From the NCBI GenBank assembly GCA_964036045.1, contig OZ038379.1:119661206-119725205 (forward strand): a DNA stretch of 64,000 nucleotides, given 5' to 3'. The translations under genes and the position numbers were made by a program. The DNA is from Eutreptiella sp. 'Long Island Sound 2002' (Eukaryota > Euglenozoa > Euglenophyceae > Eutreptiales > Eutreptiaceae). How positions within the stretch are numbered: the stretch's first letter is position 1; every line of letters starts with the position of its first letter. This document shows positions 1-64,000 of this stretch, one piece after another. The notes below the pieces were generated by a model. The model had not been told where the DNA came from. It searched no databases and saw nothing but the letters and a program-made list of their open reading frames with translations.

Positions 1-1845
1 AGGTATCACCATACTTCAGCTTCAGCCTGGCCCTCAATGCCTGGATCTTGGGGCACTCATCGGACTCCGCCTCGGCTTTTCCGGGCACCTGGACCACTGA
101 GCTTACTTGAGGGGTAGCGACCCCACTCGGTTTCGGCTCAGGTGGTCTTCCCAGGTGGCTGAAAGGGCCATCTATGGTCTTGCCTCGGAACAGGTCACCG
201 TAGGTGGGTGGGTTGCCGCCTATTGGCTCGTCCTGGCTGGACATGTGGTCCAGCACCCTCTTTACGAAGGTATTCCCATCATAGGAACCGGAGACGATGG
301 AATGCACTTCCCACCAGGCTTTGTCCTGGCCCTTGCCCTCACGCTAGTTTCCCCAGTGGTGAAAGGGCTGATCGATATACCCTTGAACCAGATCCAACTC
401 CTCTTCAGTGAGGGGGTCCTCCGATTCTCTGATGTCAACAGGGGAAACACCAAAGCATTGCCGCCATGGCTCCGCTATGATGCGGTTGACACACACGAAG
501 TCCGTAGTGTCGGCCTGTTCAAGGCCCCCATCCACATAGTGGAGTTCTGTTCGCCATCTCTGGGGTGGCATTGGCTGTCCCTTAGCGTCCTGATAGACAC
601 TCTCTCCAGCCGGTAGGAGACCTTGTTCAAGATCATGTGGGTCAATGAGACCACCCAATCTCGGGTGCTTTCCTCCTCCATGCATCCCATAGGAACAACC
701 AGCACTGCCTTGGAGCGGTCCTTGCGAATCTTCGCTACCGCCCTTGGAATGTCCCATCCGGGGCAATGGATCCACATCACACCCTGATGCGCACCCCAGT
801 GCTTCTTCCACGCGGAGTCCTGGGCGCTCCAGTACTTCTCACAAACCCAAAGATGGGCGGAGGTTCCCGAAGAGAACGCATGCAGGCCCAGATCCGAAGC
901 TCCCAGGTCCGGGACCACTCGGCTCGCCACTTCTGGCGTTACGCCGTACTCCTGGTTTGCTGGCCCAGTTGGCTCAGTGCCCAGTGCAGCTACTTTGAGC
1001 TGATTGCGTTCCGGGTGGATCCATTGGCACTCCACATGGTGCTCAGGTGACAAAAGCCACGAGAGCTGGTCATCCTGATACAGGGTCATGGAGGCCTGGG
1101 CCGGGAGAACGCTGGAGTCCGTCTCCATCATGAAGTCGTACCCAACGATCATGTCCCAGTCCGTCTCGGCCTCATAGAAGCGACCTTGCAGGAGGATTTC
1201 CTCGCCGAGGTCCGGGCGGCTCAGCTCACGGTGGTTCACGAACTGCAGCCCAATGGCCGCTTCTTTCGTGCCTCCCACCATGTACTGGCCGTTCGCCACC
1301 TTCAGCCTGACAGGTTTCCGACTGTCCGTCAAACACTCTGGCGGAAGTAGGCCAGCCTTGACCAAGCTGACCTGAGCTCCCGTGTCGACCAACACGTCGA
1401 AGACCTTCTCCACTTCCCCGCACAAGGCACGGACCTTATAGTGCAACTGCCGCTCACGCCCAACACGGCACACGGCAGGCAAGCTCAGGATCTCCGGCCG
1501 TTCCAGAAGCTCAACAAGCGACTGGTGCAGGTCGTGGACAATGGGCTCAGGCTGCCCATCTGCAGCATCCAGCTGCGGTCCGGGTGATCCTCCGATACTC
1601 TCTGATAGATCTTGAAGCACATCAAATACATTCTTGGTCGCGAAGGATGGACGGGTGCAAGGGTTCATGCCTTCACTTGCCCTCACCCCGCCACCGCGAC
1701 TGTCTTTCGTTTTTCGTGCCGGACCGGGCCTTCCGCCCGCGGCAATCCCTTTGTGCTCACTGTCTCCCGACTGGGATGGTGTGGCGCTTCCCACGACACC
1801 ATCCTGCGACCGCCCTAGCTGGGGCCCTTGGCTGCAGGGGCTCCG
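1..1845 (-). pseudogene. pol: Pol fragment: retropepsin, DIRS-like WP domain, linker to RT
   Basis: The frame is open from about 1845 down to 475, then continues in another frame. The aspartic protease active site reads LVDTGAQVSLV, with the catalytic Asp codon near 1386, about 137 residues from a GTG near 1794. About 150 residues later comes a block with WIHCPGWDIP and AVLVVPMG. It matches the region with WINPPFD and TLIVPNWP at 51.7-51.9 kb in the second LTR element, and it resembles the tail of DIRS-type RT-RNase H proteins. A frameshift near 560-600 and an in-frame TAG at 344-346 break the remainder. The reading then stays open to position 1 and ends in an LKLKYGDT-like stretch typical of the lead-in to Ty3 RT. 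An in-frame TAG at 1846-1848 separates it from Gag. Confidence 0.7.
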
Positions 1846-3439
1846 CTAAGGGGCGTCGGTTGTGGTAGCAGGGGTACTCTCCTCCGCATCAACCTCATTG
1901 ATACCCTTCTTCTTTCCCCCTTTCCTACCCTTCTTGTCCTCGTCCTTGTTCTTGTCGGTCTCTTTGTTCTCCTTGTTCTTGTCGTCCGACTTGGGAAGCC
2001 AGGACCTCTTGATCTCCTGGATCTCCTTGGCTAACTCGGTCTTCACCGACATCAGCCTGGAGAGCTCGTCCTTGTTGACCTCCACTTTGGTCTCCCGGAT
2101 ACCCGCGGGTGCACGCTTCTTCGACCCGTGCACCTTCTTGTAGGCCTCCGTGTCGGCCTTGTGGATGGGGCATGTCCGGTGGTCATGGTTCAACCCTTTG
2201 TTCCTCCCATAACACACGAAACAGCCCTGTGGGTGAGCCAGTATAAACTCCGCAAAGGACAGCGGAGGGTCTCCAATGCGGCGGGGATCCTTCTTCTCCT
2301 TCTTCTTCCAACCCTTCTGCAGGGGCTTTGGGCTTCCCTGGTTGCCCCCCGGTGTTCAGGCTGTTGGCCACGAAGGCACAAACGGCCACCTCGGCGGGCT
2401 CATCGTCGTCGTCATCGTCGTCGAGAGCCTCATCGCCATCGGCTCCCGTTGGGATCATGGCAGCTTCCCCGCCAGACCCCTCGCCAGCGTAGTTGACGTC
2501 ACGGCCGCCGGGCCTCAACCCGCGGGTGTGGTGGAGGTTCCGGTACTCCTTGAGTACCTCCTCTCCAACCCATTCCAGGATCTCGTCGCAACTCATTCGC
2601 GCCGGGATGGCCTGCAGACGGATGGTCTGGCCGCTCACGTCACACTCATCAAGGCGCCACATCGCGGTCTTCTCGCGAACGCCCGTGACGGTGATGAGGA
2701 GGGCGTTCCGCAGGGAGTGCCGTTTGACATCCCGGGCCACGTTCTTCCTTGTCCAAGCCCCCACGTTCGTATGATACTCCTTGGGGAGCATCATCTTGAC
2801 CGTGTGGTTGGTCTTGGCCCTCTTGGCTTCCTCCTTGGTGACTCTCTTGATCCATGCTTCCGGCAGCATGGAGAGCAGGCGGGCCTGCTCGTCACCCTCA
2901 TTCCAGTCCTCCACGTTGCGGCGGAAGAGGGTGTATTGCCCCCGGAAGTCCCGCCAATCTGGTAGGCGGATCTTCCGACCATCATGCTGAAGCTTGATGG
3001 CCTTCCACCGCTTGGTAGCCACCTGCGGAGCGTCCCCCCGCTCTCGCTCGTTGAGCCACTTCTTGGCTTCCTTGAGGGTCTTGATTTTCCCCTCCTTGGT
3101 CGCCACGAAGTATAGCTCTTGGAGCACTTCTGGCAGGCGGTACCTGAACCGTTTGAAGACATATCTCTCCGCATCTGCGGGATCCATGTCTTCAGTGACG
3201 GTCACCCCCCAATCGTCCAGTTTCTCCAAGAAGCGGTCGAGGTTGAGGGGGTTGCCATCGTACGTGGGGGGCTTGATGTCCTTCAGGTCTTCCCACACGG
3301 CGGCATCCGCGGCCTTAGAGACCATGAACGCCGGCCGCGAGGTCGACCGAGGTTGCCATCGGCGTCCCCCACGGACTCCCACGGATGCCACTTCCTTCTT
3401 CTCCACGGTATCCGTGTGGCTACGCCGTGGTTCTTCCAT
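1846..3439 (-). pseudogene. gag: Gag capsid/nucleocapsid part
   Basis: The long frame from 3439 to about 2312 encodes an acidic and basic Gag-like protein. It starts MEEPRRSHTDTVEKKEVASV and includes a patch with WRDFRGQYTLFRRN and WNEGDEQARLLSMLP, the usual style of a retrotransposon capsid. A one-base indel in a G run near 2312 shifts the frame. In the restored frame a zinc-knuckle-like CFVCYGRNKGLNHDHRTC follows at about 2170-2230, then a Lys/Glu-rich tail ending at TAG 1846-1848. Gag and Pol are then in one frame separated only by that TAG. The family is inferred from order and motifs; the capsid is too diverged to name a clade. Confidence 0.6.
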
Positions 3440-3463
3440 GTACGCTGAACCTAGATGTTCACG

Positions 3464-5442
3464 TCATACTCCTTCCATGTATGCCTCCTCATCACGGCGC
3501 CGGCAGCTGCGTTCAGCGGCCTCTCGTCGTACACCACACGGCGGGGTAATGCCGAACTCCTCCAGGTCTCCCTCACCTCCGCCGAGATCCCACTCCACGT
3601 CCCCTCCGGGGACCTCATCCCTGAGTGCACCATAACGCCCGCCAGCCATTGGGATTGGCTCCTGGGCTGGTGTGGGGCGTCAGGGGCGTACCGGTGTCCG
3701 CCTTGGAGCACAGCGGTTGTGGTACTCAGCACTGAGCCACTCATCACGCCACTCCTCACTGCCACTGCCGGGCGGCACGCGCTCGTTACGACGGCCCGCG
3801 CTGTGGTGAGAGGGGGCCCTGAGAGAGGGGGCACTGGCGCTGGGACGACTCCTGGGGGCTCCACCGGGGGCGTGGGCTCTGCCCGGACCTGGTCCAGGTC
3901 CCCAGCCGTCGTCCGACGAGCCAGACTCCAGGGGTGGGTGGTCGCTGCTGACACTCCCACGGCCTTCCAGCTCGTCCAACCTCTGCTGCAGGCCGTTGAT
4001 GACCTTGTTCAGCAGCCTGGTCTCGCCCCTGGCGATGTCCAGCTCCCTCTGGGCGGCGGTGGCGACCTTGGCGATCTTGACCATCTCCGTTTTGGCGATG
4101 TCCAGCTCCTTCTGTGCGCCCGCGGCAACCCTGGCGATGCGGATCATCTTGCCCTTGCCCGTGTCTACCTCGCGCTCGAGGGACTGGACTCTCCTGCGGA
4201 GGTGGGCAGTCCACCGCCAGGTGGCATCCGTGTCACCGCTCCCTGGTGGGTCGTCGGAGTCCCCAGGGGGTCCTCCAGGAGGGCCTCTGCCGGGTCCGCC
4301 CGGTCCAGGGGGTCCTCCCCCTCCCGGAGGTCCCCCTCCGGGGGCTCCACCTGGTAGGCGTCCTCCAGGGGGTCCTGATGGTCCTCCGCCAGGGGGTCCC
4401 GGTGGGTCTCTGCCGGGTCGCTTCAGTCGGTCCGAGGATGGGGGCTTCTCCGTGTAACCGAAGTCCATGCCTTCCTGCTCGTCGAGGTTGCCCCACCTAG
4501 GCGTCTCGGTCTCGCACTCGGTGGATCCCGAGCTCCGGTAGGGGGGAGGGAGGTCCTCACTCTCACCCTCCGGCTCCAAGAGGACGTCTCCGCCTCCTCT
4601 GCCAGCCACTCCTCAACGATGTCGGCGGCCTTGTCCATCCCCGTCGCTGGCGGTGAAGAAGGGGTCAGAGTCGTGGTGGTGTCCGCCCGCTGGCCTCCGT
4701 GACGTGTTGGGGGTCTTCCGCTTACCTTTCCTCCGTCCGTAGGCGGTGGGCCCACTGTCCCCACTGCTGCCCGTGTCGACCTCCTCCAGATCCAGCGTCA
4801 TCTTGGAGGAGGCGTCCCCTTCGAACAGCTTTTGAAGGGTCTCCACTCGGGATCCTCCCAGGGGAGTCTCGCGCTGGAGCTTGGCCTCCGCCTCCTCCAT
4901 TGCGGCGGCCATGGCTGCGGCAGCTCGCCTTTCGGCCACCTCCCGGGCACGAGCAGCCTCGGCTTCCCGAGCCTGCTGCAGCCCAGCCTTCTCCGCCTCC
5001 CAGGCTGCGAGCTCCGCCTCGTGTTGGCCCTCTCCTCAGCGACCTTCCGTCGCGCGGCCTCCATGGCGTCCTTCCTGGCGGCGTCCGCTTGGGCCTTGGC
5101 CATCACCTCGGCGTGGGCCCTTTCCTCCGCCTCCATCTTTGCCCTCTCTTGGGCAAGCGCCCCTTCCAGCGCTTTCACCTCTGCCTCCTTGCGGGCAATG
5201 CCCTCCTGGGGCAGGCGGGCTTCCTCGGCGGCTGCCGCCACCTCACCCCTGACTCCGGCAGCCCCTGCCTCCTGGGCGGCTGCAGCCGTGAGTCCGGCCG
5301 CGATGGCCGCCACGGGCGAGGCGTGGAAGGCCATGCCTCTGCCCCAATCTGCAGCCTCCTCCTGGGCGATGCCGACAGCGCCCTCCACGGCAGCGTTCTG
5401 CTGCGTGGCCCGTTGCCGGGCAACCCGAAGGTTGCGGGGCAC
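3464..5442 (-). pseudogene. gag: Gag N-terminal region: coiled coil and Pro/Gly-rich segments
   Basis: Pieces in two frames encode an Ala/Glu/Lys-rich coiled coil (about 4800-5440, repeated AEERA and AQERAKMEAEE heptads). A very Pro/Gly-rich stretch follows (about 4230-4420), then a second helical segment with the repeated theme KELDIAKTEMVKIAKVA (about 3960-4200). Frame changes occur near 5030, 4650 and 4570. In-frame stops at 3680-3682 and 3464-3466 separate the rest from the capsid part. The upstream start is uncertain: the first usable codon in the frame at 5442 is GTG. This is read as the N-terminus of the same Gag by position and continuity; it has no family signature of its own. Confidence 0.45.
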
Positions 5443-5870
5443 CGTTGAACTTCTCTAAAAGCGTCGCGCGATCGCAGCAGAAGATAATAAAAAATCACGA
5501 AAAAGACGCACAACCAGCAAAAAAAAAGCGCAAAATCCATTTTTCCGACCTCAGAAACCCCCAGAAACATTTTACGCCGCTGTTTGGCGAGGTCAAAAAA
5601 TTTAGGACACTCACAGAAAAAGCAGAACAACAGAGTCGCGACGGCGACGAAGTTGAGCGTTGCATGCCCCAAAACACCTAGCAAAGTGCGTGCCCTAGGC
5701 GCTAGGGACTTGTGCGCGCTCCAACAACAAAGAAGAAGATTAGAGGCGAGAGTAGGGCCAAAACGTTGCGTGCCCCAAATCACTTCGCAAAGTGCATGCA
5801 ATAGGAGTAGGGGACTTGTGCGCGCCCCAACACCAACCAAAGAGTGAGTGGCATATGCCGCCATGCATGC
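5443..5870. other. AT-richer spacer with two 106-bp direct repeats
   Basis: No coding feature is visible. A block beginning GTTGCATGCCCCAAA at 5659 recurs as GTTGCGTGCCCCAAA at 5765, followed in both by a GGGACTTGTGCGCGC-like stretch, so the unit is 106 bp. This may be part of the untranslated leader or LTR of the element to the left, but no TG...CA ends, primer-binding site or polypurine tract were found. Confidence 0.5.
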
Positions 5871-5873
5871 ATT

Positions 5874-6640
5874 AAAACACGCTTACTCTTGGGCGTCGCA
5901 AAAAACAAAGAGTCCAAGACAAAGGGAATAAGTAGCGTGGGAGTCCCAAGGTACAACGAGTAAGTACCTTGTACCGCCTTACATACATTAAGACACGCTT
6001 ACTCTTGGGCGTCGCAAAAAACAAAGAGTCCACAAACCGTGCCTCCCGCCCCCTAACACGCCGTATAGGTAAAGACAACCGCACTACGAGCGGCGCGTAA
6101 ACACCGAAGAAATGGATAACTAACACGCCACACCCGCCGAATTGCACGCTTCCTCTACCTTTGTCCTTCTCCATGTACCTCCCCACCCACCTTTGAGCCC
6201 ATTAAGACACGCTTACTCTTGGGCGTCGCAAAGAACAAAGAGTCCAAGACATAAAGAATAAGTAGCATAGCATGAATGCATTAAACGAACACGCCTACTC
6301 TTGGGCGTCGCAAAATACAAAGAGTCCGCAAACCAACGGTTAAGTAGCATATGCCGCCATGCAAGCATTAAGACACGCTTACTCTTGGGCGACGCAAAAA
6401 ACAAAGAGTCCAAGACAAGAAGAATAAGTGGCATAGCATGAATGCATTAAACAAACACGCCTACTCCTGGGCGTCGCAAAATGCAAAGAGTCCGCAAACC
6501 AACGCGTAAATAACATACTTCGCCATGCATGCATTAAGACACGCTTACTCTTGGGCGTCGCCAAAATCAAAGAGTCCAAAACAGGAAGAATAAATCAGAC
6601 GCCATAGGGAGAAAAATGTTTCCGCAAAAACAAAGAGTCC
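5874..6640. repeat. 82/84-bp alternating tandem repeat
   Basis: A core reading ACACGCTTACTCTTGGGCGT followed by CGCAAAA and CAAAGAGTCC recurs. Its ACACGC starts at 5877, 5993, 6207, 6289, 6373, 6455 and 6539. The last five are spaced 82, 84, 82, 84 bp, and alternate copies match best, giving a dimeric unit of about 166 bp. The first two copies are farther apart (116 and 214 bp) and look like eroded or interrupted members. A half unit at about 6625-6640 runs into the 65-bp satellite. Confidence 0.85.
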
Positions 6641-6714
6641 GCAACGACGCGGCCACGGTATGGCACACGCGAGCACGCACCCACACCCACACCGCACACA
6701 CCACGCAACACACC

Positions 6715-9700
6715 GAGCACGCGCACCGGTGAACAGGGGCCGGGAGGCCCAGGACACCGCACACGCAACACCGCACACCGGACACCACACACACACCGCA
6801 ACACACCGCGACACCGGAGAACACGAATGAAGTGTCCCAGGACACCACAAGCACAACACAACTCGCACCACACGAGCGCAAAAGGGCCAAACGGCACACG
6901 CAACACCACGCACAGGGCGTGCACACCGGTGAACAGGAGCCGGGAGGCCCAGGACACCGTACACAAAACACCACACACAGAGCGTGCACACCGGTGAACA
7001 CGAGCCAAAAGGCCCAGGACACCGCACACGCACCACCACACACAGAGCGTGCACACCGGTGAACAGGAGCCGGGAGGCCCAGGACGCCGTACACGCACCA
7101 CCACACACGAAGCGTGCACACCGGTGAACAGGAGCCGGGAGGCCAAGGACACCGCACGCGCACAAAGAGCGTGCACACCGGTGAACAGGAGCCAGGAGGC
7201 CCAGGACACCGTACACGCAACACCACACGCAGGGCGTGCGCACCGGTGAACAGGACCCGGGAGGCCCAGGACACCGTACACACAGCACCACACGCAGAGC
7301 GTGCACACCGGTGAACAGGAGCCGGGAAGCCCAGGACACCGTACACGCAACACCACACCCCGAGCGTGCACACCGGTGAACAGGAGCCGGGGGGCCCAGG
7401 ACACCGTACACGCAGAGCGTGCACACCGGTGAACAGGAGCCGGGAGGCCCAGGACGCCGTACACGCAACACCACACACAGAGCGTACACACCGGTGAACA
7501 GGGGCCGGGAGGCCCAGGACACCGTACGCAGAACACCACACGCAGGGCGTGCGCACCGGTGAACAGGAGCCAGGGAGCCCAGGACACCGTACACGCAACA
7601 CCACACACAGGGCGTGCACACCGGTGAACAGGAGCCGGGAGGCCCAGGACGCCGTACACGCGACACCACACACAGAGCGTGCACACCGGTGAACAGGAGC
7701 CAGGAGGCCCAGGACGCCGTACACGCAACACCACACGCAGAGCGTGCGCAACGGTGAACAGGAGCCGGGAGGCCCAGGACACCGTACACACAACACCACA
7801 CGCAGGGCGTGCGCACCAGTGAACAGGAGCCGGGAGGCCCAGGACACCGTACACGCAACACCACACACAGGGCGTGCACACCGGCGAACAGGAGCCGGGA
7901 GGCCCAGGACGCCGTACACGCAACACCACACACAGAGCGTGCACACCGGTGAACAGGAGCCGGGAGGCCCAGGACGCCGTACACGCAACGCCACACGCAG
8001 AGCGTGCGCACAGGTGAACAGGAGCCGGGAGGCCCAGGACACCGTACACACAACACCACGCACAGAGCGTGCACACCGGTGAACAGGAGCTGGGAGGCCC
8101 AGGACACCGTACACGCAACACCACACACAGAACGTGCACACCGGTGAACAGGAGCCGGGAGGCCCAGGACACCGTACACGCGACACCACACACAGGGCGT
8201 GCACACCGGTGAACAGGAGCCGGGAGGCCCAGGACGCCGTACACGCGACACCACACGCAGGGCGTGCGCACCGGTGAACAGGAGCCGGGAAGCCCAGGAC
8301 ACTGTACACGCAACACCACACCCCGAGCGTGCACACCGGTGAACAGGAGCCGGGGGCCCAGGACACCGTACACGCAGAGCGTGCACACCGGTGAACAGGA
8401 GCTGGGAGGCCCAGGACGCCGTACACGCAACACCACACACAGAGCGTACACACCGGTGAACAGGAGCCGGGAGGCCCAGGACACCGTACGCAGAACACCA
8501 CACGCAGGGCGTGCGCACTGGTGAACAGGAGCCAGGGAGCCCAGGACACCGTACACGCAACACCACACACAGGGCGTGCACACCGGTGAACAGGAGCCGG
8601 GAGGCCCAGGACGCCGTACACGCGACACCACACACAGAGCGTGCACACCGGTGAACAGGAGCCAGGAGGCCCAGGACGCCGTACACGCAACACCACACGC
8701 AGAGCGTGCGCAACGGTGAACAGGAGCCGGGAGGCCCAGGACACCGTACACACAACACCACACGCAGGGCGTGCGCACCGGTGAACAGGAGCCGGGAGGC
8801 CCAGGACACCGTACACGCAACACCACACACAGGGCGTGCACACCGGCGAACAGGAGCCGGGAGGCCCAGGACGCCGTACACGCAACACCACACACAGAGC
8901 GTGCACACCGGTGAACAGGAGCCGGGAGGCCCAGGACGCCGTACACGCGACACCACACGCAGGGCGTGCGCACCGGTGAACAGGAGCCGGGAAGCCCAGG
9001 ACACTGTACACGCAACACCACACCCCGAGCGTGCACACCGGTGAACAGGAGCCGGGGGCCCAGGACACCGTACACGCAGAGCGTGCACACCGGTGAACAG
9101 GAGCCGGGAGGCCCAGGACGCCGTACATGCAACACCACACACAGAGCGTACACACCGGTGAACAGGAGCCGGGAGGCCCAGGACACCGTACGCAGAACAC
9201 CACACGCAGGGCGTGCGCACTGGTAATCAGGAGCCAGGGAGCCCAGGACACCGTACACGCAACACCACACACAGGGCGTGCACACCGGTGAACAGGAGCT
9301 GGGAGGCCCAGGACGCCGTACACGCGACACCACACACAGAGCGTGCACACCGGTGAACAGGAGCCAGGAGGCCCAGGACGCCGTACACGCAACACCACAC
9401 GCAGAGCGTGCGCAACGGTGAACAGGAGCCGGGAGGCCCAGGACACCGTACACACAACACCACACGCAGGGCGTGCGCACCGGTGAACAGGAGCCGGGAG
9501 GCCCAGGACACCGTACACGCAACACCACACACAGGGCGTGCACACCGGCGAACAGGAGCCGGGAGGCCCAGGACGCCGTACACGCAACACCACACACAGA
9601 GCGTGCACACCGGTGAACAGGAGCCGGGAGGCCCAGGACGCCGTACACGCAACGCCACACGCAGAGCGTGTGCACAGGTGAACAGGAGCCAGGAGGCCCA

Positions 9701-10545
9701 GGACACCGTACACACAACACCACGCACAGAGCGTGCACACCGGTGAACAGGAGCCGGGAGGCCCAGGACACCGTACACGCAACACCACACACAGAACTTG
9801 CACACCGGTGAACAGGAGCCGGGAGGCCCAGGACGCCGTACACGCGACACCACACACAGGGCGTGCACACCGGTGAACAGGAGCCGGGAGGCCCAGGACG
9901 CCGTACACGCGACACCACACGCAGGGCGTGCACACCGGTGAACAGGAGCCGGGAGGCCCAGGACACCGTACACACGACACCACACACAGGGCGTGCGCAC
10001 CGGTGAACAGGAGCCGGGGAGCCCAGGACACCGTACACGCAACACCACACACAGGGCGTGCACACCGGTGAACAGGAGCCGGGAGGCCCAGGACGCCGTA
10101 CACGCGACACCACACACAGAGCGCGCACACCGGTGAACAGGAGCCGGGAGGCCCAGGACGCCGCACACGCAACGCCACACGCAGAGCGTGCGCACCGGTG
10201 AACAGGAGCCGGGAGGCCCAGGACACCGTACACGCAACACCACGCACAGAGCGTGCACACCGGTGAACAGGAGCCGGGAGGCCCAGGACACCGTACACGC
10301 AACACCACACACAGAACGTGCACACCGGTGAACAGAAGCCGGGAGGCCCAGGACGCCGTACACGCGACACCACACGCAGGGCGTGCACACCGGTGAACAG
10401 GAGCCGGGAGGCCCAGGACGCCGTACACGCGACACCACACGCAGGGCGTGCACACCGGTGAACAGGAGCCGGAAGGCCCAGGACACCGTATACACGACAC
10501 CACACACGGAGCGTGCACACCGGTGAACAGGAGCCAAGCGGCGCG
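6715..10545. repeat. 65-bp satellite array with higher-order repeats
   Basis: About 55-58 copies of a 65-bp GC-rich unit containing ACACCGGTGAACAGGAGCCG and GGAGGCCCAGGACACCGTAC run head to tail; successive copies start at 6917, 6982 and 7047. A few units are shortened by loss of the CAACACCACAC part. A variant carrying CACACCCCGAGC followed by a short unit recurs at about 7338, 8298 and 9000, showing higher-order blocks of about 960 and 702 bp, which differ by four monomers. Because 65 is not a multiple of three, all three minus-strand frames stay open for long distances. These frames are not genes. Confidence 0.95.
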
Positions 10546-11045
10546 GCACACCACACGAGCAACCCACCCCCAAAACGAACCCAGCCCACGCCGCCCTGCA
10601 GGAAGGAAACACTATGTCAGACCGCCAAGACCAACTGACCGGCCAAGGCCAACCCAGCGGGTACAAAGAGGGTGGGCAGGCAGGGCAGGCCGGCGAAGAG
10701 GGACAGAGGGACAAGGCGGGGAAAACGAGAGGAGGGGTCCGAACCCCCCCCCCCCAACGTGCACACACCCCACTGCCGCGCGCCGGGCCACAGCCGGGCA
10801 CCAACAGGGCCCGCCATGGAGCCAAACGGGCCCGCCAGAGAGAGGGTGTGTCACCGCGCCTGCGCAGCAGCACGCCCGGGCAAAGAGCGCGCGCCACACA
10901 CAGGCCAAGCAGGGCACACACGCAGCACCGCACGCCAGCACGCACCACGGCACAAAAACACGACACCACCACGGCAAACACCCACACCCGACGACGAACG
11001 AGCCGCCAAGAACAAGTCCAAGCCCCGCAGTCCCCACAGCGCGAC
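10546..11045. other. Unique-looking GC-rich spacer at the 5' side of element A
   Basis: Between the 65-bp array and the 64-bp array lies about 500 bp of purine-rich then C-rich sequence with a run of C near 10747. Open frames exist on both strands but show no motif and follow the general lack of T. It may be the start of the 5' untranslated region of the large non-LTR element; no promoter could be recognised. Confidence 0.4.
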
Positions 11046-11403
11046 AGCCGCCGTCCGGATGGACGTGTGTGCCCCCGGCAGTGAACCCAGCCCCTGCCGG
11101 CTACGAACCAGCCGCCGTCCAGATGGACGTGTGTGCGCCCGGCAGTGAACCCAGCCCCTGCCGGCTACGAAACAGCCGCCGTCCGGATGGACGTGTGTGC
11201 GCCCGGCGGTGAACCCACCCCCTGCCGGCTACGAAACAGCCGCCGTCCGGACGGACGTGTGTGCGCCCGGCAGTGAACCCAGCCCCTGCCGGCTACCAAA
11301 CAGCCGCCGTCCGGAGGGACGTGTGTGCGCCCGGCAGTGAACCCAGCCCCTGCCGGCTACGTAGCAGCCGCCGTCCGGAGGGACGCGTGAGCACCCGGCG
11401 CCA
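11046..11403. repeat. 64-bp tandem repeat, about 5.6 copies
   Basis: Units begin at 11046, 11110, 11174, 11238, 11302 and 11366, an exact 64-bp spacing. Each contains AGCCGCCGTCCGGATGGACG and TGTGTGCGCCCGGCAGTGAA. The array lies in the presumed 5' region of element A, a place where other non-LTR elements carry promoter-bearing tandem repeats; that role is only a possibility here. Confidence 0.95.
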
Positions 11404-11449
11404 CCTGCCGGACAGGCTACCGGACCACCGGGCCCGCGGCACCCGGAGG

Positions 11450-12650
11450 GGTGAGTGCTCAGTTATCGCAAACCACACGCCCAATGGTACCACATCCAAC
11501 ACCACCCGCAAGGACACACCATCACCACCACCAAGCACGCCCACCCGCCACCACACACCCAGGGCCCATCATCAGGAACACCCGCCGACACCACAACCAC
11601 CAAGCAGTCCAGCCGCAACCACCACCACCACCCGCCACCGGCCGCCCACAACGTCACCAACAACACCCTCCCCCCCGACAGCACTCGCGACGCCGTCGCC
11701 AAGCACACCACCATCCGCCCCGCACCACACCTGCCACACCCCCACACTTCACACCACCCACACCGGAAACCGCCAACACCACCGTGCCACCCTTACCACC
11801 TGCAGCACCGTCACCATCGACGTCGCCAGCGGCACCACCATCACGCCCGACTGCACCGCGCGAACGACACGCCCACAACCAGCACCCAGCCCCAAACACC
11901 CACACCGACACCACACACGCCGACAAGACCCCACAACACCCACGCAACGCACACACCGGCCACGCTCCACCAGACAACACAAACCACCACACGCACGGCA
12001 ACAGCGCACCCGACGCCCGCAGACCCCCCGCAACCCGCGCCACGTACACACCAACACGCACACCCGCACCCGGCCACGCCCACCAAGCGCCCGGCACACT
12101 GACCACCACACGCACAGGCAACCGCCCAACGCCGGCACCGACTCCGCGGGCAGACAGGCAGACAAACCACCCCGTCGGCATCACCAACAGCACCATCGCC
12201 CAAGCCACCACCTGCAGCACCAACGCCACCATCGCCCGTTGCACCAACGGCAAACCCCCCTCCGGCCCCCCACCACCCGTGCCCAACGCGTCACCTACGG
12301 CACACACCGGCCTCACCGTCACCCAGTGCATCGCCTACGTCACACTCCCCATCGGCACCACCGACGACACCACCGCCCACAGCACCCCCGGCAACACCCT
12401 ATGTAGGGACAGTACCAGCGGCGCCACCAGCCGGCACACCACCTGCAGCACCCACATCAACATCGCCACCACCCATGACATCACCCACAGCGCCCTCACC
12501 ATGGACGTCACCGGCAGCACCCTCACCGCCGGCACCACCAGTCGCGCCACCACCCACTGCACCACTTACAGCGGCCGCCGGAGCTGCAGGCCCCCCCAAC
12601 GCCCGCCCCGTCACCTATGACACCAACAACGTCACCAACCCCGTCGCCGC
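11450..12650 (+). repeat. ACC/ATC-rich degenerate short repeats, 5' region of element A
   Basis: The sequence is a patchwork of short themes such as ACCATCACCA, GTCACCAACAGCACC and CACCACCTGCAGCACC, with almost no T on this strand. All plus frames are open and would give Thr/Pro/Ser-rich peptides, so coding is not supported. The 57.7-60.1 kb region holds the same kind of sequence on the opposite strand at the equivalent place in element B, which suggests a shared feature of the family's 5' end. Confidence 0.7.
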
Positions 12651-14718
12651 CCGGCGCGTCAGCCGAAGCACCCACGTCAACAACACAGACCGGATTCGAC
12701 GCCTACAGCACCCCCCCGTAGACGTCACCAGCATCACCTCGACCCATTGCATCGCCCACGGTGCCCCAGCCCAACCCACTGCGCCTTCGGCGCACACATA
12801 CCCGACACCCACACAAACCAACCACGCCCACACTGCCCACCACCCCATCAGCCCACGCCACGAACACACCCACACGCACGCCCACGCCCGGCCACGCCAC
12901 CCAGACACTAACCAGGAGCCGCAGCCACCCACGCAAGCGCCACGCCACCACTGCCGCCAACCACCCGCCGTCAGCCCCCCCCGGACCGGCGCCCTGGGAA
13001 CCGGGAGCCGACACCGGCACACACCCACACCCACGCACAGCACCCCAGCCACCCCCCCCCCCAAAAAAAAACAAAGCCAAACAAGCCAGCGAAAAGAGAG
13101 GAGTAAGGGACAGGCAGAGGAAGGGGCCACGGGGGGAGCAGAGGGCAAACACGCAAGCCCACACACGCCCCCCCCCCCCCAAGCCAACCCGACCCCGCAT
13201 GTCCCGCACCCTCCCAGGAACCGCAAAGCCCAAGACCACCCCCCAGGCACCACCACAACAGACCACCATGAGGAGCCGCCGAGGACGACACACGACACAC
13301 CGCCGCCAAACACACAGTCGACACCGACACAAGCCCCACCCCCGCAACCCGCCGCACCCACCGCTGCGGCGCCCCAACACACAATGGTGCCCCCGCGGAT
13401 GCGGTACACCCCAAAAACCCCCTTCAGCCAGCCGACCAGAGGCCACCACGGGACGCACCAAGGGGACGCCGCGGAATACCCACCCACAGAACGGCCCCGA
13501 CACCCGCTACCCGCCGGCAACCCCCCACGGACCCACCCCACACCCGAGCAAATAGCCCCCCCCCCACCGTGGAAACAATGCACCCCAGCCACACACCGCC
13601 ACTCACCACCCGCGGGCACCGCACCGGGGCCACAACACGCCCAAGCAGCCGCGACCCACCGACCCGCGGACCCCGCAAACGCAATACCCCACACCACCGG
13701 GCCCACCCAACGGCGGGCCGACACCCCCAAGCACCACACGACCACAGCCCCCTGGTTGCGACACTCCAGTCCCGCACACCCCGCCCCAGGGGACCCCAGG
13801 CCCTACGCCACACCGACCCCGCACAGGCCACGTACTGAAACACACCAGGAGAACGATCAAGAGACCACGCGGGGCTGCCCCACACCGCCAGAGAACAAAC
13901 CACAGGCGACAGCCCACCCCACCAGACCTGAACACGGTGCCCCCCCCCCCCAACGGGAAGGCCACCACACGGCACAACACCACCATACCGCACCGCACCC
14001 CCCTCCCCCACCCGGGGGCACGGGACACCACAGCCCACCAACACAGGAACCAAGCCACGCCCCGCGGACTCCGCACCCCACCCCACCGGCACCACCCCTG
14101 GAAACCCCGCACGCCTCGCGCCAGCTCAACACCCACCACCGGCCACAACCCGAACCGCACACAGGGGCAACACCACCGGCCAGGACAGCCACCAGCGTGC
14201 AGCCACACACCACAGCCACGCCAAACGGCGCGCCTTACCCGGCGCACGACCCCGCACCGGCCGCCGCACGTGCCCCGAACACCAGCATAACACGCCCACC
14301 GTGCCATGAAGCAGCACCCCAGCACGTGAACACGCACGATGACCCCATGGCCCTGGACATCGACAGCCTGCTAGAACTGGAACTCCAACACACGGAGGAC
14401 ACGGAGCATCATATGGACCTCACCCCGCCGGAGCTCGAGCCCACAGCAAGCAGCCCCGCGGACCCCAACCCGCAAAATGCCCCCCCGCGCCCCCCCCCCG
14501 CGAGAGGGCGCCCTGGACGCACCTGTCCAACGCCCTGCGGCGCCACCACCCCACCCACGAAGCCAGCAACGGGCCCGCCGAGTACCGGGCGTCACTCGAG
14601 CACGACCTGCCCGACGTCACGGGGCTGGGACTCCACGGGTACACCACCGCCCCCCCCCCTCCAGGCACCCCCACACAAGAATGGGAGGACGAGTACGCCG
14701 TCGACGTCACCGACATGA
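12475..14718 (+). CDS. Element A ORF1, Pro/Thr-rich N-terminal part
   Basis: The ATG at 12475 opens a 747-residue frame that is mostly Pro/Thr/His low complexity; the start inside it is uncertain. The last part looks truly coding: from about 14,345 it reads PMALDIDSLLELELQHTED, an acidic helical segment. Element B has a similar segment (WEDDYDVLRAIQHLL) at about 47,200 on the minus strand. After the 10-C run at 14,490-14,499 the conserved protein continues in the previous frame, so the true product switches frame there and the last 70 or so residues of this ORF are out-of-frame. Function unknown; by position it is the start of the ORF1 protein. Confidence 0.45.
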   Translation: MTSPTAPSPWTSPAAPSPPAPPVAPPPTAPLTAAAGAAGPPNARPVTYDTNNVTNPVAARRVSRSTHVNNTDRIRRLQHPPVDVTSITSTHCIAHGAPAQPTAPSAHTYPTPTQTNHAHTAHHPISPRHEHTHTHAHARPRHPDTNQEPQPPTQAPRHHCRQPPAVSPPRTGALGTGSRHRHTPTPTHSTPATPPPKKKQSQTSQRKERSKGQAEEGATGGAEGKHASPHTPPPPQANPTPHVPHPPRNRKAQDHPPGTTTTDHHEEPPRTTHDTPPPNTQSTPTQAPPPQPAAPTAAAPQHTMVPPRMRYTPKTPFSQPTRGHHGTHQGDAAEYPPTERPRHPLPAGNPPRTHPTPEQIAPPPPWKQCTPATHRHSPPAGTAPGPQHAQAAATHRPADPANAIPHTTGPTQRRADTPKHHTTTAPWLRHSSPAHPAPGDPRPYATPTPHRPRTETHQENDQETTRGCPTPPENKPQATAHPTRPEHGAPPPQREGHHTAQHHHTAPHPPPPPGGTGHHSPPTQEPSHAPRTPHPTPPAPPLETPHASRQLNTHHRPQPEPHTGATPPARTATSVQPHTTATPNGAPYPAHDPAPAAARAPNTSITRPPCHEAAPQHVNTHDDPMALDIDSLLELELQHTEDTEHHMDLTPPELEPTASSPADPNPQNAPPRPPPARGRPGRTCPTPCGATTPPTKPATGPPSTGRHSSTTCPTSRGWDSTGTPPPPPLQAPPHKNGRTSTPSTSPT

Positions 14719-17700
14719 CGGCATACATGGAAAGCGTGGAGGACCTGGAGCAAGACACCGTCCTCAGCCTCCTCGCCTACCACAGCTGGAGATGGGGCCA
14801 CCAGGTCACCCTCCACCGACCGCAGGACGGGCCCCACCAGTGGTCCCCAGAGCAAACGGCGAAGTGGGACATCGTCCTCCAACTCACCCCCGAGGGCTTC
14901 TACACCCTCACGCACAGCGGATTACCCGACGCCGCACCCAATGCACAGGCACTGCCGCTGGCCCAGCCCCAGGAGGACGACGCAGACGCACCCCCACCGG
15001 AGGAATGTCATTGGGACCCCCCCACAGCCACCACCGAACGCATGCCGCACCGGCTCACCAAACGTCACCTCCCCCACGACTACCATGCCACCAACGACTC
15101 GCGGGGACGCCGCACACTGCCCCTGCAGTGGGGATCACCCGAGGGCACCTTCACGTGGGGGGAAATCCTCCCCGGCGCCGTGGCGCTCACGTACCTGTGG
15201 CTCCGGGACGCGGAGACGCACGCGCAGCCCCCCGGCACACACCTCCTCCTCACCCTGGAGGGAGAGGCCGCCGTCGAAAACGTCCACACAGCGGAAGGAG
15301 AGGACTACGTGACGGCGAACGCAGACACCGCAGTATGGCTACACGCTCACGAGCACACCACACCCCCCACCGTAGTACCGGGGTCACACCCCTGGCACGT
15401 GGTCATCGTGCGACTGCCCACAGGAGCAGACACAGGAAGCGCCCAACAGGGATGGGCGGACAGGTGGGCACACATGTGCGCCTCCCTGCACGAAGGGCTG
15501 CACAGACCCTCCCTCACCAGTCACACCCTCGAGCCGGCCCCCACCACGGCCGAATCCCACACCGGGGCGGCCCCCCCCACAGGAGTCTGGGCCTACGCGC
15601 GCACCCTCCACCGCGAGGCAGCGGAAGCCCTCAAGACCGCCATCTCCAACCACCAGGGCCTCGTGCACACCCCCCACGATAACACACAAAAGGGCTACAC
15701 CCTATGGTGGCACCACCCCGCACCAGAAGGGGGCCTGCAACCACCGGCAGACCAGCCTGGCATCGGCCCAGACCTCACGGCGATCGCCCGCGCCGTCGCC
15801 GCCATGGCCCAGCAAGTTGGGGCGCCACCCCAATGGGCACCGTCCATCATCAAGGAAACGGCGGCACGCCACAACCCAGCTTTCGCACACTTCCGGGGAC
15901 GCCCCATTCATCCCACCCTACCGGACCTCGACCTCCCCGCCCACGATGCGTGGGCAGTCCACATCCTCGTGGCCCACGACACCGCGCCCAAAACAGGGGA
16001 GGCGACGGCACGCATCACCAAACAACTCCCCAATACCGCACTCCACTACGACATACCAACGCCCAACGTCATCGTCACCCACAACACGGGTCGCAACCAC
16101 TACTACCTCCAGGCCACGCATGAGCGCTCCCCCATCACCGTATACACCTTCACCACCTACCCTGGCCTCCAGCCACCGCAACACCACCCGCGCCCGGCAT
16201 GGAAGCATCCCCTACACGTCGCCCCGACCCGGCGCAAAAGGCCCACCCATCACGCGCCCCCTCCCGCCGACAGCACCGCCCTCCACACCGCCCGCAGACG
16301 GGCCGCGGCACAACACCAAAGCCACCTGCTCCCACGCATTAACGCTGGACCCGGCACCATCACCGAGGCCACCCACAAAAGCACCTTGAACCTACTGGCT
16401 CGCAAGCTACGCCCCAAAATGGCACTGGAGGACACGCTCTGGATATACTATGGCGAAGGCCGCACGGCACGGGTGGCGGACCTCCGCAATATCATCCCCC
16501 GCCACATCCAGCGAGCAGTAGGGCCCTTCACCGTGTACGCGGTACCGCACCCCATAACAGCCCCATGCACCCACTGCAACCCTCGGTGCGCGCTACCATG
16601 CGCAGGCGCTCTGCAGCAACCCCTGCCCACCCCTACCTACAGGGGGGGCATATACCTCGGCACGGTGCCCGGGGACCCACACCCCTACCTCCTGCCCGCA
16701 GCGGACCGCCACCACGCCATACCACTACACCTTGTCGAGCACCTGGCGGTGGGACCATCCCCCTTCCAGAAGTGCCCCCCCCACACCCCATCCGACGGAC
16801 GCCCGCCAGATGAGCCGACACACGCCACACCTGGGCTCAAACGCGCCATCGCACTCCTCACCCTAAAGGCGGAAGCCGCCATCCCCCGAGACCTGGAGGG
16901 GGAAAACCACCTCATGGTGGAAGGGCTGACGGAACATGTCCTGATCGCAGCCATGTACGCCACGGCGTCCGCATCCCGCCTCTGGGAGGACCGCCCCTCC
17001 CCACCTCTAGCCCAAGCAGCGCAGGACGCCCCCGACACGGGCCCCACCGCCGAGGACATCCACCAAATCCTCAACATGCGAGCACCCCCGAAGACCCACC
17101 CTGCGGTCCGCCTCATCCAGCTCGTCAGCTGGGACGCCATGGACGCCCCCCCGACCACCACGGAGGTCCACATCCTCAAACACCGGGACACCTGGTGGAC
17201 GGTGGAATGGGACGACCACGGCAAGGTCAGACGAGCAACAGCACACGCCCCCGACGGCGAAGTCCCGCCCCCACCACGCGGAGGAGACCGCTTGCGACTC
17301 GCCGCACGCGTCCCCGACGCCCCGGAGGCAGCCTTGGAAGCGCTGCACTACGCCCTCTACTGGGCGCAGGGGGCGCCAGAAGGCCCCCTCCCCCCGGAAC
17401 GCACCCCAGCATGGACACGCCACGCCACCCGCTACACGGCCCACATGCGCCGCCACGGGGCAGGCACGGGGCACCGGCTCCTCACCTGGCCCACATACCC
17501 GCCCGACGCCCTGCAGGAGGCCGAGGAAGTGCTTGGCCTCATGACCAAGCAAGTGTTCCAGCTGACGGACCCCGTCCCCACGTCCAAGCCCGACGTCCCA
17601 GCCGCCCGAGAACACCCCGTGTTTGCACCAGGCCACGCAGCCGTACAGCGGCCCCAGGGCGCACCTCCCCAACGGGGACAACCCGCTGCCCGGCGCCGCC

Positions 17701-18180
17701 AAGGTGCGCAGAAGGGCAAGGCCCCCACACAGGCCAAACCCGCGCCAAAGCCAAGGGCCAAGCCGAAGAGCTGGACCAAAGAGGAAGCCGCTGCCCTGTA
17801 TCCCGAATACGCCATCAACACCCGGGTGCAGCTGCCCTTCGAGTACCCCACGGCCGCGGGCCCCTCCAAGTGGATATGGGCCGCAGGGGAGGTCAAGCAC
17901 CGGTACCTCGTCACCGGGGGCCACCAGGGGTTCAAGATCCACCGCAAGTGGGACCCGGCCACCCCCAACGACAAGAAGCTGGGGCGCACCATTGAACTCT
18001 GGCGAGACCAAGCCGGTCGTGAGATGGTCCCCATGCAGCTGTGTCACCCCCGACACGGAGCACCTCACCGGCACCGAGTACACGGGCGAAGTCCACAATG
18101 CATGGGCCCTACCCCAGCCCCAGAAGCGGAACCGCAGGGCACCCGCAGCTCAGGGCGTCATCGACCTCCTCGACGCCTGA
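14500..18180 (+). pseudogene. Element A ORF1, conserved body
   Basis: The frame is open from the C run at 14,499 (first ATG 14,715) to about 18,040, then a one-base shift leads to the TGA at 18,178-18,180. It is a large mixed-charge protein with no familiar domain. Blocks shared with element B include a GVWAY...KGYTLWW region (15,590-15,710), GPFTVY followed by a Cys cluster CTHCNPRCALPC (about 16,566-16,601; CEHHDPPCSTLC in B), then YLGTVPGDP, and a basic C-terminal part with KPKSWTKEEAAALYPEY. The Cys cluster C-x2-[CH]-x3-C-x3-C could bind zinc and RNA, as ORF1 proteins of non-LTR elements do. The ATG at 14,715 overlaps the preceding TGA as ATGA, but conserved coding begins upstream of it. 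Confidence 0.55.
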
Positions 18181-18209
18181 CGGGGCCAGGGCCGGACAAG
18201 GCCCGCCCC
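18178..18209 (+). promoter_or_regulatory. Putative UGA-C readthrough site with stem-loop (element A)
   Basis: The ORF1 stop TGA (18,178-18,180) is followed by C, then GGGGC (18,182-18,186), CA, GGGCC (18,189-18,193), loop GGACAA, GGCCC (18,200-18,204) and GCCCC (18,205-18,209). That is a 10-bp GC stem with a 2-base bulge. ORF2 is in the same frame. The first in-frame ATG comes only at 18,322, after residues already conserved with element B (PAPAEA and the INIL region). Element B has the same stop, the same next base and the same two stem halves at 43,168-43,217. UGA-CGG followed by a 3' stem-loop is a known class of readthrough signal in plant RNA viruses. Activity here is inference. Confidence 0.6.
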
Positions 18210-21200
18210 CCCAACTACCAGTCCCCAGAAACCGGCGCCTGCAGAAGCCCACGCCCGCATCAACATCCTCAACGAGCCTGCGGTCACCTACGACCCCACC
18301 AAGGCCGCCACACTGCAAGCCATGCCCGGGCCGCACCCCCAAGGCGCAGACCTCCTGGGATTCCTGGAGCAAGCCCTCCGCAAAGCGGACCAACCCGAAC
18401 CAGCACCGATCCTGGACCCAGAGGGGAACAAATATCACGCCCACTGGGAACGGGGGGTACCCCTCTACCACAAGACGTCGGTCACGGTACATGCCCACCC
18501 CGACCTCGGAGTGGATGGTCGCCCCGGGGCGTACGGGTGCGTGGGGCCCGGATGGCACCTAAACGTGCCACTCACGCACGTCCCGTTCGGGGAGGAGACC
18601 AAGGACTTCCTGGACACCCTGAGCCTGGCGTACCACCGACTCTCCCTCCTGGCACCCACCATCATCATAGGCGACCTAAACGCCGCCCCCACCGACGACG
18701 ACCGCACCGGCCCACCCACAGCCACCGACACAGCTGTCAGGAACGCCATGCACCAACTGGGCATCACCGACCTCACGGCAGGACTCACCGGCACATCCTC
18801 CCATTACCCCCACCAAGCCGGCACCCACCCATCCCGCATCGACACGTGCTACGGGGACCCAACCACGGTGCGCGTCCACGAAGCAGCCTACGGGGACCTC
18901 CCGCCCACAGGCACGGGCCACCGGCCCCTCTACATCGACCTCATCATCCCCAACCTACCCCCACCCGCGGCCACCCTGCCAGACGACACCCTCCCACCCA
19001 CACTGCAGTTCCCGGCCGAGGACGACCACGGCGCCTGGCACAGGTATAACAGGGCCCTACACGCCATCCTACGCCGCCTGGGTGCACCGACACTCACCAC
19101 CGCCATGCGCCGGGCGGCACAAGCATGCGGCATGGAGCGTGACACCAACCACACGGGAGCACCACCAGACCTCAGCCTCCAGCAACTCGTCCATGACATC
19201 TGGACCACGAAAGGGGAACTCGCCACCGTGCTACGCCCCAGCACACCGGAGGCACGAGACCGGGACGCCCACCTCCGTGCGCTCCTCACCACCCGCCGCC
19301 ACCAACTCCAGGAATGGCACGCCCACCGCATAGCGGCAGCAGCCCAGGAACGCGAAAGATACGGCAGAAACGACACGCCGTACAAGTCCGTACGGTACGT
19401 CAGCCGCATCCTGGAGGACACGGGGCGCCGTACCATCCACGCGGTACACACCCCCGAAGGAGGCCTCACCGATGACCCCGACGCCGTCCTCCAGGCAGTC
19501 CTGGACAGCTTCCAGGCACAACACGGGGACGCCCTCCCCGAGCTCGACCCCCACACCAGAAACACCATCCGCGAGCATGTGCCCAGGGTCTTCAACCGGG
19601 AACAGCGGCGCGCCATCGAACACGACCCCTTCAGCATCTCAGAACTGCAACGCGCCCTAGACCGCCTGAAGAAGGGGGTCGTGCCCGGCGTCGACGGTTT
19701 GCCGGCCGAAGCGTACCAACGTCTCACCCTGCCCATCAAACGCCGCCTGGCAGCCGGCCTGTGGGACATCGTCACGGGCGCCACGCCCATCCCCCCTGAG
19801 TGGGCCAACCTGGTCCACCCCCTCTACAAAAAGGGGGACTGGGCGCAGCCGGGGAACTGGCGGCCCATAGTCTGCGCCACCACCGAGGTCAAGCTGGTGT
19901 GGACGCTCATCCTAGGCCGCATCGCGCCAGCGGTCTTCGCCCACGTGCCCGCCAGCATGTGGGGGGCCATGGCCGGCAGGTCCCCCCACGAGGCCATCTT
20001 CCTCCAGGACACCGCACTGGACATGAACCCCTACGAGATGATCATCGCCTCCCTCGATGTCCCAGGCGCGTTCCCCCACGTCCCACACCGGCTCCTCACG
20101 GAGGTATGGGATGCCATGGGCCTCCCATTCCTATCCTTCATGACCGGGTACATCCAGACCCGACTCTACGCCGTCATCACGGCCGCGGGCCTCACCCCCT
20201 GGACCGGCACAGACAGCGGGGTCCCCCAGGGAGGCGCCGAAGGCCCCTTCCTCTACCTCCTCGTCACCCTGCCACTGGCATTCGAGCTAGCACGGGTATA
20301 CCTGGGGTACGCCCCATACCCGCTACGGTCCCCCCTCATCAACTTCGCAGATGACAACCTCCTCACTACGGCCACCCGCCACCGCGACCCTGAGAACGCA
20401 GGGCTACCAACAACCACCGAACAAGCGTCCGCCATTCTCCAACTCACCACAACCTACCTGGACGCCCACCAGCTCCTAGTGCACCCCCGCAAATCGGTCG
20501 GGCTGGCCGACGCCAAGACCCCCACCCCCCACATCCGGAAAGGCGAACCCCTACACCTGGAAGACACCACAGTCCACCTGGGAGTCACACAGGCCACGCA
20601 GCACCACCACATCACACTCCCAAGCAAGCTAGAAGAGCGCCTCGCCCGGCTACCCCAAATTGCCAGGGGGGACCTCCTGTCTACGCAGGGCCTGGCGTAC
20701 TTCATGGAAGCAGTGCTCAACGCGGCCATCGGGTACCAAGCCCTGCACCTCCCGCGCCCCCAAAGACGCACTACGCCACGCTCGACAGCAAGTGACGAAG
20801 GCATGGGCGCAACACGGAGGCTGGCCCACGTCTTTCCCCAAGGAGGCCATGATGGCCCACTGGCGCTACTACGGAGACAATACGGGCGCCCTGGTCGACA
20901 TGGCCTATGCCAAACACGCAGCACACCTCCTACACAGGGTAACACACCACCACCAACCAGAAGTTCGCGAGGCGGCAGCCATACGCATAAAAGAAGCGCA
21001 AATGGCCCGCAACACCTTTCCCCGGTGGATACTGGCACAACACGGCGTCTCCACCCCCGTGGGCACTGGCATCTGGGCCCAGCTACAACTTCTCCTACCG
21101 CACCACACACACGCCATCCTGACAAACCACCACTGCGATCAACAGGGGCCACTCGTGGCCACACACACCGACATCCACCGACGCCCGGCAGGCGAGGTGG

Positions 21201-23494
21201 ACACCCTGCGCCTCGTAGGGGCCACCATCACCATAGTGTATATCACCCCAACACAGATGAAGATCATGGCCCAATGCGACGCCCACCACGCCTCGTTCCT
21301 TTCCGACCCACAATGGCCAGGGCGCCACGTCTTCCAAGCGTACCTCCGCGCATGTGCTACGAAGGCAGGGCGCGACATGCCGGGGCCCAAGGACATCAAC
21401 ACGGCGTACACAGCCTTCCAGCGCCAGCACCCCCGGCCCCGCCTGAGCGAGCACGAGACCCCCAACGACGGCGGCACGACGCAGGGGGAGCCCACCCCGT
21501 CAGCCGAAGGCTGGACACCACCCACCATCCTGCTACTAGCACCAAACGGCCACAAATATGCTACCCGCACCGTCCAGCGACACCATGCCCCCTGGTCCAT
21601 CCCCAAACACAATGCACCGGAGACCGATGTACCACCAGTCAGACACAGTGACCAGGGCATACCACGCACGTGCTGGCACTGCGGCCCGGCAGCCCTCGAC
21701 ACTCCGTGGCCCCTGCTGCACCTCATCTCCACCCACTACCTCACCCCCACCGCCGCCGCCACCGCCGACCAGCAGGCATGGCTCTCCCCCTAGTTTCACA
21801 CGGTACCCCCAGACCACCCGGTGCACGTAGCCTGGACCCGGACACCCACGGCGACATGGACGTTCACCAACGAGCGGGCAGACCCGGACGGCGTAGCCAT
21901 GGAGTACGACTGCTGCGACCCACACCGCGCAGGACCTCAGGAGGCACCCATGCGCCCCCTACAGCACAAATGCCCCACCCTCCGCAACGACAAAGACGAC
22001 AAGGAGCGGCGACAGACCATCACGTGCCAGAAGTTCCACCCCAATACGGGATACCTCTTCCACCTGATGTACGTGTATATCATTCAGGGACGCCCAGACA
22101 GGGGCCTCCTCCGCCTCACCCCACGAGCCCAGGCCATCATCACCCAGGGAATAGGCGTCTATGCAGCGCCACTACTGCAACCCACGCAAATCACCGCCAG
22201 AACCACCCAGGGGAACCCCATCTACGTCTATCACCCCACAGCAATCGCCCGCCTACCCATACCCAGCGACACCGATATCATCTACTTCACTGACGCATCC
22301 GGCACCCAGCAACGCACCCCCAGGGTCGGTTGCGCCTCCGTGCGCATCACTTGGCACGCGGACGGCCTCCACGTGGAACACCACACCGGGACCACCATCT
22401 TTGGAGCGTCCTCCCACGGCAAACTGCGCACCATGGCAGACGCCGTCACCGCCACACCGCCACCCACGACGGTCCGGCCCCGCAACATCTGGGTAGTCGT
22501 GGACGCCACGGTCGACAGGCGCCTTGCGGACCTGCCCCTCCACAAAGCACTCGAGTCCGGCCTCACCACACAAGCGTTGGGACTATGGATGGCCTTCAAG
22601 GGCATGCACCCCCAGGACGCCCTACACATCATCAAGCAGGAGTCACACCGCTACGCATACGGCAATGGACGCGCAGACACGCCGGCCAAACACCAGAACA
22701 CCAACCACACTCCAGGGCTCCAACGCGTGCGACTGGACACCCCACACCACAGCCACCTGCAGCACCTGCCCCCGATACCCCTGGCCACACAGCCCCCCCA
22801 ATGGATGCCCGAGAACACGCCGTACACGGATCGAGACAAGCAGTACCACTACCCCACACCCATCGGGCAACTGGCCACCACACTGGGCCACCCAGGGATC
22901 ACCGAACTCCTCCGACGCCTCGAAGACTCCGTCCACACCCCCCTCTACTACTCCGCCCTGCGCCCGGATAGCCTCCCAGCACACCTACAAAAGCCCCGAC
23001 TCCAACTCGCCCTCGAACAACTTCCCCTCCTCACCCGATACCACCGATGGTATACGCGCCGCTCGATCCACGTCCCCGCAGGACACACCAAATGCATCTG
23101 CAGCCACGCGGAAGAAGAAACATGGGACCACTTCAAGGCGTGCCCCCTGTACAGAGGACTGGACACCCTCACAGACTGGAACCCAACCCACACCATCGCA
23201 CAGCACGCCGGATGGCTGGCGCAGTCCCCGGCGACCCAGCAACTCACCACCGTCCTCAAGCAGACGGAGGTGCTCGAGGCAGTCCGCAGGGGACTCGTCC
23301 CCACTGCCGTCTACACCTTACTACGCACCGACGCGGAGGACCCCCAGGCCACGGCGGCGCACATGCAGCGGACGGCCGTTGCCAAGACGGCGGAGCAGCT
23401 CACATACCGCACCCACAAATACCTGCAGCATGCGGCAACCCTGCCCCCAACAGACCAAGCCCACCTCCTCAAACTCCTGTTCTACCAACCATGA
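18181..23494 (+). pseudogene. Element A ORF2: AP-endonuclease, RT, RNase H, zinc motif
   Basis: This polyprotein would nick target DNA and copy the element RNA. The APE-type endonuclease is at about 18,230-18,960, with GDLNAAP (18,670), SRID (18,832) and GHRPL (18,915). The reverse transcriptase spans about 19,640-20,760: SLDVPGAF at 20,050 (motif A Asp), GVPQGGAEGPF at 20,218 and FADDN at 20,344 (catalytic Asp pair). A conserved connection follows. RNase H lies at 22,270-22,700: TDASG, VVVDATVD and GNGRADTPAK are kept, but the Glu expected in SSHGELxxM is Lys. A C-terminal CICSHAEEETWDHFKACP zinc motif is at 23,093. Frame breaks: a one-base loss at a C run near 20,757, and TAG 21,791-21,793 where element B has Trp. 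The start is unclear; it may be made by readthrough from ORF1. Confidence 0.85.
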
Positions 23495-26400
23495 GAACCT
23501 ACCCCGTGACATACAAACACCGAACCCCCACCACGTCTACACACCGTCTACCGAGCACAGCACTGGCACAGCACACACGGGCGCCACAGGCACCGCACAC
23601 GCTCCCACCAGCATGCGCGTGCCACCAGCCCCCATCCCCCCACGCCGCCGTCCGTCCACAGGTACCACCAACCACCAGCCACCGCATGTCCCCTCTGCGT
23701 TCGCCAGCGGCTACCACAGACAGCCCTGCCCTGCAACCCAGACCACTGGGTCTGCCTGAGAACCGCGCACCGCCTCACCCACTGCCCCCACTGCGGGGAC
23801 CTCAACCCCCGCCACCGCGAACGGCCCGCGGCCCCAGCCGCACCCCCCCCCGCCAGCCACCCCAGCTTCTTCGGGTACCTCACCGACACTCTCCGGGACC
23901 AACTGGGAGGGTACTACGTGGCGGACGCGGCGGACCACGCATGGGCCATAGCCGTGGCCGCGGGCAACACACCCCTGCCCCCCCACAGCCCACCCCTACA
24001 CAACAGCGGAGGCGGCTTGAACGTGGCAGCCCGCCACATCCTCCTCGCCCTATACCTCCACCACCGAGACCTACACCTCCCGGACCCACAACTCCCGGCC
24101 CCCCAAGCAGCAGCCCTGACGCCGGAAGCGTGGGCCGACACGGCACCAGAGGAGATAGCAGCCTACCTCCGAACCACGTGCCGCCGGTTCACAAACGCCC
24201 TCGGCCGACGGAAGGGAACACCTTACCCCCTCAGCGCACTCCTCTACCCAGCACACCACCCCCACCCCGCACAACAGACGCCCCCGGAGGGCTGGGCGTC
24301 TTTTCGGGACGCCCACCTGGCCGCCCCCGACGAGGCCACCGCCACGCGGATGGGCCTCACGGACCAGGAGGCCTACGTCAGAGGCCTCAAGACGAGCCTC
24401 CAAGAGGCACACCGCTGGCACGCCCGCTCCCCGTCGCCCCCACGGGGACAGGGGGGTTCACCCGCCCCCGACACCCACCAGGCCAAGAAGACCAAGACAG
24501 GTCAGGGGGCCCGCCAACGCGCCAGCCAGCAGGGCGCGACGCCCCGACCAAGGCCCGGGTCCAGCCACACCGCACCGCCCCACGCCAAGACTCCCGGGGC
24601 GCACCAACAACACCACCACCACCAACGCCCACCACCACCACCATACCGCAGCACCCAAACCCTGCAGCCCAGTCAGCCACCACCGCCCACACACGTCCAC
24701 ACCATGCCAGGACCACCGTACGCGCAGAGCCAGAGGACATGGCACCACCAACACCACCACCGCGCTTCCGTCCCTCCCAACCCCTACCCCCTAATGCCCC
24801 CAAGCTACAGCGACCCCCACCAGCTACACCCCCACCACGCCCCAGCACAACCAGGCCCCGCGAACCACCCACCCCACATAGCGCACATCACGGCACCACA
24901 CCATCACGTGTTCCACCAACACCAGCCCCTGCCACCACACCCACCAACGCCGGGGTACCACACAAAACCGGCACACCCTCCACACCACCACCACGCGGTC
25001 CAGCACCACCCGCCGCCCCCGCTACACAAGCCCGCGACATACGAGCCACGGTACACCCCCATGGACCCGCGAGGAGCCGCGCACGCACACCAGCAACACC
25101 AGGGCCTAGTAGGAGCGCCCCACCACCACCAACAGCCCCCCCACCCACACCCCATACCAGCGAGCACCATCCACCAGCAGCCACCCATCATATACGGACC
25201 ACAGCCCCACCCGGGGGCTCATGCGGTCGCCTCCCACCCGCACCCCGGCACCGCAACCAGTCAAGAACCGCAAGGGCCACACGGCGCACACACGCAACAC
25301 CCACACGACCCACAGGGACGCCCGGACCCCCAGCCGGCACAACACCCACCCCCGCCCCCCCCACCCCACCACCACCAGCAGCCCCCCCACCCACACCCCA
25401 TACCAGCGAGCACCATCCACCAGCAGCCACCCATTACATACGGACCACAGCCCCACCCGGACGCTCATGCGGCCGCCTCCCACCCACACCCCGGCACCAC
25501 AACCAGTCAAGAACCGCAAGGGCCACACGGCGCACAGACGCAACACCCACACGACCCACAGGGACGCCCAGACCCCCAGCCAGCACAACACCCACCCCCG
25601 CCCCCCCTACCACCAACAGCGCCACCCCCGCACCACCCCCCCCCGCCCCCCCCCCGAGACCAGGCCACGGACACAACACGCGGCAGCCAGCACCAGCCAA
25701 TTGACGTCGATACCCCCGCCGACACACGCCACCGCGAATCCCCCCTCCCGCGACCGCCACAAGAGACCCCATCACCGGACCCCACGCGCGACAACGACGA
25801 CCACCCCCCCCAACCCACACCACCCCCCCCATCACACCCCGCACCACCAGACGCCGCACCGGCCAAACCCTACGCCCTACACAACCCCGCAGCGGTACGG
25901 CAGCACCTCCGGGGACTCGGGGAACAGGACGTCGTCCTGTACCTCCGCACCTCCGGCACCAGCACCCCCATCCGGGCGGCCACCCTGGTCCAGGCGGCCA
26001 CCCTGGGGGAAGGCGTCAGAGACTTCCTCTTCGACGCCTTCCTCCACGTCGCCCGACACGAGCGCCCCCCACGCGCCACCCCAGACGGCGAGAGCCCGCC
26101 CCCCACGGGGAGCCGGATCTGGGTGCCCCCCATCGACTGGGGGCGACACCTGGTCGGACACCCCGTGCCGGAGCGGGACAGCACCCAGGGCCGCACCCGC
26201 TACCGCGAGCCCAACATGGCCCACCCCCCACCCGACGCCACCCCCGACAGCACCAAAGAGTGGGAGCGGGAAACATGGGTAGCCCGGATGGCCTCCCTAA
26301 GCAACTTCCGGCACCACGTCCCGGGGGACATCCCCACCCCCGACGAGCAGCAGCCAGCCCCCTCCACGTACATGACCCTCATGTACAATCTGCACTACAC

Positions 26401-28384
26401 CCTCTCCACCACCACCTACAACGCACCCACAGACCACTGGGTGGTACACGGCACCGACTCCCTCCTCCCCGCCGACTACACCCCCCCCACACACAACCCA
26501 GGCCCCGACACGTACGCCAGGGGGGACGACCCGGACGACCCCCACATCTGGGGCACGTGGGAACCCGAATCCCTGGACACGCTGCTCTCCATCCGCAGCG
26601 GCTGCCAGGGCCTTGGTAGGGCAATGTATTGCCTCGCCAAGTGGACCCAACGGACCTGGGGGATCCCCACGGACCGATGGGTGTGGGTGGTCACGCTGCG
26701 CCCCCAGCAGAGGGAAGCCCCCCGAAACCGCGAGGGACCCACCCCCCCACGCCCCACCACCCCACAACTATGCCCGTACATGGTGGCAGCCCGCCTCATG
26801 GCGCTGCTATGGCCGGCCCCCCCCACACCCCAACCCAAAACTACCCCCACCTCACAGAGGAGGACATGCCCGGCATCCAGCGATGCTTCTTCCGGACCCT
26901 CGACTACCTCCAGCAAACACACCCCCACGTCCTGGAGCAGAGATGGCCACCCCCCGGGTAACCCACGTGCCCGCGCAGCCGGGACAACGCCGCCACGCCA
27001 GCACCAGCACGCACGGATCACCACGGAAAAAGCGCGCACACGCCCGATGCCCGAACCTGCATCCGTTCTCGCTACTTACAGGACCCAGCATCATACGCCC
27101 GCCCCCGAGGCCCGGGACCCTCCGCCGTCTCCCGCGGCCCTCTCCTCCGCCTGCGACTCCACAACCTCCACCACCACGACAGCCTCATCCACCACCACCA
27201 CCACGTCCTCGTCCGGCACTCCACCCCCCAGGCCGCGGGGGACACCTCCCAAACGGTCCTCCAAACCCGCCCCCACCGCGAGCAGCCCTGCCGCCGCCAA
27301 AGCCAACGCCCCGGCGAAGCCCACGCCCACGACCCAGCCGAAGCCCAAGACCGCCGCCAAACGGCGACCCGCAGCAAAGCCCAAACCCAAGCCCAAACCC
27401 GGCGCCACGACGGCAGCGCGAGCCCGGCCCCCCGAGGATGTCCTCTACGACATCCGGCCCCAGCCGTCCCAGGCCCGAAGGCAGCAGCGCTCAGCGCGGC
27501 GCCCCCCCACCGTCACCGACGCCACCGCCACCACCTTCATGGCGCAGCGCGCCGCGGCCGAAGCGCAACGCGCCTCGTCCTACCACCTCCCAAAGCCCGC
27601 ACCCCAGGCCCACGGACCGCCGCCGACCAAGCCGGAACAACGCCAGGGTCCACCAGAAGCGCCCCCGCCCCCCTACCGGCCCCCGATGACAGCCCACATG
27701 CAACGCATGCCCCACTACCGCCGCCGCCGCGAATCCCCGCCCAACCCCGAGGCGGAGACCGTACGCGCCCACCCGCGGGTCCACATCCGCGTGCACCCCC
27801 ACTCCCCACGCACCCCCACGGAACAGGACTACGAGGAATCCCCCAGGCCCGCCACCGCCGCCGGTCCCCACGACCCCGTCACACCCACCCACGCCCACTC
27901 CTCCGCCCAGGACCGCAGGCCCGCCCAGGAACAGTGGTGGCAGCGCTGGACCCACACGCAGCTCTGGGAGCTGCGGAAGTGGGCCCGGGGAGAGCCCTCC
28001 CTCGAGGGCCTGGTCCATCGGTCCCGCAAGGGGTCGGCCGAGAACTGCCGCCTCCGGCCGGCGGGGGGGTGGATGCCGCAGGCCGCATGTAAAGCCATGC
28101 TGGCCGATGCGCTCCACCCCCTGGGAGTCCACCCCCGCAACCTCCCCGCGCCCCAGGACCACCCGTACGTCCTCAGGCGCCTGCGGGAGACCCTCCAGGA
28201 AGCGCGGCGAGACGGCATCCGCCTGTGGGACATCACCCAAAGCCCAGCCCCGCACGCACACACCCCCTCACCACCCCACAAGCGTCGGCGCACCGACACC
28301 GGCAACACCCACAGCACCCCAGGAGCCCTGCGCGCCACACAACACGACGCGCCAGACCCCCCGGCCAGCGGCGCCGCCATCTAA
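23491..28384 (+). pseudogene. Element A ORF3: RING-like finger, His/Pro repeats, unknown globular domains
   Basis: A third long coding region follows RT/RNase H, which LINE elements rarely have. The supported frame is open from about 23,510 to TAA 28,382-28,384 but lacks an early ATG. An ATG at 23,491 overlaps the ORF2 TGA (ATGA) in a different frame, so a frameshift near 23,640 is likely. At 23,687-23,795 the frame reads CPLC, then 11 residues, CNPDHWVC, then THCPHC: C-x2-C, C-x3-H-x2-C and C-x2-C, a RING- or B-box-like zinc site. A globular part follows (to about 24,250), then His/Pro/Gln-rich sequence with an 82-residue tandem duplication, and another globular part (25,870-26,800, with GSRIWVPPIDWG and HIWGTWEPESL). 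After Lys/Ala/Pro-rich linkers comes a Trp-rich end (QWWQRWTHTQLWELRKW). Compensating frame changes near 26,810 and 26,960-27,040 suggest decay. Function unknown. Confidence 0.55.
25122..25610 (+). repeat. 246-bp tandem duplication inside ORF3
   Basis: Two copies of a 246-bp segment lie head to tail (GCCCCCCCACCCACACCCCA starts at 25,135 and again at 25,381). Each encodes 82 residues rich in His, Pro and Gln, containing PIPASTIHQQPPI. The length is a multiple of three, so the frame is kept; the copies differ at only a few positions and look recent. Confidence 0.9.
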
Positions 28385-29185
28385 CCCCGTTACCCAGCAC
28401 ACCACCACCACGGGGCGCCACGCCAGGCCCCGCCCAGAAGTCACCAAACGAACCGGACGCCGAAGGAAGCCAACGCACACGACAACGAGCACCACTACGC
28501 CCAAAGGCGCCAAACCCGGACCCGATACTGTAGGCTCCTCTCCACCCTCAGCACGACGCACACGTCACTGACGTCACTCCTCCGCCGTGCCCCCTCCCAC
28601 GCCACCGCCCCGCCCCCCCCCCCCCTCCCGCCACACGTCCCCACGCCGCCCAGCACCCGGCCCCACACACTGCGCCACAGCATCGCCTTAGTCCGGCTCC
28701 TCCACCATCGCGCCACTTGGCACCTCACAGTAGACCGCCGTCCTGTGGTCCCGCTCCCCCCAACACCGCTCCCGGGGCCGCACCCGGCCCACGTCGTGTT
28801 CGCCCCCACGTCGCGGGCCGCGGACATCCTCCCGCTCCTCACCGCCACCCCTCCCGGGCATCGCATACTGCTTGCCGCCAACCCCTCGGTCCTCAGTGAG
28901 GTCCCCATCGAGCACGCCGACGCCCTGCACGTGCGCCTGCTGCTGCCCAACCTGCACGCTGCGTACGCCCCCGGCACGCCCGTCGACCCCTCCGTGTGGG
29001 ACTCCCAGGAAGGCCACCGGCCAACGGCCGGCCCGCACGCACCACCCCGCACTCGCCTCGGGCACACGACCCCGTGGACGCCGCTACCCACACGCCCGGC
29101 CCCGCGCAACCGCCTAATCGAGCCAGAACTCAAGCACAAATCAAACCCGAGCCACACCCCGAAACCGCTAACCCTTGACTCCTAA
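28385..29185 (+). CDS. In-frame coding extension after ORF3
   Basis: The ORF3 frame stays open for 266 codons beyond its TAA, ending at 29,183-29,185. Much of it reads like real protein: RYCRLLSTLSTTH near 28,525, RHSIALVRLLHHRATWHLTV near 28,670-28,730, then HVVFAPTSRAADILPLL and HRILLAANPSVLSEVPIEHA to about 28,960. The first possible start in this stretch is GTG at 28,745, too late to include the upstream conserved-looking part. The TAA may be a mutation in one longer ORF3, or this may be a fourth ORF. No known domain; not detected in element B. Confidence 0.4.
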   Translation, partial: PRYPAHHHHGAPRQAPPRSHQTNRTPKEANAHDNEHHYAQRRQTRTRYCRLLSTLSTTHTSLTSLLRRAPSHATAPPPPPLPPHVPTPPSTRPHTLRHSIALVRLLHHRATWHLTVDRRPVVPLPPTPLPGPHPAHVVFAPTSRAADILPLLTATPPGHRILLAANPSVLSEVPIEHADALHVRLLLPNLHAAYAPGTPVDPSVWDSQEGHRPTAGPHAPPRTRLGHTTPWTPLPTRPAPRNRLIEPELKHKSNPSHTPKPLTLDS

Positions 29186-29488
29186 CCAAACCCGCCGAGG
29201 GAACAACGTAACCACAGCCCACACCCACAGCCCACACAGCCGCCTAACCAGCCAGCACCAGAAGCAAAGAGACACCTCACCAAACCCACCCTGACGCAAG
29301 CCTAACCGAGCCGAAGCCCCAACACAAATCAAACCCGAGCCACATCCCGAAACCGTAAACCCTTGACTCCAAACCAGGCCCGCTGAGGGAAATACGTAGA
29401 CACAGCCCACAGCCACAGCCCACACAGCCGCCTAACCAGCCAGCACCAGAAGCAAAGAGACACCTAACCAAACCCACCCTGACCCATA
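29113..29488 (+). repeat. 188-bp direct repeat in the 3' region of element A
   Basis: Two tandem copies of about 188 bp (ACAAATCAAACCCGAGCCAC begins at 29,136 and 29,324) contain CAAACCCG, AACCCTTGACTC and CCAGCACCAGAAGCAAAGAG. They lie just after the last open frame and probably form the element's 3' untranslated region. Confidence 0.9.
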
Positions 29489-29760
29489 CCCGTGTACATC
29501 AGGACACGCGAGCCGCACCCCTGGGGCGCGACCGCCGCCACAGCACCGACGACACACGCCAGAGGACACAACGCTATAGCACCGCCGCACCAGCTGCCCA
29601 TGCCTGTGCCGGCAGTGTACGCGCGCCCCTGCTTTCCTCTTTTTCGTTTCTTCTTTTTCTTTTTTCCTAAAAAAAAAAAAAAAACAGAAAAAAAAACAAG
29701 TAAAAAAAAAATAACGAAAATTAGGGGGGGAAGAAGAGGGACACAACCACCCATGGCACA
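29489..29760. other. 3' flank with pyrimidine tract and A tracts
   Basis: No gene is seen. At about 29,638-29,712 a T/C-rich tract is followed by runs of A (one of 16-17, others of 8-10) broken by C, G and T. This may be the polyadenylated end of element A or a related insertion, but no target-site duplication could be matched to it. Confidence 0.5.
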
Positions 29761-29774
29761 CGCGCACCGCACAC

Positions 29775-29958
29775 AGCACGCACACCGGTGAACAGGAGCC
29801 CAGTGGCCCAGGACACCGCACATGCAACACAACACACCGAGCGAGCACACCGGTGAACAGGAGCGAGCTGGCCCAGGACACCGCAGACAGACCACAGCAA
29901 ACCGCGCGGGCAGACTGGTGAACAGGAGCCCAACAGCCCAGGACACTGCACACACGTA
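29775..29958. repeat. Three diverged units of the 65-bp satellite
   Basis: Three head-to-tail copies of the unit found at 6.7-10.5 kb (CACCGGTGAACAGGAGC, then GGCCCAGGACACCGCA) occur here in the same orientation, but are more diverged. They bracket element A together with the main array. Confidence 0.9.
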
Positions 29959-30687
29959 GGGCGGCCGAGGGACAGGAAAGAACCAATACCCCATGGGTCG
30001 GACGCACTGGGGCAACCCAGCCGACCCACCGGGCCAGTGGCGGGAGCGGTACTCCAAGGCCACTGGTCCGAGCCCGGCCAGGCTGCATCGGGGACCATGG
30101 CAAACGTCACCCGGAGCCATGGAAGCAACCGGTGACAGGCGAGCCGGTACACAGTCCAGGAGGGGGTCACCTGCCAAGCAGAGTGGCCCCGCAACTCAAG
30201 CCACAAGGCTGAGGCGGTCGTACCGTAGACAAGCGGGAGCAATACCCCTTGTGGTGAGAGATACTCCACACGGCTGGGCAGCCCCCAAGAGCTGCCGCCC
30301 AAAGGAGGGGGCATGTGGCCCTACCCATGGACACATGTGGGGACACCCTCCCACCTGGGACACATGGACCGGGTGGCCGCGACAATGCCTTCCCAAGCAC
30401 ATGCGGGAGCGGCTCAAGAGGCACCTGACATAGGGCAGTGGGAGGGACAGGACGTCCCCTTGGTAAGACCTTCTTCCTGCAATGTCAAAGGAGGCATCTC
30501 GAGCTCCCGAAGATACCTACCTACCTTGCAGGGCACCCCACAGGCGCGCTCGCACGCGCGGGCCACGTCCCTTTGGTCGGGAGCGACGCTGCTGCTGGAG
30601 CTGGCCTGGTCGGCTGGCATCCTCCCGCGGTGGGCCGGCTCCACGTTGCTGCTGGGGCCTGAGGTAACCCTGTGGCGTCGAAACGCT
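29959..30687 (+). other. Unassigned region with a 146-codon open frame
   Basis: An ATG at 29,993 opens a 146-residue frame ending at 30,433, starting MGRTHWGNPADPPGQW. It has no recognisable motif, no paralogue in the window and no sign of selection that I can judge, so it may be chance. The rest of the stretch shows no repeat or coding signal; it ends exactly where the direct repeat R begins. Confidence 0.25.
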
Positions 30688-33600
30688 TTTGACGCGTTCC
30701 CGTGGGGGGCCTGGCCACGGGACGCTGCGGTGGACACGCACAAGCAAGCAGGCAGGCAAAGCACTGCGCTCACAGGGGCATCATCACGCTCCTGTCATGT
30801 GACAAAGCGTTTCAGGATCCTTGCCACTCTGAAACAAAGGAACAAAAGTATGTACAGCAACACATCAGGATATGTACACATGGGGTTAAGACTGGACTGA
30901 GCTAAGGGCATCACAGGACAAGAGACACTCAATCCCAACTCATATCCCAATCCCAAGTCCGACCCTCTCAGGGGCTGGCAGGGGCCGGGGCTCAAACACA
31001 ACCCATGCCCTGCTCAGTCCGGACCCTGAAACCCTGCCAATAGGGGAGGGTGTCCCGCCCAGCCACAGGCGAGTTCTTGGGAACCATAGCGCTCCAAGGC
31101 CAACCGATAATGGCTCCCTATGCTCCACTGACGGCAGGTCCGAACTCCCTTCTGAGCCACAGATAAGGCCCCGCCATTATCCCCTAGGAGTTGGTAGCTG
31201 AAAATGGGCTGTTTCAGCCCAAACTGATATTAGCTCCAAAAACTCCAAAAATGACCCCTCGTCCGGACCCGCCAGAGGTAGGGACGAGGCAACTGACCCC
31301 ATGCCCTCAAGTACGAACATTTTGGAGCCCTCACCCAACCTGGTTCCCTCTGACGTCCCGGCGTCAGGGCACCACGGGTTCAGCAGGTGGGGTCATGATG
31401 CCAAAATGACAAAAATTGACGTCATTCCCACGCGTGGCTCGCCCGGCCAGGGCAAGGCCAATGACTCAAAGGATAGGAGGCAGGACCTAGGACATTTATC
31501 TGAGTGCACAACTTGAATTTTGGCTCGGGCTCCTTGTGGGCATAGTGATATGGGGCCGCCAATTGACCACACGGGGGGGGGTGAAATTGGGGTCCCAAAA
31601 GGGGGTCATTTTGGCTGCTCAAAATGAGCCAAAATTCGGGGTGCCCCCAATAGTGTATCTCCACGCCGGCTTGGAGATCAGATTCGCCATTCCATACGCG
31701 ATCCACCCGGAGTCAAACAGAGACTACCATGCCCTTGGCTTCCAAAGATCTCCATACCACTCAGCGTGGTGACACTCCAAATTGGGTCCACAATTGCCAA
31801 AATGGCAAAAATCCTCCACACTCACTTCGGGCTAGCACCTTGACGAAGGTTGCTCCGCTTTGCCCACGTGGTGTGCGAACCATGATGACCAATATCCATA
31901 ACACCAATGTCATATATGGTCCATTCGTCCATGCGTCCGGCGTGCACGAAGGGGCTGAACATGGTGCACGGCGAGCAGAAAATGTGGTAAATTGCTCAAA
32001 ATGGCCGAAAATGCGGACAGTCATGGGTGGGGCAAATGAGGCACATGCCCGACTTGGACCGGAGTGTGCCATAGGATTGGTATCAAGTCATATACGTCCA
32101 ACATATCTTTTGGGCTTCGCCCAAACCCCTCCGGTTTTGGGAATGGCAGGGTCGCCAAGTGAGCCCATGATTTGGGATCGTCCCAAATTGCCAACATGGC
32201 GGCCACGGTATGCCATGCCCAAGGGGAGTTGTTCGCTGGGTCCAAGATATGTTGGGCACCGAAGTGTGTACCCTCACAACATACTTGGGTCATGATGTCA
32301 ATTGAGCGCAACGTTGAGATACACGGTCGCCACTTGACATCATGACGGGCAAAGAACAGCAAAATAGGTGAAAAAACACGCAAAAGTGCCCTGAAAACTG
32401 CACAAATATATTATAATATCTTCGGCTTGCATTGAGTAGTCGACCAATCCTTCTAAACACAATGACTCCACACCAATGACCTTCGATTCCACATATGTGC
32501 TCCACTTGGGGCGCTTTGGAAGGCCGCGCGCGCTGCCTCCCAAGTGGGCACATGCAAACATGGAATATTGCAAAAAACACACCTTGCTCGCAACGCATCG
32601 CTTCGGGAGCGCTCCACAAGCGTCCCTTCACGAAGGTTAGGCTTGCGAGTGTTGGTTTGGAGTACAATGAAGGGCTTCGTGCGATATGGGGTCCATTGGC
32701 GGGTTAGTCTTGGAATGGTGCACCCGCCAAATGGGCACGTGAGAGGACACCAAATATGGCATACAACCCTACCCTCGCCTTCTACACCCCACCTAGTGGC
32801 CTAGAATCAAAGTGTGCCTATATTCTAGAGTAACCTTGGTCCCTTAACACGCATGTAAGTGCTTTGGTCGAAAATCGACCTCCTTTCGGAAAGCTGAATT
32901 TCAGCATGCACGCAAAATATATTGCCAATATATATATGGAGATCATATATGTACTATCTGGGGAAGACAAGTGATATGCCCCGGATGTAGAGGCAAGCAA
33001 AGAGGGAGAAAACGCCAACTCAACATACTTCTACACGTACTTGGACGCCAAGTACGTGAGATTGCCCATTTCTTGGAAAACACTCAAAATAAATAACCCT
33101 CGGGCCTATGGAGTTGGGATTCCTTGGCCTCATCCTATCACTATGGGGGGCAAAACCTCATACACAGTACCTATGAGGCACGTTAATTCGTCCTTGGGCG
33201 CTTGAACGCTCGTGACCCTTGTTATTTCACTTGGGGGTTCAAAGCGCCTTCGGCCGCCCAGATTTTCTGAGAAAAATCTGGGACGCGATGCGTTTTTTCA
33301 AGGAAAAAATTGCGGATCACTCGAAGAGTTTTTCAGTCTTAAGTTCCAAAAAGATCGTTTTACAGAATCATCTAATGCAGTGCACGGAACGGGCGACGTC
33401 AGGCGGCGATTTCACGACAATTAGAAATCGCGGTAGTAATCGGGTATTCCACCGATTTCTAACCGCAAATCGACCAAGACAGTAAAATTATGGTAATTCC
33501 ACATCGACTTAATGGTTAGAAATTGGATTCCAGATTTCGCGGGTTAGGGAACAGGGATATCCCGCTGACAGCCGGTGTCAACGGCTTCGGCACTGGTGTG

Positions 33601-33690
33601 ACGGCTCACAGGCCTCCGGGCCATGGGCCATAACGGGTGTGACGGCTCACAGGCCTCCGGGCCATGGGCCATAGGTCCTGGGTACCGCTT
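30688..33690. repeat. Direct repeat R, left copy (about 3.0 kb)
   Basis: From TGACGCGTTCCCGTGGGG at 30,688 to about 32,741 this matches 60,138-62,180 closely in the same orientation. The middle then diverges, and both copies share CTGGGTACCGCTTCAC near the end (33,678 here, 63,071 there). No convincing ORF is present. Short perfect hairpins are kept in both copies: TGGGCTGTTTCAGCCCA, TTTGGGCTTCGCCCAAA, and CCACTTGGG (32,502) pairing with CCCAAGTGG (32,539). An AT-rich ATATTATAATATC follows a CAAAAGTGCC stretch near 32,405. In the diverged part are CCCAGATTTT/AAAATCTGGG (33,257-33,282) and TTAGAAATCG/CGATTTCTAA (33,421-33,462). The identity of R is unknown. Confidence 0.8.
33595..33676. repeat. 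41-bp tandem duplication
   Basis: GGTGTGACGGCTCACAGGCC followed by TCCGGGCCATGGGCCATA occurs twice, starting at 33,595 and 33,636. It lies at the junction of repeat R and the 3' end of element B. Confidence 0.9.
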
Positions 33691-33751
33691 CACTGGGGCT
33701 CGTCGTAGGCATGTGGTCCCTCGACGTGTGACGTTGATGTCGGTGTTGGTG

Positions 33752-34249
33752 TCAGGGCCTGGCCCCACTCGATGGGGGGATCCAGATGTGCTGGCCTTGG
33801 GCGTGTTGACGGGCTCGCCAGAGTACGAGGTCTACAGTGGCCTTGTGGCGGCCGTTGCCTGGGGTGGCTAGGTCCTGGAGGTCTTTGACGGTGAGCTTGG
33901 TCCAGCTCTCTTGTAGGCGGTACCAGCCCAGGGGAGTGTACAGGGCCCTGCCTTGGAGGGATTCTCGGAGGAGGTCGGGGTCACCGATGGTCATCGACGT
34001 GAGGGGGGGGTGCTCTGGGTCCGGGCGTGCTTGGCGGGTTGGGCTGCCGGGGTTCTGCGCGTCCACGTCGATGTATGGGTGGCCCTGGGCGGGCTTGGCT
34101 GGGTGGGTGAGAGGTGGGGTCTGGGGTGCCGTGGGTGCTTGTGGCGGGGGGCTCTTGTGGTGCAGCCTGCGGGCCTTCTGGGGTGCTCTGGTGGTGTCTT
34201 GGAGGCCTGCGGACGGAGAAGGGTGTGTGTGTGTTGGGCGCGGAGTAGG
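33752..34249 (-). pseudogene. Element B short downstream ORF (ORF3 remnant?)
   Basis: After the ORF2 TAA, a frame with ATG near 33,979 encodes LLRESLQGRALYTPLGWYRL, KLTVKDLQDLATPGNG and then QHIWIPPSSGARP, ending at 33,752. The last part resembles GSRIWVPPIDWG in element A ORF3, so this may be a truncated or shorter ORF3. The TVKDLQDL stretch faintly recalls a SAP-type helix pair, a weak impression only. No RING-like finger is visible in the available sequence. Confidence 0.35.
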
Positions 34250-35748
34250 TTAGTGGACTTCTGGGTCATGCAGGGCATGGTAATGGATGAAATGCATGTG
34301 TTCCCTGGCGCCGGGGTCGATGAGTTGTTCCGTGTGTGTCAACAGGAGGTGTTTGCGGTGTACCATTTGGGCCGCTGCTCTGCGGAATGCTTCTAGCTTG
34401 AGGTGCGCTGCTGCCTCTGTCGGGTTTACGGTGTATTTGGTGAGGTGTCGGTGTAGGGCCTGTGTTGCCTCCCCTCTCATAGTGGCTTCCTTGAACAGCG
34501 GACCGCTGAAGATGTGTTTGGTGGCCTGGTGTGCGCGGCCGTTGGTTGGCCAGCCTTCGTGTTGCTGTAGGGTTCCTGCCGGGGACCAGCCCACTAGCTT
34601 GTCCCTGCCCGTATGGAGGGGGCACATCTTGAAGTGTTGCCAGTCCTCCGGGGTGGTGTGGTCGCACGGGCAGCGGGTGTGTTCTTCCGGGACGTGGATG
34701 TGCTTGCGGGCGAGCCATCAGGCGACCCTGGTGAGGAGTGGTAGTTGCTTTCTGAGGAGCTGGATGCGTCGTTTCTGGAGGTGGGCTGGGACGTTCGCTG
34801 GGCGTAGTGCCGAGTGGTAGAGGGGGAGTGTCAGTTTCTCCTGGAGTTCTTGGATGTGCGCTCGGCTGTCTGTGTTGCCGAGCACGCGGTCGAGATGTTG
34901 GATGGGGTTGGGGTAATGGTATGATCTGTCGTGTGAGGTATAGGCGGCGTCCTCCGGTACCCAGTCCGGGGTCCGATGGGGTTCCCGTTTGGGGGGTATG
35001 TGTTGGAGGTGTGTGTGGTCTTGGCCGAGGCTTGGCACCTGGAGGGTCGGCAGGTGCGTTGTGCGCTATTGTACTGACTGGATGTCGACCTTACCTTTTC
35101 CGTATTGGTGCCTGTGGGATTCTTGTTTCACGATGTGAAGTTGGACGTAGGGCGGAAGGCTGCGGAGGGCTTTCCAGAGTAGCAGTGCTTGGGTGCTGAG
35201 GCTCGTCGCGGTGGCTTTGCGGAGTGGTGGTCTTGCTATGCCGAGGAGTAGGTGTGTGTCGACAGTGGCGTCCACTACGAGCCAGACCCGGACAACGTGC
35301 GGGAGGTGGGCGGGTAGGTGGGTCGCAATTTCGGTGATGGGGCCGGCCATGGCCCCCAGTTCCCCGTGGGAGGAGGTCCCGTAGGTGGTGTGGCCTGTGT
35401 GGCGGTCCATGTGGTAGTGTTCCCCGGTGTGGGTCAGTTGCAGGGTGGCCCCCCCGGTGATGGGCGTGAGGGCGCATTTGCCTGAGGCGTCGGTGAAGAA
35501 GAGTAGGTCCGCCGGTTATGGTTGTGGGAGGCAGCATGGGTTCATGGGCAGGTAGGCGTATATGGCGAGGACCGTGGTGAGGTGGGTCCCCGGGGTGGTG
35601 GGCTGCAGGATGGGGATGGCGTACACCCCTATTTCTTTGGAGATGATGTGTTTCGCTCCGGGGGACATTGCTATGAGTCCCTGTTCTGGCTGTCCTTGTG
35701 TGAGGTAGGAGTAGATGTAGTGGAGGATGCAGGCGGTGTCCGGGTTAA
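34250..35748 (-). pseudogene. Element B ORF2 C-terminal part: RNase H and zinc motif
   Basis: The frame runs without a shift from 35,748 to 34,250 but has three stops: TAA 35,516-35,518, TAG 35,066-35,068 and TGA 34,718-34,720. RNase H residues are well kept: FFTDASG directly after the TAA, SSHGELGAM with the catalytic Glu, LVVDATVD and IVKQESHRHQYGKGKVD. The zinc motif CPCDHTTPEDWQHFKMCP lies near 34,640-34,675. All three stops can be explained by single C-to-T changes on the coding strand (CAA, CAG, CGA). The block before it (35,749-36,390) is duplicated at 39,371-40,012. Confidence 0.8.
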
Positions 35749-36390
35749 GGTCGCGGCATTTGAGGCTTGCTGTTCGGTGTTTCCGTGTGTGGCAGGAGTG
35801 GTGGAGCGGATAGTAGGGGTGCTCGTGCTTGCCTGTTCTGTCTGGTTCGTACATGCTGTAACGAATCGCGATTCCTGCTGGGTCGGGGCGGGGCCAGGTG
35901 GGCGTTTTGGTGAACAGCCATTGGGGTTTGTGGTCGGAGTCCCACGCCACCGTGGGGTTCACATCGGCGCGGTGGAACCATGGGGCTACCCATGCGTAGG
36001 CTTGTGGTGGTAGGTGGGCTGTGGGGTGGGTGTGGTGGTGTGTTTTGAGGTGCAATACGAGCCATGGTGTGGTGGGTGCTTCGGGGTCACGAGCCCAACA
36101 TGTGCGTGGCATTCTCTGGGAGTCCTGGGGGACCTTCAGCAGGTCTCGGCCGGTCATGTGGTGCTTCGGTATGCGCCATTTTGCCCCCTGGTTAATGACG
36201 GTGGTCTGCGTGCGTTTGGCTTCGTTCGGGGCCAGTAGTAGGGTTAGCGGTGGGACCCAAACCGTCACCGGGGGGCCGGGTTCGTGTTCCGAGCCGTTTG
36301 GTGCGTAGGGTGGTGTCGCTGCGATGGGACAGGGGTGCTGCTTCTCGAAGTCCCGGTAGGCTGCCTTCGTCTCTTTGCTTCTCGGCAGAG
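35749..36390. repeat. 642-bp direct duplication, copy 1
   Basis: This block equals 39,371-40,012 except for about three single-base differences. It codes (minus strand) for part of ORF2 between RT and RNase H, including TLPRSKETKAAYRDFEKQHP and WVAPWFHRADVNPTVAWD. It flanks the 36,391-39,370 insert, like an extremely long target-site duplication. Confidence 0.95.
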
Positions 36391-39370
36391 GTAGGTAGGT
36401 AGGTGCACTCGGTCGTGGAGAGGCGCCCCATGGTTCCCCCTGGCGTCGCCCCTGTGACGAACAGGAAGAGGCTCCGCGCGTGAAGAGGGGAGGCGGCTTA
36501 CATCCCGCTAGACCTGACTGTTGGCCCCCAACAAAGCGGCCCCGGGCTACACCGGGAGGGCTGATCGCCGCCAGCGTGACGTGCTTGTCTCGCCGGGAGG
36601 GTGGGCCCCCGTGCTTGCGCACGTCCCCTCCTTTGGGCGGAACCCTAGGGGTTCACCGGACTTCCTGGCGTATCCCGTTCCCAAGGCATGCATGCATGTT
36701 CTTGGTACTAGGGTTCCGAGGCGCTTGGGTGTCGCACGCTCCGCCTCGAGTCCCAAAGCAGCGCAGGCCTTAGGATGCAGGCTTACCCCCGGGCTCCGGA
36801 TCTCGTTTGGCCGGGTCACCTGCATGGCACGGGCTGCCTCAGTGCCCGGGCTGTGGGCACTGGGTTTCCTACTGTTGGCTTGCGTTTGTGGTTGGGTCCG
36901 GGTTGCGGTTGGTCGTGGGTTTTGTTTGCCCCTGCCCGTTGTGGCTGGGGTCTTGGGTGGGTGTGTTTGGGCTCGGTTTGTGGTGTTGTCCCTCTTTTGC
37001 CGGCTGTTTGTGGTGTTCGTGGTTGGGCCTTGGTGTCGGCCTGCTTTCGGGACCTGTGTGGTTTCGTGCGCGTTTCCCTTGCCCCCGCCGTTTCCGGTTC
37101 CGGTGTGCGGTGTGGGCGTGCGTGCTGGGCCCGGGTCTCGGCTGTGCCCCGCCCTTGTTGGCTTGGTTGTCGGGTTGTGTTTTTTGCGCTTTTTTGTTTT
37201 TTTTTTTTTTTCTCCCGTTGCTGGGTGTCCTTGTCCTGGGCCTTGTGGTCTCTCCCCCCGTCTCCTTTCTTTCGGGCTGGGCTGCTTGCTTCTTTTTTTT
37301 TTTTTTTCTGCTTGTTTTGGTGCCCCTTTTCCCGCTGGGCCGCTGTTCCTGGCTTGGTGTTGCCGGTTTTGGCTGGGTGGTCCCCCTGCGCCTGTTTGGG
37401 GGTCCTGTCTTCGGTGCCTTCTGGGTGGGGGGTTTGGCCCCCTTGTGTGTTTTTGGCGGGCGGTGTGGTGGCTGTGGGCTGTTTCGCGCAGCCCCCGCCC
37501 CCCCCTTTTTGTTTTTTTTTTTTTTTTTTTTTTGGGGGGGGGGATGGGGGGGGGCCGCCTGGCTGTTCCTCCCTTTGCCTTCCCTCGGCTGGCGCTTGCT
37601 CTGTGGCTGGTGTGTGGTGTGGTTGGTCCCTCGCCACTCCTGGCGGAGGTTCCCGTGTGCTACTCCCCGCCACTCCTGGCTGGGTTTCGCTGCCGGTGGT
37701 GGTGGGCGGTCCCCGCCACTCCTGGCTGGGGTCTGCCGGCGGCGGTGGTGTGTGGTGTGTGGCGTTGGTGTGTTGGTGGGGTTGTGGCTGTTGTGTGGTG
37801 TGGTTGGTCCCTCGCCACTCCTGGCGGAGGTTCCTATGTGCTACTCCCCGCCACTCCTGGCTGGGTTTCGCTGCCGCTGGTGGTGGGCGGTCCCCGCCGA
37901 TCCTGGCTGGGGTCTTGCGGCGGTGGTGTGTGGTGTGTGGTGTGTGGCGGTGGTGTGTTGGTGGGGTTGCGGCTGGTGTGTGGTGTGGTTGGTCCCTCGC
38001 CACTCCTGGCGGAGGTTCCTGTGTGCTACTCCCCGCCACTCCTGGCTGGGTTTCGCTGCCGCTGGTGGTGGGCGGTCCCCGCCACTCCTGGCTGGGGTCC
38101 GCTTGCGGCGGTGGTGTGTGGTGTGTGGCGGTGGTGTGTTGTTGGGGTTGTGGCTGTTGTGTGGTGTGGTTGGTCCCTCGCCACTCCTGGCGGAGGTTCC
38201 TGTGTGCTACTCCCCGCCACTCCTGGCTGGGTTTCGCTGCCGCTGGTGGTGGGCGGTCCCCGCCACTCCTGGCTGGGGTCTTGCGGCGGTGGTGTGTGGT
38301 GTGTGGTGTGTGGCGGTGGTGTGTTGGTGGGGTTGTGGCTGGTGTGTGGTGTGGTTGGTCCCTCGCCACTCCTGGCGGAGGTTCCTGTGTGCTACTCCCC
38401 GCCACTCCTGGCTGGGTTTCGCTGCCGCTGGTGGTGGGCGGTCCCCGCCACTCCTGGCTGGGGTCTTGCGGCGGTGGTGTGTGGTGTGTGGTGTGTGGCG
38501 GTGGTGTGTTGGTGGGGTTGTGGCTGGTGTGTGGTGTGGTTGGTCCCTCGCCACTCCTGGCGGAGGTTCCTGTGTGCTACTCCCCGCCACTCCTGGCTGG
38601 GTTTCGCTGCCGCTGGTGGTGGGCGGTCCCCGCCACTCCTGGCTGGGGTCCGCTGGCGGCGTCGGTGTGTGGTGTGTGGCGGTGGTGTGTTGTTGGGGTT
38701 GTGGCTGGTGTGTGGTGTGGTTGGTCCCTCGCCACTCCTGGCGGAGGTCCCTGTGTGCTACTCCCCGCCACTCCTGGCTGGGTTTCGCTGCCGCTGGTGG
38801 TGGGCGGTCCCCGCCACTCCTGGCTGGGGACCGTTGGCGGCGGGGGTGTGTGGTGTGTGGTGTGTTGTTGGGGTCCCTCGCCACTCCTGGCGGAGGTTCC
38901 TGTGTGCTACTCCCCGCCACTCCTGGCTGGGTTTCGCTGCCGCTGGTGGTGGGCGGTCCCCGCCACTCCTGGCTGGGGTCCGCTGGCGGCGGTGGTGTGC
39001 GTGCTTTGCTTGGCTGGGTTGGGCTGCTTTGTCTTTCTGCTTTGCTTGGCCCCCTCCGGGTTGGGGTTGCCCCTCTCTCTTTCGCTGCTGTTGCCGTTCC
39101 TCGTTGGCTGGGGTTTGCGGTGTGTGGGTTGGCTGTTGCCTGGCACCTGTTCGTGTGCCCTGGTTCGTTGCGTGTTGTGCGTGCTCTCCGGGTTTGTGGC
39201 ACCCGGCGGCCGTCGCTGCTTGGCACCTGTCCGTGTGCCTTGGTTGTGGCCGGCGGCGTGCCTCTCTGGCGTGCCTCGTGGCCCCGCGTGGTGCGCCGCG
39301 CCTCGTCCGGTCCGGTCGCTCTCGGTGCTCCGGTCGGCTTTCCCGACGCCGTGGTGCCTTTCCCCACCCC
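36391..39370. mobile_element. 2,980-bp repeat-rich insert in element B
   Basis: The insert lies between the 642-bp duplicates and disrupts ORF2. On the minus strand it begins GGGGTGGGGAAAGGCACC and ends with a short CTAC repeat (CACCTACCTACCTAC), reminiscent of the simple-repeat tail of some non-LTR insertions. It contains G/T-rich sequence, T runs of 16-25 (near 37,200, 37,290 and 37,510), a G10 run and the 183-bp array. No protein domain is found; long frames in all readings reflect composition. It may be a non-autonomous relative of the large elements. Confidence 0.5.
37600..39000. repeat. 183-bp tandem array with three hairpins per unit
   Basis: Eight units start with GGTCCCTCGCCACTCCTGGC near 37,624, 37,806, 37,990, 38,171, 38,358, 38,543, 38,725 and 38,872 (spacing 181-187 bp, the last interval 147). 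Each unit has one CTCGCCACTCCTGGCGGAG and two CCCGCCACTCCTGGCTGGG hairpins, the latter pair separated by TTTCGCTGCCG and GGTGGTGGGCGG, then a variable GT-rich spacer. Long open frames across it are composition artefacts. Confidence 0.95.
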
Positions 39371-40012
39371 GGTCGCGGCATTTGAGGCTTGCTGTTCGGT
39401 GTTTCCGTGTGTGGCAGGAGTGGTGGAGCGGATAGTAGGGGTGCTCGTGCTTGCCTGTTCTGTCTGGTTCGTACATGCTGTAACGGATCGCGATTCCTGC
39501 TGGGTCGGGGCGGGGCCAGGTGGGCGTTTTGGTGAACAGCCATTGGGGTTTGTGGTCGGAGTCCCACGCCACCGTGGGGTTCACATCGGCGCGGTGGAAC
39601 CATGGGGCTACCCATGCGTAGGCTTGTGGTGGTAGGTGGGCTGTGGGGTGGGTGTGGTGGTGTGTTTTGAGGTGCAATACGAGCCATGGTGTGGTTGGTG
39701 CTTCGGGGTCACGAGCCCAACATGTGCGTGGCATTCTCTGGGAGTCCTGGGGGACCTTCAGCAGGTCTCGGCCGGTCATGTGGTGCTTCGGTATGCGCCA
39801 TTTTGCCCCCTGGTTAATGACGGTGGTCTGCGTGCGTTTGGCTTCGTTCGGGGCCAGTAGTAGGGTTAGCGGTGGGACCCAAACCGTCACCGGGGGGCCG
39901 GGTTCGTGTTCCGAGCCGTTTGGTGCGTAGGGTGGTGTCGCTGCGATGGGACAGGGGTGCTGCTTTTCGAAGTCCCGGTAGGCTGCCTTCGTCTCTTTGC
40001 TTCTCGGCAGAG
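39371..40012. repeat. 642-bp direct duplication, copy 2
   Basis: Near-identical to 35,749-36,390 at an offset of exactly 3,622 bp. This copy is joined to the upstream part of ORF2 on its high-coordinate side. Confidence 0.95.
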
Positions 40013-43000
40013 TGTGCCCCGCTGCTCGTGCCGTCTGTATGAGGTACTGGTGGAAGAGGCGGTATTGAGGCCATTCAGAAAGTTGTAGGAAGGGGGTGTG
40101 GTGTGCCCCGCTGCAGTGAAGGACTCGCATTGGGAGAAGGTGACGTATACTACGCTGAGGGAGGCCCCGACGAAGTCTATGGTGTTGATGGTGCCTTTGG
40201 GGTGATGGTGGAGGTCCCCGCAGAGGACCGCCAGGGGTCCTTCCTCCGGGCATGTGTGGTTGGTGAGTATGGCGTGGTGCGGGGCAGGGGAGGGAAGCTG
40301 CAGGTGGTTCCAAAGGCGCGTGTTCATGTTGGTGGGCATGCCGGTCTGGTGGAGTATCCAGTGTGGGCATGTGTTGCGGGCCCTTTGTGCGGCTTGGAGG
40401 CGGATTGTGGCGACTTCGCAAACTTCCGGTGAGTGGTTGTGGGTCATGCGGTGAAGAAGGAGGGCGCTGTGTCTGGTGTAGGCCCCTTTCACCTCGTCCC
40501 CTATGGCGTCTCCATAGTGGGGCCATGCCGCCCGGATGGCGCGAGCTGGTATGGAGGTGGGCCAGCCCCCGTGTGCTGCCCATGCCTTGGTGACGGCGCG
40601 TGTGGCTGGCTGGAGGGCGGTGGTGGGGTGTGTCAGGTGGAGTGCCTGGAAGCCTATGGAGGCGTTCAGGACCCCGGTGAGGTAGTACACCAGGCTCTGG
40701 TGGGATGGGGGGAGGGCCTTGGTGGCCGGGGACGCATATCTGGGGAGATGGGCCAGGTGTGACTGCAATTTCGGAGGGAGGGTGGTATCCTGAGGGTTGG
40801 CGGTCTGGATCACCCCCAGGTGGGTGGTGGTTTCCACCACTTGCATGGGGGGCCCTTGTGGCCCTAGGGTGGGGGCTGTGGCAGACCCCTTGATCATGGC
40901 CACCGACGTTCTTGGGTGGACGATGAGGTTGTTGCAGGAGAGGTAGGAGATGGTCACGTCCAGTAAGTCGTTGGTTTGCTCGGTGGCTGTTGGTCCGGTG
41001 TCGGGGATGGCGGGTTCGTGTGGGGTGTGTGCGACCGTCAGGTTGGTGTCGTCCGCGAAGCCCACCAGGGGGGAGAGGAGGGGGTAGGGTGCGTAGGCCG
41101 GGTAATCCTGTTCAATTGTGAGGGCCAGGGGGAGCGTCACGAGGACGTACAGGAAGGGGCCTTCTGCTCTTCCTTGGGAGACCCCGCTGCCTGGCTCCGG
41201 GAAGGGGCTGAGGGCTGCTCCGTTGCGGACTGCGTATTTGCGGGTGCGGATGTAGTCGAAGGCGAAGTTGTAGAAGGGGAGGCCCATGAGTTTCCACACC
41301 GCCTCCAAAGGGAGCCAAGGGTGTTCGGGAAGGCTCCCTTGACGTCGAGCGAGGCGATGACGAGCTCTACCGGGTCCATGTCGGCCATGGTGTCCTGGAG
41401 GAAGATGGCCTCGTGTGGGACCGGCCCGGGATGGCCCCCCAGAGGCAGGCTGGTATGTGGGGATCCGGGTGGGGGCGGATGGGGCGCAGGAGGATGGTCC
41501 AGAAGATTTGGACCTCCGTGACTGCACAGATTATGGGGCGCCAGTTGTACGGGTTGGCCCAGTCCCCCTTTTTGTAGAGGGGGCAGACAACGTTTGCCCA
41601 GTCTGGTGGCAGGGGGGTTTGCCCTGTGACGATGTCCCGGAGGCGGTGGGCGAGGATGCGGAGGAGGTGGGCTGGCAGGTGGTAGTATGCCTCCGCAGGG
41701 AGGCCGTCGTAGACTGGGGTTTTGTGTTGCTGGAGACTGTGGATGGCTCTCCGGACTTCGTGGATCGTCAAGGGGCGCTTTTTTAGTTGCCTCCTCTGGG
41801 CGTGGTTGAAGACCTGAGGGAGGCGTTCAACTTTGTCCTGGGCGTCCGTGTCCAATGTGTCTTGGGTGGATGTGTGTTGATGGAGGAAGCTGTCTTGGGT
41901 GGCTTGGAGCACGGTGGCTGGGTTGTTGGTGAGGAAGACGTCCTCCTGCCTGCCCGTGGTGATGGTGCGGTGGCCGGTGTCGGTCATGGCGTCGTTGAGG
42001 TGGCGGATGGCCTTGTAGCGGAGTTCATGTTGCACATACCATTCGTGCTCTTGGGCGATGCGCTGTTGCCTGTGGATGTGCCACTGTTGCAGGTCTGCCC
42101 TGTAGCGGGATATCTGCGTCCTGCAGTGGTGGATGTGGTGGCGGTTTTCCGGGATGTCGGTGTGGAGGAGGATCGCCAGTTGTTGGTTTGCATGCCAGAG
42201 GTCATGGAGCATGTCCCCCAGGGCCCTGGGCGGCCAGTCGTCCTCAGCGTGGGGGTGCTGCTCGAAACCGCAGGAAACGGCGGCTGTGCGCATGGCTGTG
42301 AGTAGGTCGGTGGTGTCCGGTTGGTTGCGCCGGGCGCGGTCTATGGCCCGGTGATATTGGGACCAGGCTTGTTTGTCGTGCAGTGGGGGCATTTACAGGG
42401 GGGGTCGTAGGCCTTGGTCCGCATTCTCTGGGGGGCTGGGGGGGAAGTTGGGGATGGTGAGGCGGATATGCAGGGGGCTATGGCCCGTGGGTCTCAGCGG
42501 GAGGGGCCCGTATCGGGCCTCTGCCAGGATGATGGTGGTGGGGTTGCCATAGCATACGTCGATGCGGGAGGGGGCGGCCTCCGTTTGGTGGGGGAAGTGG
42601 GATGGTTGGCCTTCGAGGTTGGCCGTCAGGTCAACGAGCCCCAGCATTTCGATGGTGTCGCGCACTGCATGGTCCTGGAGTGTGGCCAGCCCTCCTCGGT
42701 CCGCTGGGGTGGGTGCGGCGTTCATGTCGCCGATTATGATGGTAGGGGCGAGCATTGCACTCCGGCGGTACGCTTCGGCCAGGGCTTGGAGGAAGGGTTC
42801 TGTGGCGTCACCGAAGGGGACGTGGGGGTTGATGATGTTGAGTTGCCATCCGTCCCCGATGACCTCGTAGACGCTCAGTTTCCCTGGGATGCTGAGGTGG
42901 TGGACGAGGTGGACGTGGATGCCGGCTGGGGCATATATGAAGCTCCCCTTGTGCCAGTAGCTTTTGTACGCTCTCTCGTCCGGGGTATATATGGGGGTGG

Positions 43001-43214
43001 TTTCTGGAGGGTCGTCGCGTTGTAGGCCTTGTTCCTGGAAGGTGAGGAGGTGGGGAACCCACTCCGCCCCCTGTGCCATCAGGAGCTCCTGGAGGGCAGC
43101 TGTGGCGTCCTTGGAGTATGTGATGGCCGCGTGGTTGAGGTCGAGAAGGTTGACGGTGGCCTCGGTCGGGGCGGGCCGGGGCTGTGGAGGCTTGCGCCCT
43201 GGGCCCTTGCCCCG
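39371..43214 (-). pseudogene. Element B ORF2 N-terminal part: AP-endonuclease and RT
   Basis: The endonuclease lies at about 43,160-42,396: GDMNAAP near 42,730, PSRIDVCYGNP near 42,565 and GHSPL near 42,480. An in-frame TAA (42,393-42,395) separates it from RT, which shows PVYDGLPAEAYY near 41,690, SLDVKGAF near 41,350, GVSQGRAEGPF near 41,175 and FADDT near 41,050. The connection then follows, with ASIGFQALHL and AWAAHGGWPTS. Frameshifts: a missing base near 41,425, another near 41,325, and an indel in a C5 run near 40,092. Residues at the active sites are intact, so the damage is to reading frame only. The protein lines up with element A over its full length. Confidence 0.8.
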
Positions 43215-43217
43215 TCA
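43168..43217 (-). promoter_or_regulatory. Putative UGA-C readthrough site with stem-loop (element B)
   Basis: On the minus strand TGA (43,217-43,215) is followed by C, GGGGC (43,213-43,209), AA, GGGCC (43,206-43,202), a 24-base loop, GGCCC (43,177-43,173) and GCCCC (43,172-43,168). The stem halves, the bulge position and the base after the stop match those at 18,178-18,209, while the loop differs in length. The TGA is in the frame of the endonuclease. Downstream residues RGKG...PAPTEA are similar to those after the stop in element A, and the first in-frame ATG is only at 43,079. Confidence 0.6.
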
Positions 43218-46200
43218 GGGAGGGGGATTGGGGACCGGGGATTTTTTTCCTGGTGGTGGGAGCTTGGGTAGGCGCGGCGGGGGGAGGTCCTGGCTCCACC
43301 CAGGGGGGAGTTTTCCGGTGTATTTGGTGCCTCTGTGGGCCTTGGTGGGCGGAGGTGAGGAGCTGGATGGGATGGGCGCAGTTGAGCTCCAAGGTGTGGC
43401 CTTCTGGCGGGTCTGGGGCGCTGTTGCCTTGGTCTAGCTCTTTTTGGCGGTGCCAGGTGACCCGGATTTGCACCTCATTGTTGGGGCCCAGTTCTCGGAG
43501 GCGGTACAGGATTGTGCCCTCACACCAGATTCAGTCGCCCGTGTGGTCGTTGCCGAAAGGCTGATGGACCTTCGGGCCTTTTTTGAATTCTGGGTACGCT
43601 TCGGGTTGGGGCGGTGCCGGTGGCCGGAGGGAGGATGATGAGGATGCTTCGTCTGGGTGGGGCGGTGGTGGTGGTGGGAGGGAGGATGATGAGGGTGCTT
43701 GGTCCGGGTTGGCCAGGAGGGTCAGGGGGGCTGCGGGGGGTTGGGAGGTTGTTGCCCTGCCATCTTTTCTGGCTTGCTGGGGGCTGGGGGCGGCTGCGCC
43801 TCTTTTGAGCCTCGCTCGCTTTGGTGGGACTGGAGGTGGTGGGGCCGGGGGGGCGTGGGGTTGGAAGAAGGGGTGCGTAGCCTGCTGGCCCAGGTCCCTT
43901 AGCTGGGGTTCTGTCGGCGTTTGCATGGTCGCTTTCGCGTGGCTGCGCGTGAAGTCGGCGAGCTTGCGTACGGTCTCCGGGGGGTCTGTGGGCCATGGCA
44001 GTGCAACCGGGCTGTTGTTGAAAGGGTGGTGGAGGTGGTAGTTCCTCATGGCCTTGGCCTGCTTGACCGGGGCCCCCTTGGGTTCTGGTTTGTCTGGACC
44101 GCTGGGGGATCCTTGAGCTCAGTAGAGTGCCGTGTGGAGGGCTTCCCACAAGGCGCCTTCGCGGCCTGTGAGGGTGGTGGCTTGGAGGAGTCGCTGCCGG
44201 CCTCGTGAAGGGTCTTCCGGGTCTACTTCTGGGGTGTAGGCCTGGGCCACCATGTGGACTCCGTGTGCCCAGTGGAGGACCCACCATTGGGCGTCCGCTT
44301 TGAGGTTGTGGACGGCGGGTTGTTGGGGGGGCGTGTCCAGGGTGTCCCCCGATGCGATGGCTAGTTCTATCCTGGAAGGTTGGAGGTGTGGGGCGGCCCT
44401 GCGGCTTAGGAGTTGATTGAACTGGAAGGGGGAGACGGGATCTTTCGGGCCTTGCAGTGGTGGGGGCATTGCTGGGATGGCAGTGGGGTCGCAGTGGTCC
44501 TCGTGGGCGGCCAGGGTGTATAGGGCGGCGGTGATGATGTGGTGGGCGTGCCCCTCCAGGACGATGTGGCGCTCCGTGCCGAAGTCCTTTGGTAGGTGGG
44601 CTGTGGGATGGACGGTGATGTGGGCCAGAGTGCGTTGGTGGCCCCTTCTCCCCCGTCTGGCGCCTGCGACAGTTTGTCCCCTGGGATGTGTTGGTGTTGG
44701 TGTTTTGGTGGGGGCGGTCTAAGCGCGAGGGACTCTACCCGGTGCAGGGGGATGGCGTGTTCCCTGGACCTGTTGGGCAGGAGGTATATGCCTGGGTCCC
44801 CTGGTACGGTGCCCAGGTACATGTTGCCCCTGATGGTGGGGGCTGGGTGCGGTTGGCGCAGGGGGGAGGTGCACAGAGTGGAGCAGGGCGGGTCATGGTG
44901 CTCACATCGCGGGTGGTTCATGCCGTATGGGCTGATGTGTACGGCAAAGGGTCCGACGGCGGGCTGTAGTTTGTGGGGTTGGATGTTGTTGAGGCGCGCC
45001 ACTGCCCGTGTGTGGGAGCGCCTTTCGCTGATCCACACGGCGTCTGCCCGTGATGCCGCCGGGTTCATGCAGTCCGTGATGATGCCTGTGATTGGGCGGT
45101 TGTGGGTGGCATCGGATACTCTGGCGGGGTAGGCGCTGTTCTGGGGGATGGTGTAATGGGCGTGAAGGGTGCGAGCCTTGCGCCTTCCGTCGTGTCGGTG
45201 CTGGGCCTCTTGGGTGGGAGTGTGTACGCCTGTGTTTTTGGGCTTCTTGTTGGGGCGGTCTGCCGTGTGGAAGGGGGTGGGCCAGGAGGGGGCATGATGG
45301 AGGGTGGGGTGTGGAAGAGTCCCGCCTGTAGTCCACGTGAAAAGAGTGGTCGCGGCGGTCCCCTCTGCCTGTATGGTGTATCGCTCGTCGTCTCGGCGAT
45401 GGGTGACGAGGATGTTGGGGGCCGTCAGCTGATACACCTGTGTGGTGTGGGGGAGGTGGCGGGTGACGGTGATCTTGGCGGCTTGGTTCTTGCGGGTGGT
45501 GGTGTGGGGGATGATGTAGTTGGTCGCCCATTCCACTTTGGGGGCGTACCCCACTGTGTCCCGCTTGAGTGGGGGCTGGAGTTGTTTTGGCGATGGGGGC
45601 TTTTCTTGGGCTTTCGCGTGGGGCGCCACTTTGGTTCCGACCAGGTATTGCGGGCTCGGGGTTTACGGGGCCCCTACCTGGGTGGCTGCCGCTGCTGCGA
45701 CCTGGAGGAGGGCGGTGGTGTTGGTGTCTAGGGGGGGGGGGCCTGGTTGGGGGGTGAGAGTGTCGTGGTCTTGATATGCCCACCAAATGGTGTAGCCTCG
45801 TTGGGTGTTGCGGTGCGGGGTTTGGGTCTGGGCTTGCTTGATGGACAGCGCGGTCCTGATGTCCTCCGCTGCTTGTGGGCTTATGGGTGTGGTGTACGCC
45901 CATACCCCTGGGGTGTGTATGCCGCGTGGTGCTTGGCCTACTCCTCGCATCGGGTCGAGGGTGTGGTGGGTGCGTGTTAGACCTAGGTGTTCCTGCAGGA
46001 GGTCCCCACCGATGTCGTCCCACCTTTGTTGCCAGGTGTGTGAGTGGTCGTTGGGGGCGGGGTAGGTTATGACGATAGCTTGCCATGGAATGGGGCCGGG
46101 CTGCACCGTCATAGGTGCCGATGATATTTTTGGGGGTATGTGGACGGCGTGGTTCGGGGCTGCTGTTATGGGGTTCGCCTTCTGTTGGTGTGACGGCGGC

Positions 46201-47400
46201 ATCCCCTTTGACGGGAAGGAGGAGATGGTGGCGGTCTGGCGGAAGTGTCCAGGTGGTGGTGGGTTTTGGTGATTGAGTGGAGGCGGATGGCCTGGAGCCC
46301 CGGTGTGATTTCGTCCCACCGGAGCGTGCCGTTGTGGATTGCCCATTCTCGCGGTAGGCCGCAAAACGCGTTGCGGTCCGGGATGGTGCGGTGTTTTGGG
46401 GGGAGCTCCATTTTGGTGATGGGGTGGGTGAGGGGCTCTGGATGGGGGCGTTCCTGTGCTGTCGGTGGGGACGGTGCTTGGGGCATCTCGTCGTCCGGGG
46501 GCCTCGGGCTTTTGCTTCTTGTAGTTCTGCGCTGATGGTGGCGAAGACGTCTTGGAGGGTGGGGGAGGCGGGGGGGTGCGATGCCGGATCGTTCCACGTG
46601 AGATGGTACCCCGCAGGGTTCTCGGCGTCTTGCTGTATGGTGATGGCGGCAGTGGTGTCGTTTTAAGGTGCGGAGTGTGGTCGAGGGGGTGGAGGGGGAT
46701 GGTGTGGCGGTGTTTCCAGCTGTGGAATGCAAAGAGGGCGTGGAGGCCGTGCCGGGTGTCCCTGGGCGGGGGGGGGCCAGGTCGCGGCTGCTGCTTCCAG
46801 GAAGCTGTCCATGGTGCCTTCCCAGGAGTCGTCTCAGAGAAGGTTGTCCTCCGGGCCCCACTCGATGTCGCCCCCTTTCTCCTGCCTCCACGCCTGGAGG
46901 GTCGCGTGGTCCGCTGGGAGTTCTCGGTGGGCGCATTGGTAGTACTGCTCGGCGTCCACGGGCTGGGCTAGCGTGCCGGCCAGTGTGGCGTAGATGTCCT
47001 TTGAAGGGGGGAGGCGGCGGCGGCTTGGTGGCGCGGTAGGGTCCCTGTTGCTAGTGTTTCGCGTTCTGGTCCACGGTGGCTGCGGGGGATACGGGACGGG
47101 GTTGCATGGGGTGGTCGGGTTACTGCGGTTCGCTGGCTTGCTGGTGGGCGTGTGGGCGTTCGGCCGTCGCTGCCAGTAGGTGTTGGATGGCCCGGAGGAC
47201 GTCGTAGTCGTCTTCCCATGGGCAGTGGGCTGCCGCGCACTTCCTGTCAGGGGAAGCGGGCGGACGGTGTGGCTGCGTTGTTGCGGGGCGGTGTACGACA
47301 GGGTGCGCGAGGTGTGCGGGTGGTGGCGTGCTCCCTCTGCTGTTCTGTTCCCTGTGAATTCTGACCCTTGGGGTGTGGTGTGATGCGCCTGTTGGCTCGT
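43215..47400 (-). pseudogene. Element B ORF1
   Basis: Fragments in several frames align with element A ORF1 in order: WEDDYDVLRAIQHLLAA near 47,200; DIYATLAGTL...EQYYQCAHREL near 46,990-46,900; PGVWAYTTPISPQAAEDIRT and TQRGYTIWW at 45,910-45,780; VGYAPKVEWATNYIIPHTT near 45,550. GPFAVHISPYGMNHPRCEHH, with the Cys/His cluster CEHHDPPCSTLC, and YLGTVPGDPGIYLLP lie at about 44,960-44,770. A C-terminal YPEFKKGPKVHQPFGNDHTG then leads to the TGA at 43,215. There are at least six frame changes and several stops. No known domain is recognised; the Cys/His cluster is shared with family A. Confidence 0.55.
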
Positions 47401-47407
47401 GTTCCCC

Positions 47408-47412
47408 GGGGC
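47408..47412. other. Target-site duplication, left (GGGGC)
   Basis: The five bases before the left LTR are identical to 57,672-57,676 after the right LTR, as expected for integrase-mediated insertion of the element. Confidence 0.9.
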
Positions 47413-47894
47413 TGTAACGGCATCATTGTGACAGCACTCAATTTATACATCAATCTGATCAGAGTCTCAATGATTCTCAGATGTACATTAGTGCAGTAAA
47501 TTTTCCGCTTGTTTTTATGTTTCCGTTCGCCGCCAGATGTTGCCTGTGACCGCGCGTCAAGTCACATTTGTCTTTCGTGATTTCCCAATCGGAATTATTT
47601 CAATTATTTCGAATGATTTCGCAATGGGTCGTTATGTTCGATGAATGAACAATGAAATACTATGTCTGCTCCATTTTTGTAGATCGGGTTTTCTGACTAT
47701 TCATATTCCACCATGGAGTTCAATGACCTTGCAAGTGCTTCGCATATGTCGCTCCTAGAGGCTGGATATGGGTCCGGAGATGGTCAGTCGGGTTTGGAGA
47801 TATCAGGGGCAGTGTCGGGCGTTACGACCCCTGCGGCATCAAGGCTACAGGCTTTGCAGTTACAAGAAAGATCCGCCACTACACAGCGGTTACA
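47413..47894 (+). repeat. Left LTR (482 bp)
   Basis: It starts TGTAACGGCATCATTGTGAC and ends CACAGCGGTTACA, with 6-bp inverted ends TGTAAC/GTTACA. The gag ATG (47,713) with a strong CCACCATGG context lies 300 bp inside, so the LTR encodes the first 60 residues of Gag. The right LTR keeps the same ATG and frame. Confidence 0.95.
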
Positions 47895-50751
47895 TGGTAG
47901 CAGAGGAAATCATGACTCTGCTTCTGGAATCTCCACGGACACCCCTAGATCATCCGGCTTTAGGGGGGCTATCACTCGTTCTGAGTCACTTCGTGTTCCT
48001 CCTGAGGTTCCATTCGTGGCATCTCCCCAGCGGACCGAAGATCAACCTTCTGAGTGTCCTTACTGTGGTCATAGACATTGGCCTGGAGTTCATACTTGTG
48101 CTGATTGTTGTTTGAACGCCCCACTTAACCTGAAACCCGGTCAGGAATCTTCCTCCTCAAGTGAATCTGGTTCCAACTCTCACTCTTTGCCTGATCCTGA
48201 AGACAGCAGCAGCGAAATAGAGCCGTTGAATACTGAAATTAGTGATATTTCTGGTGAATATTGGGAAAATCACCTCCAGGAAATTTGGAATCAGGAGTTC
48301 CTTAACGGCCAGAATTGGCTACTGGCGGAGGCAGGCTATCAAGGCCGCCTGATAGACTGGTTGAGGGCGTTGTACCAGTTCGTCCAGGAGAGCGGCTGAC
48401 TGAGATTTAACGCCACATTGCAGGAACAAGAGGACTGGGAGGAGCTTATGGACCAGTTCGACCACCAGGCTGCCGTGATGGTACAAATGGCCATCATTGC
48501 CGAGGAAAGATGCCAGAATGTGCATCAGCACGCTAGCCCATCGAGCACCTGGGGTCCGAACGACAAAGAGGTCGACGAAATAAGGTGTGATTCGACACAT
48601 TCTCAACTCTCCAGAGAGCAATTGTCCAAACTTTCCAACTCTAACTCCAGTGTTGACACTTGGGTTGATGAGGTGAGAAGTAAAGGAGAGAGCACTGGAT
48701 GCCCATCATGTGGTGAGTGCGCCAAGGACTGCTCCTGTCGGCGCCAGATTTCGTCGCTGGAGGATAGGGTGAAGGAGCTGAAGAAGGCCGCCCGAGAAAA
48801 GAAGCGGGATGATGATAGCAAGTGGAAGGAGATGGAGCAAAAGCTGGAGAAGTTGACCGCTCTCGTACAAAATCTGAGCACTGGTGGGTTCACTGGTTCA
48901 GCGTAGCCAATGGCAAGCCACCCAGCACCTACCTCCTCAGCTGCACCGGCATCCACGCCCTACGGCGTTCCACACACTCCGGCGCCCCCAGCTATTACCG
49001 GTTCACTCCCAGTTTTTACTTGAAATCCTGGTATCCCCCCTACTGGAATTACAAGTCCTATCGGGTTCAACCTGGGTACTGAAGGAGGAGAATCTTCGTC
49101 AGAGGGGTCTGTACTGTCTGTGGGTACCGTTGGCGATATTGATGGAGAAGCAAGAACCACTGTGGAGGAGAGATCAATAGCCTTGAAGAAGAAAGGCAAA
49201 GAAAAGAAGGAAAATGAGGCCAAAATGAAGGAAAAACAGAAGAAATTGGAGGGAATGAGGTTTCATCAAGTGCAATCAACACCGTTTGTGCAGCCTACTG
49301 TGGACCAGACGTTGTTGGCGGCCGCAATTGCTCAAGCACAGGCATTTGGGGGCGCCGCCGTCAACCCAGTTTTCGTCAATCCTGTTGGCAGATCCGCAGG
49401 TTTGAACCTGAATCACCTGCTCAATCTGTTGCACATGAGGCTTAGAGGCTCAGTAATGAAGCAGCCTAAGTTCTCAGGGCGACCAAATTATTGGGTTTCC
49501 TTCGAAAGACAATTCATGGGTCGGCTGCAGACGGAGAAACTCGACAAGGAACTCTGGATTCTCGGTTTGATGGATTGTTTAACTGGCAAACTCAGGGAAA
49601 GTACATATAATCTCTATGTGGAAAGACAGAATCAAGCAGATTGCCTGACCTATGAAGAGCTGTGGCGAACGTTCAAAAGGAAAGGCTCTTGACTCCCTGA
49701 GGATCATTACAGGAACCGCCTCGAGAACTTCAGAGCGATCAAGAAATTGTTTCTTGAAGAGATCCAAATCGCAAGACAGGATTGGGAGTTTTTGGTGCAG
49801 GAAGCGGAGAGCACTGGAGAAGGCCTTTCTGAAGGCGAAATGAAGAAGATTCTCTTGAGCAAGCTGACGCCGGAGACCAAGCAGAAGATCAGGGACTCCC
49901 AAGCGGACAAAGAAGTCCTGGGCAACTGCGTTGAAGTCCGAGGATTGCCAGAGACTATCGGAAAAATGGCAGTTCGTGAGTTGCTAAACTCCATCAGTGC
50001 TATTGGTTTGAAAGAAATAACCCTTCGTGAGGGCAGATGGAGAGTCGAGTTACATGATTCTGAACAGTCGGAGCTTTTCTGTAACACGGTGGATGAAAAA
50101 GTGAAGTATAAGGGGACAGTTTTGAAGGTGCGGCCTCGGATCTTATCATATGGGGTCGAGCAGATCTGGGACCAACTTGAAAAGTATGCAAAATTCGAAC
50201 GCCAGAAGTCCCAGGATGCGCAAGGACTCGGATGCAAGATCAGTGCCGTTGGTGAGAAGAGATGCGCCGTGTGCCTTTCCCTTGGAAAAAGTGGTCGAGC
50301 AGCGACTCACTCGACCACGAACCACAGATGGGTGCCCTCAGATCTCAGAACAATTCAGTCCAAAATGGACGGGAAGGGAATTTCTCCCAAAAACCCCAAG
50401 CAGGATGGAGCACGGGATGCTGACCAACATGGACGGGGAAAGGGTAAAGAGCAGCCGAAAGGAAAGAACAGAGATGGGACACCCAAAGATTACTCGCAGC
50501 AAGGCGGAGATCCAAGCAGCTCAAGATGGACAGAAGCTGGTGGAAAATCTGGTGGACAATCTGGTGAAAAGGGTGGAACAGGACAAGGTAAGTCCGGGAA
50601 TCAAGATGATTCCAAGGTGAATGGCAACCCCCTGTTCACGGAGACGATAGCGAACAAGACCTTTGGCAGCAACAAGGATACTGGAGGTCGTGGCAAGGGC
50701 AGATCCAACGAATTCAACCGCAGTTCCAACACCTCCAACAACAAAGGCTAA
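47713..50751 (+). pseudogene. gag: Gag of the chromodomain LTR element
   Basis: One uninterrupted frame, broken only by stops at 48,397, 48,904, 49,021 and 49,690 and closed by TAA 50,749-50,751. It starts MEFNDLASASHMSLLEAGYG inside the LTR. A Cys-rich CPSCGECAKDCSC (48,700) leads into a coiled coil (SSLEDRVKELKKAAREKKRD). A second charged helix (49,180-49,260) follows, then a capsid-like block with KFSGRPNYWVSFERQFMGRL (49,460-49,690). An RRM-like patch ending at VRPRILSYGVEQIWDQL (about 49,915-50,180) and a zinc-knuckle-like CAVCLSLGKSG with later His residues (50,265-50,330) come next, then a Gly/Lys/Asn-rich tail. The frame continues past TAA toward Pol. Names rest on order and motifs. 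Confidence 0.7.
47895..47907 (+). other. Primer-binding site for initiator tRNA-Met
   Basis: TGGTAGCAGAGGA directly follows the LTR and is complementary to the 3' end (TCCTCTGCTACCA) of animal-type initiator methionine tRNA, the commonest primer of Ty1 and Ty3 elements. The gag frame reads straight through it as HGSRGN. Confidence 0.85.
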
Positions 50752-52704
50752 AGAGGTAAGAAAGGTGGCGGTGGAAAGTCATTTGGTGGTCGTAGACGTG
50801 GAAAAGGAGTCAATGCTGTTGAGACAGGAGAAGAATGGGTAGACGAAGGACAGGTACCAGATGTGCAGCCGAGCGTCGAAGAAGAATGGCAGTAGGGAGC
50901 CCAACTTGACCCAACCCTCAACATTGGTGTTCAGTGGCAGGAAGGAAAGCCCATCAGGGTAGTTAGGGCGGTGGATGGACGCTGCTGGGATCGTCTGGCG
51001 CGTTCCTCCGGCCTCCTCTACCCTGCCTGGCTCCTCAGCGCTGTCCGACGAGGCAAACAGCGACAGTTTGTCTGCTGGATCCAGGTCAGGACGGCAGATG
51101 GTAAGATTAAACTTGCCACATGCCTGATTGACAATGGTTCAGAGGTCAATCTGGTGAGGAAAGGCTTTCTGCAGGAGGATGAGGCAAAGGTATCCTCGAC
51201 ACCTCTCCAGCTGGAGGGAGTGAGCGGACATCGACTTGACGGTGGCGACCGGGAGGCAGATTTGGCGGTCAGACTGCTGAAGCAGTCTGTTTGGAGTGTG
51301 GAGACGGTGACGGAGGAGTGGTTCTCTGGAAAATTCTATGAAGCCACCATTAAGTATGATTTATTCTTGGGTCAACCTTGGCTTCACGCTCATCGCGTGT
51401 CGCCCATGGGACACAGGACATGCTTCCTCCAAGATCCGTCAGCCAGCGACCCGACCGAACTGTATTATCTGCACCCATACACCAAGAGTGTTCAGCACTT
51501 CAAAGAGCAAAATAAGCGACAAATTCAGCAAGATGGACAGGAATGGACAAGAAGTAGAGATCAATTCGCTGAGGGAAAGGTGGAATCATTGAACTGCAAG
51601 AAGTGGAAGTCAGTTTGCTATCGTGTCGTCGACAAATGGCGGGACATTCTGGTAAATTACCACAATTTTTGTCCTCAAGTTGATGCTTTTGCAAACAAAA
51701 AGAATAAAAGATTTCCAAAGTTCTACGAGGATGCCTGGAGTGAGGACTAGTCTGAACCTCTTTGGATCAATCCGCCCTTCGACATTCTTCCTCGTGTAGT
51801 GCAGAAGCTGAACCAATCTGGCGCAAAGACGACTTTGATTGTCCCCAATTGGCCAATACAAACTTGGTTCAAGGACATTATGCACATTTCGATCGATATT
51901 GTCGAGTTACCTCACAAAGGAGTGAAGCTGTATTGCGAAGACAATGGCAAACGTTTGCCACAGCGTTCGTGGAGCACGTTGGCGTGCTTGGTTGACAGGA
52001 ATCTGGGAGATTATTCGCAAGATGACAGTGAGATGGGAACAGAAGAGGTCATATCAAATTCCTCAAGAATCGACGAGATTGAGGTGGATTGAGACGATCG
52101 AGAGCAGAATCCCGACAGATCGTAGCGGAAGGAGGGAAGGACAGTCGGCGTGCCTCAAGACAACGCCTCCATCCATTCTGATTCGTCCCCATCAGACAAG
52201 AATCAAGTCAAAAAAGTCACGATTTCAAGTAAGAATGATGACAAATCTCCCAGAATCTCACCTGAATTGACAGGAATGCAGCTGAATTCATCGGACCATC
52301 CCTTCAAGACATTCCTGGACCCCCTTCTTTGGTGGGACCCCACTGAGGAGCGAGCTCAGATGAGCTTCATCCGCCAACAATGCGACGAGGAAGTTTGGAA
52401 TGAAGTGGCCAGGAACATGAGACCACGACCAACAATTCGCAAGTTGGTGGACATAATGTCGGTGATTAAATGTGGGAATAAGGTCGACGGAGACAAGATA
52501 TCTGCAAGAAGGGACGCAGTGTTCGAAGATTATAAAGATGACGTGCTGAGTGAGAAGTTGTGGAAAAATCCCCTCATTCGATGTGAAAACGGGGAAGCCA
52601 AGATTGAGATCATCCAAGGCTCAAAAGTGCACAAGCAACGTCCATTCTATCTTCACGGCACCAAAGCAGATGCCCTGCGAAAGATTATTGAGCGCAAACC
52701 ATGA
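50752..52704 (+). pseudogene. pol: Pol part 1: retropepsin and DIRS-like WP domain
   Basis: Same frame as Gag. After stops TAA 50,749 and TAG 50,893 the protease shows TCLIDNGSEVNLVRKGF (Asp codon 51,130), with Asn where most retropepsins have Thr or Ser (DTG/DSG). At 51,660-51,920 comes a domain with VDAFANKKNKRFPKFYEDAW, then TAG 51,748 where Trp is expected, then WINPPFDILPRVVQKL and TLIVPNWPIQTWF. This pattern is known from the C-terminal tail of DIRS-type RT-RNase H proteins but here precedes RT. More stops occur at 52,090 and 52,123. A linker (LLWWDPTEERAQMSFIRQQC) leads toward RT, and a frameshift lies near 52,690. Confidence 0.75.
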
Positions 52705-53953
52705 GTTCGGCTGTTTGGAGGGCTGCATGAGTTCTGAGTGGTGTTCAGCACCATTTACTGTGCCAAAAGCCCCACCTGCTGACCAATCCAGCAGAGATGC
52801 TTGGCGTCTAGTGGTGGATTACAGAGCCCTGAATGCCGCCACAGTACCTGATGCGCATCCCCTTGCCTTGATCCAGGAGGAGATTGCCAAAAGGGCAAAA
52901 GGCAAGCTCTTTACTGTGCTGGATCTGCGCCATGGCTTTCATGAGATGCCCCTTCGGAGAGATTATAGGGATTTGACGGCGATGTGCACGCCCTGTGGCA
53001 CTGTCCAGTGGACTGTAATGCCGATGGGTCTGAAGAATGCGCCTTCGATGTTCCAGAAGATGATGGAGACTATTTTATTTCAGAAGCACAAGGCTCTGGA
53101 TTTACAAGAATTCTGCAGCATCTACATTGACGACCTTCTGTTTGCCACGCCGTTGGGAAAAAACTTTGATGAGTGCCTGAAGTTGCACGAAGAACCTGTA
53201 TGCAAAGTTCTCGAAGTCCTTCGACAGGAGAAGCTCGTGTGTGGACCTAAGAAGGGCAAAATGTTCCTCGGGAGTGTGAAGTTCTGTGGCCCTGTGTTTC
53301 AAGATGGGACGAGAAGACCTGCCCCAGGAAAAAGGGCTGTTCTGCAGCTATGGGAAAGGCCTAAAACCATCACGCAGCTTTGTGCTATTCTAGGCTGCTG
53401 CAATTACTGCCACTAGTTCCTTCCCCTCTACGCCAAGTACTCTGGTCCTTTGACAGAGTTACTCAAGGTTGGCAAAATAGAAAGGAAGGAGGGATCTCAA
53501 GTCAAGCTGAAGTGGACGCCAGAATGTGAAGAGGCCTTTGCTGGTCGGAAGGAAGCACTGGCAAATGTGGTTACATTAAAGACTCAGTGGTACGATGGAA
53601 GAGCTTTTTATATTCGTACAGACTCCAGTCTTTACGCCATTGCTGCTACGATGGAAAAAGTTGACGACGAAGGTCACCATCACCCCCTGGCTTTCTGGTC
53701 CCGCAAGCTTACAACAAGACAGCAAAATTGGAGTCCAAGGGAACAAAAAGCCTACGCGATCCTCTGTGCCCCACGGCGCTATAAAGGTTGGATCCCGGGT
53801 CATCGCGTTGGAGTACTGAGTGACCACAAGTCACTGGAAAGCTGGAGGACAGAGCATGTGGATATCCCTGGTGGCCTGGCTGGGAGAAGAGTCCGTTGGC
53901 ATGAAACTCCCAGCAGATTTGACCTCCATGAGACTTACATTCCGGGGCGCTAA
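52688..53953 (+). pseudogene. pol: Pol part 2: Ty3 reverse transcriptase and RNase H
   Basis: RT motifs in order: SEWCSAPFTVPKAPP, WRLVVDYRALNAATVPD, LFTVLDLRHGFHEMPL (motif A Asp near 52,920), GLKNAPSMFQKMM and SIYIDDLLFATP (catalytic YIDD near 53,123). A TAG at 53,414-53,416 follows CNYCH where Gln is usual, so a C-to-T change. RNase H then shows FYIRTDSSLYAIAATM, HHPLAFWSRKL, SPREQKAYAIL and VLSDHKSLESW, with Asp, Glu and Asp in place. TAA 53,951-53,953 ends the segment before NTVADALGRLAY, the normal RNase H-integrase boundary. The fold and residues are typical Ty3; only stops make it inactive. Confidence 0.95.
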
Positions 53954-55842
53954 AATACAGTGGCGGACGCCCTGGGTCGCTTGGCCTATCCAGCCTCAGA
54001 GGCTTACTCTGAAGTGAGTTTTCATGGGACATCGATGGATAAAGCCCAAGTGATCGAGTTTGACAAGGATGAAAAAGCACTGATCAAGAAACATTGTCTC
54101 CAATTTTCAATTAAAAATCGGATGAAGGTGGAATTGGTCAGATGCAAGACAGATCAGACTGCAAGAGATGATTCTGACTCTGAGGCGTCGCTGCCACTCC
54201 TGAATGTGTTTCCTCTGACAAGATCCAAGGCCAAATCCAAGCTCCCTCGACAAGAAAAAGACAAGGAAACTTCCTTCCTCTATGTGGATTGGACGAAGAT
54301 GTACAAGGATGACAGTTTCGTTGGGTCTGTATACCACAAATTAAAAGGAGATAAGCCTTACGACTCTGAGGAGACGGCTGATTTCAAGATCCAAGGCGAC
54401 AAGATATTTTGGCAAGGACGGATTTGTGTTCCTGACTGTCTAATTGACAAATATGTCAAACACTGGCATCGGAATGAGACATCCTACGGACATTCTCGTG
54501 TTCTGGAGCAGGAGTTTCGACACAGGGTGTACATTCGGGACCTCAAGGGAGCCTGTGAACGAGTTGCCAAAGGATGCAAGCAATGTCAGGCAAACATCCC
54601 CAAGAAACAAAAGGCAGAAGGACGACTGAAAGGTTTACCAATTGCTGAGAGGTTGTTCCACAAGGTGACGGCAGATGTCTTCGAGTTGGGACGAATCGAA
54701 GAGTAATGTCTCCACACGAGGAAGCCAATCGATGGGGTTTTGTTATTTGAAGACCGCCACAGTGGCTACATCCAGGTTCTCCCTTGCAACACGAAGCATC
54801 TTACCTCTGAAATGGCTGCCAAGTGGACTGCAAGTCAGTGCATGAGTAACTGGGATGTCCTCAGTGAAATTCTGACGGACAGTGGGAAGGACTCATTGGG
54901 ACCTGGTTGCAGAACATGTGTGCTCTATTGGGAGTTTATCACCCCCGTGCCCTCGTCTACGACCGTCGAGCTCTCCCTGCTGAACGAGCTGGAAGAATTC
55001 TTATAAACATTCTGAGAAGGTTTCTGGCGACTGGAAAGGACTACAATTGGTTGGAGACAATTTACTGTGTCTTAAGGAGATACCATCGGACCAAGAATTA
55101 TACTGGATTAGGCCCGAATGGGCTTGTTTTCGGTCGTGAGAAGATGGGTCCCGGACCAGTGATGTACCATCCAAGGCAGTGCTACGACGCATCACAATGG
55201 TTTGAGAAGATCAAAGAGTTTGATTCTAAGTGGATCCAAGCCAAAGTGGAGAGTCAAGCAGATTGGCTGAAATTCAAAAATCAGGCAAGAACGCAAGGAA
55301 AACCATTCGAGAAAGGCCAGCAAGTTTGGCCTTGTAAGTAAGACGAGACCCTGAAGGACAACAACAAATTGTTACCTTTGTGGGAAGGCCCATTCCAAGT
55401 CAAGAGTCAACTAAGTGAGACTACATTCAATATTGAAATTGAGCCAGGCAGGCATCAAGAAGTACATCGTAACCGTTTGAAGGCCGAAGTACCCTGCTTC
55501 AAGGGCAACTACAAGCCCCTCTATTGGACTTCAAAGTACCTCAGCGACAGAAAGATGGTCACAAGCAGTTTTGAGTTGGAGAAGATCCTTGATTATAAGA
55601 GGAATGCTCGAAACAAGTGGTACGTTCTGTGCAGATGGAATAGATCTGGTCCAGAAGAAGACAAATGGGTGCCAGCTTCAAGCTTCATCCACGGGTACCC
55701 GGACACTTTCATCAGGTTCCTGAAAAAACACCCTGACATTGACCCTGAGCTCTCGCTGATCAAATATTGTGTCACCAAGGAGGACTTAAAGGCACAAGAA
55801 GAAGCTCCAATCGTGGCACAACCCATTCGAGACAAGATCTGA
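53954..55842 (+). pseudogene. pol: Pol part 3: integrase with chromodomain
   Basis: An H2C2 zinc finger (HWHRNETSYGHSR, then GCKQCQ, 54,463-54,595) precedes a DDE integrase core: TADVFELG (54,672), LTDSGKD (54,880) and PAERAGRI (54,980). TAA 54,704-54,706 and a frameshift near 54,890 interrupt the core. After TAA 55,339-55,341 comes the usual GPF module (WEGPFQVKSQL...VHRNRLKAE), then a chromodomain at about 55,570-55,730 with FELEKILDYKR, KWYVLCRWN and DKWVPASSFI. Chromodomains in this position define chromoviruses and are known to steer insertion toward marked chromatin. The last stop is TGA 55,840-55,842. Confidence 0.9.
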
Positions 55843-56034
55843 TCAGAATTCAAATCGCCGAAAATTCTCAAAACGTTTACGGCCTACATATACCGTTGGC
55901 TTTGGGACGAGACAGTCCTGGCGCAGCGTCTATGTGGTTCCATGAAAAGATGATGGGACATTCTGAGGTTATCTTGGTCATCATGTCCATCATTCTCATC
56001 ATGGTCATCATGTGAATCATGTGCGTGATTGTAG

Positions 56035-56592
56035 ATGATTCTCATTGGAAACTCAGAGAGGCCTTTATCTTCAACCACGACGACACCCTGGTATTTTGCT
56101 GCTGGCTGGAGCCCTCCACTCGCCTTGGGAAGGACTCGTTCGAGTTCCTGCTCATTTCAGAGATTCTGGCACATGACCAGGTCTGATTCAGTTCATGTGT
56201 TTGACGGATCTGCTGAGAACGTTATTTCGAACGCTCTTACATTGAGACTGTCGGTCTGCTTTCCAATCGACCACTGTCAGAGAGCTTATAAGGACCAAGT
56301 GACGACAACTGTGTTCTTACTTGTGCCGACTTGCTGCTCATCTGTGGATTGTGTTGGAATCCCCCTCAGAATCAGCTCAAATGTGGGAAATTCCTGGTAC
56401 CGAGCACTGGATGCTTATACATTTTGGGACCACAATGAGTCAGCTACCCCTGGTGACTCGTACTGGATTCAACATGAAGCCCTGGAGACGATACTGACAG
56501 TATGGTGTATACTCACCGGGTTCACTTGGCTATTATTACTTTTACATGATTGGATTTCCATCATTGAAATCATCATCATCATGAGGATATGA
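56035..56592 (+). CDS. Hydrophobic ORF between pol and the right LTR
   Basis: The ATG at 56,035 opens 185 codons ending at 56,592. The product has several Cys residues, a moderately hydrophobic VTTTVFLLVPTCCSSVDCVG, and near its end a strong membrane-type segment (LTVWCILTGFTWLLLLL, then IIEIIIIMRI). Position after integrase and a C-terminal membrane span are features of env-like ORFs in some LTR elements, but there is no signal peptide, cleavage site or family motif. The surrounding 55,843-57,178 is otherwise non-coding, with CAT/ATC-rich runs near 55,970-56,020 and 56,560-56,590 that partly create the hydrophobic tail. It may be chance. Confidence 0.3.
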   Translation: MILIGNSERPLSSTTTTPWYFAAGWSPPLALGRTRSSSCSFQRFWHMTRSDSVHVFDGSAENVISNALTLRLSVCFPIDHCQRAYKDQVTTTVFLLVPTCCSSVDCVGIPLRISSNVGNSWYRALDAYTFWDHNESATPGDSYWIQHEALETILTVWCILTGFTWLLLLLHDWISIIEIIIIMRI

Positions 56593-57178
56593 CTTGGATT
56601 GGCTATGAATGAGAACTGGATTTCCGTTCAGCACAACACACATTATCTATCGACATTGAATTGGACCTATATTGGCTTGTTACAGATTTTGCCGACTTCA
56701 ATCCGTGTGCAATTCACTGATTTCGGTCTCAATTCAGTCACATTTTGTACCATAATCTGGCATCTGGTCTCATGCCTGGAGTTAATGCCGACCAGTCTCA
56801 TATATCTGGGACTCCATGGAGGGATACCCTATTTTTTAGACGCTCGACGACATGGCGACGCTCGTTTTCTGTTCTCTGACAGTCGGATGTCAGATCCTGA
56901 TCCCAACATGAATCATGGATCTTGATCATGTATGTACATTCTTCACTCAGTTTTTCAATTTTCGAGTTTTTGAGATTGAACAACACGGTTTGTGTGTGCC
57001 CTAAGGAACCTATGCGTTTCATTCAAGTCGATGGCCATCGCGAAGCACAGATCTCAGCACAATTTTGCTCAATTCAGCTCAGTTCCCCCATTTCGACATA
57101 GATTAGTCAGCTTTTGACCCCTTTCTGCCGCTTCTTTCACTTCACTTGACCCGGCCTGACATACTGACGTATGTTTTC

Positions 57179-57188
57179 AGAGAAGGAG
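57179..57188 (+). other. Polypurine tract
   Basis: AGAGAAGGAG ends directly at the right LTR start, the expected place for the plus-strand primer. Confidence 0.8.
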
Positions 57189-57671
57189 TGTAACGGCATC
57201 AGTGTGACAGCACTAAATTTATGCATCAATGTGATCAGAATTTCAATGATTCTCAGATGTACATTAGTGCAGTAAATTTTCCGCTTGTTTTCATGTTTTC
57301 TGTTGGCCGCCAGGTTTCGCCTGTAAGCGCGCATCGAGTCGCATTTGTCTTTCGTGATTTCCCAATCGGAATTATATAAATTATTTCGAATGATTTCGCA
57401 ATGAGTTATTATGTTCAATGAATGCACAATGAAATTCTATGTCTGCTCCATTTTTGTAGACCGGGTTTTCTGAGTTTTCATATTCCACCATGGAGTTCAA
57501 CGAACTTACAAGTGCTTCGCATACGTCGCTCCTACAGGCTGGATATGGGTCTGGAGATGGTCAGTTGGGTTCGGAGATATCAGGGGCAGTGTCGGGCATT
57601 ACGACCCCTGGGGCATCAAGGCTACAGGCTTCGCAGTTACAAGAAGGATCCGCCAGTACACAGCGGTTACA
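57189..57671 (+). repeat. Right LTR (483 bp)
   Basis: It starts TGTAACGGCATCAGTGTGAC and ends CACAGCGGTTACA. It matches the left LTR over its whole length with about 45 differences by eye. The gag ATG is kept at 57,490 with CCACCATGG, and the frame stays open through the LTR into flanking DNA (to 57,705). Confidence 0.95.
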
Positions 57672-57676
57672 GGGGC
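57672..57676. other. Target-site duplication, right (GGGGC)
   Basis: Identical to 47,408-47,412. Removing the LTR element and one copy rejoins 47,412 to 57,677 and restores element B. Confidence 0.9.
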
Positions 57677-60137
57677 GGAGTTCCGGTCGTGGGGCGGTCC
57701 GGTGAGGTTCAGTGGGTGTTTGGGGATTTCCTAGGTGTGGGCCGTTGGTAGGTGGCGTGGTCGGTGCAGGTGATGTGGTGGGGGGTGCTTCTGATGCTGC
57801 TGGTGAGGGTGGTGTGGCTGATGCAGTGGGTGATTGCGCCGCTGGTGGTGCCGTTGGTGAGGGTGGTGTAGGCGATGCTGCAGGTGAGGGCGGTGTAGGC
57901 AACACGTCAGTTGATGGTGAGGTTGGTGGGTCAGCCGGTCACGGTGTCACTGGTGGTGTTGGTGGCAATGGCGCCCCTGGTGCTGTTGATGATGCTGACG
58001 GTGAGGGTGGTGGTTCGGTTGGCGATGGCGAGGATGCCGCTGGTGACGTAACGGGCGGTGGTGTTGACGGTAATGCGGATTGTGAGGGTGCTGTCCCTGG
58101 GCGTTGGAGGTGTAACGTATCTGGACCGAACTGTTGGACCCGGTTTGTGGTGGTGGTGGTGGTGAGGGTGCTGTAGGTGACACATCGGCTGGTGGGGCCG
58201 ATGTTGCTGGTGGTGGAGTTGCGGTTGGTGACGTGTTGGTGAGGGTGGCGTAGGAGATGCCCCTGGTGACGGTGAGGGTGGTGTCGGCGACGCTGGGGGT
58301 GTTGTGGGTGGTGTACCGGGTGGTGGTGTCGCTAGTGGTGGCGGTGGTGGGTGCCGGTGTTGCTGGCAATGTGGCCGGGTGGTGGTGGTGTTGCAGTGGG
58401 TGGGGGGTGATGGTGCGGGGGAGTAAAGCTGTCCTTGGACTGCGGGTAGACCCCGTCCAGTGATGGTTGTGCTGGTGGTGTCAGCGTTGAGGCTTTTGGA
58501 GATGCCAGGCTCCTGGCGCTGCACGGGGTGATGGTGCCGCTGACGAGGTCAATGGTGAGCGCGGGTGGTGCCATGGGTGACGGTGGCGGTGGCAACGCGT
58601 TGTCGACGACGTCACGGGTGAGTGTGCTGCTGGTGATGCCGACGGCGCTGGTGCTGTGGTGGTAGGGATGTGTATGATAGTTCATCGAGGTTGGTGGTGG
58701 TGATGGTGAGGGCGCTGTTGGTGTCTCCCCGGGTGTCAATGCCACCCTTGACACCGATGGTGGGGGCGGTGTTGGTGTCGCACCTATCGGTGGTCGGCGT
58801 CGTCGGCGGTGGGTATGTTGCAGGTGGTGTTACGGTTGACGGTTTTGGTGATGTTGATGGTAGGTGATGGTCAATGGGGTAGGTGCTGGTTCTGGGTGTG
58901 GGTCCGCGCGCGGGCGGTCTTTGGCCTGTTGTGGGAGCTGTTGGCAGGCTCGCCTGCTGGTCCTCGCGGTGTTTATCGTCTTCTGGTCCTGTCGGTGTTG
59001 GGTGGCCGTTCCTGGTGTCGGGTGATATTGTTGGTGGGGGTACTGCTGGTGGTGCTGCAGGGTTTGATTGTAGGTGAAGCTTAGGGTGTGGTGTTGGCGT
59101 CGTTCGTGACGCCATTTTGTGATGGTGGGTGCTGCAACCGGTGGTGGTGGCGCTGGTGACAGCGGTGAAAGGGGTGCTGGGTGTTGGTGAGAATGCCGTC
59201 GCTGGTGCTTTGGGTGCTGCTGGTGATGGCGCGCTGGGTGTTGGCGTTGGTGATGCTGACGGTGTTGTCGGTGATGCCCCGGTTGATAGTGCCGCTGGTG
59301 ATGCCTTCTTTGTTTGCGAGGGTGCTGCAGGGGGTGGTACGGCTGCCGGTGCCGCTGGTGATGACAACGGTGTGGGTGTTGTAGGTGATGGTTCTGGGCG
59401 TGAGTTTGCGCATGGGTGGTCGTGGGCGTTGGCCCTCGCCAATCTTGGCAGAGGACTTGGTGGGCGTTCGTGGTTGGTTGATTCGCCTGTCCTGGTGGTG
59501 TTGGTCGCTTGTGGTGTCTGGGCATGTCCTCGCCAATGGTGGCGGGGGGTGCTGATGATGGGGTTGGTGCAGGTGACAGTGTTGTCGATGTCGGTGACGT
59601 CTGCGGATGCAGGTGTTTCACCGGGCCATGCCGAGGGTGAGGCTTGTGTAGGTGATGACGGTGCGGGCAGCGTCATCGGTGATGCCGCCGGTGAGGGTGG
59701 TGGCAGTGACGGTCCAGCTGACGCCGTTGGTGTGGGCTGTGCGGGTGACGTGTCAGGCGTTGGTGCTGTTCGTGACACTGATGGTGATGTTGGTGTCGGT
59801 GGTGCTCCGGGTGTCGGTGTCCTGGGCGATGCCGACGGTCATGGCGCTGGTGATGCTTTGGCGGTTGGTGCTGCTGATGGCGCTCCGACGGTGAAGGTGC
59901 CGGGGATGTTGGGTGCGGGTCCGCCGCGTCGGGGTATCTCCTCCCCACTCCTGGCGGAGGGTGCCGTTCGTGCTGCTGCTGGTGAGAGTGGTGGATGTGA
60001 TGGTGTTGTTGACGTTGATGGGGCCGCCTGGGCTGGTTGCTGGTGATGCTGCGGGTGATGCCGATGCTGCGGCTCTTGCAGGTGTTGCCCCGGTTTACGC
60101 TGTCGTTGGTGATGCGGATGGTGAGGGTTTTGTAGGT
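57677..60137 (-). repeat. GT-rich degenerate repeats: 5' region of element B
   Basis: Seen from the plus strand this is a string of GGTGATGCTG, GGTGAGGGTGGTG and GTTGGTGGTG themes; on the minus strand it is ACC/ATC-rich like 11.45-12.65 kb. All frames are open and would give low-complexity peptides (for example Gly/Val/Asp repeats on the plus strand), so no gene is called. Scattered hairpins with the same plan as in the 183-bp array occur at 59,435-59,453, about 59,528-59,546 and about 59,944-59,962. It stops abruptly at repeat R (60,138). Confidence 0.7.
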
Positions 60138-63085
60138 AGTGACGCGTTCCCGTGGGGGGCCGGCCACGGGACGCTGCGGTGACACGCACAGGTGAGCAGG
60201 CAGGCAAGGCACTACGCTCACAAGGGCATCAATACGCCTGTGTCATGTGACAAAGCGTTTCAGAATCCTTGCCACTCTGCAAAGAGGGAACAAAAGTATG
60301 TACAACAACACATCAGGATATGTACACATGGGGTTAAGACTGGACTGGGGTAAGGGCATCACAGGACCATAGACACTCAGTCCCAACTCATATCCCAATC
60401 CCAGGTCCGACCCTCTCAGTGGCTGATGGGGGCGGGGGCTCAAACACAACCCATGCCCTGCTCAGTCCGGACCCTGAAACCCTGCCAATAGGGAGGTGTC
60501 CCGCCCAGCCACAGGCGAGTTCCTAGGAACCAAGGTGCTCCAAGGCCAACCGACAGTGGCTCCCTATGCTCCCTTAATGGCAGGTCCCAACTTCACTCTG
60601 AGTTAGAGATATGGCCCCGCCATTATCACCCAGGAGTTGGTAGCTGAAATTGGGCTGTTTCAGCCCAAACTGAAATTAACTCAAAAATCCCCAAAATTGA
60701 CCCCTCGTCCGGACCAGCCAGAGGTAGGGACGAGGCAACCGACCCTATGCCCTTTGAGTACGAACTCCCTGGAGCCCTCACCCAACCTGGTTCCCTTTGA
60801 GGTCCCGGCATCAGGGCAACACGGATGAGTCAAGTGGGGTCATGATGCCAAAATCACCGAAATTGGCGTCATTCCCACGCGCGGCTCGCCCAGCCAAGGT
60901 AAGGCCAATGGCTCACAGGGTAGGAGGCAGGACCTAGGACTTTCATCTGAGTGTACAACTTGGATTTGGGTCCGGGCCCCTCAATGGGCTTAGAGAAATG
61001 GGGCCGCCAATTGACCACACGGAAGGGGGAAATTGGGGTCCCAAAATTGGGTCATTTTGGCTGCCTGAAATGAGCCAAAATTCGGTGTGCTCCCAATAGT
61101 ATATCTCCACGCCGGCTTGGAGATCAGATCTGCCATTCCATACGCGATCCACTGGGAGTCCAACAGAGACTCCCATGCCCTTGGCCCTCGGAGATCTTCA
61201 TGCCATTCGGCGTGGTGACGATCCCAATTGGGTCCACAAATGCAAAAATGGCAAAATTGCCCACACTCACTTTGGGCTAGCGCCTTAACGAAGGTTGCTC
61301 CGCTTCGCCCACGTGGCGTGTGAACCATGGGGACCAATGTCCATATCACCCATGTCATATATGGTCCATTGGTCCAAGCGTCCGGCGTGCACGAAGGTTA
61401 GAACATGGTGCACGGCGGGCAGCAAAAGTGGAAATATGCTCAAAATGGCCAAAAATGCGCACACTCATGGTTGGGGCAAATGAGGCACATGCCCGACTCG
61501 GACCGGAGTGTGCCATAGGATTGGTATCAAGTCATGTTGGTCCAACATATCTTTTGGGCGTCGCCCAACTCCTCCGATATTGGGAATGGCAGGGTCGCCA
61601 AGTGAGCCCATGATTTGGGATAGTCCCAAATCGCCAACATGGCGGCCACGGCATGCCAAGCCTAAGAGGAGTTACTCGCCGGGTCCAAGATATGTTGGGC
61701 ACCGAAGTATGTACCCTCATATCATACTTGGGTCATGATGTCAATTGAGCGCAACGTTGAGATACACGGTCGCCACTTGACATCATGACGGGCCAAAAAT
61801 GGCAAAATTGGCACAAGCACACACAAAAGTGCCTTGAAAAGTGCATAATTATATTATAATATCTTCGGCTTGGATCGTGCAATCAGTTAATCCTTCTAAA
61901 CACAATGACTTGACACCAATGACCTTCGATCCCACATATGTGCTCCACTTGGGGCGCCTTGAAAGGTTACGAGCGCTGCTTCCCAAGTGGGCACATGAAA
62001 ATATGGAAAATTGCAAAACACACACTTTGCTCCCAACGCATCGCTTCGGGTTCACCACACAAGCTTCCCTTCACGAAGGTTAGGCTTGCAATTGATCGTA
62101 GGGAGTATGGAGGAGGGGCTTGCACAATATGAGGTCCATTGGCGGGTTTGGCTTGGCGCGATAGACCCGCCAAATGGGCACGCAACACAACACAAGGCAC
62201 ATACTCCATATTGCCCAAGAAGGTGGCTCCCACCACGATATGTCATGCCCCTCCAAGGGCATAACTTTGTGTCAATCGCTCATAGGAACTCAAGGAGAGT
62301 TCCCATGCAACACCAACACTTGCGCGCTACACTCGAAAGTTATCTTAACGCACGCAATGTCATGGCCAAAGAGTTATAACACAAACTCTACCCTCTTGAC
62401 CATGATCCATTACACTAGCGCGCACATGTGGAAACGCAAGGCATATAATGCTTCCTAAATTACGCCGGGAGTATTGCGAATACATCCCACGTTTTTTTAT
62501 TGTCATTCCTCGCATACAACACGAGATATGACCTTCACAAGTGGCCTCACGAATCAACTTTGTTTTGCCCATATCTTTAAGACAAATGGAGGGCAAGAGA
62601 AAAGGAAAGTTGATTCGTGCCTAGGGAAGCACGTAGGTCCACTCAAAAGAGGTCAAATCAAGTGCGGGGATGTCGAAGTCGAAAATCCGATTTCGACATC
62701 CTGAAGAATTCGGATTAAGGTTGCGAGTATTAATTATGAAAATTGCGGAAGCATCCATGCAGTTCCTGGCGACTTTGGAGCCTTCGTGACGGAGAGCGTT
62801 AAAATTTCCATTATAAACAGTTAAACTGGCGGTTACGGTAAAGTCGCGATCCAACCGCCAGCAGTCAAAACAGTGAGTATCAGAACGAAAGCGTAAAAAT
62901 TGACGGAAACAATATGAAAATAAAACCCTGTTGATTCCCGATATTCTGATACACAAATCTCCGCTGGCGGTGCATCGGTTGCCGATGCGGGGCTTCACGG
63001 CACGGAACACGCCGTGCATGGGGTTAGTGGACCGGAGACCGGTTGTATGCCGTAACCTGGCCATGGGGTTCTGGGTACCGCTTCA
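60138..63085. repeat. Direct repeat R, right copy (about 2.95 kb)
   Basis: Starts TGACGCGTTCCCGTGGGG and is collinear with 30,688-33,690. It is close to that copy up to about 62,180, diverged in the middle, with CTGGGTACCGCTTCAC shared again at 63,071. The same small hairpins are kept, including CCACTTGGG (61,945) with CCCAAGTGG (61,982) and TTGGGC-GTC-GCCCAA near 61,555. In the diverged part, AATCCGA and TCGGATT flank a short spacer near 62,685-62,720. No ORF is convincing. The two copies bracket element B. Confidence 0.8.
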
Positions 63086-64000
63086 CCCCCCTCCTTAGAG
63101 CAAACCCTGGGGGGGCTCGATAACACCCACGCATGGCAGCGGGTACCCAGGACCACTTCCTGTAGGGGGGGGGTGTCACATCCTCACTTCAGTGAGTCAC
63201 AGTAAGATAGGTATGGTGCTGTATAAGCTCGTAGCACATGTATAGTATCAAGTATCAAGTCCCGGGTCCTGGCGGCGATTGTTCGGCATCCAAAGGACCC
63301 GTTAACCCATACCAGGCGCACCGGTCGCCGGCTGCTACGGTCACCACCACAGTGGTAGTGGCATACACGGCCAACATAGGCGACGCACGACGACCGAGGT
63401 GGTCCCACAAGTCGAGAGCAACCACAAAGATCCATCAGGCTACCCCAAGCTTCCCAAGGCCCGCCGACTGGGGAGAGTCCCCACGGGTCCTTCCTCGGGC
63501 GCACCATGTCCATATCCATACGACGCGGGTCCAGAGTGCCATAGTCGAACTCCTTACGAACCCCAAATCGTAAGGGAACTCCTCCTTAAGGGATCGGGCA
63601 TCAAGGCCGTCTTTTCCCTCGCCCTACTGCCACGAAGGCCATACATGAGGGAGTCCTAATGCAGTGTGGGCGGAGGCGTCGACTCCTCAAACCACCAGTT
63701 TCCCAGGCAGACTGACCGAGGTCAGGAGCACCGGAGGCCGCCATCCGAATGCAAGTGCGTCTGCGAATCGGTAGGCTCACACTGGGACTGACAGTGGCGG
63801 ACCGCTGGGAGTGTAGTCAGGCAACTGGGCCTCCCGCCTGGCGCCATCAGGATCGCCACACATCACAGCGAATAGGGCAACACGGTATCACAGGCACTCA
63901 AACAGTAGAATCTGTATTCCGGTACTGGTCCAGGCTGGACCAGGCTGTATGAACATGTACACGGCGACTCAAGGCGCCTTTGTATAAGATTCGCATCCCT
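63086..64000. other. Unassigned sequence at the right edge
   Basis: No gene or mobile-element signature is recognised. AGCGGGTACCCAG at 63,138-63,150 is an inverted copy of CTGGGTACCGCT at 63,071, so about 80 bp could fold back. A G9 run followed by TGTCACA lies at about 63,167-63,181. A 111-codon open frame (63,238-63,573) has no motif. Confidence 0.4.

Follow-up and report, generated by a model that had tools for sequence, protein, structure and literature searches.

A putative readthrough UGA between ORF1 and ORF2 in three LINE families of Eutreptiella

How a LINE produces its ORF2 protein from an RNA that carries two open reading frames is an old question, and the answers described so far include reinitiation, frameshifting and 2A peptides. 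A 64-kb stretch of Eutreptiella DNA (hereafter the window), harboured by an assembly of 2.28 Gb with contigs up to 201 Mb, raises the question anew. The window holds two elements, copies A and B, which are decayed members of two families of a large non-LTR retrotransposon (LINE). Neither A nor B has an in-frame AUG ahead of strand 1 of the ORF2 endonuclease and its conserved Asn31. The original prediction, made on the window alone, proposed that ORF2 is made as an ORF1-ORF2 fusion by readthrough of the ORF1 stop. This proposal gains support from a UGA majority in three families and from an ORF2 that is in frame in each of them. Arguing from sequence, we estimate a probability of about 0.83 that programmed UGA readthrough yields an ORF1-ORF2 fusion in these LINE families.

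Pfam matches an AP-like endonuclease (PF03372) in ORF2 and a reverse transcriptase (PF00078) downstream of it, and by this combination the element is a LINE. A predicted structural model of the endonuclease fits those of L1, TRAS1 and R1Bm, and a reverse transcriptase profile built from A, B and a third family, C, gave 250 matches among proteins. Nothing scored above a curated Pfam cut-off in ORF1, the C-terminal part of ORF2 or ORF3; RNase H-like motifs seen by eye near the ORF2 C-terminus found no Pfam support either. A scan of viral contigs with ORF2 returned no relative (records of this genome may be absent there), and tRNA and Rfam scans of the 64-kb window found nothing. The features are listed in Table 1.

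Table 1. Features of the two elements in the window (positions count from its first letter; G-U pairs are allowed in the helices)
Feature	Position	Strand	Remarks
ORF1, copy A	14347..18177	+	Protein of no Pfam match; interrupted by private frame changes
ORF1 stop UGA, proposed leaky, copy A	18178..18180	+	P0076 ends at the matching place; TGA in 54/55 A copies
CGG codon after the stop, type II context	18181..18183	+	CGG in 53/55 A and 27/30 B copies
Pre-ATG part of ORF2, 47 codons	18181..18321	+	Linker, endonuclease strand 1, conserved Asn (residue 31)
Outer helix, copy A	18182-18186 : 18205-18209	+	GGGGC : GCCCC; 5/5 pairs in 51/55 A copies
Inner helix, copy A	18189-18193 : 18200-18204	+	GGGCC : GGCCC; 5/5 pairs in 51/55 A copies
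ORF2, copy A	18181..23494	+	AP-type endonuclease, reverse transcriptase, C-terminal region; PF03372, PF00078
ORF3, family A	23510..28384	+	Behind ORF2; start zinc-ribbon-like by eye
ORF2, copy B	34253..43214	-	tblastn of P0026; several pieces, interruption at ~36.4-39.4 kb
Stem, copy B	43168..43213	-	GGGGC-AA-GGGCC, 24-nt loop, GGCCC-GCCCC; all 10 pairs in 24/30 B copies
ORF1 stop UGA, copy B	43215..43217	-	TGA in 29/30 B copies
ORF1, copy B	43218..46471	-	Decayed, several frames; tblastn of P0076 between 46471 and 43921

ORF1 of copy A starts at 14347 or further upstream; the motif MALDIDSLL encoded there also begins the protein P0077, and P0076, a 1,234-aa ORF1 relative from a 377-member cluster, aligns at 14514-18050 and 18031-18177. 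Two private lesions mark ORF2 of copy A, a frameshift around 20,760 and the stop TAG 21791-21793, and the ORF2 protein P0001 aligns to this ORF2 in two pieces. Comparison with another copy reveals a one-base length difference just upstream of the stop. From private length changes, most of ORF1 lies out of the TGA frame in both window copies, unlike in the majority sequences of families A and B, where ORF1 is in that frame. The earlier observation that ORF2 occupies the TGA frame is confirmed, and the family ORF1 shares the frame. The coding strand of both elements is C+A-rich and G+T-poor over many kb (11400-30000 on the plus strand, 34000-47400 on the minus strand), and this strong C/A versus G/T asymmetry is why several frames are open at once.

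The original prediction called for stop conservation in further members, and this was found in every family sampled. For family A we took all other listed ORF2-protein matches in the genome that begin at residue 1 (34 copies) and added the window copy and 20 junction matches to one of them, L024, giving a set of 55. Among the 34, TGA occurs in 33 and TGG in one (L024). The 30 copies of family B are drawn from 40 listed matches, and since they were selected for DNA that resembles the B junction, the sample is biased towards it; the one without TGA has GGA, and the next codon is CGG in all except three with TGG (L044, L047, L057). Family C emerged when the 75 protein matches fell into three families (33, 20 and 19) and three unrelated singles; its ORF2 is 46-52% identical to those of A and B. 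We sampled the junctions of 20 of its 49 listed copies, and ORF1 ends at TGA in all 19 that align; the next codon is CTA in 18 of them and CCA in the other. Some copies are near-duplicates of one another (L044 and L047, for example), so that the counts are not fully independent, and UGA conservation inside one family is partly a matter of recent common descent. Judged by a conserved motif, ORF1 lies in the TGA frame in 32 of the 34 A copies and 24 of the 30 B copies, and in the majority sequence of C the ORF2 is in frame with the ORF1 stop. Family B seemingly splits into subfamilies by a codon in the loop, encoding RGRK or RGHK after the stop (L043-L072).

Behind the stop of copy A the sequence reads C (18181), GGGGC, CA, GGGCC, the loop GGACAA, GGCCC and GCCCC. 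The TGA, the C and the four stem blocks were found exactly where they had been described in both elements, with loops of 6 and 24 nt. Both 5-bp helices are complete, G-U pairs allowed, in 47/55 A and 24/30 B copies, and a sixth inner-helix pair, missing from window copy A, is present in 51/55 and 27/30 copies respectively. The outer helix begins 1 nt past the UGA and the inner helix 8 nt past it. When the stop occupies the A site of the ribosome, the outer helix would already be open and the inner helix would stand at the entry channel. The single base between stop and stem had been noted as a departure from viral spacing; the relevant distance is the 8 nt to the inner helix, and this concern is eased because 8 nt is the usual viral spacing.

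The predicted folding energy is -21.8 kcal/mol for copy A (40 nt) and -30.5 for copy B (60 nt). Dinucleotide shuffles folded at least as well in 5/200 cases for A (40 nt) and 16/200 for B (60 nt), rising to 21/200 and 20/200 over 120 nt. Synonymous resamples of the family-majority sequences were at least as stable in 1.8% (11 codons) and 6.7% (16 codons) of cases for A and in 1.25% (16 codons) and 2.1% (20 codons) for B. Among 25 segments of A, one elsewhere scored z -3.11, below the z -2.37 of the segment with the stem. Stems built of two perfect 5-bp arms, no more than 2 nt apart and with a loop of 3-30 nt, turn up three times in 9,094 nt of A and once in 8,300 nt of B, and the single one in B is the stop-adjacent stem. 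Where A and B share an Arg, Gly, Pro or Ala residue outside the arms, 12/26 codons are identical; six further codons of this kind place their third base within an arm, and all six are identical (by inspection, with the 3' arms taken as matching). Covariation in the stem, for which the original prediction had proposed a test, was not found across A and B because both keep the same arm letters. No significant hairpin follows the stop in family C (z +0.32; in a second test, z -0.04 to 0.63). Folding energy alone is thus modest evidence for the predicted stem, and the position of the stem at the stop in two synonymously diverged families is the stronger part.

In the account given in PMC3542737, UGA-CGG and UGA-CUA define type II readthrough, and a structure often lies about 8 nt downstream; PMC11166343 places the structure 6-12 nt after the stop. 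The ORF1-ORF2 junction of the three families appears to be of this type, with a UGA stop, CGG or CUA as the next codon and conserved coding in frame behind it. Type II readthrough in furo-, tobra- and pecluviruses, alphaviruses and coltivirus segment 9 has the same stop and next codons and a structure about 8 nt downstream, which is predicted here as the inner helix of A and B and was not found in C. There too, what lies beyond the stop either is a polymerase or extends the upstream protein. Unlike in these viruses, the host sequence is a LINE, the hairpin is compact rather than extended, an outer helix begins just 1 nt past the UGA, and C lacks a clear structure. The gag-pol junction of MLV (type III) likewise makes a reverse transcriptase an extension of the upstream protein and has an 8-nt spacer to its structure, but it uses UAG and a pseudoknot, whereas here we see UGA and a hairpin in a non-LTR element.

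We therefore propose the following scheme. Intact members have an ORF1 of about 1,230 aa or more, which closes with a UGA that stands in a leaky context. ORF2 continues in the ORF1 frame, in A and B with no start of its own before the endonuclease core. The majority of ribosomes would terminate at the UGA and release the ORF1 protein, while a minority would decode it as an amino acid and make a fused ORF1-ORF2 protein of around 3,000 aa. Decoding would be promoted by the CGG or CUA that follows the UGA, and in A and B the GC hairpin would assist, with its inner helix at the leading edge of the ribosome. Directly visible in the DNA are a UGA common to the families, the matching frame, the codon contexts, the stem of A and B and the conservation of their pre-ATG codons. 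From these we infer that the stop is read through, that the stem contributes, and that a fusion product arises in some ratio to the ORF1 protein. A cautionary case is the LTR element Tca2, whose predicted readthrough site failed confirmation in a reporter test, as related in PMC7175516.

The alternative that survives best, which we nevertheless consider improbable, is termination followed by reinitiation, in which ribosomes would restart near the stop at a non-AUG codon, aided by the hairpin, as in SART1 or mammalian L1. These too are LINEs with ORF1 and ORF2 in succession on one RNA; reinitiation is described for SART1 and proposed for L1 in PMC5972666. SART1 requires a downstream RNA structure for its restart, and the hairpin of A and B does sit right at the stop. 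The SART1 AUG overlaps the stop (UAAUG), however, and that of L1 follows after a 63-nt spacer, whereas here ORF2 is in frame and no in-frame AUG lies near the stop. An AUG of the SART1 type, overlapping or adjoining the ORF1 stop, is absent from A, B and C, where the first in-frame ATG is codon 48, 46 and 28, respectively. The in-frame near-cognates before or within strand 1 also differ between families (ATC at codons 27 and 29 in A, AAG at 3 and 8 in B, ACG at 15 in C), and no in-frame start or near-cognate position is common to the three. Reinitiation, moreover, requires neither the same frame nor a type II context, yet both recur in each of A, B and C. Giving weight to the less favourable shuffles and to where the start codon lies in C, we have lowered our confidence in readthrough slightly and raised that in reinitiation slightly.

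It is conceivable, if very improbable, that translation of ORF2 begins at its first in-frame ATG (18322 in copy A), either on an RNA of its own, through an IRES or by reinitiation over a long range, the preceding codons being untranslated. The database proteins P0001 (ORF2 of A, 469-member cluster) and P0026 (ORF2 of B, 758-member cluster) do begin at this ATG. In C the ATG falls inside strand 1, so that a product of C could retain the greater part of the fold, and for C alone an AUG start is conceivable. The same start in A and B would cost the protein strand 1 and Asn31: the predicted ORF2 fold matches the human L1 endonuclease from residue 23, and no Met comes before residue 48. The stretch ahead of this ATG also seems to be maintained. 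Between A and B its codons give dN 0.55, dS 1.38 and dN/dS 0.40, like the post-ATG codons, in a test of two families that rests on majority sequences, a high dS and 43 codons; the strand-1 part by itself gives dN 0.59 and dS 1.21 (19 codons). This codon divergence suggests purifying selection before the first Met and, together with the strand encoded there, supports the earlier proposal that the residues after the stop are translated. Finally, the three families place this ATG differently. Within family A, linker changes lean to third positions (29 vs 15 and 20), and we set these counts aside because the choice of the 34 copies was itself based on the protein score of ORF2.

Equally hard to sustain is a reading in which the stop is removed or recoded globally, by splicing, RNA editing, selenocysteine or a nuclear code in which UGA means Trp. 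L024 has TGG at the site, and P0003, a shorter protein whose junction letters match L024, reads from the ORF1 tail into ORF2 via a Trp. Stops also occur at several Trp positions in the window copies, copy B carrying UGAs where copy A has Trp, which is equally expected from decay. Against recoding, the standard code, with TGG for Trp, keeps the window ORF2 open over 1,156 codons, and relatives of 1,234-1,737 aa occur without a break; the recurrence of the UGA-CGG and UGA-CUA contexts would also have no reason. The TGG of L024 looks private, because among the 39 other listed matches to its junction the 20 fetched all have TGA. The original prediction had named as contrary evidence intact relatives with a sense codon at the TGA, a conserved ATG for ORF2, or a lack of stem pairing. 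In A and B no sense codon turned up beyond this seemingly private TGG and the GGA of one B copy, no start position is common to A, B and C, and the stem of A and B pairs; C is without a significant stem. That the stop is a chance nonsense mutation in what is really one sense-coded ORF, an idea prompted by the decayed state of window copies A and B, can practically be dismissed, since each of the three sampled families has UGA as its majority state, 14 of the 34 A copies have both ORFs open over the fetched range (299 and 199+ codons) with only the UGA between them, and a search of proteins of 1,155-3,675 aa (7,985 candidates scored, three found) returned no sense-coded in-frame ORF1-ORF2 fusion, P0005 and P0077 crossing the junction in another frame. 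Judged across the sampled copies, decay is no explanation for the stop in these families.

Readthrough at the ORF1 stop is the preferred reading; a wider version, in which ORF2 would be made solely as a UGA-readthrough fusion and the ORF3 of family A would be reached by a further bypass or readthrough step, we regard as unlikely. Of 1281 candidate matches in the genome 40 were scored, and all 40 run across the ORF2/ORF3 junction at 99-100%. In family A the UGA that closes ORF2 overlaps an ATG (ATGA; window 23485-23520), and ORF3 shares the frame of ORF2, follows two UGAs and has no ATG early on. A start of ORF3 via the ATGA was considered and rejected: its ATG opens another frame, and seven other copies (L113-L119) have no indel that would join this ATG to the zinc-ribbon stretch, L113 having a one-base insertion further on.

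Several repeats accompany the elements. A 65-bp tandem array of ~57 copies lies upstream of element A (6896-10535); behind ORF3 there is an A-rich stretch (29669-29711) and, beyond it, ~2.7 copies of a seemingly related 65-bp unit (29780-29955). Tandem repeats of ~185 and ~149 bp occupy 37602-38999, inside the region that interrupts ORF2 of copy B. Fragments resembling gag, protease and reverse transcriptase of LTR retrotransposons were seen by eye at 475-3463 (minus strand) and 49024-54706 (plus strand), and those on the minus strand may resemble dinoflagellate elements.

Among LINE-type elements, other departures from standard translation are on record: the L1Tc 2A (StopGo) peptide (PMC5972666) and frameshifting in the gag of HeT-A (PMC5009743). 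Both mechanisms are distinct from stop readthrough. In the open-licence literature, which we covered mostly by title and abstract, no precedent for stop-codon readthrough in a LINE or other non-LTR element was found. Readthrough of a leaky stop, a strategy known from RNA viruses and retroviruses, may thus be new for LINEs, on evidence that comprises one genome, samples of copies and majority sequences for the family-level tests. If readthrough does operate here, the ratio of ORF1 to ORF2 would be governed by a simple cis signal, and the reverse transcriptase would be tethered to the ORF1 protein, as in Gag-Pol. The three families, with two natural contexts and with or without a hairpin, would then provide a natural comparison of UGA-CGG and UGA-CUA in one host.
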